From NCBI GenBank assembly GCA_963576565.1, contig OY755038.1, forward strand, positions 174,947,287-175,011,286: 64,000 nt of DNA. Direction: 5' to 3'. The notes below the pieces were generated by a model, which saw only the letters and a program-made list of their open reading frames with translations, did not search any database and was not told where the DNA came from. Positions 1 to 64,000 of the stretch are shown here, piece by piece. Origin of the DNA: Aspidapion aeneum. Lineage: Eukaryota; Arthropoda; Insecta; Coleoptera; Brentidae. The translations under genes and the position numbers were made by a program. How positions within the stretch are numbered: position 1 is the first letter of the stretch; every line of letters starts with the position of its first letter.

Positions 1-977
1 CAAATTAGAAAAATCAAGCATTACCTACCTAAAACCCGTATAAAGGGACTGTATACGACCCCCACTCGCAACACGCGTAGTTATTAGCGAAACGCACTGC
101 GCGGCACTTACCTCCACGGACGACTTTAATTGAATGTAAGATTCGGCCTTCGCGAATAGGGCAAATTTCTCAAAATTCAAGATCGACAACATCCGATCTT
201 TCCCGAAGCTCTTTTTTTCTTAAACTTGTGAAGAATTTGCTGCTGTAGCAGGAAAGTTTTTTCGCTGGAATGACAAAGTAGCTTTTGCCAAGATGTCTTT
301 GCAATTCTAGCGAAATTTTTAGCTGGGCTAGCAAAGCTCTTTATACTAAAAAGACAGCATAAAGTCACTCTGCTGTGACACAAAAGAAACATAGCTGAGC
401 TAGCTAAAAAATTTGGAATTAAATTCTGGAAAGTAGACTTTTCTAGTACACGAAAGTCGCTTTGAAATACCAACAAATTTTTTTGCTATTCCAGCTAAAA
501 AAACTTCGAAAGGTTCTTTCCTGGCACCGTTTCCTCAGTGTAGAGTAATAAAAATATAAAGAGAAGTAATCAACCGCGGCCCCGTGTAAATTTTCCCTAT
601 TCGTGGCGGTCATTCCTGAAAACTTAGAATTTACAGAATCTCCGGCGATGGCAACATAGCTGCGTCACTGGAATCATCTCGTTAAAACCAAAGTGCGCTG
701 AATTTTCACAATATTTTCATAAACATAGCACTTCTTGATTATTTTTCCGTCCAACTAAGTTCTTTTTTACAAAAATAAAACTCAACACACAGTAAAAAAA
801 CACCAAAAATTCAATACACCGGGTCCGACGGCCAAGACAACACTGCATTTAATACAAACACATGTTACTGTCAGTGTCGACCTTAGAGCTTAGGAAAATC
901 TGGGCTAACCTTTCACGACTTGAGGACTCACCTAATTAAACTTGTTGCCATTATATAAGTGAAAAAATAATATTTTG
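1..977. other. No gene recognised (AT-rich, non-coding)
   Basis: I see no conserved protein motif, RNA gene or clear repeat here. The longest open frame (177-476, minus) is low-complexity and resembles nothing I know. It is probably chance. Confidence 0.5.
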
Positions 978-1037
978 TTTGAAACTCGTAGAAAATGATT
1001 GAGTAGAAATAAAACTTTGGACTTCCATTGTCTTTAT
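978..1037 (-). mobile_element. Penelope-like element, terminal fragment (first piece of an interrupted copy)
   Basis: The 60 bases starting TTTGAAACTCGTAGAAAATG match the end of the full Penelope element at 46423 onward, with a few substitutions. The match stops at TCTTTAT and resumes about 1.5 kb later at about 2546, so the copy was split by a later insertion. Confidence 0.8.
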
Positions 1038-1042
1038 CTGAG

Positions 1043-1082
1043 GGCACGGCAGTGCCTCACCAAGTTTGCACTGCCGTACCAT
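1043..1082. repeat. Short hairpin at the start of the nested insertion
   Basis: GGCACGGCAGTGC and GCACTGCCGTACC form an imperfect inverted repeat around a short loop. It lies a few bases inside the left edge of the insertion in the Penelope copy, so it could be part of that element's terminal structure. The element type is unknown. Confidence 0.5.
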
Positions 1083-1313
1083 CTTTTCTTGAAACATTTC
1101 CGCCCATATTTGACCTATCTAAAACTCTACTTCGGAAAGAGCTACGAATCTCATAATTTGCACAGTCATAGACCTTCATAGAGTTAACAATCACTCCAAG
1201 TTTTATGGACTTCTATAAAGTGGTAAAGTAGTTACGAAATTTCAAAAAACGTCGAAATTGCCACTCACTCCCTGACTCACTCACTCATGTATAGATCATC
1301 AAAATTCTACTGT

Positions 1314-2092
1314 ACTTCCAGATATGCTACAGAGCTGAAATTTGGCAGACTGATAGAAACAATGACCAAACCCCTGGAAAAAATCAAAAAGCCCCAAAAT
1401 TCTAATTTACTCCCCTCCCTTACATACATGTAAAATTATTTAAAAGTAACGTGACCCACTTCTAGAAATGCTAGAGAGCTGAGCTTTGGCAGCCTAATAG
1501 AAACTATGAAAAAACTATAGGAAAAAATTATAACACCCCAAAATTCTAATTTACTTCCCTCCCATATAAATGTAAAGTTATGTAAAATTAACACTGCCCA
1601 CTTCCAGAAACGCTAGAGAGCTGAGCTTTTTAAGACTGAAAGACACTATGATAAAACTATAGGAAAAAATTTAAGAACACCAATATTTTAATTTACTTCC
1701 CTCTCTTAGAAATGTAAATTTATATAAAAGTAACATTGCCCACTTCCAGAAACGCTAGAGAGCTAAGCTTTGGAAGGCTGAAGGAAACTATGATAAAACC
1801 ATGGGAAAAATTTTAAAAACCCCAAAAATTTTCATTTACTCTCCTTCCCTATAAATGTCAAGTTATGTAAAAGTAACATTATCCACTTCCAGAAACGCTA
1901 GAGAGCTGAGCATTGGAAGACTGATAGAAACTATGATAAAACTTTAGGAAAAAATTTAAAAACACGAACATTTTAATTTACTTCCGAGTAACACTGTCCA
2001 CTTTCAGAAACGCTAGATAGCTGAGCTTTGGAAGGCTGATAAAAGAACTATGATAAAACCATGGGAAAAAATTTTAAAACCTCAAAATTTTA
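1314..2092 (+). repeat. Tandem array, about six units of about 142 bp
   Basis: A segment beginning ACTTCCAGAAACGCTAGAGA recurs at about 1314, 1458, 1600, 1742, 1885 and 2000. Spacings are 144, 142, 142, 143 and 115 bases, and the last full unit has an internal deletion. Each unit continues with an A-rich stretch and a TAATTTACTTCCCTCCC-like segment. The units differ by scattered substitutions, so the array is not very recent. No coding potential is evident. Confidence 0.85.
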
Positions 2093-2191
2093 AGTAGGGC
2101 ATTGCAAAAGTTTTGAACAATATTCCGCATATTTTACTATTTTAAAAATTAAATATTATTCAATTCCTTTCAAAAAGAAGTGAAATCATGC

Positions 2192-2541
2192 CAAAAACAT
2201 TTTATGTAAAAAAAAGCCAAGTACGCGGCATTCCGTAAAAAGAATTGAGATAAAAGAAAGTCAAGTTCTTCAATACAAATTTCAAAATGAAAGTAAGAAA
2301 CTAGTTTGGAAATGTTTTTCTAAACTTGGCTATTACGGCTGTAAATGACCCTTAGGCACAGTGCTAAATTGAACATAAAGAAGTTTGGCTGTAATAGCAA
2401 AGTTTAGAAAAACATTTCCAACTAGTAAAAATCTTTCATTATGAAATTTGTATTGGAGAACTTGGCCTTACTTTTATCTCAATTCTTTTTACGGAATGCC
2501 ATTTTGGCGTACTTGGCTCTTTTTTACATGAAATGTTTTTG
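2192..2541. repeat. Fold-back repeat, arms of about 150 bp
   Basis: The left arm (about 2192-2345) and right arm (about 2380-2541) are reverse complements with few mismatches. For example CAAAAACATTTTATGTAAAA on the left is answered by TTTTACATGAAATGTTTTTG on the right. The loop is only about 40 bases. No open frame is present. It looks like a MITE or fold-back element and abuts the point where the interrupted Penelope copy resumes. Confidence 0.85.
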
Positions 2542-2545
2542 TTTT

Positions 2546-3195
2546 AATTTATTTTAAACAGGACGTTTCAGTAAGTATCTCTAACCGTTTTCAAGTGTAA
2601 ACTAAACAATCCAGTCTAAAGGCTACTACTTATAGTACTTGGTGTGCAGTCGGCCCGCCCCCTTTTTACCTTCCTAGCCCGCACCGCAACGGCTAGAGAA
2701 GGTATTGTTTTCGACAAAAAATTTTTTTTGAGATAACACCGAAAATGTGTATTTGGGTGTATTTTATTTTGCAGTTGTGTGTGTATGTATGTATATCTCT
2801 CCGTAACGCGATAGCTCCTAAACCGCTTAACTGATTTACATGAAATTTTCAGATAAAATAGCACTGGATACTGCAACGAGCTGATTAGATTTTAGTCAAA
2901 ATTCATCAAGGCTAATGACAGTTTTTTGACTGTTAAAAAGTTTAAAAAATGCTAACTTTTTAACGGAACGTCGCATCAATATGCGGTTTTCAGAATATAG
3001 TAGCGAGCGTTTTTTTTTAAATATGTTATAACAGAAAAGTTTGTAGGAGCTTTCATTTCGGAGATATTTACAAAAAACTGTTTTCAAGGTTGATATAACG
3101 TGGAGTGTGCTAATGGGCTAGGAAGGTATAGATCCGTCATGGATCCATTTATTTTATTCTAAGACGCTTGTTTTCCTTTAGGTGTGGTTTCACAC
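2546..3195 (-). mobile_element. Penelope-like element, second piece of the interrupted copy
   Basis: From about 2546 the sequence again matches the 3' part of the Penelope element at 46490-46660: the GACGTTTC box, the CTCTAACCG segment and the CTTGGTGTGCAGTC segment. It is interrupted at 2667-3128 by a 462-bp inverted-repeat element and then runs a further 30-40 bases (AAGACGCTTGTTTTCC) before the match is lost. It holds the element tail and the last codons of its protein, with no functional gene. Confidence 0.75.
2667..3128. mobile_element. 462-bp element with perfect 14-bp terminal inverted repeats
   Basis: It starts TACCTTCCTAGCCC and ends GGGCTAGGAAGGTA, exact reverse complements. The left end also forms a local hairpin with GGCTAGAGAAGGTA about 25 bases inside. 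Its body is shared with a second, interrupted copy at 58690-60310. No transposase frame is present, so this is probably a non-autonomous DNA transposon. A TA duplication is possible but not certain. Confidence 0.75.
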
Positions 3196-3199
3196 AGAA

Positions 3200-3857
3200 A
3201 AACTACAAAACTACTAAATACTTAGAGAAAATTATCCTATGAAATTCTCGTTTGGATGGTTAATAGTGCTTCAACTCTCCAAACAGAAAAGCCGCATTTT
3301 AAAATAATAAAATAGAATATCCTTTATACCGGTTAAAACTGTTGGAACAATGACTAATAGTTAATCGTCCTCCACAATAGGAAAAAGGATTCCCTTTTTA
3401 CCTGGGGATATAGTCCAAGTAGCTCAAAACGAAACCCGGTCCTGCTAACACGAAATCCGTAATATGATGTCATACACCTGTTGCCACGTCCTGAAAAAAT
3501 GGTGGGAAAAGGGGCCGTTCATAAATTATGTTGTCTAAATTAATTTTTATCGCAGGATGTAATAAGAAATACACAGCATTAAACGACGCGACGCGGACTA
3601 ATGGCGCATGACAAATTATCGCACGGTTTGAATAGCCTAACTAACTCAAAGCACTATATATTTTGGTAAGGTATGAAGTTAAACCTTACTTATTATTTAT
3701 AAAATTTTACAGAGGCAGAGGAGGCGGCAACAGCGGAAACGCTACATTGTTTACCAACAAATGAATAAATGACGGGCCTACTACTTCTACTATTTTATTA
3801 CTCTGAGGTTAATATCTTTAATTTTTACTATTAGATAAAAGTTCATTGTTAAACTAA
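3200..3857. other. No gene recognised
   Basis: AT-rich spacer. At 3511-3531 it contains a GGGGCCGTTCATAAATTATG segment. A similar GGGGTCGTTCATAAATTACG segment recurs at 45889 and, with one change, at 61217. This suggests a further old dispersed repeat whose limits I cannot define. Confidence 0.4.
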
Positions 3858-3859
3858 TA

Positions 3860-4135
3860 GGGACCTATTGCAATAAAGCCAGGCACAAATTGTGCCGGGC
3901 ACTATATTGACAGTTTCGCATTAAAAACTGACAGTTGATCTTTCAAAATTGACATACCAAAGTCGAATTTAGAAATCCAGTCCTTTATTTTCCATTAATA
4001 GTGGCGTCACTATTAATTTCTACTCTTATAATACACAATGGCCTAATTTTGAAAGAAGACAGCTGTTCTTATAATGCGAAACTGTCAATATAGTGCCCAG
4101 CACAATTTGTGCCTGGCTTTATTGCAATAGGTCCC
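3860..4135. mobile_element. MITE family 1, copy 1 (276 bp, TA target)
   Basis: The terminal inverted repeats begin GGGACCTATTGCAATAAAGC and end with its reverse complement. They are flanked by TA on both sides (3858-3859 and 4136-4137). Inverted similarity extends well inward (GCCAGGCACAAATTGTGCC on both sides, then a TGACAGTT block). The length, lack of coding sequence and TA target fit a Tc1/mariner-type MITE. Further copies lie at 11485, 50986 and 62815, with fragments at 46317 and 58227. Confidence 0.9.
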
Positions 4136-4137
4136 TA

Positions 4138-5792
4138 ATATAATTTTTCAAATATGTATTCTATATATTGGACTGAAAAAGTATGTATCATTACGTATCA
4201 ATTGCGTTTGTGACTTTATTATTTCAATCATGTGTATCAGGGGTTATATTTGTGCTACATTGAGCTGCCGGTTCTTGCCGGAGTATGAGCTATGTTTTAT
4301 TGTTTCAGCGTTGGCGCAATGGAAATGGCCGACGTAATTTATTTAACGTGTGGCACAAGACTCTGGTTTGACAGGATAAAAATCAATCCGTTTTTAACTA
4401 TGTATGTGAAAATAGTAAATATAAAGACTACGATAAAGAATATCAGTGCATGGTAAAAAAACCTTGCAAAATTTTATAGTGATTAATCTATATTTATCTA
4501 TAGTATAGCTAGATTAATAAATTTATTTAAATTTTTATGAAAAAAAATAAATATAAATAAAAAAGAGCTTGAAGCTAATTACGTACACACAATCAAAATA
4601 TCAATTTTTCAAGTTATTTGCTTAAGGCGAAAAAAACGATATGCGACAAATTTTTGGAGGCAACTATACCATCTCCACAATGCACAGTATATTAAAATCA
4701 CATTTTTTATACGCTAGTTGACATTTTCTAACTTTCAGCATCAATTTGTCAAAATTACAACCGTAAAATAATTTCGATCGACAAGCTGACCACCGTGCAT
4801 CACTGAAATCCTCTACACTTATTGTTTTTGTATGGCGCAAATAATTAATAAATGTATTGCCGCTTAATGGGATAAATACGCCTACGCAAATACCTAGATG
4901 GCGTCCAATATGACTCTTATAGTGGAAATCTGGAAAGTAAAGACCATCCAGCTACACGGCAAAAGGCAAAAACTTTATTCGCCCGCCAAACCCGTTGCTG
5001 ACAGGACCTTTGACGCGCAGGCCCTAAGATTCGCCAGAAACGATCGCAACGCGGCAACAGTTTAAAATTCTGTCGACTCAAAATAAATATTTTCTGTTTT
5101 TTTTTTATGATGAAATTGAATTTTTAACGACATTTGGAACATAAAACGCCCTACAAATAAACGTTAAAACCCGATTGTTAAAGTAAAGCAGTTTTTATTG
5201 TTTATTCAAGGTGCGAAAAGTGCACTCTAAGCGAAATAAAAACTATTGTATATACATAACTAGTAATATCTTCTTGTTAAAAAAGTTTGATTAATAGTGA
5301 ATCTCGGTGCATGGAAGTTTATAATATAAAGTGTCTGATGTCGGTAAAGATTTAATCTCAAATATTGTGTATAAAAAGATAAAAGTTTAAGCTTTTGCAA
5401 ATACGTACCTGTTAACTTATATGACATATAACTGTGTAGGTAGTTTCAAAATTAACTTTATAAGTACTTATACTTAGTCTTAAAGTGTGTATCAAGAACT
5501 AAGCAAAAACAATGCAAAAATGTATTACCTACCTACTTAGGGTAAGTTCCTTTTATTTTTAAAAACACGTTAAAATGTAAAAAATAATTAAAAATTGTTT
5601 CCGCTAATTTCTAAGATATCAGGAAATCAGTGGCATCTCTTGAAGGCCGCACAAAAAAACTCGAAGGGAAAATATAGGTAAGAACATTTCAAAGATAACA
5701 TATTTAGGGCGACGACTTTAAATGCAACCATGTTATCATTGAAGCAGGGCTGATCTAGGAAATTCATTTGGGGGAGATGGCATTAACGATGA
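4138..5792. other. No gene recognised
   Basis: AT-rich non-coding DNA with short GTAGGTAC/TACCTACC motifs. I see no conserved frame, tandem array or inverted-repeat pair. Confidence 0.4.
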
Positions 5793-6779
5793 CTAGATAG
5801 GGGAAAGAAGAGCAAAATGGGATACTTAATTTTATATGCTTATTTCTACTATTAAATGAGCGATTTAGAACTCATGCTTTTATTTTTAGTTTTGTAAAAA
5901 GTTTACTTTGCCCCATTTTGCCCCGCATACAGAGGGGGGCCCTGGCCCTTCCAATTTTTTAAAACTACATAATATTCTATCAAAATCTATAATATGTTTG
6001 TAAAATGCAAAAAATTTTATTTACTTTAGAAGTTTTACAAACCCCCTACTATTTAAGATAACGCGCCGCCGCTGCCCGCATACGGGGTTAAATGGGATAA
6101 TTTTAGTGTGTAATTTAGAATCAATATTTTTGTAAAATAAGTTTTATTTATTAAAATACTTATTTAAAAAATAAAAAGTTTTAATAAAAAATACATTTAT
6201 AATAGATAATTAAATTTAGTATTTACAAAATGTATAAAGAATTACAGTGACCTAGTCATTGCTGTCGCCTCTCCTACACGAATTTGGCGCCAATTTCATG
6301 CAAAGACAACATAAAATACAGCTTTCAGTGATGGTACCAAAAAAAAAAGAAAAATTTGGGGCAAAATGGGGTATAAGTTACTATGTATAACAAGGTATCT
6401 CGTTTTGCCCCAACCCCAAACCACGAGTTAAATTCAAATAAAAATCATACAGAGTAAAAGGCTAATTTTACGGGCAACGCGTTCAATTATGAATAATACA
6501 CATCGTCACTAATTGTTCAAAGTAAACAGAATTATGAAAAGTCTAAAACATATGCTTACTGTCACAAAATTTGCAAGCTATTTTAACAATAAACAGCGCA
6601 CAGCATCACATGTTGATCAAAAACCAACTTAAGCTCAGCACCAATAATATTGCAGAGAGTTGAACCAGTCATGGGGATTATATATCTGATATTAAGAGGT
6701 TTTATTCTTGCGCAGTTTAGCTAAAACTGCGGTATCCCGTTTTACCCCTGAATCCCATTTTGCCCCTCTTCTCCTATAG
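5793..6779. mobile_element. Inverted-repeat element with repeated GGGGCAAAATGGG motif
   Basis: The left end (5793-5823, GGGGAAAGAAGAGCAAAATG) and right end (6752-6779) are imperfect inverted repeats of about 28 bases. The core GGGGCAAAATGGG, or its complement, recurs internally near 5913, 6082, 6358, 6402 and 6731. Such subterminal repeats are typical of transposase binding sites. No transposase frame remains. The superfamily is undetermined. Confidence 0.65.
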
Positions 6780-7211
6780 ACTTTTCACATTTTGCATAAA
6801 ACTATTTGAATTAGTAACTAGTGGGAATGGGGCGATTCGCCACATTTTGTTTTAATTGATAATAATTTTACTTCGTATTGTATGTTGATTTTTGCTTTTA
6901 TTTAAAATTTTGCGACAGTTTTGCAAGCACTTTCCGATGAGTTACAGATTTTACATTTGACAGGTTTATATAGTTCCGGTGTCAATTCGATTCATTATTA
7001 ATAAATTCCGGACTTTTCGATTTATGAACCGATATGTAATAAATATGGAATTTGGGGGAGTGTTAATGCGCTAAATTTGATTTGGGAACTTGATTTAAAA
7101 TTTTTTATATAATAGCGGGTCCAAAATAGCGGACTCTTATATGTTATTTTGAGTTTCGGGGTGTCTATTTTAGGATTTAATCCATAATATTGGTTCATAA
7201 ATGAAAAAGTT

Positions 7212-8035
7212 CTAAAAGTTCACTAGTTTAAGACTACAACAATTTTAAAAGATGACGCTTAAGGCAAGACAAAATGTCTATACATACTTTTTTAACAGCT
7301 AAACTACAATAAACAACACTAAACACTTTCACACAATATTATGGCAAATTCTTTTGGTAAAAAAGTGCAGCACTGGTGTGCCACTAGTGCAGTTTTCGTA
7401 TTCTTTTGGGAAAACTAGTGCAATTTTTTGTATTTTTTTGACCCACGGACAAGCCCAGTGTTGCACTCAGTGCACATTTTTTGGCACGGGCTCTTCGAGC
7501 TCGTGTTGCACTAGTTCACTTTTGTATTCTTTTGAAACTGCACTGGAGCAATTTTTTGACAGCACCAAAACAGTGTCAGTGGACCACGAGTGACCCACTA
7601 ACTTTCCCGTGATCGTGAAAGATCAGAGAGGGAGAGAGAGAGAGAGAGTTCATTAACTGGTTTTTAAAGTGAGGCCAAAGCACTCCTGGATAGATTTTGT
7701 CGAAGTGAAAAATGTCGCCAATAGGTGGTGCTGTTTCTAGTAAAATCTCAAAAATAGTTGATAGAAAAGCCATGCAAGTCGCGTTTTAAAATTCGTGTAA
7801 AAAGTTCGAACCTAATGTGATTTTGACGTTGATAAAAGTCTACTTGGAATTCACTTGAAAATAACATAAAAACATTGCTGTTTTGATTTGAAAATGGCTT
7901 TATTACAACTTCGTTTTTAGCAGCGTTATTTTTTATAACGAAAATAAACGTTTTTTTCTAGCAGCTTTTAAAATCAACGTTTTCTTTTCTCATGCGTTTT
8001 TTACGTGTTAAACACGTGGTTGTGCTATGTTGGTA
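7212..8035 (+). repeat. Dispersed repeat family A, copy 1
   Basis: Blocks such as TTCACTAGTTTAAGACTACA, AAAACATTGCTGTTTTGATT and the end ACGTGTTAAACACGTG recur in inverse orientation at 56893-57450 and in the same orientation at 60310-60515. This copy has about 250 extra bases (about 7343-7600) with short internal repeats of an ACTAGTGCAATTTTT type. No coding sequence. Probably a non-autonomous transposon or part of one. Confidence 0.75.
7625..7648 (+). repeat. GA-rich simple repeat
   Basis: An almost pure run of alternating G and A, about 24 bases. Confidence 0.9.
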
Positions 8036-8521
8036 TCGACCTAAACACCCCGGTGTTCTAAAACTTAATAAGACATATCGTTTTATAAATGGCAAAGTCC
8101 TCCATTTTGAATTTTTCTAAAGTTTGATTCAAAAAACATAATTAGCGATGTTAAACACATATCTATCAATTTATAAATACATAGCATATTCCGCAATTTT
8201 TTTTTTGAGTTAGCTCTCTTGACCTCCCTATAAAGTTCTAAGTTTGATATATATCGGTTTATAAATGAAAAATTCCGCCATTTTAAACCTCCAATTATTT
8301 TAAACACAATAAAAAAGTACGCCATTTTAGATCCGCCATTGTGAATGTTTTTTTTAATACAAGATATTAAATTGCATTGTGATCGGAACTCTCTAATATA
8401 TCTATGAATAAAATCTGTAGCTCATCGGAAAGTACTTGAAAAAACTGTCGCATGAACACAAACTAATAACCGTTTAATTCACAAAATTGCAAACTAAAAC
8501 CATGGCCGCATCCAAGGGGGA

Positions 8522-8557
8522 GGCGCGGTGGGCGCGGTGGGCGCGGTGGGCGCGGGG
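8522..8557 (+). repeat. GC-rich 9-bp tandem repeat
   Basis: About four units of GGCGCGGTG, in a GC-rich patch that stands out strongly from the AT-rich surroundings and is followed by C-runs. No gene context is visible. Confidence 0.85.
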
Positions 8558-8559
8558 CC

Positions 8560-10175
8560 CGAACCCCCCTAAACCTAAGATCTCCCCCAAAGCTAAAACT
8601 ATGGCGGCGAGTTCTTGTCTCAGAGCAGCAATGGGTTGGCCATGTACCGAATCTGGTTAGCAGCGAGTTAGCCGGGCGGCGCGGCGACGAGTCGGCAGCG
8701 GCGAATTGTCCTAGACCCTGATCAGGAGATGTATCTTGCGTATCAAAACTGACTATAGTATGGGATTTGAGGATGGAATTTTGCCATTCCCCCCCGTAGA
8801 TCTGCGCCTGATTGATGGAATGATGCCTCTAGCAGAGTCGTATTTAGTTTTTCGGAAAAAAAGCGTCTATTAAATTTTTCAACGGGCTTTCTTGACGACG
8901 CAAAAATTTTTAAATGCAAAATTTTAATTTTCAGAGAGGTTGACTTAACCCGACTTGTGGTAAATCATTCCAAAGCCATAAAAAATAAAAACAACTGTTT
9001 AATTTTTTTTTCACACACCGTTAATTAAAATGTTAAAGAATAAATTTTTTCAATGTTGACTTGGTTTTTTAAAGAAATCAAAACCCCATCAATAATTTTT
9101 TTTACATTTAAATGTTGTATGTATAGTTTTTGCAAAGTCACCTGAAATGCTCCTAATACGGGGTTCTATCGATTTCATGATATTTTGCTTCAATCTGCCC
9201 TTCAAAAGTTATCCAAATTCATATAAAATCTTTCTGGTATAATTTCAACCCTGCCGACAGAGAAAAGGCGCGACTCTTTGCGGGCCGACGACAAAGGGTT
9301 TTCTGACCGACCCAGCACAGGTGGCTAGACGGCATTTGATTGGCAGATTTTTTTGAGATGCGCTTTTATTTGCTTTCAGGTGTTCTTTGCGGGATTTCTT
9401 TAGTCGGCAGTATGCAGAGTTAGAAAATGAATCAGTGTCGTTTCTGTAGGTATAGGAATAGAAAGTTTTATTATCTATTTTTATTTCTTTAGTTTACGCC
9501 ATAATTAAATGAAATAATTTTCATGAGTATATCTACCGCCGCCCATGTCACTTTCTTTAAAGGATATGCCGATGGTTGGCTTTAACCTTTGTTCAACTGA
9601 CTTTGCAAAAACTATACCAAAAAATTTTGTTATTTTCCTTTTCCAAGTAAAAAATCAAAATAAATAAAAATATATTTTTTTGATACTTTAATTGATCTTC
9701 GTTGAAAGAATGCCATGGTTTTTCTCACTTTTATAAGCTTTCAAACTACAAGTGGAGTCATCGCCTCTGAAAAAAATATTAAATGTGTATAATCCCTTTT
9801 TCGGGGCTCCGACTAAAAATGTTTGTCAGTGTTTTTTGTTTTTTTTTTTCTGAAAAACGAGGAAACATCAAGCCATACCACGTAGAGCTACAAAAAGTTT
9901 TATTCGATTAAGATTTGTGCGTAGAGCGGGCTGTTATCCGCCCGAGGCACGGATCATCGGTAATCCGTGACATAGGTAACCATAATCCAATAAAAGCTAA
10001 ATCCCGCGGTTCCTTAGAAGTGTTGAATAATTTTTCTTTTAAAAAAGTAAGATATGCAGTCACCGACAAAAAATTTATTCAAAAATAAAAAATAATTAGA
10101 TGTATCGTATATAGAATAAAGAATAATTTAAATTAGAATGCGGACAAATTTGAGATATGGCAAAAAAACCCAATA
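8560..10175. other. No gene recognised
   Basis: Mostly AT-rich, with two short GC-richer patches (about 8625-8720 and 9245-9350). I found no conserved frame. A small hairpin (CACGGAT...ATCCGTG) lies near 9950. Confidence 0.4.
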
Positions 10176-10282
10176 CAGTGAAACTTCCTATAAGCGGACA
10201 CTCACGGTTCCGTCGATTTTGTCCGCTTATTGGAGGTGTCCGCTTATGAGAGGGAACTGCGAAATTTTAATATATATTTATT

Positions 10283-10417
10283 AACAATTTCCGCTGCTTG
10301 AGTTTTTCCGATATTAAATTTTTCAGCGATCTTTCGCGCTGATTAATGTTCCTTCTCCGAAACGGTAACAACTTCCATTTTTTCACGAAAACTAAGAAAT
10401 TTTTTACTAGGCGCCAT
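10283..10417 (-). pseudogene. pogo/Tigger transposase, N-terminal helix-turn-helix remnant
   Basis: Translated from the ATG at 10417, the frame gives a lysine-rich start (MAPSKKFLSFREKMEVV), then an in-frame TAA after about 24 codons. It then gives SARKIAEKFNIGKTQAAEIV, a typical helix-turn-helix of pogo/CENP-B-like transposases that binds the element ends. The catalytic DDE domain is absent. The fragment sits inside matching terminal repeats, which supports the assignment. It is non-functional because of the internal stop and the loss of the rest of the gene. Confidence 0.8.
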
Positions 10418-10519
10418 TTCAAAAAGATCTATTACTACCCAGCTGAACAATAAAAATTAAACACAGCAGTCCCGCCGAATAAAATATGTTGTAAATACGA
10501 CAGAAGTATTTAGTCTCCG

Positions 10520-10776
10520 CAGTGGCGGATCCAGGGGGGGGCACTAGGGGTACCTGCCCCCCCGAGAATTTTTTAAATATACAAAAAATGAGTAAAAAGT
10601 AATGTTTTTGCTAATAAAAATTCAAAATTTTTGCCTGCGGCGCATGAAAGTGTCTATTGTTTTTATCATCGAAATTACAACCACTGACTAATTCAATACA
10701 ATATATACCGTTTTTTACCAACAGGGAATGTCACCTAAAGTGCCCCCCCCGAGAAGCACTTCTGGATCCGCCCTTG
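10520..10776. mobile_element. hAT-type MITE (257 bp) with 8-bp target duplication
   Basis: It begins CAGTGGCGGATCCAG and ends CTTCTGGATCCGCCCTTG, imperfect inverted repeats. The 8 bases AGTCTCCG flank it on both sides (10512-10519 and 10777-10784), the signature of hAT transposition. It carries G- and C-runs near the ends and no gene. It landed in the pogo/Tigger remnant and is therefore younger. Confidence 0.92.
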
Positions 10777-11059
10777 AGTCTCCGCATTAAAACGGAAATA
10801 GGTAGTTCCCCGGTTGCAGAGTGCGTTGTTGCCAACACACTACATAATATTTATGCCCATGTCATGCAGCGTTCCGTCCCGTTGTCAGAGGTTCGCGTCC
10901 GGTTAAGGGAGGTTTCAGATTTTTTAACCAAAAAAAATTGTCCGCGTCCGGTTATTCGAGTGTCCGGTTATAGGAGTGAATTTTACAATCCAACAAATTT
11001 GTCCGCCTAAAGGGAGTGTCCGCTTAATAGAGGTGTCCGCAGGGAGATGTTTCACTGTA

Positions 11060-11482
11060 AACGCATTTTTATCAATTAAAGCATTTTATATTTATGTGAA
11101 TCGCAACCAATGTATTAACAATTATTAGGATTGAAATATATTATTTAAAAAAATACAGCACCCTTAGTAGCAGCCAGTAGCAAAAAATATTTATGCTACT
11201 TTTGTCAATTCATTGGACTAATATTTAGGATACATGCCAGACCCTGCAAATCTTTGCAATTTTTTATAACCTTAATAAAAATTAAAAAAAAAATTTGTAA
11301 GCATAATAGTTTTACTTAAATTATTTTAAAAGCGAGACGTCAATTTGTCAAAATTTTATTTAAACAAATAACGTACCGTCGGTCGTTGCGGGTTACTTTA
11401 GCGCACAATGTGAACATTCCTCAGGACTCTTTGTGTAATTTATTTTACTATTGACATATCAGCGTTACAATGATTTTGATAT
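11060..11482. other. No gene recognised
   Basis: AT-rich spacer between two DNA-transposon remnants. Confidence 0.4.
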
Positions 11483-11484
11483 TA

Positions 11485-11762
11485 GGGACTTATTGGAATA
11501 AGACCTGACTTTATTTTAGAGTCGACTTTATTTTGACACATTTACACAGAAAACTAACAGCTGGCCTCTCAAAATTGACATTCCAAAGGCAAATTTAATA
11601 ATAAAGACGCTAACTTTCATTTAATAAATACCCACACTAATAAATCCGGTTTTTAAATACACAAAGGCCGAATTTTGAAGCAAAGCAGCTGCTTTTTATA
11701 TGCAAATATGTCACCATAGGGTCGATGTTTAAATAAGGTCAGGTTTTATTCCAATAAGTGTC
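11485..11762. mobile_element. MITE family 1, copy 2 (diverged)
   Basis: Ends GGGACTTATTGGAATAAGAC and CCAATAAGTGTC, flanked by TA (11483-11484 and 11763-11764). Length and internal inverted blocks match copy 1, but substitutions are many, so this copy is older. Confidence 0.75.
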
Positions 11763-11764
11763 TA

Positions 11765-12290
11765 TTAGCTCAGAGGTGTATTTAACAAGTTACAATACCT
11801 AAGTTGAAGCCAGGTTATATTTAGGCAGAATATTTTTTTCGTAAACTTTGGGCCAATGATGGACCGAAGGGAGGGTTACTTTGGCCCGCATACGTTTCCC
11901 GTAAATAAATCGTATCCTAACAAGCGTGGGCCAAAGTATCCTATAAAATAGCTCAAAAACGGAAAATTGCAAAGTATATTATTAAGCATGGGCCTCACAG
12001 TAGCAAACACGTAAGATAACTAACCAACTACCAGTGCGATGTAGCCTATATACCCATCCATTATTTTAGTATGGAGCTGCGGCGTTCGCTCAAGCGGTTG
12101 CAATGTTGCGGTAACCTTGAACTTTTTCCCAGATTGGGCTAAAGTTGCCCGCCTGGGCTAAATAGTTCAGGCAAGATTCGGGAAAATTTACTTTCTAGAA
12201 GCATTTTATATTACTTTTTGGCAAATGGGCAATTCCCCCTATTTTGATCCCGCTGAATCCGAATATCCCTGTTGCCAACTCAAAATATTG
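11765..12290. other. No gene recognised
   Basis: The segment contains several variants of GGGCCAAAGT/GGGCTAAAGT (near 11850, 11890, 11925 and 12125) but no defined element. No gene. Confidence 0.35.
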
Positions 12291-14450
12291 ACAGGGGCTG
12301 AGATATTCAAGATGGCGGCCAAAATGGCGGCGGAATTTTAAATTGCCGCTGGAAAGCCCAAATTGTCACAGGTGTACATTCAAAAAATATAAAAATATAT
12401 TTGTATAATTAAAAAATAATAACATATAATTTTTTTTAATGGCTGGAAAAACCTCCAAAAACCCCCCCAGACCCCCCAAAATCTGAAAGTTTGAGGTTTT
12501 TTCAAATTTTCTTAAAAACAGCTTCTAAGAGAAAAATATATGATATACTTTATTGTAGACAATAAAATTCCCTTTTCAACATGGTATAACTTAATAAAGT
12601 TAGACTAATAACAAGCTCTCCAGCGGCGTCCGTTTATTGAAGAAATTAAAAAAAGGTAAAAAAATACCTATGTTTTTTCCAAGATTTATTTAATATTTTT
12701 AAAAACTAATATCTACAGAAAACCATGTATTACATTTTGGTATAATCAATAAAATTTCCTTGACGGATAACATGATTAAATCGGTTTTATAAATAAAACT
12801 TCAGGGGCATCCGTAAATTGAATTAATTTTGAAAAAACAGAAAATAAACCATTTTTGTTACAGGTTTTATCTAATTTTCTCAAAAACTAAGCTTAACATG
12901 AAAAAACTTGTTCTACACTTTTTCGTAGACAGGGAAATTCCCTTTTTAAAAATGTAAAACTCGGTGGGGTTTGACTTATAGCAAACTCTCCAGCGACGTC
13001 CGTCAATGGGGGTGATTTCAACAAATCATTAAAAAAAACATGTTTTTCATACGTTTTATTCAATTTTCTTCAAAACCAAGCCCTTTATCAAAAAATGTGT
13101 TTTTTACCTCGTCATAGCCAATAAAATTTCCTTTCAAACGATGTGTAAGAAAGTGGAAGTTATTTTATATTTACCGCTCCAGTGGTGTTCTTAATTTAAA
13201 GAAATTATTTAAGATTAATCCAAACTAATCAATTTTGTGTCTTATTAGCTTTTCGGTGGATAATAAAGAGCGAGGGATAAAAGGTCAAAAGTACAAAAGG
13301 TCGAAAGTACAAAATGTCGAAAAAATAAGGTCGAAAGTACAAAAGGTCGAAAATACAAAAGGTCGAAAATACAAAAGATCGAAAGTACAAAAGATCAAAA
13401 AATAAAAGGTCGAAAGTTCAAAAGGTCGAAAGTACAAAAGGTCGAATGTACAAAAGATCGAAAGTACAAAAGATCGAACGTACGGCCGCGTGTCCACATC
13501 GACTGGATAGGTCAATTCGACTTGATACGGTAAATTTGTATTTTTAATATTTAGTTTTGTCGATTTTTTTCGACCTTTTGTACTTTCGACCTTTTATGGC
13601 CTCGGCGGGGGGCCTGATAATAAAATGTCCTGTTAAACAGTGGGTCACAAAATGTAACCCATAGTATAGAAAACTCTCCAGGGGCGTCCGTGAATTGCAT
13701 AAGTATAAGGAAAAAAAATATCAAACTCTTCCTAACAGGTTGACAGGTTGGTTGTTGATCCCAATGGGTACCTAATTATGATTGCCCCCCCCCCTCAAAC
13801 CGTTGCATAAGATTCACCACTTTATTTTTAGTTCCATATGCATGAAAAAATAACCAAAAACACCTGTGTCAAAGTTACTACTGTTACTTTCTGCACAAAA
13901 ATATTGCTTAGGGGGGGCCATGGCCCCTATGCCCCCTCCCCTTATAACCACCGGTGTTTTTTTGCTTTAAAGAACTTATTTAGATAACTCAAAATATCTA
14001 ATCTTATCAAAAAATAGTTTATTTTAATTTGGAAACATTTTATTTTAGTAGGTATAAATTACGAACCTTTTTGAAGTATTTATCATAACATAAACCTCAC
14101 TTTGTAATATATCATTTAAAAAGAAATTGTCTTATCCTCAATAAAGAATAAAGGCACATTTTTTTCGGAAAATCTTAGTTAAGAAAAGATATTTAAATAT
14201 GCAAGAGAAACTGATTATTTCAGTTATTTTTGAAAATAAGTTTATATTAGTACGCCCCCAAAGCCTTAAATATGGCAACAACCCGACATTTTAGTAAAGT
14301 TTTTAAAAGAAAATGTTATGTTCTACAATAAAGTATACTACATATTTTTTTCCTAAAAACTATATAATATAAGATATATAATCTGCTCCCAGAAAACAGC
14401 CTGAGCCCTGGATTTTTTTAAATTTGAAGGAAGTTCACGAGGTATAAAGT
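12290..14450 (+). repeat. Fold-back-type repeat block related to the 42-kb palindrome
   Basis: Degenerate units of about 150-200 bases share CTCTCCAGCGGCGTCCG, then a GTTTTA-C-ATTTTCTCAAAAACTAAG-like segment, then TTGTAGACAATAAAATTCCC. Units are clear near 12440, 12615, 12800, 12985, 13130 and 13670. The same units form both arms of the palindrome at 42072-44832. Here they are mostly in one orientation. A minisatellite lies at 13280-13600. No coding sequence. Confidence 0.7.
13280..13600 (+). repeat. 16-bp minisatellite (AAAAGGTCGAAAGTAC) with a short inverted tail
   Basis: About a dozen imperfect copies of AAAAGGTCGAAAGTAC occupy about 13280-13490. The inverted form, GACCTTTTGTACTTTCGACC, lies at about 13570-13595. 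It occupies the same place in this block as the AAAATAGCGATGTAAC minisatellite in the 42-kb palindrome. Confidence 0.85.
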
Positions 14451-14864
14451 CTTAACGGTCTATCTGTCTCCGTCGCGACGTCAAAATTAGCCTCAAAACC
14501 GAGGCAACCCTGACCGAAGCTGCAAATTGACAGTTGGTCTCTCCTCAGTAAACACCATATTTCATATTTCTTTTTCAGTTACCCACATCATCATTTCAGC
14601 TCCTTCCATTTTATGGTTATGCTCGGCCTAGCCTAATGAGGCAGAAACGCGTCCCCGTAGCTACCTTTACCTCTGAGGTCTTGCCCGTGAAACTTTTTGT
14701 TAAAATTAATTTGCTGATAGGTATTTTATACGATTTTTTTGTACCTGTTTTAAAATAACGACTTTAACTAATTATTTTGTCCACTTTCGCAAGTGTGACT
14801 AAACAATAGGTTATGATTATAGAAGAACTGGACATTTATCTATACTTTTGCAATAATTAGCTTG

Positions 14865-17198
14865 TCTAACGAACTGTCACGATCAGCTGTTTTTCGATCC
14901 AAGATGGTCGCCATGGGACAAACAAAGCGTTTTCCCATAAGCCGCAATGTTAACAAAAACGTAATTTTTAAAAAAAGTGAAACGATTTAACTTACAACAA
15001 AGATGCTGTTTTAAGTATTGAACCTTTGTACACATGGGAAAAATGCGTTTTTCTTAAAAAAAATCAATTGAAGCCAGTAAATCTCAAATAAATGGAACCA
15101 TGTTTTGTTCATAAGTCAGGTTATAAAAAATAAATATTCGAAAGTTTTTTGTCAGGTTTGTTTTGGATAAATGAGTAACTGCCATTTTGGCAACATTTTC
15201 TATTGGGATCTTTTTTTGTGCTTGAGTGGGCCTTTTGCAGAAGTGTAACATAGAATTGTGTTAAACTGTAAGAAATATTTCAATATGATTTTTTTACTAT
15301 TCTAGGCAAGCAACTTTCAAAACTAGAATACAGCAATGATCATGACTGGGTCTCTCCTGAATGGATTATTGTTTCAAAACGGTTGAAAAATTTTAAAAAT
15401 GATGGTTGAAAAAAGGGTCCCGAGAAGAAAGAAAAGGAAAACAATTTGAGGTTAAAGTGTGAATAATGAGCTGAACCAAATTTGTACACCATCCTACAGA
15501 ACCTTAAATAAACTTTTGGTAGTGTAGCGTCCTGTATAGTGTCGAGTGAAGTCCTGTATCATCAAAGTTTCTTTTTCTTTAATAAATATTTATTTTACAG
15601 ACCTTAAAACAGTTTAGAATAAACTGGTGAGTTTGACAGTCTCCCTAACTCAAACCTCTTTTTATCTTAAACTATTTTGGTGCAAATTTTCCTTTATTTC
15701 CATGCTTTTTGACACCTAAAACTTGTACACCGTAAAATTTGTATAGTATCTGACTGGACCTACTACAAGTCCTGTTGTGAAATTTCTCCGGTAATGTACT
15801 GAGCTTATTACCAAAAAAAATTTTTTTGGCATCATTAATAATAGATGGATAAAAAAGTAATCTTTGTTGACTTTGATGACCACAAGAAAAACAAATAAGT
15901 TCTCTCAGATATTTTTTTCAATTTCTCTCAAAAAAATTTGGGTTCTAATACTTCTAATGGGTCATATGCTGTTACGCCCAATTGTAGAGTAGAGTATATG
16001 TTTATTTGCATAAACTTTTAGATACATAATTGAGCAAATATTGTTACAAATAAACAGTAATAAAAGTAATAGTAACAGTAGTAATACAACAGCGAATATT
16101 GTACTGTTGTAAAATTTGAACAGTACTTACTGTTGTGAGCTGATGAATTTGACCGTACTTAAGCCCTATGTATTATAGTTCATGGAAAATCATATGGTGA
16201 TGTATGGTGTGTGAGGCCAATGACAAGAAAAAACTGTATTTTAATTTTGCAAGTTTTTTTTTTATATAATGTTTACTTATATTTTTTTAAATAAACATAT
16301 TTTGTAAAGTACTTATTAGAAGTTTGCTTGACCAACCTTGGTTGGAACTTATATGTGCATATTGATCTGTTGGACTGACCTACCTATAAGTTGTGCCTCT
16401 TTTTCATTTTACTACTGGAGGGTTAAAACAATTAAACCACGGATCACCTTTGTTAAGGTGATCCGTGATTAAACTTTGTCTAAACCTAAAAATCATAGTG
16501 AAATATTTTTCACAGTTTAATGCTATAGAAGGCCTATTACTTAGCAAAAGGTTTAGTCAAGTACAACAAAAGATCCTAATAGAAAACCTGAATCTGATGA
16601 GAAAAGTTTAGTCTATTTCAATTTCGTCTCTGTTAAGTGAGCCTTGAAGTGAGCTCTTTGAATAGAACTACTTTCCCCTACCTTGGGCTGATAGTTCATT
16701 GATTCATTGGTCAAAAAACTTCAGAAACCTTTGGGGGGCCCTAGAGGTCTCATGATGTACTTTATGCTATTTTTCTGTTTACTCATGAAATATATGGAAA
16801 ATATCTAAAAAAATATGTGGTTTGGGGGGTCCGGCCCCCTAGCCCCCCGCCCCCTTGGTGCGCCCATGTAGTAATTCAAAATAAGTGAAAAAACTAGAAA
16901 AAGAGTTTAAAAAAGAACAAAATAAACAAAAACATAACCTACTTTTTTGAAGAAAACATGGTCCCTTTTATTTCAGATTTTCTCGCTTTAGTTTAATATT
17001 TTTAAGAAAAACGCATTTTTCCCATATGCACAAAGGATCTATTCTTAAAACTGATTAATTTTTGAGACTAAAGCTCTTGTCGTTTTTGTAAAATTTACGT
17101 TTTTGTTAACATTACGGCTTATGGGAAATCGGTTTGTTTGTCCCATGGAAGACATCTTGGATTTGATCATATGTTTTGTTAGACAGCCCTATTAAAAC
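14865..17198. mobile_element. 2.3-kb element with about 270-bp inverted terminal repeats
   Basis: The left arm (about 14865-15130) and right arm (about 16925-17198) are inverted repeats with clear long matches, such as CATGGGACAAACAAA, CCCATAAGCCG, AATGTTAACAAAAACGTAA and ATGGGAAAAATGCGTTTTTC. The interior (about 1.8 kb) has no recognisable gene. Repeat units of the block at 12.3-14.4 kb reappear just outside the right arm (17225-17330), so the element probably inserted into that block. Confidence 0.75.
16438..16467. repeat. Perfect 13-bp hairpin
   Basis: CACGGATCACCTT, a four-base loop (TGTT), then AAGGTGATCCGTG. The stem is perfect. No neighbouring gene explains it. Confidence 0.9.
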
Positions 17199-17224
17199 TA
17201 TTATTTAACCTTAGTTTTTCGATT

Positions 17225-17720
17225 ATTGCCCACAAGAGTCCGCAGTGTGCGACGTCCGTATATGGGGGTCATTTAAAAAATACATTTTTGTCACATGTTT
17301 TACTCGATTTTTTTTCCAATAATAAAAAAACGCATCTTTGAAAACTAATTTTTAAATATATTTTACATCAAGTATTAAAAACTTTGTTTTATTAAAATAC
17401 GATTAAAAAAATACAATTTGTTTTTAAATATGCTTTTTCGCCATATTGAATCCGCCATATTTAAACAAGGCATTTACTACAATGACAATAAGTCAATGCC
17501 TGATCTAATAGGTATGTTGAACCAACTGAAGTTACTTCCAAAAAGTTCTTGTAGTTTTCATTAAAGGCAGTTGCCCACGGCAAGCCTTGCTATAACTATG
17601 ATTATAGGGTGGCTCATGTAAAGCTATATACCTGTAATATGTAAAAGATAATAGCGACGCTCCCGGTACTGTAAGATATATTATAGCCAGGGCATACAAC
17701 TCAATAATTATAGCCAATGA
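17225..17720 (+). repeat. Continuation of the fold-back-type repeat block; otherwise non-coding
   Basis: 17225-17330 carries a partial unit (GACGTCCGTATATGGGGGTC and the following T-rich segment). The part at 17370-17500 (ATTGAATCCGCCATA with flanks) resembles 40080-40250 in the same orientation. No gene. Confidence 0.5.

Positions 17721-17721
<1 letters not shown>

Positions 17722-17768
<47 letters not shown>
17722..17768. repeat. (TA)n microsatellite
   Basis: About 23 uninterrupted TA dinucleotides. Confidence 0.95.
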
Positions 17769-17769
<1 letters not shown>

Positions 17770-17819
17770 CTGGATAGGCCTTTACATAAATACAAAGTGA
17801 GGCAAAAATATTGATATTG

Positions 17820-18290
17820 TTTGTAGAGCTGCGCAGGGGGTGCAACTTTTCCTTTTTTACTTTTACTCTCCGATGATATTCTGTGGTTTTGAAAGTTCGC
17901 GGACGTTTGAGTTTTAATCTATAACTGGATATATACTGCGATTAGGTAGTAACAAAACTTTGAAATAATCAAAGCTACTTACTTCAAAAAATAAACTGGC
18001 TTTTCACTCCTATAAAAACTCGTTTTTACAAGCAACACATCGTGTTCCCATTTTTTATTTTTGTTCAACAAGAGCAATTTCAAAAATATACTAACAACAT
18101 TGTCAAACACTTTAATGATAAATCACAAATAGGCCAGTAGAATAACCATATTTTAAGGTAAAAAAAAGAAAATTATTAACAAGACTTGAAGCATTGGAAA
18201 TTGAAGAGCGGTAAAAAAAAATAAATGCGTGAGCAGGGGCGTTGCGGGTTAAGTTTATGGGGGTAAAAAATGACAGGGAATCGTAATATT
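17820..18290 (+). repeat. Dispersed repeat, inverted relative to 39535-39800
   Basis: Shared blocks include GTGCAACTTT, GATATTCTGTGGT, GAAGCATTGGAAATTGAAGA and GAGCAGGGGCGTTGCGGGTT. Each is found as its reverse complement at 39535-39800. The two copies lie on either side of the LTR retrotransposon. No coding sequence. Confidence 0.7.
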
Positions 18291-18661
18291 GCGATTTCCG
18301 ACGTCGGGGAAAAAAGTAACAAATAAAAAAAGAAAATAAAAATAATTAAGATTATTTATTTACAAACATGCCATAAAATGAAAAAAAAAACAAATTCTAC
18401 AATATTTTTTTATTTCATTTTGAATAACCGTTTTTCTGGCAGCACAGCGTGCGGAAAACGTCAAATTTTTGTATGGATTTTAATTTAAAACGTGTGATTT
18501 TTCCGAACAGGTGTTTTTCAGCATGCCAAGCAGTACAGTAAAAACTAGACACAAACACGCATTTTAAGTAAAAACAAAACAAAAGCAAATAAGAACCTTA
18601 TAATTGAAAATTAATCACTTGGTATGTCTATCTCTAATTTTATTTAACAACACAACACTCT

Positions 18662-19083
18662 TATAGAGCATACATTCAGATTCAAGCGTCACTTGGAACC
18701 AATCTAACTGCAACTAAGTGGGGCTGAATAGAAGTGAAGAAATAATTCAAAAATACTTATGCCTCGCTTTACTCAAGACCCAGTAATTCCTGAAGATTTA
18801 GTGAAATCAATATCTGGCAGCTGCGTAAGCAATTGTGAGAGTCGATGCGGAGCCGAAAACATTGCGATGCACAGATTTATGTACAAATTGTCATGATTAA
18901 GACGTTGAAAATATTTCTGAAGATTTTTATAAAGCTGATATCTCAAATGAACGGCAAGAACTTTGTCCAAATTCAAAAACTCAGTTACCCGAGGAGTTAA
19001 GTTATATAGAAGAAAATTTTGAAGATACACAAGCCCAGTGTGACCGAGATTTAGACCACGGAGAAAAAGAAGAAGAAGCTTAG
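18662..19083 (+). pseudogene. Broken CXC-like cysteine-rich protein gene (C-terminal part)
   Basis: Three consecutive plus-strand frames resemble the C-terminal part of a multicopy insect protein family that I know only as uncharacterised CXC-like proteins. First comes IQIQASLGTNLTATKWG, closed by a TGA where Trp would be expected. Next is VIPEDLVKSISGSC followed by a Cys-rich stretch (SNCESRCG). After a frame change comes CTDLCTNCHD, a stop, and an acidic tail ending at 19083. The frame is broken at least three times, so this is a pseudogene. The start is not defined. I infer the family from the Cys pattern and the preceding Trp-rich segment. Function is unknown to me. Confidence 0.6.
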
Positions 19084-19109
19084 ATTTTACCAAAAAGACC
19101 AAGACTAGT

Positions 19110-21520
19110 TTAGTATTATTTAGTTACATAATATTATATTTTTTCCGTATACTTTTCACCATTTCTAAATGTAACGTGGCGAGCAGATATACTAATGATA
19201 TAAAGCTGACTTCTGCTAAGCACAATTAGGTGCAAATTTGTTTGAACTACCTAATTAAGATCTCAAATGGAACTGGTAGACAACAAAAGTGGATACGGAA
19301 CGACAACTGCAGAAGTATCTCAGGAACGTTGATTCTTTCTTGGCTGGATCACCTTATTAGTAAACTAAATATATCACTTACCAAATAAATCATCTTTCAT
19401 TTATTTTCTCGTACATGTATTGTATGTAAAGTTTTTTTTCTTGAATTATTTTGTTCTTTTTTAAAATTTTATTTATGAAATGTAGAAATGTTTAAGTTTA
19501 CTATTTTGAACAATAAGAAAATATAAAAATTATCTTTTTAAAGATAAGGTTTTTATTTTAGAGTCATTTAGAATTATTTATTTACTTTTATAGTTTCAGA
19601 TGCTAAATTAAAATTTTCCAAGTTTTACCAAGCTAAGTTGTAAATTGCAACTATAATAAATGAAGAAAACTAATTAATACCCAAAGTTAGCTAAAGAGAC
19701 TTCTTGACACAACTTAACTTGGTTTTTATGTTGGTTTATAGCCTTAATTCTTTCCTGTTCTTGTTTTAATAAAAAGAGATTGTTTCTGGTTTACACAAGG
19801 TTTATATTTTATTTTAAAAAATGATGAATTTCATTACAATTTCAAAGGTTACAAATGATTTTGTAAACGATGCAATAATCGTATTACATTAAATTTTAGG
19901 AGTTATACATTGATTTACAAAGAATATATTATTTAGTTAATTTTACATAAATTTGATAGTTATTGTTAATTACAACTTTGAAAATTTACATTATTCTGTA
20001 TGCATTTAATTTCTCTAAATTAAAATCTGATTATCAATTAAAAACAAAAATATTTTTCTTTGAACTTTGATAAATCTGTAATGAACTCGACAGATTTTAA
20101 AAACAAAAGTAAAGGTTTTCTTTTAAATAAACAAAAGAAAACCTTTCATGTATAAGTTCATTAAGGAAATATACAAAGTTGTTACAAAGCATTTCTTTGC
20201 CGGAAGAAAAACTTACATTAAAAAATGGGAGTGAAACTCTCGCGACGCGAAAATGTGACTTTCTAACCAAAACTCACTTCTGTCGTGTCAAAATCGAAAC
20301 TGCCCTTTGATTTTTCGTATTCCAAAAAATAAACTTTTTTCCCACCCTTCTATAAAATGAGCCTTAAATAAATAGGCTTGGCTTACACAAAAGGGGCGAG
20401 TACCATTGACCCTAGATCAGCAAGATGTCCTAAACCAATCAAAATGGAGAGGCTTATATCAAAATTGGGATCTGTACATCTTTACTTAAAATGGTACTAG
20501 AAAGGGATAGAAAATGAACTTATCCTAAAAATTTTACAAGAGAAGGATAGAAAAACCAAAAGTCACCCAATCATACCCTCTAAAGGAAAGAATCTTAAAC
20601 GAATGGCCAAACAAAATTTACTTAATTACAAAAGAAAATTGCCTTGCCAATTAAAATATATTTTGAAAATGCCTTTATATCTAGACCTTTGAGATCTAAA
20701 AATGGATTGGCTTTGTCAAAATTTTGCTAGAAAAAAAACTTAATTTGACTTGCAAAGAAAATAAACCAGAAAATTATTTTTTAAAGACTTCCTTAGACTA
20801 AAAAAACGACGTTGAACCTATATTATAAAACATATTAAATCTAGACGGCAACCGTTCCTAATTTCCATAAAGTACAAAGTTGCAGATTTCTTTTAATTTT
20901 GCACACTTAGTTCCCGTATTGCGATGGAACTAATTAACATTATCAAAAGACAAATGCTACTCTATATTATAAATGAACAAGTTTTTCCACACAAAAAGAA
21001 AAATGTAGTTACACATTCTGATCATATGGAAGATACATTTTTCGCCGTCGACAGTAGCTAGATTAAAAATAGATTAATTTTCTCCATATAATTCAGCATG
21101 GTCAGTGACTTCAAGGAAGAAGGTAGATACGCATTTGTGCTAATTAGTTAAAACCCTTAAAAATTTCGTACGTTTTAATGGTGCAAACCGTAATCTGATT
21201 ATTTGACAGTTTAAACAATACAATACATTTGAACATAGCTGTATCTTAGGAGAATACAACATGTGCTTTATGTCGAAGTTTTAAAAAGGATTGCCGATTC
21301 TCACGGAACCTTATTTTTATTACCAAACAATTTATTTAAGAAAACAGATTTTTGGAAACGGGCGGACAAGCACCATAAATTTTTAATAGAAGTTTTACGA
21401 TTATATCCTTGTTAAAACACCCCACATGTTCTATTGCCTCTATAGTCTTGTAAAACCAAACCGACGGGAAAAAAACACTATTAGAATAAGAAAACGATTT
21501 AGTTCTGCAAAATTCACTAA
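19110..21520. other. No gene recognised (2.4 kb)
   Basis: AT-rich DNA without conserved frames. The one clear structure is the hairpin at 20111-20146. Confidence 0.45.
20111..20146. repeat. Perfect 14-bp hairpin
   Basis: AAAGGTTTTCTTTT, an 8-base loop, then AAAAGAAAACCTTT. No adjacent gene. Confidence 0.85.
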
Positions 21521-21524
21521 ATGA

Positions 21525-22610
21525 AATCTGCTACATAAAACGTTTATTTGACTAGCTATAAAAGTATGATAAATACAAGAGTTTCATAATTTTTTACGCA
21601 GTTTAGGAATTTTAGGGTCGTAGTATCAAAATAAAAAAACTAAATGTCAAAATTTGACAGGATGATGGTTTTTTTAAATTGAACACCCTATACTATGTTG
21701 GATATTAGTAGACCTATTCTTCGTGATTTCAAAAATATTAAATATAATTTGGGATCATTTCGTTTTTTAGTTTAGGCGATATATGCGTTTAAAAGTTTAA
21801 AAAAGTTAAGTTTCAGCAGAGACATTTCATCAGTTTTTCTTTTCAGCCATGAAAAAGACAATTGGATTGATGCAAAAAGTGATGCTGTTGCTTTTATTCA
21901 TATTTACCATATGTGGTGATTCTGCGCAGTAAAGTGTAGCGCCGCAACCCAGTAAAAGCAAAAAATAATACAATTTTTTTAGAAAAAAATAAATATCTAA
22001 TACTTTATTGATAATTTTTTACAAAGCCTCCTTGATTATTAATAAAATTTTGAATATTTCTTATAAATTTTCTATGAATAGCTTGATTGATAGAGTGCGC
22101 AGAATTTCCATTGTTCTATTTTCTATTGTAGAATTTGAACAGCCTGGAAACACTTCAAATTTTACAAGTATTTATTTTTTTCTAAACAAAATTATATTAT
22201 TTTATGTTTTTACTGGCTTGCGGCGGGCGCAACACATTACTGCGCACAATTACCACGGATGGTAAACATTAATTAATTATATACCTTACAAAGGCATCAG
22301 CATCAGTTTTTGTGTCAATGCGATTGTCTTTTTCATGGCTGCCTTGATGTTTTAAAGAGTATCAATTAAATTTTGAAAACTTCTAAACGCATATATCTCT
22401 AAAACTAATAAACGAAAAAAGGTCTATAAAAATCTAAAATAATATATAGGGTGTTCAATTTTAAAAAACCATCGACCTGTCAAAATTTGACATAAACAAA
22501 AAAAGATTTACATTCTGACCCTAAGATTCTTAAACTTAAAAAATTATGAAATTTTTGTATTTATCATATTTTGATATCTATTCAAATAAACGTTTTAGAT
22601 ATGGTGTAAA
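21525..22610. mobile_element. Long-inverted-repeat element, about 1.08 kb
   Basis: Arms of about 400 bases (21525-21930 and 22215-22610) are inverted repeats. Examples are AAAACGTTTATTTGA, ATAGGGTGTTCAATTT (inverted near 21695), GTCAAAATTTGACA and GCCATGAAAAAGACAATTG. The centre is AT-rich and encodes nothing I recognise. It fits a fold-back or MITE-type element. No convincing target duplication was found. Confidence 0.75.
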
Positions 22611-22997
22611 ATTATACGGGAAAACCCTGTACATATATCAGTAGCTTAACTAGGGGGTGACAGGGTGTTTCGCTTTAGGCGACACTTTTGGGGGCGATAA
22701 AAGAAAGAAACTAAAAATAATAGAGAGATAAAAAAAATTATTAGAAAAAATTTAATTTTTGCCAAAATGTATATATGTACATACATTAATCTTTCAACAG
22801 CAAGGTTGGTGCCTAATTGTAAAGTGCCGACTATCATTTTTTTTATTTTGCCAAAAAGTATATCTCAATGTCAAAAACTGAGTACCAGCAGAACTAGACA
22901 CGATGATTTTCTGAGGGAGAAATATCATTTAGAAAAAAGTGTTTTTAAGCGACAAAAACAAATATCTTAGAAACTTCTTAATTTTTTTGTTTGTGAA
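22611..22997. other. No gene recognised
   Basis: Spacer with a CAGTAGCTTAACTAGGGGGT segment near 22640 that resembles the end of a hAT-type MITE, but I found no matching partner. Confidence 0.35.
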
Positions 22998-23001
22998 ATA
23001 T

Positions 23002-23647
23002 TATCACGCTTGCCTGGCCTCTTTGGACTGGCTTGGGGGTGCGTAGCTCAAAAAATATATGCGTAGAAAAACTCACTCTTTTTGGGGTAGACTTTGTAGA
23101 GTCGGGTTGGGGGTAGCTATTCCCTATTCCCGCCTCGACAGAGCTCTACACGCCGTCACTCTAAACGTAAGAGTGCCACCCTCAGTGAAGGTACCACTCA
23201 GAACGATTTAAAATTGGGATAGGTTAGAAACTTAAGGAGTTATTGGTTATGGTCTTATTAGTTTATAATGGGAGAAAACTCGAAATAACTAACAAACAAA
23301 CTCATAGGTACTTACTTGTAAACTACGGTAATCCTACTTATTTTGGGTCGCTTGCTTATATCTGTCTTTTGGACAGCCACTCGGGACTCGTCTTACTTTC
23401 TCTGCACTCGAACCTAACTTTTCTCTTCCCAAAAACTGACTGCCCTGTCACCCCGTTTCGCACCCTCGATCTTTCTTTCGCGACCATCAAAACTGCTGAC
23501 GGTGTGACATGACATTTATAATTATTATTTAATCTTAATCAAAATATTTGGTAACAACTATAAATGATCGATACAGTGCCGTACGAATTAGCAGACTTGT
23601 ACCCATTTTTAACCCTTTTTTAGCCTTTAATTCGGCCAATCGCTATA
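23002..23647 (-). repeat. 3' LTR of the LTR retrotransposon
   Basis: Starts TATCACGCTTGCCTGG and ends CAATCGCTATA on the plus strand. It aligns along its whole length with 38664-39316, with about 12 mismatches and one 7-base gap (CTACAAG absent here). Being next to the polypurine tract, it is the 3' LTR on the element's strand. It does not have the TG...CA ends common in LTRs. The plus-strand open frame inside it (23243-23512) is a chance frame repeated in the other LTR. Confidence 0.95.
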
Positions 23648-23660
23648 TCTCCCCCCTCTC
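23648..23660 (-). other. Polypurine tract of the LTR retrotransposon
   Basis: On the minus strand this reads GAGAGGGGGGAGA, directly abutting the 3' LTR. That is the position and composition of the primer for plus-strand DNA synthesis. It confirms both the LTR boundary and the element's orientation. Confidence 0.9.
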
Positions 23661-23743
23661 AATAAAGCTCGCCCTCGAGCTTGAGCAGCGACCCACTAAA
23701 CTAACTTACGTATTCTAATCTAACGCTTATCTATTTTTTATTT

Positions 23744-24097
23744 TTATTTTTTTTTATTTATTTGTATGTTTTGAACCATGGACCCATTTCTTACTGCTAC
23801 TTCTTTTGAAGACTCTTCTCGATGGGGTTGAGCGGACTTCTTCAATTTTGGTGGAGCTACTAGTCGAAACTCTCTTCTAGTCATTGTCTGCACTTGGCTA
23901 GGCTCTCTATATCTGTATTCTATGTACCTGTGTGTATCTGTTAACTTTGATCCATTTCCCAGATAACATTCTTTATAGTGACGGTTATACTCAAACTGGA
24001 TATCAATTTGTTTTCGGGGTCTTACACCACTATTGGTTTTTTCATTCCACCTTAATACATAAAAAAAAATTCTGGTCTGATATATAAGCAGGTACAA
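23744..24097 (-). CDS. Hypothetical protein near the 3' end of the retrotransposon (117 codons)
   Basis: An open frame rich in charged and polar residues (Arg, Lys, Glu, Gln, Tyr), with a basic C-terminal half containing RREFRLVAPPKLKKSAQ and ending in a Lys run. It lies between env and the polypurine tract, in the element's sense. Composition is unlike the AT-rich chance frames around it, so it may be a remnant of a real accessory or env-distal gene. I recognise no domain and no signal peptide. It could still be chance. Confidence 0.35.
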   Translation of the reverse strand: MYLLIYQTRIFFYVLRWNEKTNSGVRPRKQIDIQFEYNRHYKECYLGNGSKLTDTHRYIEYRYREPSQVQTMTRREFRLVAPPKLKKSAQPHREESSKEVAVRNGSMVQNIQINKKK

Positions 24098-24099
24098 GG

Positions 24100-25593
24100 T
24101 CTTTTCTTTCCCTTAATACCCACCTTCTTCTATGTATCGTGACCGTATCTTCGGTACACTTTTCGTTATGATTTCTAATTGGACCTTTTTAGTTTCATAA
24201 AATACAGTTTGTGCCTATCCTGCCAAGGTTATAAATTTCTTTACCCCATTTTACCCAGGATAGTAGCTTAGGGCAAGCCCGCGGCTACTTGTAGGTATCC
24301 TGGAACCATAGGTGCGCCGACCAAGGATAGGGTGTTTGTCCGGGTCCCATATTCCGCTTGCTTTGTCCCATTCTCTCCAGTCTTCCCTCATCTTACCGTC
24401 TTTCATTTTGTGTCTTCACTGTTGCTTTGGTCTCCGGAAGTCCAAACATACAAAAAAAATAAAACATTGTTAATATCTGCTCTTGAAATGCCTAATATAT
24501 GATGGGGTAAGTACGATTATGCTCGCCATACTGCTTAAAGTGTTGAGCATATATTTTATTTTTTATGTTTATTTGCCTTTGTCATTAGTGTCCAGTTTAT
24601 TCTTAACATGATATTGACTTAGCATCACGTTTCGTCACGTTACTGTATTTGTATTTTAGTGTCTCTGTTTTGTAGGTTTCGTAAATTGTGACTGTCTGTC
24701 GGTATTTTTAATAATTTATTCATTATTACTATTATAATTTTTTTTAAATACTTTCGACCATTTTTAAGGCAAGTTTGTTTTTTCCCTATAATTATTTCTT
24801 TAGGTTCCCCCCATCATAATCATTAAGTATGAGTCACTTGATATCCTATATTTTTTCTTTGCCTATTCTATTTTCCTTAAATCTTTCCCTATTTATTTTT
24901 ATTCTCTTAAAACAAATGTGCTTTTGCGCATGTGTTCCTGTATTTTAATTTTCCTTTATTTCCTCCACTTATTTTGATTCTTTTATATCTACGCGTATAA
25001 CTCGCCCAACCTTGGGGTCTAAATCGGTAAGTCTAAATCGATATCAACCCTTTTGGGATGCTTTGTAGTGTTCGGGAGTTCCTATAAAAAAAGTGGAGCT
25101 ATCTCAAGAACATGCGAAAATTTTTAGCGACCATTTCGCTCATTCTGACTGTCATATTCAACTCGTCTTTGTTTAGGCGAAAACAGTACGTGTCTTGGTC
25201 TAGTCTAAATTCTACTTATATTATTTTTCGAGTTCCCCCAACTAAAGTTCCTATGTAAATTATTACTTTTCCTCTAATATGTTAATTTTATATATCTAGA
25301 TATATCTATATATTTTTTTTTAAATAAGTTAATCCCACAATAAAAAGTGTACTTTAATAAATAAAATATTTTAAAACTGACAACTGTCTGAGAAACGCTC
25401 TCGTCTTTGTTATTTATACTTTTTTTTTTAATTTAACTTGTCGTGGTTAATTAATCTGTTTACTTTTTATTCATTCGATTCTATCTCTAGACATCAAAAA
25501 TATATTTTTGTCTCTTTAGTCCTACCTTAGTTTTAAATTTAGATAAATTAACTTTTATTTTATATCCCAGAATTCATTAATTTCTACATTGGA
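24100..25593 (-). other. Retrotransposon 3' region without a recognised gene
   Basis: About 1.5 kb between env and the small 3' frame. AT-rich, no conserved frame. If env once had a normal membrane-anchored C-terminus it should have been encoded here, but I cannot recognise it. Confidence 0.45.
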
Positions 25594-26769
25594 TTATATT
25601 ATTATTATTATTTTATTTATTTTTTTATTGGGTCCCTGTCTAGTATCTGCTGCATATCTAGGTAAAAAACATAGTCCGTTGTCATGCGGTTTGCAATTGT
25701 GTAGTCCCACTCCACTTACTACTCTAATGTCTTTTTTCCCTCTGCCTTTTTGCGCTACCGCTACGAACACATTTTCGTGATCTAGTATGCATGTTTGTTC
25801 GGTCCATTTAAATGGTATCATAGCTAGTTCAACAAGTGACCATTCGATGTGTTTTTTTGTTATAGGTATTTTTATATGAATCACGATTTTATCGTTTGTC
25901 AATGTACAATCACATATAGGCATTTGGTAATATTTTGCAATATCTTTTAGTTTTATTGCAAGGTCATGGTCATCCTTGTCTAGCTTTATTCTTAAATCTA
26001 TTAGGTCTCTGTGTAAGATTTCGTAATTTACTATGGCTGAGGGTATTAAACTATTTTTGCAGTCGCTTAATATATCCTGTTTTCTGGTTTCTCTTAGCAG
26101 CTGTAAAAATCTAAGCGTACTCTGATAATGTAGAGTTAATAATTGGTCTGTCATCTTAAAAGCGGAATCTTCTGATTTTTCCACCATGGATTTGAAGTCT
26201 CCCAAAAATATCTCCACGGGTTTTATTTTATCCTCCATTTTATAAAAGTTACCAGCATACTCCTTGTTCAGCTTCTGAAGTTCGCCAGAGCTGTCTCCAA
26301 TGATCCTTAGCGATTTTTGTAATCCTAAATTAATTTTATTTAAGTTTTTCTGTAGCTCCTCTTCGTTCATCGCGAGCGTGTCCAATTTCTTCTGTGTCGC
26401 GATATTGCAACACCACGAGAAGAAGTTCCCTATTGATTCTATCTCCCTAACAACTCGTTTCTTCCCGTATTTTAACGAAATTTCTTTTACTTTGCTTGTG
26501 TTCCAATTTGATTTAATATCTTTTAATTCATTATCTACTAGCAAGTTTAACCCTGTGATACTGTTAATTATGGCGCAGTAGTGATTATCAAGTATACTAT
26601 TTGCTGCTCCTTCGATCCAGTCCATACTGTAGGTGATCGGGATACTTGCTTCATAGGTGACTGTCTCTGGCAGAGGTTTCCAGTATGCTCCTGCTGTTAC
26701 TTCAATCTCGTGCTTTTCAGTAGCGGATGATGCCCAAAGTGTTAATAAAATGGATATAACTGTCTTCAT
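25594..26769 (-). CDS. env: env-like glycoprotein of an errantivirus-type element (truncated)
   Basis: 391 codons. A hydrophobic N-terminus ending near SSA (residues 1-17) looks like a signal peptide. KKRVVR at about 103-108 resembles a furin-type cleavage site and is followed by a hydrophobic, Cys-containing stretch (IESIGNFFSWCC) in the place of a fusion peptide. Residues about 125-290 are helix- and Lys/Glu-rich, and Cys residues cluster near the C-terminus. This order fits Env proteins of insect LTR elements. A T-rich acceptor-like TTTTTTTAG lies just upstream of the ATG (26776-26783), consistent with a spliced env mRNA. No C-terminal membrane anchor exists: the frame ends in a run of Ile codons over an ATT repeat, so the protein is truncated. 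Confidence 0.75.
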   Translation of the reverse strand: MKTVISILLTLWASSATEKHEIEVTAGAYWKPLPETVTYEASIPITYSMDWIEGAANSILDNHYCAIINSITGLNLLVDNELKDIKSNWNTSKVKEISLKYGKKRVVREIESIGNFFSWCCNIATQKKLDTLAMNEEELQKNLNKINLGLQKSLRIIGDSSGELQKLNKEYAGNFYKMEDKIKPVEIFLGDFKSMVEKSEDSAFKMTDQLLTLHYQSTLRFLQLLRETRKQDILSDCKNSLIPSAIVNYEILHRDLIDLRIKLDKDDHDLAIKLKDIAKYYQMPICDCTLTNDKIVIHIKIPITKKHIEWSLVELAMIPFKWTEQTCILDHENVFVAVAQKGRGKKDIRVVSGVGLHNCKPHDNGLCFLPRYAADTRQGPNKKINKIIIII

Positions 26770-26929
26770 TTTTACCTAAAAAAAAGTATGTGTAAGTATA
26801 TATACATCTGTCTTTTACATTCGCGGTTTTTCTCCAATATTTTTCCAACTTTTTGTAGTAGAAATTTTTCCAACTATCAATGAGGGTCCACATACCAACT
26901 TGTCTGGCCATGAAAAGTTGCCTCTCGTG

Positions 26930-27287
26930 CCCTTTTGGCGGTTTCCCTATCCGCTGTCGGTACTATATTAAGTAAGTATATTTATTTATTTATTTATTTG
27001 TTGGCTCCCTGGCTCGATGCTCTTAATGTGCATCGTTATGCGTTACGCCTTAATTTATCAAAATATAATAAATTAATTTATTCCCTATATTTCTTATACC
27101 GTTTTGTATTATATATATTAATGAGGTACCTCCATGTATACTATGTTAATCTTATAGCTATGCTAATATTTACAACGTTGTATTTAAATGCTTGTGTTCT
27201 TATTTAAAACCTTATACCCTTACCTTTTTTCCTATGTATGGATTACTATGCGTAATTATTATGTTATTTAATTTGTCTATGGCGTTT
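26930..27287 (-). other. pol-env intergenic region, AT-rich
   Basis: Includes a short TTTA-type simple repeat near 26972-26999. No gene recognised. Confidence 0.5.
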
Positions 27288-29690
27288 CTACTTCTTATTA
27301 AAGTAAATATTTACAATTCTTTTCACAGCCAGGGCTCTTTCTCTGATCTGTTTCGCATCTGTTTTGCACTCCAGTTCTCTGAGCTGCGCTTCGGCAGGTA
27401 ACACTGGGTCTCTTCCGTAGACCAACATAAACGGTGAGAAACGGGTTGTCTCCTGCCTGCTTGTGTTGTATGCAAACTGTGCGAACGGTACATATCTAGC
27501 CCAGTCCGTTTGCTGGGTGTTGGTGAACATCGCTAGCATATCAACCAGAGTTCCATTAAACCTCTCTGTTAGGCCATTGCATGCCGGATGGTAGCTTGTA
27601 GTAAATCTCGTATAGGTGCCCATAAGTTTTAAGACTTCTTGAACTAACTCGCTGCGGAATACTAAAGCTCTGTCACAAATCATCGTCTGTGGTACTCCGT
27701 GACGAAGAATTATATTCTCTACTAAAAATAATGCTACCGATTCTGCTTTACCTTTGGGTAGCGCTTTACATTCTACATATCTAGTAGCGTAACAGGTTGC
27801 TACTACAATTGTATTATTACCATCGCTCTTTGTCAGTGGGCCCAGTAGGTCTATCCCTATCTTTTGGAATGGGAGGTCGACTTCTATAGGTTGTAGGTTC
27901 CCTGCTGGCTTGGTGTTACTACCTTTCCTTGCCTGGCAGTCTCTACAGCCTTTAACGAACCTTGTTACATCTTTTTGTAAAGTTTCCCAATAAAATCTTT
28001 CTTTGATTTTATAGAGAGTTTTGGTTATTCCTAAATGCCCTGCAGTAGGGTCTGCATGTAACTGATACATGATTTCTCCAATCAATTGTCTTGGTACGAA
28101 TAGAAGTTCCTGCACCCCTGTCGGTGAAGGATATATTTTGTACACTATTCCATTCGTTAACTTAAACTGGTTAGCTCTTTTTCTCTGTGCAATTGTAAGT
28201 CCCTGGAAGTTATTTAATGCATTTTTTATTTCAGTAATCTTTTCATCTTCTTTCTGTAAGTCTCTCAATTCTTCTGGTCGCAAAAGTAATATCTGGATTT
28301 TTTCCTCTTCTTCTTTTTCATTTTGTAGTAATAATGTTGGTATTTCGTCAACATCTATTGTTCGTTTTGATTCCGTTAGCTTCTCCAAGGGGTATCTAGA
28401 CAATGCATCTGCGTCGTTGTTCAGACAGCCCCGTCTGTGGCATACCTCATAATCAAACTCTGACAGCTTTAGGCTCCATCTTATTAGTCTTGTAGAGTTC
28501 TTTATGCTCTTGAACCAGCACAGGGCTGAGTGGTCACTTATTATTTTAATTTTCCTTCCGAAAATGTAGTGTCTAATGTACTCTGTAAAATATACTACTG
28601 CTAGCCCTTCAATTTCTGATATAGTATAATTCTTTTCGTTCTTATTTAGAGTCCGACTAGCATATGCTATGGGGTGGGGTACACCCTCCTTATCTTCTTG
28701 CAATAGAACAGCCCCAATCCCCGTCAACGATCCGTCAACGTACATAATCGTTTCTTTCTCTGAGTTAAAATGCTGTAAGACTGGTGCCGTTGTTAATTTA
28801 TTTTTTAAAATTTCAAACGCTTCTTGTTGTTGTGGACCCCATTTAAACTTTGTGTCTTTTTTGGTTAGGTCATGCAGCGGTCTTGCTATTTTTGAGTAAT
28901 CTTTAATAAATTTTCTGTAAAAGTTTGCTGCTCCTAAGAACGACTGTACATCCTTCACCTTTTTTGGAATTGGATATTGTGAAATGGCGTCTGTTTTATC
29001 TTTATCTAGCAGTAACCCTTGTTCATTTATTATAAAACCTAATAACTTTATCACCTTTTTTAGGTGTGAACATTTTGAAGGTGATAGTGTTAGACCCGCT
29101 GCCCGAATTCTATCGAACACTTGTCTAAGCACTTTTAAATGTGTCGTTATGTCTTTGCTATGTATGCAGATGTCCAAATATGTAAGCACATGTTTCCATT
29201 TCATACCTTCGAAAACCTTATCCACCAGTGCTTGGAACGTGTTTGGGGCAGTACAAAGGCCAAACGGTAAAACTTCAAATCTGTATTGTTTCATACCATC
29301 TGCTACAAACGCGGTGTAATCTTTGCTATCTTCATCCATTTCCACTTGCCAGTATCCACTTAGAAGATCCAAAGTTGTAAAGTATTTGCTACCTCCCAAA
29401 TAGCTTGTTATGTCGTCAATTTTTGGTACTGGCCAGCTGCTTTTCACTGTAACGAGATTTAGCTTTCGAAAGTCGACGCAGAACCTAGTTTTCCCATCTT
29501 TCTTTTTCACCAATACGATAGGGGATGCGTAGGGTGAATGGCAGGGTGTAATGATGTTATATTCTTCTATCTGTTCTGCTATGATTTCTCTCTCCTTATG
29601 ACTGACCCTGTACGGGCGCGATTTTATAGGTGTATTTTCCGTCAACTGGATTTTATGTTTTGTTAAATTTGTACGTCCTAAGCACTTCAT
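27288..29690 (-). CDS. pol: Pol: reverse transcriptase, RNase H and integrase (catalytically damaged)
   Basis: 800 codons without a stop. RT covers about residues 25-265: TTLDLLSGYWQ with the first catalytic Asp at 108, and LPFGLCTAPNTFQ at about 141-153. The box that should read YxDD is YLD followed directly by ICIHS (171-173). One Asp codon is missing, an in-frame loss of three bases at about 29172. RNase H follows with Asp 319 (MYVDGS), an acidic EIEG at about 359, Asp 386 (ISDH) and Asp 426. Integrase has the HHCC zinc finger (His 546, His 552, Cys 582, Cys 585) and the D,D-35-E triad (Asp 614, Asp 673, Glu 709). The domain order RT-RNase H-integrase is that of Ty3/gypsy elements. The first codons may lie further upstream, since Pol is normally part of a polyprotein. 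Confidence 0.95.
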   Translation of the reverse strand: MKCLGRTNLTKHKIQLTENTPIKSRPYRVSHKEREIIAEQIEEYNIITPCHSPYASPIVLVKKKDGKTRFCVDFRKLNLVTVKSSWPVPKIDDITSYLGGSKYFTTLDLLSGYWQVEMDEDSKDYTAFVADGMKQYRFEVLPFGLCTAPNTFQALVDKVFEGMKWKHVLTYLDICIHSKDITTHLKVLRQVFDRIRAAGLTLSPSKCSHLKKVIKLLGFIINEQGLLLDKDKTDAISQYPIPKKVKDVQSFLGAANFYRKFIKDYSKIARPLHDLTKKDTKFKWGPQQQEAFEILKNKLTTAPVLQHFNSEKETIMYVDGSLTGIGAVLLQEDKEGVPHPIAYASRTLNKNEKNYTISEIEGLAVVYFTEYIRHYIFGRKIKIISDHSALCWFKSIKNSTRLIRWSLKLSEFDYEVCHRRGCLNNDADALSRYPLEKLTESKRTIDVDEIPTLLLQNEKEEEEKIQILLLRPEELRDLQKEDEKITEIKNALNNFQGLTIAQRKRANQFKLTNGIVYKIYPSPTGVQELLFVPRQLIGEIMYQLHADPTAGHLGITKTLYKIKERFYWETLQKDVTRFVKGCRDCQARKGSNTKPAGNLQPIEVDLPFQKIGIDLLGPLTKSDGNNTIVVATCYATRYVECKALPKGKAESVALFLVENIILRHGVPQTMICDRALVFRSELVQEVLKLMGTYTRFTTSYHPACNGLTERFNGTLVDMLAMFTNTQQTDWARYVPFAQFAYNTSRQETTRFSPFMLVYGRDPVLPAEAQLRELECKTDAKQIRERALAVKRIVNIYFNKK

Positions 29691-29711
29691 TGATTTCGCA
29701 AATATATCATT

Positions 29712-30623
29712 TTATTCTCCTAGTAGGTTTTTTACCTTGCTCGCGGCTTCTTGGTCCTGTATGTGGTTTAAGCTGTGGTCCTCCATAGATACTTTCTCAT
29801 CCTTGTCATAGTCCTCTCTTAGTGTTGCTAGCATTTCTTTTTGTTTCTTCAGATGTAAGTATCCCACACAGGAGCCTTTATAGAGATACACAGGTGATCT
29901 ATTGTAAGACCTCAGTCTCATTTTATATTTAAAACCTATTTGATAGGGTGTGGATGTCGGTGAGATCGCTCTGTCCAAAAAATATTTTTTATTTTGTTGG
30001 TAAGCTATAAGATCTATTTCTCTTCGCTTGTTTCTACCTAGCAAGGATAGCTCTATCTCTCTATCTTCTCCTGGGCTTAGTACGTAACAATCTGTTAGAA
30101 CTAGTTTTATATTATTTTGTTGACGCATAAAATATTCGTCAGCATTCATAAAGGGCCATTCATATGTCAGTGAATAGTCTACTGCTTGGCTTGTGCTTAT
30201 CGCGGAAGCCTCTTTGTTATATTCTGGGCGGCAATTTTCGCACATCCAGTCTAGCATTGGTTCATCTTCCCACTCCTCTGTGATCTTTTCTTCATGTTTT
30301 TCTTCCGTACTAGGGGTATGTTTTTTGTTTACACCAAGGGCGTTTCTTTTTGTACTATTATTTTCCTTAGGGGCTGCGGTAGTAGTTAGTTTACCTGGCA
30401 TTATCTTTGCTTGTCTTTTTGTTAATGATGTAGGAGCATTAGGTTCTAAACGCTTCTCGGTTTGGGAATAACTCATTGTGTTTTTCTTTGAATTACTCTT
30501 TTTAAGAAGAGGGTTCCAACTACATATTAATATGTCTAGTTGTATGTCTTGAAATATAAATTTAATCATTTTTAAAACTGTTTGCCATTGTAATTTGTCC
30601 AGACCGCAACCTATTCTGGGCAT
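29712..30623 (-). CDS. Polyprotein segment: macrodomain C-terminus plus an unidentified domain
   Basis: 303 codons. The first approximately 36 residues begin MPRIGCGLDKLQWQTV and continue FIFQDIQLDILIC, the last loop, helix and strand of an OARD1/TARG1-type macrodomain, so the apparent start codon lies inside that domain. A Ser/Thr/Lys/Glu-rich linker follows (about 40-125), then a CENC motif (about 130) and a region rich in predicted strands (about 165-260). Its end (MRLRSYNRSPVYLYKGSCVGYLHL) recalls the last strands of dUTPase-like folds. That resemblance is weak and I do not rely on it. The stop at 29712 lies 22 bases before the RT-bearing frame. It is part of the element's polyprotein, between protease and RT. 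Confidence 0.7.
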   Translation of the reverse strand: MPRIGCGLDKLQWQTVLKMIKFIFQDIQLDILICSWNPLLKKSNSKKNTMSYSQTEKRLEPNAPTSLTKRQAKIMPGKLTTTAAPKENNSTKRNALGVNKKHTPSTEEKHEEKITEEWEDEPMLDWMCENCRPEYNKEASAISTSQAVDYSLTYEWPFMNADEYFMRQQNNIKLVLTDCYVLSPGEDREIELSLLGRNKRREIDLIAYQQNKKYFLDRAISPTSTPYQIGFKYKMRLRSYNRSPVYLYKGSCVGYLHLKKQKEMLATLREDYDKDEKVSMEDHSLNHIQDQEAASKVKNLLGE

Positions 30624-31013
30624 TGCTAATCTTTTAACTCCATTTTCTATAATGTGTTTTTTTCATAGAATTTAATGATTTAAACAGGTTAGAGTAAGTA
30701 GGTTTGGTATGTGCTCCTTCTTTGGTCACTAAATAATATAAGAACCGAACCGAACCGAACCGAACCGAACCGAACCGAACCGAACCGAACCGAACCGAAC
30801 CGAACCTCCTACGGGTGTGTTTTGCTCTTTTAAGGCTTCCGTATTATTAAATCTCTTTCGAAACTCTACCGGAATGCCTCTGCTTATTTCCAGTGTAAAG
30901 TCCACACAATGGCATAGAGCGTATTCCTCGGGTACTGTAAACAAATCAATGCATTGTTCGGTGATCTTGCATTTTATTTTTTCTCGATCTATCTTGTTTG
31001 CTTTCTCGCAGAA
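30516..31013 (-). pseudogene. Macrodomain of the OARD1/TARG1 type, frame-broken
   Basis: Read right to left, the conceptual translation follows the whole fold: an entry strand (ITEQCIDLFTVPEEYALCHC), a helix with PVEFRKRFNNTEALKEQN, a central strand with YYLVTKEGAHTKPTY, a helix (NLFKSLNSMKK), and the end MPRIGCGLDKLQW. In human TARG1 the catalytic pair is a Lys in the central strand motif and an Asp in the GCGLD motif, and both have counterparts here. The glycine-rich loop that should follow HCV is altered (EISRGIP). Three faults break it: a TAG just upstream (31014-31016), a 65-bp GAACC repeat that shifts frame (30742-30806), and a shift near a seven-T run at 30657-30663. The enzyme family removes ADP-ribose from proteins. 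A role in the element is inference. Confidence 0.8.
30742..30806. repeat. (GAACC)13 pentanucleotide repeat inside the macrodomain frame
   Basis: Thirteen perfect GAACC units, 65 bases, read as GGTTC on the coding strand. The length is not a multiple of three, so the frames on either side do not join. It sits where the macrodomain family has its second central strand. Confidence 0.95.
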
Positions 31014-31558
31014 CTAATCATATAGGCTTAGAAATGTATTTTCTTCAAGTACTAGCGCCTTGGGTTCTTGTGTTCTTACTAACAGTTTTTTGATATTTTT
31101 TACTGATTCTTGTTGGTAGAGTTTTTTGTAGAACTCTTCTGATCCCTTGTAATATGCTGAAGTAGTGTTATAAATTTTCGCATTTTTTCCTAGCTCTATT
31201 TTGATATGTTTGCCTTCCCACTCTAGCTCCATTAGACCTTGTTTAAAATTGATTACAGCATGCGTATTTCTTAAAAAATTCACCCCCTTATTATAATTGG
31301 ATAAGGTGACTTTTCTATCACCAGGGTTTCGCAGTTAAGTTTAATTTTTCCTATTTTCAGCTCTATGGTTGCTCTACCTAGTACAGGTATTTGTAAATCT
31401 CCTGCCGTGCATAGGTTTATACTTGAAGACGTCTCTATGATTCCATATGATTTATCTCTTCTTAGTACACTTCTTGAGCATCCTGTGTCTACTAGGGCTG
31501 TGGACTCCCTTCCGTTAATCTCTAGCTGTATTACGATTGCCGGTGGGTCCTTTTTAAG
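31014..31558 (-). pseudogene. pro: Retroviral-type aspartic protease, frame-broken
   Basis: The first part (31280-31558) contains the active-site triad in ALVDTGCSRSVL; the Asp-Thr-Gly codons lie at 31481-31489. It continues through a strand with PVLGRATIELK and ends in a TGA at 31280-31282. The following segment NFLRNTHAVINFKQGLMELEW, the expected C-terminal part of the protease, begins in another frame at about 31283 beside a G/C run, so a small indel broke the gene. It then runs about 60 codons to TAG at 31014. Past that stop the same frame continues directly into the macrodomain. The protease lies downstream of gag, as in Ty3/gypsy elements, and would cleave the polyprotein. Confidence 0.8.
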
Positions 31559-31588
31559 CTAGGTTTAAGCCCCTAGTAGTTGCAGCTA

Positions 31589-33102
31589 TTAGTTCTGCCT
31601 TTTTGGACATGTCGCTGCAAAATATCCTTGGCCTTGGCATAAAAAACATCTTCCGGCATTTCTGTTTGTTGGCGTCACGGGTAGAGAACTATTTTCGACT
31701 GTTTCATTAATGTTTCTATTGTTTCTACTTGTGTACGCATTCTCAGTTTGTCTGCCTTCTGTATGTCTTTTGTACTGGTTCCCTCTATCCTGTCCCGCGT
31801 ATTCTCTCGGTCTGATTCCTCTTTGTCCACTATTGCCCACATTCGGGCTCACCTGTGTTGCCCTTGTCTCATTAAATGTTACGTTTGGCGTGTATCCGGG
31901 AAACCTGCTTGGTTCTCTTTTGCCTGTTGACAACTCTCTGTCTTGCCTTGTATATGTTCTGGTATTATACATAGGATCTCCATAGCGACTTTGTCTCTCT
32001 CTCTCGCTAGACCTATAGCTTCTGTAAGTTTCCTGCTGATTACGCACATTGCTATTGTGGCTGTCTCTATCACGTGCCGGTCCAATTGTCCTCTGTGATG
32101 ATCCTTGGTATCTTCCTGTCGTGCTTTCATAGAGTCTCTGAGGGCTTCCGTATCTGACGTCTCGTTTTCGACTACCTCTATCGCTTCTGAAATTTCTGTA
32201 CTCCCCGTTCCTTTCAGTCGGTGCGGCATCTATCGCTTTTGCAATGTCCTTCAGCTCTTGAAAATCTTTAGGTTCTCTCTTTGGTTTGCTAAAGAAATAG
32301 TAGTGTCTCGCAGCTTCCTCAGTTAAGCTCTCCTCAAAGTAATCTAAGAAGATGTCAAAATCGCACTGGGCGTCAAACTGGCTGTAAAGGTAAATTAACT
32401 CATGAAAGTATTCCAGGGTACTTTCGTTTTGGCCTTGCCGTCTTCGTTCTAGGGTCTTTTTTGCCTCTCTTTGTCCAGAGCCCTTCCCCCATTCTTTTAG
32501 GAACTCTCTTTTCACGTCTTCTCATGTATTTTCTTGGTTTTCGTCTCTAGTGGAGTATCGCTCCAACCATTTTAGAGCTGCTCCTTCTAGGAAAGAGCTA
32601 AAGTAGAACAGCTTTAATTCAGTTTTCCACGCATTCGCTATTGCGCGCCTCTCAAAATTATGCATAAATCTTGAGGCCGGCTGCCTACTCGGGGCAAATA
32701 CCTCCGGGCTTATGAATGCGGGAACAGCCGGGATTCTGATCCCTGGAGCTGTTCTACAGCTACGTATTGTCACGTCCAAATCTCGTCTGTATAACGTACT
32801 TGGACCAGCCGATACGTCTCTCTCATAATGCCTCTCTACGCTCTGGCAGTGCCTTACACTCATCCTGCTACGTGCATTTTCTTCCTCCCTATTTATCTCT
32901 GAAGACTGTCGACATCCCCGGTTCTTCGTTTGTCTGTCTCTTGTCCCACTGTTTCTTTGTTCGTCTATCTTGCTCTCTTCTTTTTTCTGCGCTTTAGGAT
33001 TTATTGACTCTATCCTCTCTGTGCAGTCTGCTCCATGCCTTCTGTTGTTGCTTTTGTTGTCATAATCCGATACGCTATCCTTGTGGCCAATTAAAATGCG
33101 TT
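31589..33102 (-). pseudogene. gag: gag, C-terminal two-thirds (capsid and nucleocapsid), one internal stop
   Basis: The frame is open from the edge of the inserted element (about 33102) to 31589, apart from one TGA at 32522-32524 where a Trp codon would be expected next to ENT. The capsid-type retrotransposon gag domain shows FMHNFERRAIANAWKTELKL and FLEGAALKWLERY, followed by LEYFHELIYLYSQF after the stop. The C-terminal half is Arg/Ser/Gly/Gln-rich, as expected for nucleic-acid binding. The terminal zinc knuckle CFLCQGQGYFAATC fits CX2CX4HX4C except that Tyr replaces the His. Gag forms the particle and packages RNA. The stop, the altered knuckle and the insertion upstream make this copy non-functional. 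Confidence 0.85.
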
Positions 33103-36100
33103 GGGTGACATTTGTGGCAAACTAAAAGACGTTGCCGCCATTTTGTGACACTGTAAATAGAACAATAACGCTGTGCCAATTTGTGACACTAAAATCAAAT
33201 TACTGAGTAATTAAACAAATATCTGGAAGCAGAACTGTATTTTCCAGCTAGGTAAAACATGGATATGCCCGGTAACTTTTATACAGTGGAGAAGGGGGGG
33301 GGGGTTCAGAAATAAGAAAATTTTAAGTGCGCCACAGTGTTTTAATACCAATGTTTTACAAAGATCTTAAATAAAATACAGTTCAACTCAAACGTTGTAG
33401 CCAAACAATGAAACTCTACCTACTTCCGAGGCTTCCAGAGTATTTGTGTAATTACAAAAACCAAAAAAATTGACTAATAAACAAAATAAAATTCTAAAAG
33501 ATTCTTAAATGAATCAAAATGACACAAATAGAAAGTTCCTTATAGGTAGATGCACATTTCCAACAGGTCACAGTGTACCTACATTTGAGTCAGTAGTGTG
33601 AGACTCCATTATATAAATGACTGTAAAAAAAACACTTCCAAAATCATTCTGTCATAGGGGAGATCTGGACCAAATATCTGCTGTCATCATTTTACATTGG
33701 GTAGAATGAGACAGACAGCAACCCAGTCCGAGATCTACCCCATGAGGCAAAACAATGTAAGGAAACACTAAAAAAAAATATAATCTCATCTCTCTTTTGT
33801 CTCTGTAAAGTTGGCTCATTGGATTGTACAAATAACGCCAAAATTAGTTCATCTTGTTTATTTTAGTAAAACTACATAAAAACACTGGAAACATGAAATC
33901 CGTTAAAAAAAAAAAAGGAACAAGTTCGGGCCAAAATAGCAAGGCACTCCAAATTTCACAGGAGAAATTGTCTTAAATAAATGAAATGAAGGAAAACAAG
34001 TCAATTTAGTAAATATGCCGCAAAATTTGGTCATGACGTCATACCTTATCTTGCGTTTACAAGAAATGCAAAAGTTGTTCTTAATGAAAAAATTATATGG
34101 AAAATAATATGTAAAAAAAAATTATATCTAAAGCTTGCTCCTACCTTGGTCCTGGATTATTGTATGAGTAAATAAAAAAAAATTATTTTATTTTGTAAAC
34201 CTGGAGTTCTGTTGTCCAGACATCTCCTCACCACTGCACCGGGTCCTGTCCTGTTTACGCCCACCCTGAGGATCTCCTAGCACATGATGCTAGGGCAGCA
34301 CATAGTCAAAAATGGTTGCTGGATTCTTGCCCGAGCGTAAAAACCCTGTGAAAAATGAAATATTTCACTTTCCTTCGTCGGTTTTGCACGAGGTTCCCCT
34401 ACACCGAGAATATTAAATCACGAACCCCATGTCGACTCAATAAAATAAAGTAGATTTAAACAGATGAACTAAAATAATCCTAATGTACCTTTCCCAGGGT
34501 TACAACTGGCTCGAACCTCGTTCCACCAGCAAAACTGTCCCGTCGATGGAATGGACGGGCTGTAACCAAAGGAAAAAACAATATATAGTTTTTATCCAAA
34601 ACGTGGTTACAAAAAAAATATAAAAAAAAACTCCAAAAATTCCCCACGTCTTTTGTCGAAAAAGTACATTTCACACGAAAGAATTAAAAAAAAATTAAAA
34701 AAAATCGATCTTACCACGCTTATTTCCCGTAGAAATGGCGTAGGCCGCCTTAAATCCCTCTCAGAGGATGTGAGCGTCACTTAAGATTCGTCTAAACCAC
34801 GACGGCTCACAGTATACCGTCTTTGGTATAATCTGCAACTACTGCAGTGCCAATAAGTGCCAATAACTACAAAAACAATGGCGACACCAACAGACGGCCA
34901 CCAGCCCAGCCAAAATTCTTTAGGAAAGAGACAAGACACTTTGTCAAGAACACAAAAAAATTGAAGTTGCCGGAAATCGTTTCTAGATTTGGTGGGGACA
35001 GTACACAGTACCAACCAAATTTTCCTAGTTAAATTTAAATAAGAATGCAAACGCATTTATAAAAAAAACGCTCTCGCCGAAAAATCACTAACTCCGGTTT
35101 GCGAGCCTGGAGAAAAAAACTGCGGTTTTCAAACTAACCAATGATGAAATACACTAATACTTCCGTACCCTGCGCATGAGGTGTTGTCGGATCTATTTCC
35201 ACAGTTGAAATTTTTATAACAAGGACATTGAGACACCCTCCATACATAGACCGAACATTTGCTTACCGGGCCCCCGCCAGCATAGCAAGTAGGAGGAACA
35301 TAACCAGCCGGACTATAAGAAGCTCAGCATTGAAACCGTCAACTGTAGAATCAATTACTGGAGATCAGAGCATGCATCAAACCCAGGAATATTCGAACAC
35401 TCAACCAATTTCCATATGAGTAAAGCTATACTAAGTGTAGAATTTAGTTGTATTTTAGTTACAGTTTTAGTCAAAAGTTTCCTTTGCTCTTTATATATGT
35501 TTTCTCTAAGATTCATATGGTTTGACGCCATTTTTGTAAAACATTTCTACATTAATAAAGTTGTTTCTGAACTTGAACCTAAAAATACACATTGAACTAC
35601 TGCTTAAACCCGGCCTAAGAGTGTTCAGATGTTAAGTTTGCTCACCACTAGCTAGCCCTACACAACCCTTCAATCCGACTGAGTTAGCTATTAACTTTAC
35701 TTAACTATGATTATATATAAATTTATATAATATAAAAATACGATTTTGTTTATTCTTTTAGTCCTGGTTTTTATTCCTCGTTTATCTCCCATTTATAAAA
35801 GTGCATAACTCGTATTTATTTTATCTTCTCCTTATCAAATTAATAAAGATATCAAAGTGGGCGGAGCCTCGGTTGTTACTGGTCAAACCGTGGACCTAAA
35901 TATGTTTTCGTGCTATCAAAACTAGCTAATCATCCGTGAAGGATATGAGGTTCGGAAGAGAAAACATTGTCCCAATATCCTCGAAAATAAACATAAGCGA
36001 ATGAAATGTTCATCTAAATGTTTTCTTCCTGTTACTGAAACCATTTGTGATGCGGCAACGTCGCCATTCCCCAGCAGAACAGCTGTTTATTTTCATGAAC

Positions 36101-36402
36101 GTCAAAGAAAATTACGAAATTTTACAGATAAACAAAACAATCAAAAGTTTTTATGTGATTTTTCCCGAAACCTGTGATCTCAAATTCCAATTACGATGCC
36201 TAAATAATGCGACGTGCGCAGTGTCCACACGATGGGATGCTTCCTGTTTAAGGTAACTTTCTGGACAGTATCTAACCTTCAAACCTAGCTCTATAAAATA
36301 CCCTTAATTTGTGTACAGAAAGACCGAGTCGAAGAGCCTTGATTATTTACCTAGATAAACAAATATGTAACGTTTGCCTTAAACGTAAAAATGACACGTT
36401 AC
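33103..36402. mobile_element. 3.3-kb insertion splitting gag; element type unknown
   Basis: The gag frame stops at both borders (about 33102 and 36402) and continues on the other side. The borders carry GGTGACAT and CGTTACAT, a possible imperfect 8-bp target duplication. The ends share GTGACATTTGTGG (left) and GTGTCATTTTTACG (right, inverted). A TTTGTGACACT motif repeats near the left end (33141 and 33179). Inside are a GC-richer non-coding stretch (about 34200-34570), a small inverted pair at 33655-33745 and a segment ending in AATAAA (35550-35560) that could be a poly(A) site. Short plus-strand frames (34847-35032, 35228-35419, 36047-36256) match nothing I know. Confidence 0.65.
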
Positions 36403-36891
36403 ATCCTCTGATAACGATTCTTCTGTACCTTTTCCTGTTAACTCTACGCGTGCTCTACCTGGGTTGAGTTTTCTGTACCCCTTTTCCATGTTATCTTGCC
36501 ATTTTATTGTTTTTCCTATATCTTGTGTTCCGGATCCTCCAGGCAAATGTAAATTTTCTTTTGCCTGTGACTCTCTCTCTACCGGCTTCACCTGGGAGTT
36601 GGAGTCTCTCTCTTGCTCTATCTCTTTTGGTTTTTCTTGTTGTGTCGAAAGATTGTCACCGGTGTTCTGTTGTTCTTTTTCTACTTGCTCTGTTTTCTCT
36701 AGGTTGGGGATCATCGTAATGTCTAGACTTTCAAAAAGCCCGCCGTTTGCGCTTGAGTACGCGCGTGTTACGCGTCTCGGTGTTGCATTAGGCGTGCTCA
36801 TAGAGCCACCTCTCTGTCCTGAAGCTCTTCTTGTCGGGCTGTGCTCGACTAAAGACTTCCTCGCAAAAACGTCTTCTTCATTCGCGCTCAT
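36403..36891 (-). pseudogene. gag: gag, N-terminal third
   Basis: Starts at the ATG at 36891 (MSANEEDVFARKSLVEHSP). It contains a Ser/Arg/Gly/Pro-rich segment with TPRRVTRAYSS, then a Glu/Lys/Gln-rich, probably unstructured or coiled segment, typical of the N-terminus of gypsy-type Gag. The native frame runs into the inserted element at about 36402. A few foreign codons lead to a stop at 36379. The remainder of gag lies on the far side of the insertion. Confidence 0.75.
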
Positions 36892-38663
36892 CTTGTTTTT
36901 GTTTTCTGTACCTAAGACTCTTATTTATATTGCTGTGGTAGTATGGTTAACTACCCCGAGTTCCCCGCTACTAATTTTTTAAAGTGCCCTAATCAAAAAA
37001 AAATTGTCGCCCAAATAATTTGGATAAATTTTTAAGTGCGCCTGATCTGTAAGAAAAAATTCATTCACCAGGGTTTTTGTGTGTGCGCCCTAAAATAATA
37101 TTTTTACGCTGGTAGCGTCCGATGTTTGGCTTAATTTTTTCTTATATATATTTAAATATACTTTTTCCTCTTGCTTTTTTTTTATTTTTACTAATAATAT
37201 TTTTTCTTATCTTCCTCTCAATATTTTGGTAATTTTTTTTTTACCAGTTTTCCACTCAGTTTTTTTTGTCGGATATTCCTAAAATACCTAAAAAATATAA
37301 TTTTTATTATTAGTTTTATTTATTTTACGCAATTTGCCCTTTCCCGAGTGGGTTTAATTACTATCCTGTGGGTGCCTACCAATTTTTTGGCCCACACATT
37401 ATTAAAATATCTTTTAAACTGCCCTTGTAAAAGTGGTGTCTATAATTTCTACACCTTCCCTATAATTTAAAACTTTACTAAAAACCAATGTCACACATTT
37501 ACATGTCTAAACCATCGTTAAATATACTAATAATATAAATAATCGCTAATAGGTAAGCTAATTGTATTAATCTGTATTTTTTGTGCCTATATTTTTTGTG
37601 TTATTTTTAATTTCGACACTCAAAAAAAATCTAAAAAATATAATTTATTTAATTTTGTCCTTTTCCTATTTTAACAAAAAGCAGGAAGAATTGTACCACA
37701 AAATGTCATTCTACATATCATGTTTTTTGGGTAAATCTGGATCATAACAATAAAAATTAAAAATTTTATACCTATTATTTTCAGACAAAAATGAGTAGGT
37801 CGTGTTTATTTATTAAAACACGCAGGTACCTATTTTGTCTACTCAGCAGTTATACTTTTTATTCACGTGTTTTACTGCATGTAAATATGTAAATATGTGT
37901 GACCTAGTCATGACCCAAATATTTCGAGTTGATTTTTTCTAAATAGTCCAAAAAATTTAATAGTTCTTCCCTTGTAAAATTAATATCCTCGGGTTTTGGA
38001 AGAACGATGTTATCGACGATGTTTGTTTGGTATGCACAGGGCGGCTCTGCCCTTATTTCGTTCGGGATTACGTCCCTTGTTCCTGTATGCCTAACTTCCC
38101 CGAGTAGCCTTGCCGTTGCCTCCCTAGCGCGCCTTCTTGTTCTCTTATTTGAACGTTTCCGTCTCATTCGAATTAGGCCTTTTCAGACTGTACAACAGGG
38201 TTTTTCTCTCCTTTTTCGCCGTCTGACCCCAAGGAATCAATCCAGCAAATCGAGAAGAAAAAATCCCTCTGTTTCCGACTTTTTAACGAACGGTATCTCT
38301 TCCGTCTGACCCTTACGAATCAATCAAGAGAGAAGCGGTTTCACGCGAAGTATCCAACCGTTGTACCCTTTGAATCCAGCCAGGGGATACTTGTAATATG
38401 TATTTAACAAAAACACAAAAATAACAAATAAATCAAACACACGTTATTTTATCCCTTTAGAGACAATGGCAAGTTACTTTAATTGGCCCCCCAAAATCAG
38501 TCTTGCCTCGAAATATTTGGGCTACTTTTTGTTTTTTTTTTAATAATTAGAAAATTTCATAAAACTACAGACCAATTTCCTTTGCTTCTATAACTCCAAA
38601 TTTTGAGTGCTGCGAGCGGTGTCTCTAAATTGTAAGGAATTCAAAAACCAGGCGCCTCTACCA
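36892..38663 (-). other. Long 5' leader of the LTR retrotransposon
   Basis: About 1.77 kb between the 5' LTR and gag, with a very AT-rich, T-run-rich centre (about 37130-37900). Near the LTR two imperfect copies of CCGTCTGACCC followed by GAATCAATC occur about 90 bases apart (38219 and 38305). TGG abuts the LTR at 38661-38663 (minus strand), followed by TAGAGGCGCC. That is a plausible tRNA primer-binding site, but I cannot name the tRNA. One small frame is listed separately. Confidence 0.6.
37904..38167 (-). CDS. Small basic protein in the retrotransposon leader (87 codons)
   Basis: Begins with a strongly basic segment (MRRKRSNKRTRRRAREA) and ends acidic (PEDINFTREELLNFLDYLEK). The composition is unlike chance translation of AT-rich DNA and the codons are GC-richer than the surroundings. 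The basic start looks like an RNA-binding or nuclear-localisation type motif. It lies upstream of gag on the same strand. Function unknown; it may be an accessory frame or part of an older, longer gag. Confidence 0.4.
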   Translation of the reverse strand: MRRKRSNKRTRRRAREATARLLGEVRHTGTRDVIPNEIRAEPPCAYQTNIVDNIVLPKPEDINFTREELLNFLDYLEKINSKYLGHD

Positions 38664-39316
38664 TATCACGCTTGCCTGGCCTCTTTGGACTGGCTTGGGG
38701 GTGCGTAGCTCAAAAAATATATGCGTAGAGAAACTCACTCTTTTTGGGGTAGACTTTGTAGAGTCGGGTTGGGGGTAGCTATTCCCTATTCCCGCCTCGA
38801 CAGAGCACTACACGCCGTCACTCTAAACGTTAGAGTGCCACCCTCAGTCAAGATACCACTCAGAACGATTTAAAATTGGGAGAGGTTAGAAACTTAAGGA
38901 GTTATTGGTTATGGTCTTATTAGTTTATAATGGGAGAAAACTCGAAATAACTAACAAACAAACTTATAGGTACTTACTTGTAAACTACGGTAATCCTACT
39001 TATTTTGGGTCGCTTGCTTATATCTGTCTTTTGGACGGCCACTCGGGACTCGTCTTACTTTCTCTGCACTCGAACCTAACTTTTCTCTTTCCAAAAACTG
39101 ACTGCCCTGTCACCCCGTTTCGCACCCTTGATCTTTCTTTCGCGACCATCAAAACTGCTGACGGTGTGACATCACATTTATAATTATTATTTAATCTTAA
39201 TCAAAATATTTGGTAACAACTATAAATGATCGATACAGTGCCGTACGAATTAGCAGGCTTGTACCCATTTTTAACCCTTTTTTAGCTACAAGCCTTTAAT
39301 TCGGCCAATCGCTATA
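38664..39316 (-). repeat. 5' LTR of the LTR retrotransposon
   Basis: Same boundaries and sequence as the 3' LTR, with about a dozen substitutions and an extra CTACAAG. Adjacent to the leader and gag, so it would carry the promoter for the element's minus-strand transcript. No core promoter element could be assigned confidently. Confidence 0.95.
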
Positions 39317-39320
39317 ATAT

Positions 39321-41198
39321 TGTAGACAATTAGCTCCCAAATAGCTCTACGCTTACCTAGTTTTGTTAAACTGACATTATTTTTGCAAAAATAAAAAGTT
39401 ATAAACACAAAATACGGTTTTTTCCATTTTTTTCGAACTTTTTAAGGTTACGTAAAAAATTACATTTACAAAAGTTTAGATATTTTTATTACCTATGACT
39501 GTTATGTATGTCACTTTTTCTACGAATCCAAGTTTTACCGAAACATTTTTTACCCCCCAAACCTAACCCGCAACGCCCCTGCTCAAGCATTTATTTTTTT
39601 TTACTTTAATTTTCGCCGCTCTACAATTTTCGCCGCTCTCCAATCTTCAATGCTTCAGGTCCTGTTAATATTTTTTTTTCTCGCAAAGTGCAATTTGACT
39701 GGTCTAAAATGAAAATCTCCTTGAAGTATTAAGTTCACAGAATACCACCGGTGATTAGAACTAGAGAGAGAAAGGTTGCACTGCTAAGCATTCATTGTAT
39801 GTTCTCACTCTAAAAAAACTCTTAAAATTTTTCTGCAGTGTCCCATATACGTAATGTATAGCCGTGGCCGTTCCAGTTACTTCAAATATAATGCATTGAT
39901 TATAGCATCGCTCACTGTGGGCAACCGCCTTAAGAGCATAACTTTTAAATATACCCCAAAGACCCTAATTTTTACCAGTTATTTGGAAATAATTCAAAAA
40001 CTAATTAACGCATTGGAACACTTGAATCAGATTTGAATAAAGAATCAAAATAGCTATATTTCCTATATATATTTTTTCTAGCTCCAATAGTTTTAAAACT
40101 AAAGTTTTTTTTTAATTTTTTTGACAAATACAAAAAAGTCATATTTTATCATAAAAATTTGATAAGATAAAAAGGTTACATTTTTTTTTCCGCCATTTTG
40201 ACTCCGCCATATCTTTCAAAAAACCTATTTACCAAAATGACAAGTCAAAACTTATTCTCTGGGATGTCCTTAACAAAGTTAGCTTGTAGGCAGAAAGGTG
40301 ACAAGACTTGCACACAAAACTTGATTTGTCCATAAAACAAATAATAATATTTTTAATTACTTGCACATTCTTAACCCCTTTAAACGAAAATTTTATCATT
40401 AGAAGTTCTATGATTTCTAGAACTAGTCGATTTTTTACATGGGTAAAACTATTTATACCAAACTGCCTAAAAATAAGCATAAAAGAATTACCTAACAAAT
40501 TTAATTCGACAAACCTACATGTTGAACATGTTATTGAAATTGAAAACATATTTTTTTACCTAAAATTGCATGTCAGAACTGAATGTAATTTAAATAAAAC
40601 TAATAATATTAACCCTGTCAGTAAACTGCATGAGTTTTATTTTATTTTTTGGTTTCAGGAACATGAAATTATACAGCTTTAGTCTTTTGCAAAAAATAAA
40701 TTTTGATTTTTGATTTGATTTAGCTTTGGCGTAAATTTATTTTTCACATATCTTTTTTACCCTATTTGTATTCGATTTTGGAAATAAGCATGAAATATCC
40801 TTTAGAATGACGCATCAGACAATAAACTTTATTTTATTGTCTTTTGCATTTTTGCACTTTTGAATGACCTTATTTTTGATTAATATTGTTATTCGTTTAA
40901 ACTTCATTTGAAAATCAGGGTTTGCTTGCCTTAATCATTGTTCTTTAATGTCTCCTAGAAGTACCTTAAACCCCCTAAATGTGCCCAATTCGAGACACCC
41001 TTTCCAGGGTTACCCCCTCTCAAAATGCAGACTCAAAACGGCTTGCCATATGAACTTCCCTTAAAAATCATGCTCCGCTCGCAACACAAACAATATACAT
41101 ATACAAATATGTAGGGTACAGAATGAAACATCACCAATATTTAGTTCAAATTTGCCGCCAGAATTTTAGTGGCGCTACTCAGGACGCCTTTGGACCTG
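39321..41198. other. No gene; dispersed repeat at 39535-39800
   Basis: 39535-39800 is the inverted relative of 17820-18290, and 40080-40250 resembles 17370-17500. The plus-strand frame at 40308-40682 is AT-rich and unrecognised, so I treat it as chance. Confidence 0.5.
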
Positions 41199-41665
41199 CA
41201 GGGGTGCGTTTGAAAATTGTCACCCTAGGGTAAAGGTTATACCTGGGCTAGCCCGAACTCGTTCGAAAATGATCACGGTCAAAACGATGACGTCATACAC
41301 CTGCGTTCGAAAATCAAAAAGGTGATGACCCGTGGTGCGCCTAATTCACCCCGGTCAGAAGCGAGGCGAGATTCACCCGCGATTGCTCACCAGTGTTTAT
41401 TGTTTTTTATTATTTTGTGTTATATTTCACACACGATAACTTCAGTAAGTCTATAACTATTTAGAAAAGTAAAAATACTTCTTAAAAAAGTTAAAAGTCT
41501 CAAACCAAATCAAATCCAAATTATGTGTTAACAATCACAATGCGTTCGAAAATTTATAAGGCGATATTTACCCATGATAATTTGGCTTTTTTGATGACGT
41601 CACCAATATCGCTTTACCCTACCATCACCTTACCCTCGCCTTTTATTTTCAAAGGCACCACCCAC
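41199..41665. mobile_element. MITE family 2, copy 1 (about 460 bp)
   Basis: The left end CAGGGGTGCGTTTGAAAATT and right-end TTTTCAAAGGCACCACCC are imperfect inverted repeats, followed inward by GGGTAAAGG-type and TGACGTCA-containing blocks on both sides. A partial inverted copy lies at 60690-60970. CAGGGG ends suggest hAT, but I could not confirm an 8-bp target duplication. Confidence 0.65.
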
Positions 41666-43469
41666 CATCGGCAGTTTTGGGTTTAAACTTGGTCCCACGG
41701 GGGTGAAACTGTCATTTCATGTCCGATGACCATCAAAAAATAAAAAAGAACGCAATGAAATTAGATTTCTTAACACGCTTTTTTTGATTTTAATTTTTTT
41801 TCTAAAAGTCTTTGGACAAGCACATAAAAACAATATTTTCAACGTAACCTTCAATCCTGACATGCCGCGGTCTGGTGATACTAAAACTAACTCCAGATCT
41901 TCATCATCCGAGATTTGAGTCACTATCTATATCTTCCAAGATGTCCATCGCAACTTTGCTTACTATACCAAGGAACGTAAAACAAAAAAAAATCACCCAG
42001 CCGAAGAAAAAAAGAACGAAAAGAAGGAAGATATGAGAGAGATATGACAGGGATTGCTTACCAACCCTCACAGTGCAGGCGCTGAAGGTGGGTAGTTGAG
42101 TATACAAAATATGATGATCGCAGTTTGACAATGGATTCTAACTGGGTAGGTTACAGATTAACGATCTGGATGTTGCCAAGCCAAGTTTTGGTCAATTTTT
42201 TTTTATTCATTCTCCTCTTATGGTCGCATTTGAATTTTTAAAAATTTAGCCACAATGAAAGAGAAATAAATAAAAAAATTGCAAAATCTAACTTAAAAAT
42301 AAAATTATATTGTTTTAATTTTAGCTGCAAAAATCCCCAAATTTCAAATTTTCTCAAAAACTAAGGTTCTTAGGGAATATATATAATTACCTTTATTATA
42401 GAAAATAAAATTTTCTTTTTAACCATGTATAAGTCAGCGGGGTACGACCAATGACAAACTCTCCAGCGGCGTCCGTTTATTAAGGTAATGTAAATAAATT
42501 AAAAAAAGAAACATGTTTTTTACAAGTTTTACCCGATTTTCTTAAAAACTGTCAAAAATTGTGCTCTATAGTTGATTGTAGACAATGAACATTTCTCTTA
42601 AATGATGTATAACAGGGTAATTTTGAAAAATCACTAAACTTATTACATACCAATTTTTTAAAGTTTTATCCAATTTCCTCAAAAACTAAGCTTATTAGAA
42701 AAAAAATTATCTTACACTTTATTATAGAAAATGAAATTCCCTTTTTAACAATATGTAAATCTGTGCAGTCAAACTAATAGCAAACTTTCTAGCAGCGTCT
42801 GTTTATTGAGAAAATGTAAAAAAAAAATTAAAACTGCATGTTTGTCACAGGTTTTACCCGATTATCATAAAAAATAAGCCTTCTGTTAAAAATTGTGACT
42901 TATAGTCGAATGTAGACAATGAAATTTTCTTTTAAATGCTGTACCATAAAGTAAGATTTATCTTCAAATCAAATCTTCACAGGCGTCACAGTTGTATTTA
43001 AACTCAATTATTACAAATCACCAAACAAAGTAATTTTGTTACAGGTTTTATCCAATTTGCTCAGAAAGTAACCTCAATTAAAAAAATGTGTTTTATATTT
43101 TATTGTAGAAAATAAAATTCCCTTTTTAACGATATAAGTCAGTGAGTTTCGATCAATGACAAACTCTCCAGCGACGTTCATGTTTTACCCGATTTTTTAA
43201 AAAACTAAGCTTTTCATAACAAATGTGCTCTATAGTCGATCGAAGAAAATAAAATTTCATTTTAAATAATGTATAGCACGATATGATTAATTTCATTTTT
43301 AAAACTTCAGAGGCGTCCGTAAATAAAATAAATTTTTAAAAATTACCAAATAAAGCACCACACTATAGACGGCATCTGCATTGATATTCTTCGCGCCCCC
43401 TGAAAATTCGCACCCACCCTTTCCATCCCCCTCCAAAAAAAAAAAGATGAAACCACCCCCTCTGGAACG

Positions 43470-43700
43470 AAATAGCGATGTACAAAATAGCGAGTATTAA
43501 AATAGCGGTATCGAAATAGCGACAATCAACATAGCGATGTAATGAAAGGGTGACTATCAAAATAGCGATGTAACAAAATGGCGATGTAACAAAATAGCGA
43601 TTGTAACAAAATAGCGATGTAACAAAATAGCGACAATCAAAATAGCGATGTAACAAAATAGCGACTATCAAAATAGCGATTATCAAAATAGCGATATTTT
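43470..43700. repeat. Minisatellite AAAATAGCGATGTAAC at the palindrome centre
   Basis: About a dozen imperfect 13-18 base units, such as AAAATAGCGATGTAAC and AAAATAGCGACAATC. Inverted units (ATCGCTATTTTGAT) lie at 44005-44097 on the other side of the centre. The minus-strand open frame across it is a by-product of the repeat. Confidence 0.9.
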
Positions 43701-43769
43701 GGTTCGGTTTGGGCAATAGTTCGACAAAGGGGTTTCTTTCTAACAAATTAAAAAAAAATCTTCCCTGAC

Positions 43770-43875
43770 TTCTTTCTCGGGATCCTAGAAAGTGTGAATC
43801 CGAACCGAACCAAACTGAACCGATTTCGGTTCAGTTCGGATTCTCACCCTCTAGGATCCTGAAAGAGAATTTTTT
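43770..43875. repeat. Central palindrome of the fold-back element
   Basis: AATCCGAACCGAACC and its flank GGATCCTAGAAAGTG face CACCCTCTAGGATCC and CAGTTCGGATT across CCGATTTCGG. GGTTCGGTTT-type units continue at about 43930-44000. The GGTTC/GAACC motif is the same as in the macrodomain repeat at 30742. Confidence 0.8.
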
Positions 43876-44832
43876 TTTTTTTAATTTCTTAGAAGGAAAA
43901 GGTGGTATAGTCAAAATACCGCTAGGATATAATAGCGCATTTCGGTTCGGTTCGGTTTGGATTGGTTTGAATCGATTCGGTTTGGTTTGATTCGGTATTT
44001 TGATACATCGCTGTTTTGATACATCGCTATTTTGATAGTTGTTATTTCATTACTCGCTATTTCGTACGTCGCTATTTTGTACATCGCTATTTTGTTCCAG
44101 AGCCGAAAAAAGTTTGTAGGTACCGCTCTAACAGCAAAGGTGAGCCCTTCTACTCACCTATTCTTCACATCCTGCGCCATAGTTTTGTAGGTACATTTAG
44201 ATAGTTGAGGGGGGATGGCCTACTACCGCTACTGTTTCAAATTTTGAAGATCTTAAAAAGATCGACCCAAAATTCATTTGTTTGGTGCTTTTTAAACATC
44301 AATTTAAATTACGGACGTCCCTAAAGTTTCAAAAATTAAATTTTTCTTACCTTGTTATACATTGTTTAAACGGAAATTTTATCTTATGCAATCAAGTATA
44401 AGACATTTTTTCAAAAAGAGCTTGGTTTTTTGGAAAATTGAGTGAAACTTCTGACAAAAATGTTGTTATTTCTTTATTTTTAAATGACCTCCATATACAG
44501 ACGTCGCTCCAGAGTTTGTCATCAATTAAACCCTACTGATTAAAAAGAAAATTTTATTTTCTTCAATAAAGATAATTAAATATTTTTCCCTTAGAAGGTT
44601 AGTTTTTGAGAAAATTTGAAGTAAACCTACAAATTTCAGGTTTTGGGGTGTCTTGGGGTTTTTTAGGGAATTTTGGAACACGACTATAAGAGGAGGGGGG
44701 GATAAAAAAAAATGACCAAAAACTGGCTTGGCAACATCCAGATCGTTAATATGGGATCTATTCTCAGCTAGAATCCATTGTCAAACTCTGGTCCTCATAT
44801 TTTGCATACTCTACTACCTCCAGCGCCTGCAC

Positions 44833-46129
44833 TATCAAAGACGGTGAGCATTGATGCCATCAATTGGTGACTTGATGGAATTCATCAGATAATTATTTAC
44901 GAACCCGATGGAATTCAACGAATTGCACTGATTAATTTAAGAACTTAAGTGTTGTCATCGATGCGATCTTCGATGACTTTACTAACTCGCCACTATTGTG
45001 AGAAAGACAGAGAGCAGACCAGCACAGAAAGAAACACGCGCCAAGCCTGAATGTAATTTTTTTGCGGCTTGTTTGTGCCTCTCAATTTTTCTTGATTTTT
45101 GAAAAAAAGCATATTTTAAATCAAAATTAAAGCTAGTGTACCTGTTAGCTCCCGCTAAATTTCGCGGTTGTTTATATATATTTTTAAAAACACACAATTG
45201 TATGAAGGACAAAGCGCATTTCGCGTATTTGGACATGCGCACCAACAACCAGAGAGATCCTTGTCGACCGCCTCGAGAAAATGGCGTGTTAATTTCGTTC
45301 TCCAACTATTTCAAATATCTACACCTGAAAGTGCTCGATTTTTGTGTACTGAAGCATAGAATTAGAAACTTCAGCCCTTCAGCTACGTGGTGACATCATT
45401 AGATCCAATCAGGGGCCCCTCAGAAGCGGAGAATTTGGCTGCAAAACTGGTGAGTGCATTTGTATCTGATTACCGTTGTGTGGCACCAAATATTTTACCT
45501 ATGGACGTTTGATTATTTCGTAATTCATATCAAGATATTTATGTTTGCTCGCGCTTTCATTAATTAAGTTATACAGTCCATTGCATTTATCGTTTTTCTT
45601 ACCGCGAGTTAACATGTGCCATATAAGCATATTTTTTTACTCTAACAAGCAGTAGTAGTGTAAAAAACAAGCAACAGCAGTATGAAAAACCAAGCAGCAG
45701 CTTTTAATAAACAGTTAAGGTCAACGACCCTACACCAGTGAGTTTTAAAGGAAGATAACACGCAGAGACAAAAAAGAGACTGCCGAAAAGATAGGGCCGC
45801 GCAGCCAACAAGTTCCAGTAGCGCACAGCGCTGCAATCGCGGACTATGTTTCTATTTGTATTTAAAACTAATTTTATTCTGTTCGATTGGGGTCGTTCAT
45901 AAATTACGTAAAACTTTGAGAAAATTGTCTATCACATAACGCTTAGTATTTTCCTAATGCCATTTGTTGTTAGAAATGGTTTATCATGTTGAACTGAATT
46001 GAATAAATCTTTAAAATAAATAAATAATAAACATAAATATAAAAAATAAATTTAAATGTTAATACATACACCAGTATTTCTATAACAAAACAAATCCAAA
46101 CTTATAATACTAATAACTATTTACTTCTT
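44833..46129. other. No confirmed gene; GC-richer stretch with a splice-donor-like site
   Basis: 45170-45450 is less AT-rich than its surroundings, has several CpGs and ends in a perfect donor-like CTGGTGAGTGC at about 45447. This could be a host non-coding first exon, but nothing downstream in the window continues it. 45990-46050 is an A/T-rich tail-like stretch of AATAAATA units. Confidence 0.3.
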
Positions 46130-46272
46130 ATTATTACATAATGGATAATATCTCTCTGAAGAACAGCATCGCTGTGGAATAAGCTTCCTGCGACACTTTT
46201 CCCTGCAGGTTACAATCTGAACCTTTTCAAAACCAACATACACCAACATTTCCGCGCACTTGCCGCTTCTCG
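46130..46272 (+). pseudogene. Non-LTR retrotransposon, C-terminal coding fragment (family 1)
   Basis: The plus frame reads RTASLWNKLPATLFPAGY and then NLNLFKTNIHQHFRALAASRA before a stop at about 46272. The pattern W-N-x-LP-x(8-10)-F-K is the conserved C-terminus of many jockey/CR1-type reverse transcriptases. Only this end remains, as expected of a heavily 5'-truncated copy. Confidence 0.65.
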
Positions 46273-46316
46273 AGCGTGATAGGGATCTCCTTGCGAGTGC
46301 GCACTGTAAAAAAAAA

Positions 46317-46333
46317 TTATTGAAATAAAGCCA
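46317..46333. mobile_element. MITE family 1, terminal scrap
   Basis: TATTGAAATAAAGCCAGG matches the end of the MITE family and abuts the non-LTR fragment that begins at 46333. Confidence 0.5.
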
Positions 46334-46422
46334 GGTTAAATAACAGCAATTTTTATTCAACTGAATTAGGATATAAGTCATTGTTTTATAAAGGAATCAG
46401 ATTGTATAGCAAATTACCATTA
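46333..46422 (+). pseudogene. Non-LTR retrotransposon tail (family 2), part before the Penelope insertion
   Basis: Plus frame: STELGYKSLFYKGIRLYSKLPL, a typical C-terminal segment of a non-LTR reverse transcriptase. It is interrupted at 46423 by the Penelope element and continues at 50601, sharing the 12 bases AAATTACCATTA on both sides. An uninterrupted copy lies in inverse orientation at 51715-51912. Confidence 0.85.
46411..46422. repeat. Target-site duplication, left copy (12 bp)
   Basis: AAATTACCATTA precedes the Penelope element, and the identical copy is at 50601-50612. The undisturbed sequence in the inverted copy near 51785 contains it once. Confidence 0.9.
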
Positions 46423-46568
46423 TTTGAAACTCGTAGACAATGATTGTGTAGAAATAAAATTTCGGACTTCCATTGTCTTTATTTATTTTAAAACACGACG
46501 TTTCGGTTAGTAAGTATCTCTAACCGTTATCAAGTGTAAACTAAACAATCTAGTCTCTAGGCTACTAC

Positions 46569-49028
46569 TTATACTACTTGGTGTGCAGTCAGGTGTGACG
46601 GCCCGCCCTCTTTTTTAATCATAAGACGCCTGTTTTCCTTAAGGAGTGGTTTCCATATGTTTGGTATGTCCGTGCTTGGTTGACTGAAAACTTCTTTATT
46701 CTGCATTATATACGCAGCTTCAATAAACTTTCGTTTTCGCCAATGCGACTCCTTATGTAAAACTTTAGCTTCTGACCACTGAATCCTGTGATCATTTGAC
46801 CATGCATGATCTGCTAAACCGGATTTTTCAATATCCCCTAATTGGGTACTTTTTAGATGTTCATTTACTCTAACCTGAAGAGGGCGTTTCGTTTCACCTA
46901 CATATGATTTACCACACTCACACGGGATTTGGTAAATACATTCCTTATTATTTGAGGGATTGTCTGGTTTTGTTTTAGTTACAAAACTTCTTATCGTATT
47001 TCCCGAAGAAAATACTGTTTTTATATTATAGTGTTTAGCTATTCGTCTTATGTTTTCTGAAATCCCTTGAACATATGGAATGTTAATAACACCTAACGGA
47101 TTATTATTTTGAGAATTTGGTACATTTAGTTTGTTTTTAATTTTAAATATCGTTGAGTTTATTAATTTCTCGGAATAACCATTCTGTTGTAAGTCCTTTT
47201 TAATGTTGTTAATTTCTATGGTTAATTCTTCATTATTACTACAAATATTTACGGCTCTTAAATACAAACTTCTTATAACTCCTTGTTTGGTTGCAACAGA
47301 ATGATTAGACTTAAAATTTAGGTACTGTCCAGTGTGTGTAGGTTTCCTATATACAGTGGTTTGAATGTTTCTGTCTAATCGTTTGACAAGAACATCCAAA
47401 AAAGGTAAGGCCGAATCTTTTTCAATTTCCATGGTGCACTTGATTGTTGGTCGAATACCGTTTAAATGGTGTAGAAAATTTTGTAGTTCGTCATCATTTT
47501 CCGGCCATATAATAAATGTGTCATCCATGTATCGTAGCCATAGTTTTGGTTTGACTCTTGCTGTGTTGATCGCATGGCCCTCGAACCACTCCATGTAGAT
47601 GTTTGCTACCACTGGCGAAAGAGATGAACCCATTGGGAGTCCATCATTTTGCGCGTAAAACTTATCTTTCACTTGAAAGTAAGAGTTACGGAGACAGAGC
47701 TCCAAAAGATCCATCACCCCCTCCACCGATAGCATTGTTCTCTCGTGAAGTGTATCATCAGTTTGTAATTTGTTTTTAATGATACTGAGTGACTCATTTA
47801 TTGGCACGTTGGTGTAGAGACTTTCTACATCAAAACTTACAAATCTATCGCCGGGATCTAATTCGATACCTTTTAAAACCTCCACAAAATGTTCCGAGTT
47901 TTTGACAAAAGATTCGGACTTACCCTGTAGTGGTTGAATTATGTCCAACAAAAACCTCGACAAAGTGCTGGTCGGTGAGTCCCTGGAGCTGGTAATTGGT
48001 CGCAGTGGTATATCCTTCTTATGGATCTTTGGTAATCCATAAAAATGTGGTGCCTTACTGTGGTGTGGAGTCAGGCGGGATCTAGCAGCGTCCGGGATAT
48101 TTTCAGCATACTTCTTCAAAGTCCTGTAGATGCGTCCTTCTATGGTGGTGGTTGGGTCTTTGGGTAGTTGCTTGTAGTCTCCTTTCTCCAGAACTTCTTG
48201 GATCTTTTTGTCGTAAGTCTCGACATCCATGATCACCGTTGCGTTTCCTTTGTCGGCCGGTAGAATCTTGATTGATTTGTCAGCCTGCAGGTTCTTGATT
48301 GCCCGTTGTTCTTGACTGGTGATGTTTGTCTTTTGTTGCTTCTTTCTGTCCAACGTTGTTCTTACTTTATGGCGAAACTCATCAGCTTCGGGTTGAGGTA
48401 GACTAACGGTCTCTATTGCCGCAATAATTTCCAGTGTCGGTGTCTGTGCCGGTGCAATGGCGAACTTAAGTCCCTTACTGAGTACCAATTCTTCGTTGGT
48501 GCTCAGAGTCCTTTTGGAGATGTTCACTATAGTGCTTGGTGTTGTTGAGTCTGTTCTATCTTGAGTACGTGTCTGTAGTTTCTTAAGTTTTTCTCGGTGA
48601 GTTGATCGTATCTTCTGTCGTTCTCTGTTGCACGTACTGTCAATTTTACTCAGTATCGGTTCGTAGTCTTCCTCCCATGTGTGTCGTCTAATTTCCTCAA
48701 ATCGCTCCTCCATGTCGGCGTTGAAGTTGGCTTTTCTCCATCGATGGTAACTGATTTGGGATCGGATTAGTGCTTGGCTGGTCCTCTCTAAGATCTTCTT
48801 CGTTCTCACTCCCGGAAAGTTGGCTTTTAGGCGGAAACCAACCGGAATGAGACCACTGTCGCGTGCCTCGCACAAGAATGAAATGTGTTCTTCTTCCTTT
48901 ATCACTTTAAGTTTGGTCTTCTCGTAGCCTTTGAATAGATTGTTGATTCCGGGTCCGTACCGTTCTTCAACTCTTTGTTTGAAACTCGTAGACAATGATT
49001 GTGTAGAAATAAAATTTCGGACTTCCAT
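46569..49028 (-). CDS. Penelope reverse transcriptase with GIY-YIG endonuclease (intact, 819 codons)
   Basis: A single uninterrupted frame. The N-terminal third (to about 240) is charged and helical. RT motifs follow: LPADKGNATVIMD (about 256-268), YGLPKIHK (about 330-337), FDVESLYTNVP with catalytic Asp (about 399-409), GLPMGSSLSP (about 463-472) and RYMDD (499-503). Downstream are LPFLDVLVKR (about 541-550) and a GIY-YIG nuclease: CIYQIPCECGKSYVGET at about 697-713, with Arg and NEH following (about 720-724), and a conserved Glu near 770. This RT plus C-terminal GIY-YIG layout defines canonical Penelope elements; the nuclease makes the target nick and RT copies the RNA. The start codon lies within the terminal duplication. 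All catalytic residues I can check are present, so the protein may be active. Confidence 0.93.
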   Translation of the reverse strand: MEVRNFISTQSLSTSFKQRVEERYGPGINNLFKGYEKTKLKVIKEEEHISFLCEARDSGLIPVGFRLKANFPGVRTKKILERTSQALIRSQISYHRWRKANFNADMEERFEEIRRHTWEEDYEPILSKIDSTCNRERQKIRSTHREKLKKLQTRTQDRTDSTTPSTIVNISKRTLSTNEELVLSKGLKFAIAPAQTPTLEIIAAIETVSLPQPEADEFRHKVRTTLDRKKQQKTNITSQEQRAIKNLQADKSIKILPADKGNATVIMDVETYDKKIQEVLEKGDYKQLPKDPTTTIEGRIYRTLKKYAENIPDAARSRLTPHHSKAPHFYGLPKIHKKDIPLRPITSSRDSPTSTLSRFLLDIIQPLQGKSESFVKNSEHFVEVLKGIELDPGDRFVSFDVESLYTNVPINESLSIIKNKLQTDDTLHERTMLSVEGVMDLLELCLRNSYFQVKDKFYAQNDGLPMGSSLSPVVANIYMEWFEGHAINTARVKPKLWLRYMDDTFIIWPENDDELQNFLHHLNGIRPTIKCTMEIEKDSALPFLDVLVKRLDRNIQTTVYRKPTHTGQYLNFKSNHSVATKQGVIRSLYLRAVNICSNNEELTIEINNIKKDLQQNGYSEKLINSTIFKIKNKLNVPNSQNNNPLGVINIPYVQGISENIRRIAKHYNIKTVFSSGNTIRSFVTKTKPDNPSNNKECIYQIPCECGKSYVGETKRPLQVRVNEHLKSTQLGDIEKSGLADHAWSNDHRIQWSEAKVLHKESHWRKRKFIEAAYIMQNKEVFSQPSTDIPNIWKPLLKENRRLMIKKEGGPSHLTAHQVV

Positions 49029-49555
49029 TGTCTTTATTTATTTTAAAACACGACGTTTCGGTTAGTAAGTATCTCTAACCGTTATCAAGTGTAAACTAAA
49101 CAATCTAGTCTCTAGGCTACTACTTATACTACTTGGTGTGCAGTCAGGTGTGACGGCCCGCCCCCTTTTTTAATCATAAGACGCCTGTTTTCCTTAAGGA
49201 GTGGTTTCCATATGTTTGGTATGTCCGTGCTTGGTTGACTGAAAACTTCTTTATTCTGCATTATATACGCAGCTTCAATAAACTTTCGTTTTCGCCAATG
49301 CGACTCCTTATGTAAAACTTTAGCTTCTGACCACTGAATCCTGTGATCATTTGACCATGCATGATCTGCTAAACCGGATTTTTCAATATCCCCTAATTGG
49401 GTACTTTTTAGATGTTCATTTACTCTAACCTGAAGAGGGCGTTTCGTTTCACCTACATATGATTTACCACACTCACACGGGATTTGGTAAATACATTCCT
49501 TATTATTTGAGGGATTGTCTGGTTTTGTTTTAGTTACAAAACTTCTTATCGTATT
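48978..49555 (-). repeat. LTR-like direct duplication of the Penelope end
   Basis: Copies 46423-47000 (element tail plus the last approximately 140 codons) upstream of and overlapping the gene start. Tandem partial units of this kind are usual for Penelope insertions. Confidence 0.9.
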
Positions 49556-49617
49556 ACATTATTATACAAAATTTTCTACACCATTTAAACGGTATTCGAC
49601 CAACAATCAAGTGCACC

Positions 49618-50481
49618 ATGGAAATTGAAAAAGATTCGGCCTTACCTTTTTTGGATGTTCTTGTCAAACGATTAGACAGAAACATTCAAACCACTGTATA
49701 TAGGAAACCTACACACACTGGACAGTACCTAAATTTTAAGTCTAATCATTCTGTTGCAACCAAACAAGGAGTTATAAGAAGTTTGTATTTAAGAGCCGTA
49801 AATATTTGTAGTAATAATGAAGAATTAACCATAGAAATTAACAACATTAAAAAGGACTTACAACAGAATGGTTATTCCGAGAAATTAATAAACTCAACGA
49901 TATTTAAAATTAAAAACAAACTAAATGTACCAAATTCTCAAAATAATAATCCGTTAGGTGTTATTAACATTCCATATGTTCAAGGGATTTCAGAAAACAT
50001 AAGACGAATAGCTAAACACTATAATATAAAAACAGTATTTTCTTCGGGAAATACGATAAGAAGTTTTGTAACTAAAACAAAACCAGACAATCCCTCAAAT
50101 AATAAGGAATGTATTTACCAAATCCCGTGTGAGTGTGGTAAATCATATGTAGGTGAAACGAAACGCCCTCTTCAGGTTAGAGTAAATGAACATCTAAAAA
50201 GTACCCAATTAGGGGATATTGAAAAATCCGGTTTAGCAGATCATGCATGGTCAAATGATCACAGGATTCAGTGGTCAGAAGCTAAAGTTTTACATAAGGA
50301 GTCGCATTGGCGAAAACGAAAGTTTATTGAAGCTGCGTATATAATGCAGAATAAAGAAGTTTTCAGTCAACCAAGCACGGACATACCAAACATATGGAAA
50401 CCACTCCTTAAGGAAAACAGGCGTCTTATGATTAAAAAAGGGGGCGGGCCGTCACACCTGACTGCACACCAAGTAGTATAA
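49618..50481 (+). pseudogene. Penelope C-terminal half (GIY-YIG part), inverted partial copy
   Basis: 287 codons on the plus strand, identical or nearly identical to residues about 533-819 of the full protein. This covers the end of RT and the whole GIY-YIG nuclease. It starts at a Met internal to RT and lacks the polymerase motifs. The last residues read KKGGGP where the full copy has KKEGGP. It is part of the same insertion, arranged as a hairpin against 48978-49555. Confidence 0.9.
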
Positions 50482-50600
50482 GTAGTAGCCTAGAGACTAG
50501 ATTGTTTAGTTTACACTTGATAACGGTTAGAGATACTTACTAACCGAAACGTCGTGTTTTAAAATAAATAAAGACAATGGAAGTCCGAAATTTTATTTCT

Positions 50601-50780
50601 AAATTACCATTAGACATTAAAAATTGCAAATCAAATAATATGTTTAAGAGAAAACTTAAGAAGTACTTGTTGCCTAGTCAGCCTGATTGTTTATGTAAAC
50701 CACCCTTGGTACTATATTATATTATATTATATTTTATTATTTTAGTGTCCATATTATTTTTTTGGTGTGTTTTAGTATAG
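50601..50780 (+). pseudogene. Non-LTR retrotransposon tail (family 2), part after the Penelope insertion
   Basis: Continues the frame interrupted at 46422: KLPLDIKNCKSNNMFKRKLKKYLL, then a Tyr/Ile-rich run over a TATTA-type simple repeat. The fused start MEVRNFIS on its left is the Penelope end read in frame by chance. Confidence 0.85.
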
Positions 50781-50985
50781 TGACCATTTCTCATAAAGAA
50801 AGATGGCATCAATGTTTCTTTTTAGGATAGGATTAAAAACATTTTACAGTACAGTATAAGTACTTGATAAAGCTGTGTGTTACTAGATTATTCTTTTAGT
50901 AGGTAGGTGATCCGTGGTATATGTATAGTTAGTTCTGTTGGGAATGATACAGGAATGTGCTTGTAATGGTTTTTCGGTATTATTA

Positions 50986-51252
50986 GAGAATTATTGAAAT
51001 ATAGCCAGGCTATAATTGTGCCAGGCACAATTTTGACACTTTCACATTGTAATATCAGCTGTGATCTTTCAACACATGGTCTTTGTTTACTATATGAACC
51101 GGAATAAATAGTGCCTTCTTTTATTAATTGAAAATAAACGACGATAGTTTTAAATTCGACTTTGGTATGAATTTTGAACGATTAACTATCAGTTTTCAAT
51201 GTAAATGTGTTAAAATAGTGCCTGGCACAATTATAGCCTGGCTATATTTCTC
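50986..51252. mobile_element. MITE family 1, copy 3 (267 bp)
   Basis: Ends GAGAATTATTGAAATATAGC and GCTATATTTCTC, TA on each side (50984-50985 and 51253-51254), with GCCAGGC and TGTGCC blocks as in copy 1. It is at the centre of the inverted duplication. Confidence 0.85.
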
Positions 51253-51550
51253 TATTAATACCGAAAAATCATTACAAGCATTCCTGTATCATTCCCAACA
51301 GAACTAACTATACCTACCTACTATAAGAATAATCTAGTAACACACAGCTTTCTCAAGTACTTACACTGTACTCTAAAATGTTTTTAATCCTATCCTTAAA
51401 AAAAACATTGCTACCATTTTTCTTTATAAGAAAAGGTTACTATACTAAAATACACCAAAAAAATAATATAGAGACTAAAATAAAAAAATATAATATAATA
51501 TAATATAATATAATATGATACCAAGGGTCTACTTAAACAATCAGGCTGAC

Positions 51551-51707
51551 CAGTGGCGTATATATGCCCGCCCCCCCCCCCCAAAGCTAAGATTTTTTTT
51601 GATATTTTTTTCGACATATTTCATAAATACAAATATAAAATAGTATAAAATACGTCTTTATAAGGTCTGCCCCCCCCCCCCAAAACTTTTTTCTATATAC
51701 GCCACTG
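51551..51707. mobile_element. hAT-type MITE (157 bp) with 8-bp target duplication
   Basis: The ends CAGTGGCGTATATA and TATATACGCCACTG are near-perfect inverted repeats. AGGCTGAC flanks both sides (51543-51550 and 51708-51715). The corresponding place in the left arm (near 50677) has a single uninterrupted copy of the target. Poly-C tracts lie inside both ends. Confidence 0.95.
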
Positions 51708-51714
51708 AGGCTGA

Positions 51715-51912
51715 CTAGGCAACAAGTACTTCTTTTTTTTTTCTCTTAAACATATTATTTGATTTGCAATTTTTAATGTCTAATGGTAATTTGTTATACA
51801 ATCTGATTCCTTTATAAAACAATGACTTATATCCTAATTCAGTATTTATACTGTTTGAAAAAATTAAAATTGCTGTTATTCGTTGTTGCATAGGTATAAA
51901 TATCTGTAACAT
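51715..51912 (-). pseudogene. Non-LTR retrotransposon tail (family 2), uninterrupted inverted copy
   Basis: Reads QQRITAILIFSNSINTELG, then YKSLFYKGIRLYNKLPLD, then IKNCKSNNMFKRK. This is the conserved C-terminus of a jockey/CR1/L2-like reverse transcriptase. A longer A/T run after FKRK changes the frame relative to the left copy. The upstream part of the gene is missing. Confidence 0.8.
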
Positions 51913-51914
51913 TC

Positions 51915-52463
51915 ATCAATCAATGTTAATAGAAGTGGAAACCAAAAAAATTAATAAATAATACAGGTATTCTACCCATATTACAAATTGCAAGTCATTT
52001 TTAAAAGCAAGTTACAAGTATATTGTAAACGCAGTCGAGTCAAACCTAACCTCAAATTCTTGGTTTGTTTTTCTGGAATTTTCGGATGCAAAAATTTTGC
52101 TACGAAATAACTTTTTCACTACAAAGGAGATCTGTTTTGTGTTAAAGCGCGTGTTATCAGGCAAAAATGATCTTGTTTTGTGACTAAGACAAGGTAAGAA
52201 AGATAATTTATGTTATTGAAGTTAGGGTGGATTTAAATACTTGTTATACAGATTGACACTGAACATATACATTGGTTTTAGATAAAATGTGTCAACTTAG
52301 TATTGGTGCATTGTGTGTTCGGGAGGGGTAATCATCTGTCCACAGCAGGTTTACAAATTTTTTTAACAAGACTGTGTAGGACTCCACAGGACACTAAAAT
52401 ACACTACAGGACCAAGAATTCCTGTAGGATGGTGCACAAATTTTGTTCAGCTGTTCACCCCTC
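51915..52463. other. No gene recognised
   Basis: AT-rich spacer, no repeat or conserved frame noticed. Confidence 0.4.
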
Positions 52464-52471
52464 AGTTATGG

Positions 52472-52637
52472 CAGGGGTGGATCTAGGAACTTTATTTAGG
52501 GGGGGTAGATATCATAATAAATATTGCATAAAACAGTTTTGCATTGTGACCAGGATGTGTATTCTGTATGTAAAAACTTAATATAGTTTGAGATTTGGGG
52601 GGGGGGGGAATTTCCCCTCCCGTAGATCCGCACCTTC
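52472..52637. mobile_element. Probable hAT-type MITE (about 166 bp)
   Basis: Left end CAGGGGTGGATCTAGG and right end CGTAGATCCGCACCTTC are imperfect inverted repeats with G- and C-runs just inside. TTATGG lies on both sides, a possible shortened target duplication. It resembles the MITE at 10520. Confidence 0.65.
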
Positions 52638-52966
52638 TTATGGGTCATTGTCCATATAATTTTGTTATTATTGATGTATTGCCTTTTCGGCATTTTCCAT
52701 TTTTAGTTTTAGTAGATATTTTAGTCAGTAGTGCACCCAAGAATAGGTCTTTGGGGGACCCGAGACACAGTTATTTCAAATTTCAAATTTCAATTTATTT
52801 TCGTTACAAATTCCTAATACAATTGAAGTACTGTCCCTGAGCTGCATGGTAGCTCGTCGGGAGAATACTGGTCAAGTTTACATATACTATAATACTTTTT
52901 TTTCATTATATCTACCTACTTATATATATCGAATTAGGTCTCCTTACACTTCCATGCACCTTCATT

Positions 52967-53248
52967 TTGCACTGCCTTATTTTCATCAGAGAAAATCTGG
53001 ATAATTTTAGATCACATAGTGAAATTCATCCCTACTCAACAAGGAACGGGGAAAATTTGGTTCCCAGCTACCATAGGCTGCAACACACTAGAAGAGGCAC
53101 TGATTATTATGGCATTCAATTCTTTAATCCTCTGCCCACAGAGATTAAAACTCTGAGTTTTCCTCAATTTAAAGTTAGAGTAAAAAAATTCCTCATAAAA
53201 AGTGCCTTCTATTCCTTCGAGCAACTTGAAAGCAATTTTATTATTTAA
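52967..53248 (+). pseudogene. Non-LTR retrotransposon, C-terminal coding fragment (family 3)
   Basis: The frame contains HPYSTRNGENLVPSYHRLQH, GTDYYGIQFFNPLPTEIKTL and FPQFKVRVKKFLIKSAFYS. This N-x-LP...F-K...FL pattern is that of CR1/jockey-like RT C-termini. The upstream RT domain is absent, so the copy is 5'-truncated. It is followed by about 170 bases of 3' untranslated sequence and a TAAAC-repeat tail. Confidence 0.8.
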
Positions 53249-53425
53249 ATTATTTTTTTGTTTGCATTCCAAAATGTACTTTATGTTGTTATATTTTTGT
53301 AATTGTCCATATTTACTAAATTACTTAAAGTATTGTCATTTTAAATAAGTGTATTGACTATTTGTATTGATTTTTTTTTACTTTTGACTTGTAAAAGCAC
53401 TTATGTGCAGTACCTTACCAATAAA

Positions 53426-53447
53426 TAAACTAAACTAAACTAAACTA
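53426..53447 (+). repeat. (TAAAC)n tail of the non-LTR copy
   Basis: About four TAAAC units directly after an AATAAA-like stretch. A short tandem tail is usual at the 3' end of CR1/L2-type elements. Confidence 0.8.
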
Positions 53448-53539
53448 TATCTTATATAATATCACAAAATGATCATAATATTATTATTGTCATAAATGTT
53501 TTAATCTAATTAATTTTAACCCACACCTATTATAGATGT

Positions 53540-53665
53540 GTTATGTTATACTTTTAGAAATTTATATGTTATACTCTTATAAATCTTGTGCTATACTCTT
53601 ATAAAAAGTTATGTTATAATCTTATAAATGTTATGTTACACTTATATCAATGTTAAGTTCTTATA
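53540..53665 (+). repeat. Degenerate AT-rich tandem repeat
   Basis: Four to five imperfect units of a TTATGTTATACTCTTATAAA type, about 25-30 bases each. Confidence 0.65.
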
Positions 53666-53669
53666 AAAT

Positions 53670-55447
53670 GTGCATAGTTTCGACTTGAATGTTAAATGGT
53701 ATCAAATCTATTTTACTTAAATTTAATTTAATCTAGTAGGCACTTATTTGTTTTTAGTTGACATTCACATTCAGACAACACAAACACTCAAAAGGCAAAT
53801 CCTCTCAAACAGTACCTCCTGCTCCAGATTAGCCGAGTTCTTATTATGCCATATCTTCACCTATTTAATTTTTTTATTCATGAAATATATGGAAAATGTC
53901 TAAAAATCCTTAGGCTTCTGTCTTTTAGTTTAGTGTTTGAACATAATTCTAGCTAGTGCTTTTACTTTTTAGGTACACAGACATTATGGATTTGTATGGA
54001 TCATTACAATCACATTGACTACACACTGCTTGGTTGCAAATGATTTTTCATTTAGGTAAGTAATAGAGAAATATTGGTTAATAAGTTCTGTCTCTTTCCA
54101 CACCCATACTAGGGCCTATTCTTAAAATACATAATGCCATTTAACATAATAATTATATGTTCAAAATTAATGCTCAAAGGGGTAGCAGTGTTTGGCCTTG
54201 TATTACACATAACATTTTTTTAATGTATTTTGTTTCTTGAAAATTCTGTACAGAGGGTGGAGGTGGGTCAATTACATAATTTAAGAATAGGTCCAAAGTA
54301 TACTTAGGGCAGAGCTTCAAGAGCTAAGCTCCCCCTTAAAAATTTGGTTAGCCCCTGAAATTATATTACATATAAACACATATTTCAGACAGAGTCGACA
54401 CGAAGGCTTATTGGGGTGGGGGAGGCAACAGCCACCTTTCCTCAGAAACTTTTTGATCTGCAATTTTTTGTAACTCTAACTGTTTCCAAGAAAAGACAAA
54501 AAAGGAAAATTTGTACTCTGCATTATTTTAATTTTATGCGTTTTATGTAATTTCTAAATAGCAATTGAAGATACAAGTTATTTTATTTTGTTTTTTTTTT
54601 CTGAAAAATGGTTAGAGATAAAAATATTGCAGATCAAAAAATTTCTGAATAAAACAAGGAATTCATTTTACATTTTTAAATCTGCCAATAACTTACTGCA
54701 AAAAAGTTCTGGAGAAAAAATGGGGCATGACCGCGGAAAAAATATCACCCTGTAGTTTTTCCTAATATTTGACATGCTTAATGATGTATGCCTTGCAACA
54801 AAACAACAACAACATGTTCCAGATTTGAGCTAAATATCTCAAAAACTGCACTAGTTATAAATAAAAAGCAAACAAAAAACTAATATTTTAATAACCCATA
54901 TCTCAAAAACTAAGCATGGTTATACAAAGTTTTTTTTCTTAAAATCACTCTGAAGTTTGGCGACATACTTTATTAACACCTGTATAAAATACCTACTATT
55001 ATGAGTCCCCTGGCAGCTTTTTTTTTGCTTTTTAGTTATCCAATGCAACAATCAACAATGGGATAACATCATTATGTGGCCACCTTTATTATTAAAAAAT
55101 GGATTGGAGAATGGATATTGTGAAAAATATATGAAAATTACATTACAACATTTGAGCAATTCCACATAAACCTAGAAATTAGAAAATTGAAGACTGTAAA
55201 AGTGTGTTCTTATTTTTTTTTAAATATTGGTTTTATTAAGGATTATTAGGTGGTACATGTTTAACTATTTTTAAGTTTTCTAAAAATCCACAGTTTTTTG
55301 TAATATAAATACCTAGTTTATACATTTAAGAAAAAACATTATATTTCTTAAATATTTTTCGATTTTTCTAAAACAGTTCTCATTTTTAAAAAAATAAATA
55401 TTACATTTTTTAAAAAACATTGTTTTTTATTTAAGTATTACATTTTC
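53670..55447. other. No gene recognised
   Basis: AT-rich DNA with many T-runs and short CTCAAAAACT motifs near 54838 and 54903. No conserved frame. Confidence 0.4.
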
Positions 55448-55569
55448 GAGGTCATGCAAATTTTTATGTATGCGGAAAAAGTTTGGATATCTTACAGGTT
55501 TACATGACTAAAATTAATATATTTTTGATATCCAAATTCTTTTCGCATACATGAAATTAGCCTGACCTC
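55448..55569. repeat. Inverted repeat, arms of about 43 bp
   Basis: GAGGTCATGCAAATTTTTAT and GTATGCGGAAAAAGTTTGG then ATATC are answered by GATATCCAAATTCTTTTCGC, ATACATG and GCCTGACCTC. The loop is about 35 bases. Confidence 0.8.
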
Positions 55570-56242
55570 AAAAATAGCACCTTTACTAAGAGAAAAATCA
55601 TTTAAAAATCCCGCCGAGCCCGCCCGCGCATTCTTAATTCTTCCAGTAGCCAAGGGTGGCGCTAGCGTAAACTTGTTGCCACATTTGAACCATAGAATTA
55701 AGCACTCTTTTATTATTTATTTTCTCTATGATAACACGGAAATGGGAAATTAACTCCAGTCCAGCATAACAAACTAATGTAGTGCCACTAGTTCGAAAAC
55801 TGGTAGGGTTTCATAGGAAAAGCGATGCTTTAAAGACATTATCAAAGGCTCCAAATAAGGCATTAACGGAATATTACGTATATGATTAACAGGGACTAAT
55901 GAATCTTATCCATCTGTATTAATAAAGATTTTTTCCAGAGCTCTGTTTTATTGTGTACATAGGATATTGTACACAATAATAATTTATTGTGTATTACCTG
56001 ATGCTTCAGTGTGCACCACTAGTGGTATACTATGATACAAATGCAGCCATTTTTTCTTTTTGCCCTTTTTTTCGTTATATAAATTTTCGTAATTTTTCAT
56101 CCCATATATTAAATACTAACCCCCAAAATATACATATACAACACCCATTGAACAGTTTTAAAATTTATTTATTTTTGATTTATGATGTCTAATGTAAAAG
56201 TCGTGTCATTGTGTACTACTCTCCCCTACCTATAAACAATGG

Positions 56243-56278
<36 letters not shown>

Positions 56279-56892
56279 GGCTTATGAAGTTAGCAAACAA
56301 TGTTGCTTTCCCATACTTTATGATGTTATATTTATTATTCATACCTACCGAATTTGACTTAAAACAATACCTATGTCAACCCTCAGGTTTGGTTATAGTT
56401 TTATATTATAGACTTTAAATAATTGGTTACCCTGGAACATTGCTTTGAAATTTCCCATGTTATTTGTTATAAGGCTAATAAGTCACAGTATGCGACAACC
56501 AGGGACGCGGCAAGCGGGCGTGTAAATCGTGAGGGGTACGCGAGCGCCCCCTTAAAAGGGAGCCAAAGTAACCAACTAAGTCCGACATATTATATAATAT
56601 TTTAGTAATTTGAGTGAAGACTTTCTTTAGTTTCTTTTTCGAGATATAATTTTATTTAATTTATTAAACGTAAAACGCAAAAATGATTTTAAAAAGGAGT
56701 TTTTAAAACGCTACGACTGCTTTCATTGCATTTCAAAAAGACAATTTTGCTCAGCACCAGCACGAATTTATAAGACTTCCCCAAATTATAATATGATGAT
56801 TTACAGCCTTCTGTGCATGGTATCGTATCGTTCAGTTTTTGTCCGAGCGGCGCGTGGCGACGTTTCTCTATTATTTTTGTCACGTGCATTAA
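55570..56892. other. No gene; (TA)n at 56246-56276
   Basis: The (TA)n microsatellite is the only clear feature. A GC-richer segment near 56505-56570 (CAGGGACGCGGCAAGCGGG) looks like a hAT-type MITE end, but no partner was found. Confidence 0.4.
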
Positions 56893-57450
56893 TTAATTAA
56901 TGTTTAACACGTAAAACACGCGTGAGAAAAAAAAACGCTAATTTTAAAAGCTGCTAGAAAAAAACGTTTATTTCATATATGAAAACAAGCTTAATAGGTC
57001 ATTTATTAACGTTATAAAAAATAACGTTGCTAAAAACTGCGTTGTAATAATGCCATTATCAAATTAAAACAGCAATGTTTTTACAACGTCAAAATCACAT
57101 TAGATTCAGGCCTTTTCTACACGAATTTTAAAACGCGATTTTTCTAGCAGCAGCGCCACCTATTGTCGGCAATTTTCACTTTGACGAAATCTATCAGGGA
57201 GTGCTTTTGCCTCTAAACTCCAAAAACATGACCTATACCTAATCCCTGATCCTTTGCGATCACGACGCATCACTTATTAACCTGATAAAGACGTTAATAT
57301 TCTGTGAAAGTGTTTACTGTTAAAAAATCTTGTTTAGTTAAAAAAAAAACATAATGTATATATAGATATTTTGTCATGCCTTGAGCGCCATCTCTAAAAT
57401 TGTCTTGAAGTATTGTAGTCTTAAACTAGTGAACTTTTATAACTTCCTTT
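56893..57450 (-). repeat. Dispersed repeat family A, copy 2 (inverse orientation)
   Basis: The reverse complement matches 7212-8035 at TTTAACACGT, AAAGCTGCTAGAAAAAAACG, AACAGCAATGTTTTTA, CACCTATTG, AGTGCTTTTGCCTC and TGTAGTCTTAAACTAGTGAA. It lacks the approximately 250-base extra segment of copy 1. Confidence 0.8.
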
Positions 57451-58226
57451 CGCGTCACTTTTAAGTTAAAAAAATGTAATTAAAAAAAACTTTAAAAAAA
57501 AAGACGAAAAAAGTCTTAATCTAGTGGCGTTTTAGAATATGTTGAGGAGGTCTTTTCAAGTGTAAATTTAGTACATGAAAATAACGAGGGTAAAAAAGAC
57601 GTTAGAGAGGTTATCCTTAAGCATGTAGATTTAACAAAATAAATATTACATGGTATAAAGTTGTTTTCAAGTAAAAAATAACTTTGTTATTTTTGTTCAC
57701 GATTTTTGGGCTATGTGGGGAATTATTGTTTACGATTTTGGCTAATAGCTTGCATTATTGCATTTTGGTAAAAAAGTCTTTTCTTCGCTGTTTAGTGCAA
57801 TAATATTAATTGATATTTAAAGGGGGTTAATTTCTAAAAAATCGCGCCAACGTGGCTTCTTATTTGTAGCAATTTTAGAATTTTAAAAAACTTTTAGACT
57901 TTTGGAGATATTTAACACATTAAAAACTTTTTAATAGAATTTTGAAATTTTTTAAAATATTTTGGAACAAAATATTCAAAATGTATGAAATTTTCAAAAT
58001 AAAAAGAAAAGATTTTAAAGTTCTTAAATATGTAAAATTTTAAAACAATTTCAAAAGTTGTAATTTCCTCTTAAAAAATAAATAATTAGAAAATATTGCG
58101 TCAGAAATTTGGTTGCACGCGGGCGGCAGGCTTAAACAGCGCCCTCTCAATATCGGGATATTTGTCTTAAAAATTTATGATCTTTGACTAGCTTTCGACG
58201 GACAATTTTTTAAATAGTTCGTTTAA
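57451..58226. other. No gene recognised
   Basis: Very AT-rich, with repeated AAATTTTAAAA-type words. No conserved frame. Confidence 0.4.
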
Positions 58227-58266
58227 CTTGGCACAATTTATGCCTGGCACTATTGCAATAGGTCCC
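58227..58266. mobile_element. MITE family 1, right-end fragment
   Basis: TATGCCTGGCACTATTGCAA followed by TAGGTCCC and TA matches the right end of copy 1. The rest of the element is absent. Confidence 0.75.
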
Positions 58267-58863
58267 TAATAACTTTCGCGGTATATAGCCAAAACAGTAC
58301 CTTTTTAAGAGTGATCTGTTCTTCGACAGAGAAAGGGCAGAATAAATTCAAGCTATCTAATAAAACTATTTAAATAGTTATTTAAATTTGAATAAACACA
58401 TTACTTTTCTTTATGTAGTGTAAAAGACACACGGTTGTATGTAATAGTATTGGTACCTATTCTAGGATAATTTAATTTTTGTTTGTTAAAACCTAACTTC
58501 CATTAGCGTTTGATATTAAATTATCACCCACGTAAAACATGCCTTGGAAATAGCCATAAATTAAATTGCCTTTTTTGTAAGGTGCGTCTTTCAGCGCTTT
58601 ATAAAAAACCAGGGGTGGTTCAATGTAATTTTAACTTTGAATCAATTATCAAGGAATATCCATACTATTTTTGCAAAAGCGATAATTTTTACCTTCCTAG
58701 TCCGCGCAGCAACGCTAGAGAAGGTATTTCGACAAAAAAGTTTTGTTTGAGATAACGCCGAAAATGTTGTTGTTTGGGTGTATTTTGACCTATCTTAGCA
58801 ATATCGTCGTGATGTCTGTCCGTAACACGATAGCTCCTAAACGGCTGAGTAACATTTTCACTA

Positions 58864-59013
58864 GTAATACCATTAGAGGTTAAATTATTTCCGGAAATTT
58901 TTTCGAGCTAATGAATATTTTGAAAATTGTCCCGAGTCGAAGACGAAGGATAATTTTCTGAAAATATTCATTACCGAGAAAAAATTTACGGATTAAATTT
59001 AACCTCGCGTGGT
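58864..59013. repeat. Large hairpin, arms of about 65 bp
   Basis: ATACCATTAGAGGTTAAATT then TTCCGGAAATTTTTTCGAG and TAATGAATATTTT face AAAATATTCATTACCGAG, AAAAAATTTACGG and TTAAATTTAACCTCGCGTGG. The loop is about 20 bases around GAGTCGAAGACGAAGG. No coding sequence. Confidence 0.85.
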
Positions 59014-59324
59014 ATTCGGTAAGAAAATTCCACGCCAAACTAAATAAATTTAAAAATTATTTTTTGACTCACAACAATGGAAATTTTTTCTTCGACAAGA
59101 CACCAGCAAAACATAGATAGTTTTGGTTGACTTAAATATTTAGTTACTATGGCCACTTATGTTCTACCTACCTAAATTAAAAACTAATAGCTAATTTATT
59201 ATTTTTATGACTACAACAAGAATAGTTTAAATTTTTTTCTTTATTTAATTTTCATATACTTACGTCTATGAACAAATTTAGACTCTTCGCAGTTTCAGTT
59301 CAGAATGTAATTATATCAATTTTG

Positions 59325-59830
59325 GGTTACTACAAGTGGTAGAAAATTATAATTTTATCAATTTTTACAGAGGTACATAGATAAATTTTGTGTGCATTGC
59401 AGTTTGGGCCCCAATCAATGGCTTCTCAGCCTTTTAGATGTTAGTTTGTATTTATTGTAGTTACATATATCGTCGTTGATCTTACAAACAGACGTATCTC
59501 AAAAAAATGCAGATCAAGATATGTTGTTGATTTGTACTCATTGTAGTAACACAAAAATACATTTTTACGATATAAAATATTATATCTTCCATTTTATAGT
59601 TACTTGTGACTACAAGTGGTAGCAAATTATAATTTTTACGATTTTTTATAAAGGTACATGAACAGATATAGTTTGTGTCACAGGTTCTCCAGCAATTTTA
59701 GCCATATAAATTGTTGATTTCTACTTGTTGTAGTTGCAAGGAAATAACATTTTAAGGCTCAACACAGCACATTATGCAATTTTGCAAAAGTTTTGTGTGA
59801 CTACAAATGGTAGAAAATTGCTTTTTTGCG
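59325..59830 (+). repeat. Degenerate repeat with three ACTACAAGTGGTAGAAAATT units
   Basis: The motif occurs near 59325, 59612 and 59799. A TACAGAGGTACAT-like segment follows the first two, and a TTGTAGT segment lies downstream. Spacings of about 287 and 187 are irregular, suggesting an old array with deletions. Confidence 0.55.
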
Positions 59831-60309
59831 TTTTTATCACTTTCTTATACGGGCTTTATTAGTATATTATTCATAACCATGCAGCGCAAAAATGGTGAAT
59901 AAAATCGTGTCCAATACCTACTACATAGATATTAAATTAATTCCATTCAAAGTCCAGCTTTTTCGTCTTTAAAAAGAAAGGAGGTAAAAAGGAGGTGTCC
60001 GAGGAATACAGAAAAAACTTAAATATGTAATTGAAATGTATAAAAATTGAATAAACAAATTAAAACCTACTGTCAAAAACATTATCTTGTCATTAAGACG
60101 TCAAAAAATTTCCGATTTAATTTGCTGTTGGGTACCCACGAGGAAAAAATTTCTACTAAAATTTGTGCGTTGCTATGGTGATATGTCAAAAAAACACATT
60201 TTGATAGGTTAAAAAACACTGGTGTGGAATTTTCCAGGTAAATTAGTGTTCGACACTCCCACGAGCTGATTAGATTTTGGGCAAAATTCATTAATGATAA
60301 TGATTTTTT

Positions 60310-60515
60310 TTCGAATTCACTTGAAAAAACGTAAAAACATTGCTGTTTTGATTTGATAGTGGCGTTTTTGGAAAAGTTATTTTTTAATCCGTTAATGAGT
60401 GACCTATTAAGCTTGTTTTCATATATGAAATAAACGTTTTTTTCAAGCAGCTTTTAAAATCAACAATTTTTTCCTTACGCGCTTTGTACGTGTTAAACTC
60501 GTGATTGTGCTATGT
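60310..60515 (+). repeat. Dispersed repeat family A, copy 3 (partial)
   Basis: TTCACTTGAAAA, AAAACATTGCTGTTTTGATT, AAACGTTTTTTTC-AGCAGC and ACGTGTTAAAC in the same order and orientation as at 7845-8015. Confidence 0.8.
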
Positions 60516-60689
60516 GGGATAATTTGATTTAGTTTGAGAATTTTAACTTTTTTTAGAAGTATTTTTATTTTTCTAGACAGTTATAGATTTATAAAAGTAA
60601 TCGTATGTGAAATATACCACAAAAAAATTGTGTGTGGCAGAAGTGTAAACTTCAACAAGGCGAAATAAATAATACTGGCCTTCATCTGC

Positions 60690-60970
60690 ACTGACGGCTC
60701 AGTCCAATTCACTACCCACAAAAACTGCTAAACGCGCCTAATGAAGTTTACACTTCAAAAAAACAATAAACATGCGCTGGTGCCCAATCGCGGGTGAATC
60801 TCGCCTCGCGGCTGACCGCGATGAATTAGGCGTACTTTGGGTCATCACCGTTTTGATTTTCGAACGGGGGTGCATGACGTCATCGTTTTGACCGTGATCA
60901 TTTTCGAACGATTTTTGGCTAGCACAGGTATAACCTTTACCCTAGGGTGACAATTTTCAAACGCACCCCT
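60690..60970. mobile_element. MITE family 2, copy 2 (partial, inverted)
   Basis: The reverse complement of about 41199-41410: CAATTTTCAAACGCACCCCTG at the end, CCTTTACCCTAGGGTG, TGACCGTGATCATTTTCGAA and CGGGTGAATCTCGCCTC. The other half of the element is missing. Confidence 0.8.
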
Positions 60971-60979
60971 GATTACCAA

Positions 60980-62812
60980 GAGTAAGGTTAGAAACGCTAA
61001 AATATCCCCGCGGATATATTTTCCGGTGAAAAAGAACTTAAAATCACGGACGAACTTAAGTTCACCCAAAAAATTAAAGTGATTATTTCTAGCACCGCAA
61101 GATTCTTCCAGAATCACCCGGAGCTGTTTTGCTTAGTCGGCATACTACTTTTACACGCATTCGAAAAGTTTTTTCCCAACAATTATGTTTGCTATGCTTT
61201 GATTTTTATTTTATTAGGGGTCGTCCATAAATTACGTAACAGGATTTGAAGCGGTTCTTGAAAGTTTGAGACAGTGTAACGAGGGGTAGGGAGGGATTTA
61301 CGACTTTGTTAGGTAACAACTTTTGGCTACAATAAAATAAAATAAGCTACAACCACAGGTTACTTAACTGCAACTTTCACTTTGAAAGTACCTACTATTA
61401 CCTACGTGAAGGTGGTGTTGTGCGAACTTAAAACATGCCTAAAACCTTATCGAATACTTGTTTATGTTCGCTCTTGCATTTTTGGTGAATACGCGCCTTA
61501 AGAGATAAAAACAGGTTTTAGAGGTGGCATTTTTATTTTTTATCGATAAATTTTAATTTTTAAAATAGTTGTGTTTTTTCGTAAATACTCTATTTATAAT
61601 TATAACATTGGTTGCACAAAAAACTAAAAGTGACAAATCTAGTTGCTGTTTTCGGGGTTTTCTACAAAGAAATCTAAGAAATGAATAAAAATTCTTTGCA
61701 AAATCATTTTCTAAAATTATTACATCAAAGCATTTATAAAAGCCCCTAAATTACCTTAAGTTATATAGCATTTCAATTTTGATATTTCTAATCAATTATT
61801 TTTTTATAGTGGTTCTTTTGTACACTTTTTAGTGAAGTTCTGAAGGTTTTTTAGGAAAGTTAATTAGTGTGTCAAACACCCATTTATAAAGCTTTTGTCC
61901 CTGGATCCCTAAATTTTTATTAAATAATAATTGATTAAAATATTTCATATACCAATTAATAAAACTATAAAGGTTTTGGAAGTATTATAATATTATTGAA
62001 GGTATTAAAACCAACATCAATTTTATGAAAATTTAAGCTTTGTCTATTTAAGATTTTCAATAAAACAACTATAAATAAAATTATCTTGCAAGACTCTACT
62101 GTATACAATAAGCCTATATAGTGAAAAGTTCTATATACATATTATAAAAATTTCAGAATTTTATATTTTTGGATTTAATTTTTATTTTATCATTCCATGT
62201 TAAATTTAAAAATTTGAAAGAAAATATCTCAAAAACTAACAGATGGATTTTCGAAATTTTTACACGGTTGTAAAGATATTCAAAAGACTTTCAAAACAGG
62301 GTATCACTAGACCCACTTTCCCCATTCAAAATATAGGTGTAAGGTATACCCCTCGAAGGTGGTGCATTCTACAAAAATTTCAAGATAGCTAAAAGGTGCC
62401 CCCCTCGCAAACAAAATTGACGTGCCTTGGCATTTTTAAAAATTTTTAGCAGTTGTCGAGAAATCCCGGGTGGTAGTTAAATGGGCCACAGTGTATTTAA
62501 ATTTGTGGGTTTTGTATTCATGGTTTTTTACTTATTTTGTTGTTTTATTTTTAACTTTTTTATGTTAGCCTATTATTCGATGGCGATAATCTACAATCGT
62601 ATGGGGCTGACGTCACCGGTGTTTCTGCATTAGAAGGCCATGTAATTTCAGGATTGTTAATTATTTTATGATAATTTTTCCCTTCCATTATTTTCTACTA
62701 TATTTTTTGTGGCTTTGGGGGGCAATTACACCCTTTGCCCGATACATTTTAACTGTGATACGTACAATATTTGGACCTAAACTAAAGTTGTTTAAAAAAT
62801 CCTTTACGATAA
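60980..62812. other. No gene recognised
   Basis: AT-rich. Contains a GGGGTCGTCCATAAATTACG segment at 61217 (see 3200-3857) and no conserved frame. Confidence 0.4.
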
Positions 62813-62814
62813 TA

Positions 62815-63060
62815 GGGACTTGTTGCAATAAAGCCAGGCAGTAATTGTGCCGGGCACTATTCTGACAGTTACGCATTATAAGAACAGCTGTCTTCTTTCA
62901 AAATTAAGCCTTTCTGGCCGCCACTATTAATGGAAAATAAACGACTGGATTTATAAACTTTGGTATGTCGATTTTGAAAGATCAACTGTCCGTTTTCAAT
63001 GCGAAACTGTCAGAATAGTGCCCGGCACAATTACTGCCTGGCTTTATTGCAATAAGGCCC
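62815..63060. mobile_element. MITE family 1, copy 4 (246 bp)
   Basis: Ends GGGACTTGTTGCAATAAAGC and GCTTTATTGCAATAAGGCCC. Inner blocks CCAGGCAGTAATTGTGCCGG and its complement, and ACAGCTGTCTTCTTTCAAAA, match copy 1. The left flank is TA; the right flank is altered. Confidence 0.88.
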
Positions 63061-64000
63061 CAATATATCAAGAAATTTCACAAGCCATATAGCAGAGAAA
63101 TCATATGTTAGCCGTGCGTTATGCTTTTGAAAGTTTGTTATTTGATCAACTCATGGCAAGGTATTCTTTTGTACACCCACATCTTAAAACCTATAAGTCT
63201 AATGCAAGTAAAAACTGTCTAGATTTAATATTCTTATATATGTTTGTCAATGAGATTAGTGACTTCAGATTTTTTTTCAAAAAATAGCTTTGTTTATCCT
63301 ATAAGTTACCTTGAGACATAACGAGCTTTTCTACATTGAATATTACAGAACAAGCTTATTGTCAGATTATTCCTATTTAGAGGCTTTGTAAGCTAGGTAA
63401 TTCTGTTGGCAAAGATTTTGACTTTTCTCAGCGTAAGTTAAGTCAGTTTAAGTCCCAAATTAAGAAAATAGATTTTGTTTGTAAAAGTAAAGGCTTTTTC
63501 ATGCGTACTTTGATTTATAAAGTGTATTTTTAATTACTACAATACAGGGGCGTGCGGTGAAATTTGAGACAAGGGAAGCAATTTCTTTTTAAACTTGCTT
63601 ATTTGTATTTTTCTATCGTTTTTAGTTTTCTGAAACTTTAATTTCTTGCTTTAGCTTACCGTTATTAATAATACCTATTTATCTTTTTATTAAAACTTTC
63701 TAAATAAAAATTTTTGTTAATCAAAAAACACACTATACAATCACACAACTGTATAGTTTTAACGGCCGTTGTAATATCCTTTATCGAAACCGCAATGTGA
63801 AACGCGTATGTAAGTAATAAACAGTCTGCTTATTTCAAGGCTAAAGGGCGCGAACTGAATACTTGCATTGGACTGGCATGCATTGATATGTTTTCCATAA
63901 TGTAAGAATCAATTAAGTTGTATCCTCTAAGCTGACAGTTAATGAATTTATAGGGCGGGTCTACACTGTGCGTATTCAGCAGATGCGTATTTCGGCTGCG
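63061..64000. other. No gene recognised
   Basis: The plus frame at 63105-63287 matches nothing I know and is likely chance. CAGGGGCGTGCGGTGAAATT at 63547 resembles a hAT-type MITE end, but no partner was seen before the window ends. Confidence 0.35.

What the first reader, a model, noticed from the sequence alone, without database searches (positions are those of the whole stretch)
30516..31013. An OARD1/TARG1-type macrodomain sits between protease and reverse transcriptase of an LTR retrotransposon
The conceptual translation follows the macrodomain fold from first strand to last helix, including the YYLVTKE and PRIGCGLDKLQW motifs that hold the catalytic Lys and Asp of TARG1-type ADP-ribosyl glycohydrolases. 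It lies on the coding strand, in order, between the DTG protease and RT. Its last third is in one frame with the next polyprotein segment and its first part shares a frame with the end of protease. That placement suggests the domain belongs to the element, not a chance insertion. I do not know of a described gypsy-type element with this domain. If intact relatives exist, the domain could counter host ADP-ribosylation or process RNA/NAD products; that is inference.
Basis: partly seen in the sequence, partly recalled or inferred. Interest (0 to 1): 0.88.

Follow-up and report, generated by a model that had tools for sequence, protein, structure and literature searches.

The report
Retrotransposons carrying captured ADP-ribose erasers
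A broken jumping gene in this genome carries, between its protease and its reverse transcriptase, a domain that resembles the cell's ADP-ribose-removing enzyme TARG1 and was likely captured from it; relatives with open reading frames carry the domain at three different places in their polyprotein, so hosts may well fight such elements with ADP-ribose tags that this domain is predicted to strip off.

Summary
Separate reading-frame pieces of window 30513-31013 (minus strand) match human TARG1/OARD1 (E 5e-4 and 2e-9), catalytic Lys and Asp present, between a DTG protease and a Ty3/gypsy reverse transcriptase. The element is real: LTRs of 646 and 653 bp (97.1% identical), ATAT target duplication, polypurine tract, TGG primer site (23002-39316). 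This copy is dead: frame breaks, in-frame stops, a (GAACC)13 repeat inside the domain, YLDI for YLDD. The domain is no private insertion: seven other loci of the genome hold it next to the protease, and open polyproteins elsewhere carry TARG1-type macrodomains between protease and RT, between RNase H and integrase, or after integrase. In this genome 28 of 150 scored matches list an open frame of 1446 aa; the two fetched are 98.2% identical and have the RNase H-macro-integrase order. Carriers are scattered over the RT tree (7 changes, at least 6 forced); one origin of the macrodomains is rejected in three tests (p 0.003-0.009), not in a fourth (0.085). Ten paper searches listed no such Ty3/gypsy element; macro-domain ORFs in fish retroviruses are in print. 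Most likely a Pol-borne ADP-ribose eraser; activity and substrate untested.

The parts
22998..23001 (.). target site duplication ATAT, one side
   Evidence: flank read
23002..23647 (-). 3' LTR (646 bp)
   Evidence: blastn of the two LTRs 97.1% over 653 columns, 12 mismatches, one 7-nt gap; seen first
23648..23660 (-). polypurine tract beside the 3' LTR
   Evidence: 13 purines on the minus strand, read
25594..26775 (-). 393-aa ORF in the place of env; identity not established
   Evidence: no Pfam hit and no NCBIfam hit
27288..29711 (-). RT-RNase H-integrase ORF; the YLDD box reads YLDI
   Evidence: YLDD is the majority in the relatives aligned
29712..30662 (-). C-terminal third of the macrodomain (GCGLD motif) plus linker to RT
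   Evidence: TARG1 E 2.3e-9
30634..30843 (-). middle of the macrodomain (YYLVTKE, catalytic Lys) in another frame
30742..30806 (.). (GAACC)13 microsatellite inside the macrodomain
   Evidence: absent from sister copy L083
30729..31013 (-). N-terminal part of the macrodomain (CHCVD ... SRGIPVEF)
   Evidence: TARG1 E 5.3e-4
31014..31334 (-). end of protease and spacer between protease and macrodomain
31280..31558 (-). aspartic protease (DTG)
   Evidence: Pfam Asp_protease_2 E 2.4e-6
31589..32521 (-). gag-like ORF with a zinc-knuckle-like end
   Evidence: no Pfam hit; matches the stretch before the protease in L082 and L084-L087
32522..33121 (-). gag-like ORF, upstream part
   Evidence: no significant Pfam hit
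36379..36924 (-). possible N-terminal gag part, cut off from the rest by about 3.2 kb of other sequence
   Evidence: reading only
38650..38663 (-). primer binding site beginning TGG beside the 5' LTR
   Evidence: read
38664..39316 (-). 5' LTR (653 bp)
39317..39320 (.). target site duplication ATAT, other side

Best explanation
The finding is a broken TARG1-type macrodomain inside the Pol region of an LTR retrotransposon, and in relatives with open frames this domain would likely act as an ADP-ribose eraser that protects the element's reverse transcripts or its RT and integrase from host ADP-ribosylation. Shown by sequence: the domain, its place, its occurrence at three places in open polyproteins, and the kept Lys and Asp. 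Inferred from trees: at least two captures from cellular TARG1-like genes. Inferred from homology: the domain is made as part of Pol, cleaved out or kept beside RT or integrase, travels in the particle, and removes ADP-ribose by the TARG1 Lys mechanism. Most inferred: the substrate. [quoted passage not shown] The window copy itself cannot do this; it is dead.
For: Homology to TARG1: window pieces, P0011 macro E 2.4e-34, own-genome L109 macro E 8.8e-34, L111 macro E 9.2e-29. Same order protease-macro-linker-RT in P0003 and P0011 (P0011 starts inside the protease); of 14 own-genome loci fetched, protease lies before the macro in 10 and RT also after it within the stretch in 5 of those. Two more positions: between RNase H and integrase (P0135, P0141, P0142; own L109, L110, L121; P0146 has it after RNase H and ends there) and after integrase (P0122, P0123, P0128, P0133, P0139, partial P0008). 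Lys kept in 11 of 11 and Asp in 10 of 11 full-length element macros of the protein set. dN/dS of the macro between own-genome subfamilies 0.13-0.39. Recurrence: RT tree 7 changes, at least 6 forced; all carriers as one clade rejected, p 1.1e-6; element macros as one clade rejected at p 0.006, 0.009, 0.003. Recency: 28 of 150 scored matches list a 1446-aa open frame (counted by eye), the two fetched are 98.2% identical over 7.3 kb. [quoted passage not shown] it also acts on nucleic-acid ends (PMC7050489, passages).
Against: No activity, expression or particle data. P0003 lost the Asp motif; own-genome L101/L105 read GRGLD, L109 ACGLD, L083 GCGPD, so some domains may not catalyse. Loop 1 is altered in 12 of 17 element rows, which could change or abolish substrate binding. 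In group P0123/P0128/P0139 the macro is no better conserved than protease and linkers. dS is near saturation, 90 of 153 pairs were beyond it, and within-subfamily values reach 1.36. Without the two long rows, one clade of element macros was not rejected (p 0.085). Among the 120 proteins listed only P0003, P0008 and P0011 show the domain by HMM, so it is dispensable in this lineage. I did not check that each RT-tree row labelled 'none' covers all three positions, so some changes could be truncations. No host enzyme that ADP-ribosylates retroelement products was tested or found here.
Confidence: 0.6

Rival explanations
1. The domain is a reader, not an eraser: it binds ADP-ribose or RNA and tethers Pol to ADP-ribosylated host structures (for example damaged chromatin), guiding integration or packaging.
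For: 12 of 17 element rows changed loop 1; P0003 lost the GCGLD motif but still aligns over the domain; the place after integrase in P0122, P0123, P0128, P0133, P0139 resembles that of chromodomains in chromoviruses (recalled).
Against: Lys and Asp are both kept in 10 of 11 full-length element macros, which binding alone would hardly need; in the window lineage the domain sits far from integrase, before RT.
Confidence: 0.2
2. The domain works on small molecules or RNA-processing products (ADP-ribose 1''-phosphate, O-acetyl-ADP-ribose, NAD metabolites), as in the reader's second guess.
For: TARG1 hydrolyses O-acyl-ADP-ribose esters (PMC7050489 passages).
Against: Gives no reason for fusion to Pol at three places; not tested.
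Confidence: 0.07
3. A host TARG1 retrocopy fell into one element copy by chance and is a passenger.
For: The window copy is broken; its C-terminal piece scores best against a Tenebrio protein without RT or integrase (P0127, 55% over 49 aa).
Against: Same place in the seven other fetched loci and in P0003 and P0011; low dN/dS between subfamilies; no flanking direct repeat of 30 nt or more.
Confidence: 0.03

Closest known systems
TARG1/OARD1 (C6orf130), ALC1-like class macrodomain hydrolase
   Same: Sequence over the whole domain (E down to 2.4e-34), catalytic Lys and GCGLD Asp in most element rows.
   Different: Fused inside a Ty3/gypsy Pol; loop 1 reads x-[K/R]-G instead of G-[A/S]-G in 12 of 17 element rows and in 0 of 18 cellular or RNA-virus rows (P0003 and P0008 not in that tree).
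DarG antitoxin, DNA ADP-ribosyl glycohydrolase
   Same: Best NCBIfam model for 5 of 5 macro pieces tested (E 5.8e-7 to 1.3e-14; NCBIfam is a prokaryote library, so no TARG1 model competes); 10 of 80 phage relatives have Lys in loop 1.
   Different: All scores (29-54 bits) far below the 250-bit cut-off; a DarT partner or DarG C-terminal part was not looked for.
Macro-domain ORFs of fish epsilon-like endogenous retroviruses (Basta et al. 2009, as cited in PMC4977317)
   Same: A retroelement that carries a macro domain.
   Different: Described there as additional open reading frames in ray-finned fish retroviruses, macro class not named in the one passage I saw; the DOI I recalled for the original is not held. 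Here: Ty3/gypsy elements, inside Pol, TARG1 type, three positions.
AlkB/m6A demethylase domain of orchid Ty3/Gypsy elements (PMC9289625, abstract)
   Same: A Ty3/gypsy lineage that fixed a cellular enzyme domain able to erase a chemical mark.
   Different: Other mark, other host kingdom, an additional ORF in one lineage, and there the activity was measured.
Macrodomains of plus-strand RNA viruses (PMC7729036, passages)
   Same: Selfish element with an ADP-ribose hydrolase fold in its replication polyprotein.
   Different: In the passages I saw TARG1 appears only as a comparison for PAR release; here a TARG1-type domain sits in reverse-transcribing elements.

Membership tests
TARG1/OARD1 type (ALC1-like hydrolase macrodomain) | Sequence similarity over the whole domain | tested here: met
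   Window pieces E 5e-4 and 2e-9; relatives with open frames E 2e-34, 9e-34, 9e-29
TARG1/OARD1 type (ALC1-like hydrolase macrodomain) | Catalytic Lys (Lys84) in the TK motif | tested here: met
   Window YYLVTKE; 11 of 11 full-length element macros. The number 84 is from PMC8501950 and PMC7050489 passages; its mapping to TK is my count
TARG1/OARD1 type (ALC1-like hydrolase macrodomain) | Acidic residue 125 in GCGLD | tested here: met
   Window GCGLD; 10 of 11 element macros. PMC7050489 prints Glu125; the TARG1 chain aligned has Asp in that motif
TARG1/OARD1 type (ALC1-like hydrolase macrodomain) | Loop 1 MGAGIA (a feature of the cellular rows here, not a published criterion that I saw) | tested here: not met
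   Window ISRGIP; x-[K/R]-G in 12 of 17 element rows and in 17 of 17 distinct stop-free own-genome macros that cover the loop (read by eye; they were found with a K/R-loop query, which favours that type). Phage relatives vary too
TARG1/OARD1 type (ALC1-like hydrolase macrodomain) | Hydrolase activity | not testable with these tools
   needs protein
Ty3/gypsy LTR retrotransposon | Two LTRs with target duplication | tested here: met
   97.1% LTR pair, ATAT duplication
Ty3/gypsy LTR retrotransposon | Order protease-RT-RNase H-integrase | tested here: met
Ty3/gypsy LTR retrotransposon | RT related to Ty3/gypsy Pol | tested here: met
   67% to P0002, 56% to P0003, 43-44% to two proteins named Transposon Ty3-I Gag-Pol (P0032, P0050)
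Errantivirus / envelope-bearing insect retrovirus | env gene | tested here: inconclusive
   393-aa ORF at the right place, no Pfam or NCBIfam hit
DarG antitoxin | NCBIfam equivalog cut-off 250 bits | tested here: not met
   29-54 bits

The most novel reading that the evidence does not exclude
Hosts restrict Ty3/gypsy elements by ADP-ribosylating their reverse transcripts, and the elements have answered again and again by taking the cell's own DNA ADP-ribose eraser into Pol and retuning its substrate loop with a positive charge: a eukaryotic counterpart of the DarT/DarG conflict between phages and bacteria.
Probability: 0.25. Interest if true: 0.93.

Novelty: new variant of a known kind. Interest (0 to 1): 0.82.

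Why it matters
Domains that selfish elements acquire repeatedly point at what the host does to them. TARG1-type macrodomains at three places in Pol, in lineages scattered over the RT tree and in a family with many open frames, would make ADP-ribosylation a likely front between hosts and LTR retrotransposons. That is directly testable with an isolated domain of about 140 aa and published DarT and PARP assays. The loop-1 change gives a concrete structure-function question.

Tried and rejected
Chance similarity: rejected. Lone retrocopy: rejected. Viral contigs as a source of relatives: the scan with A1 gave 80 loci, none with an RT match by tblastn; scans with P0139 and P0003 gave none. A degenerate macro in P0020: hhalign probability 58 at best, left out of the counts. 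P0002, the closest RT relative, starts inside RT and says nothing about the domain. Capture from one source: not settled; the K/R-loop macros as one clade are not rejected (p 0.108), so swapping of the domain between elements is possible. Structure prediction was not run: the similarity to solved TARG1 chains made it redundant, and alignment A2 is poor because the domain sits at different places. The host's own TARG1 gene was not found: the pattern search meant for it did not complete. A count of the RNase H-macro-integrase family with its own macro and larger samples of copies were not obtained either. Taxon of the window: not established.

Papers: all ten searches used; no listing showed a Ty3/gypsy element with a macrodomain. 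Long result lists were seen only in part, and the library lacks most subscription journals, so absence in print is only as good as these searches.

Full report
What is there. The element lies on the minus strand. Its LTRs are 23002-23647 and 38664-39316, 97.1% identical over 653 columns with 12 mismatches and one 7-nt gap, flanked by ATAT on both sides, with a purine tract next to the 3' LTR and a TGG site next to the 5' LTR. The span is 16.3 kb, which includes about 3.2 kb of other sequence between gag-like ORFs (reading only). [quoted passage not shown] A 393-aa ORF sits where env would be and has no family hit.

The domain. Three ORF pieces between protease and RT resemble TARG1: N-terminal (31013-30729, PDB E 5.3e-4), middle (30843-30634) and C-terminal (30662-29712, E 2.3e-9). 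Pfam Macro reaches only E 0.037 with the C-terminal piece and is not listed for the other two. The catalytic Lys (TKE) and the Asp (GCGLD) can be read in the pieces. The three lie in different frames. A perfect (GAACC)13 array interrupts the domain. Sister copy L083 lacks it and has one 220-aa open frame from the end of the protease-side spacer through the macrodomain into the linker, though its own domain differs elsewhere (GCGPD) and other sequence interrupts its spacer. The RT box reads YLDI where relatives have YLDD. The window copy is dead.

Relatives elsewhere. A search with the RT ORF (3274 proteins at E 1e-30 or better, 120 listed) and a local comparison found the same order in P0003 (56% RT identity) and P0011 (50%; it starts inside the protease, whose remnant matches at E 0.006), and a partial macro after integrase in P0008. 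An HMM of the domain found it in no other of the 120. A search with the P0011 macrodomain gave 26 proteins including itself: 10 are Ty3/gypsy-type by RT or integrase domains (P0011, P0122, P0123, P0128, P0133, P0135, P0139, P0141, P0142, P0146), one is an alpha-like RNA virus polyprotein (P0145), and 15 show no RT or integrase in the Pfam lists. Only proteins of 736-2341 aa could be found, so ordinary short TARG1 proteins are missing. The macrodomain lies between protease and RT (A), between RNase H and integrase (B; P0146 ends soon after it, without integrase), or after integrase (C). P0141 is annotated in Athalia rosae; P0133 is filed under Erysiphe pulchra, which could be contamination.

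The same genome. G000 has 1.286 Gb in 149 contigs; the window is C1:174947287-175011286. The protease-side spacer finds 10 places; 8 became loci, one being the window, and all 8 hold macrodomain pieces in order (L082 has only the N-terminal part before a deletion). The 66-aa N-terminal macro piece gives 150 scored matches of 202 candidates, a lower bound; 28 of the 150 list an open frame of exactly 1446 aa, by my count. They are not all independent insertions: C4:67218519 and C4:67919523, and other listed pairs on C4, lie about 701 kb apart and look like one duplicated stretch. Of 14 places fetched (chosen by me for different frame lengths), 10 have protease before the macrodomain, 5 of these also RT after it within the stretch, one has RT but no protease hit (L120), and three have RNase H-macro-integrase order (L109, L110, L121). 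L109 and L110, the only two of the 28 that I fetched, are 98.2% identical over 7.3 kb; L111 and L112 98.0% over 5.7 kb.

Constraint. Of 11 full-length element macros in the protein set, 11 keep the Lys and 10 the Asp; P0003 lost the GCGLD motif. Compared with P0139, the macro of P0128 is 75% and of P0123 57% identical, less than RT and integrase (73-93%) and within the range of protease and linkers (30-80%); P0141 against P0135 gives 59% macro, 37% following linker, 67% integrase; P0003 against P0011 gives 31% macro, 20-25% linkers, 57% RT. Conservation alone is thus weak evidence. Nei-Gojobori dN/dS of own-genome macros is 0.13-0.39 between subfamilies at dS 1.5-2.4 and 0.28-1.36 within subfamilies; 90 of 153 pairs were saturated and 9 near identical.

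Loop 1. Cellular rows read [M]G[A/S]GIA. In one search, 12 of 17 element rows have K or R in the middle position and have also lost the first Gly; 0 of 18 cellular or RNA-virus rows do (P0003, with a wholly different loop, and partial P0008 were not in that tree). In the own genome the 17 distinct stop-free macros that cover the loop all have K or R there (read by eye; an eighteenth, L088, does not cover it). These were found with a query that itself has the K/R loop, so GAG-loop elements of this genome could have been missed. Control: of 80 phage loci, 10 have Lys in the middle and none Arg, all ten keeping the first Gly. The positive charge alone is therefore not element-specific; the combined change is, in this sample.

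History. RT tree of 56 rows (chosen by me from 126): macro carriers need 7 changes, at least 6 forced by starred branches; all carriers as one clade p 1.1e-6; position A alone p 1.4e-4; tests for A+P0008, B and C did not finish. Rows labelled 'none' were not checked for full coverage of all three positions. Macro trees: element macros as one clade p 0.006 with two long rows, 0.085 without them, 0.009 loop-masked and without them, 0.003 with own-genome rows and P0146 but without P0003. K/R-loop rows as one clade are not rejected, p 0.108 (0.417 and 0.072 for smaller sets). Groups were partly named after seeing trees. The reading: at least two captures, with gains, losses and perhaps swapping of the domain between elements.

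Mechanism. TARG1 cleaves ADP-ribose from Glu/Asp and from nucleic-acid ends (PMC7050489 passages) and from thymidine in DNA, with Lys84 needed (PMC8501950 abstract and passages). A domain that sits in Pol in every element placed here would be carried with RT and integrase and meet the reverse transcripts. I therefore favour protection of cDNA or of Pol proteins from host ADP-ribosylation. Everything after homology is inference. A paper titled as showing that ZAP restricts human retrotransposition (PMC4441479, listing and start of abstract only) points to a PARP-family protein that acts on retroelements, not to this mechanism.

Prior art. PMC4977317 (one passage) cites macro-domain ORFs in fish epsilon-like retroviruses. 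Cellular domains in Ty3/gypsy or other LTR elements are known (orchid elements, PMC9289625 abstract; bdelloid elements, PMC5408684 passages). The ten searches listed no macrodomain in a Ty3/gypsy element. Hence: a new variant of a known kind.

The probability of the novel case went from 0.28 to 0.25 because the loop argument is weaker than first written; the other odds stand.

Noticed in passing
P0145 (protein), residues 753-902: An alpha-like RNA virus polyprotein (methyltransferase, helicase, RdRp) carries a TARG1-type macrodomain with MGAGIA, TK and GCGLD kept.
   Followed up: partly
L113 from about 4060 (own genome C1:127316000-127323500): Comparison with L115 shows shifted matches in steps of 135 nt, so a tandem array seems to follow the macrodomain inside the open frame of both.
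   Followed up: no
P0123, P0128, P0133, P0139 after the macrodomain: A CCCH zinc finger match follows the macrodomain (partly below cut-off); P0133 then continues into a weak Ty3 capsid-like match (E 8.9e-4, below cut-off).
   Followed up: no
P0135 1266-1352 and P0141 460-517: A second, partial macrodomain match between RNase H and integrase.
   Followed up: no
window 33122-36378: About 3.2 kb of other sequence separates gag-like parts of the element; its nature was not determined.
   Followed up: no
window 46569-50481: Large ORFs with RT-like and GIY-YIG-like stretches in copies on both strands, perhaps a Penelope-like element (reading only).
   Followed up: no
L001-L080 (phage contigs): Ten of 80 phage TARG1-like macrodomains read MGKGI or LGKGI in loop 1; this might mark a DarG-like subgroup.
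   Followed up: no
own genome C4, about 67.07-67.92 Mb: Several listed matches pair up about 701 kb apart with equal frame lengths, which suggests a duplicated stretch or an assembly duplicate.
   Followed up: no
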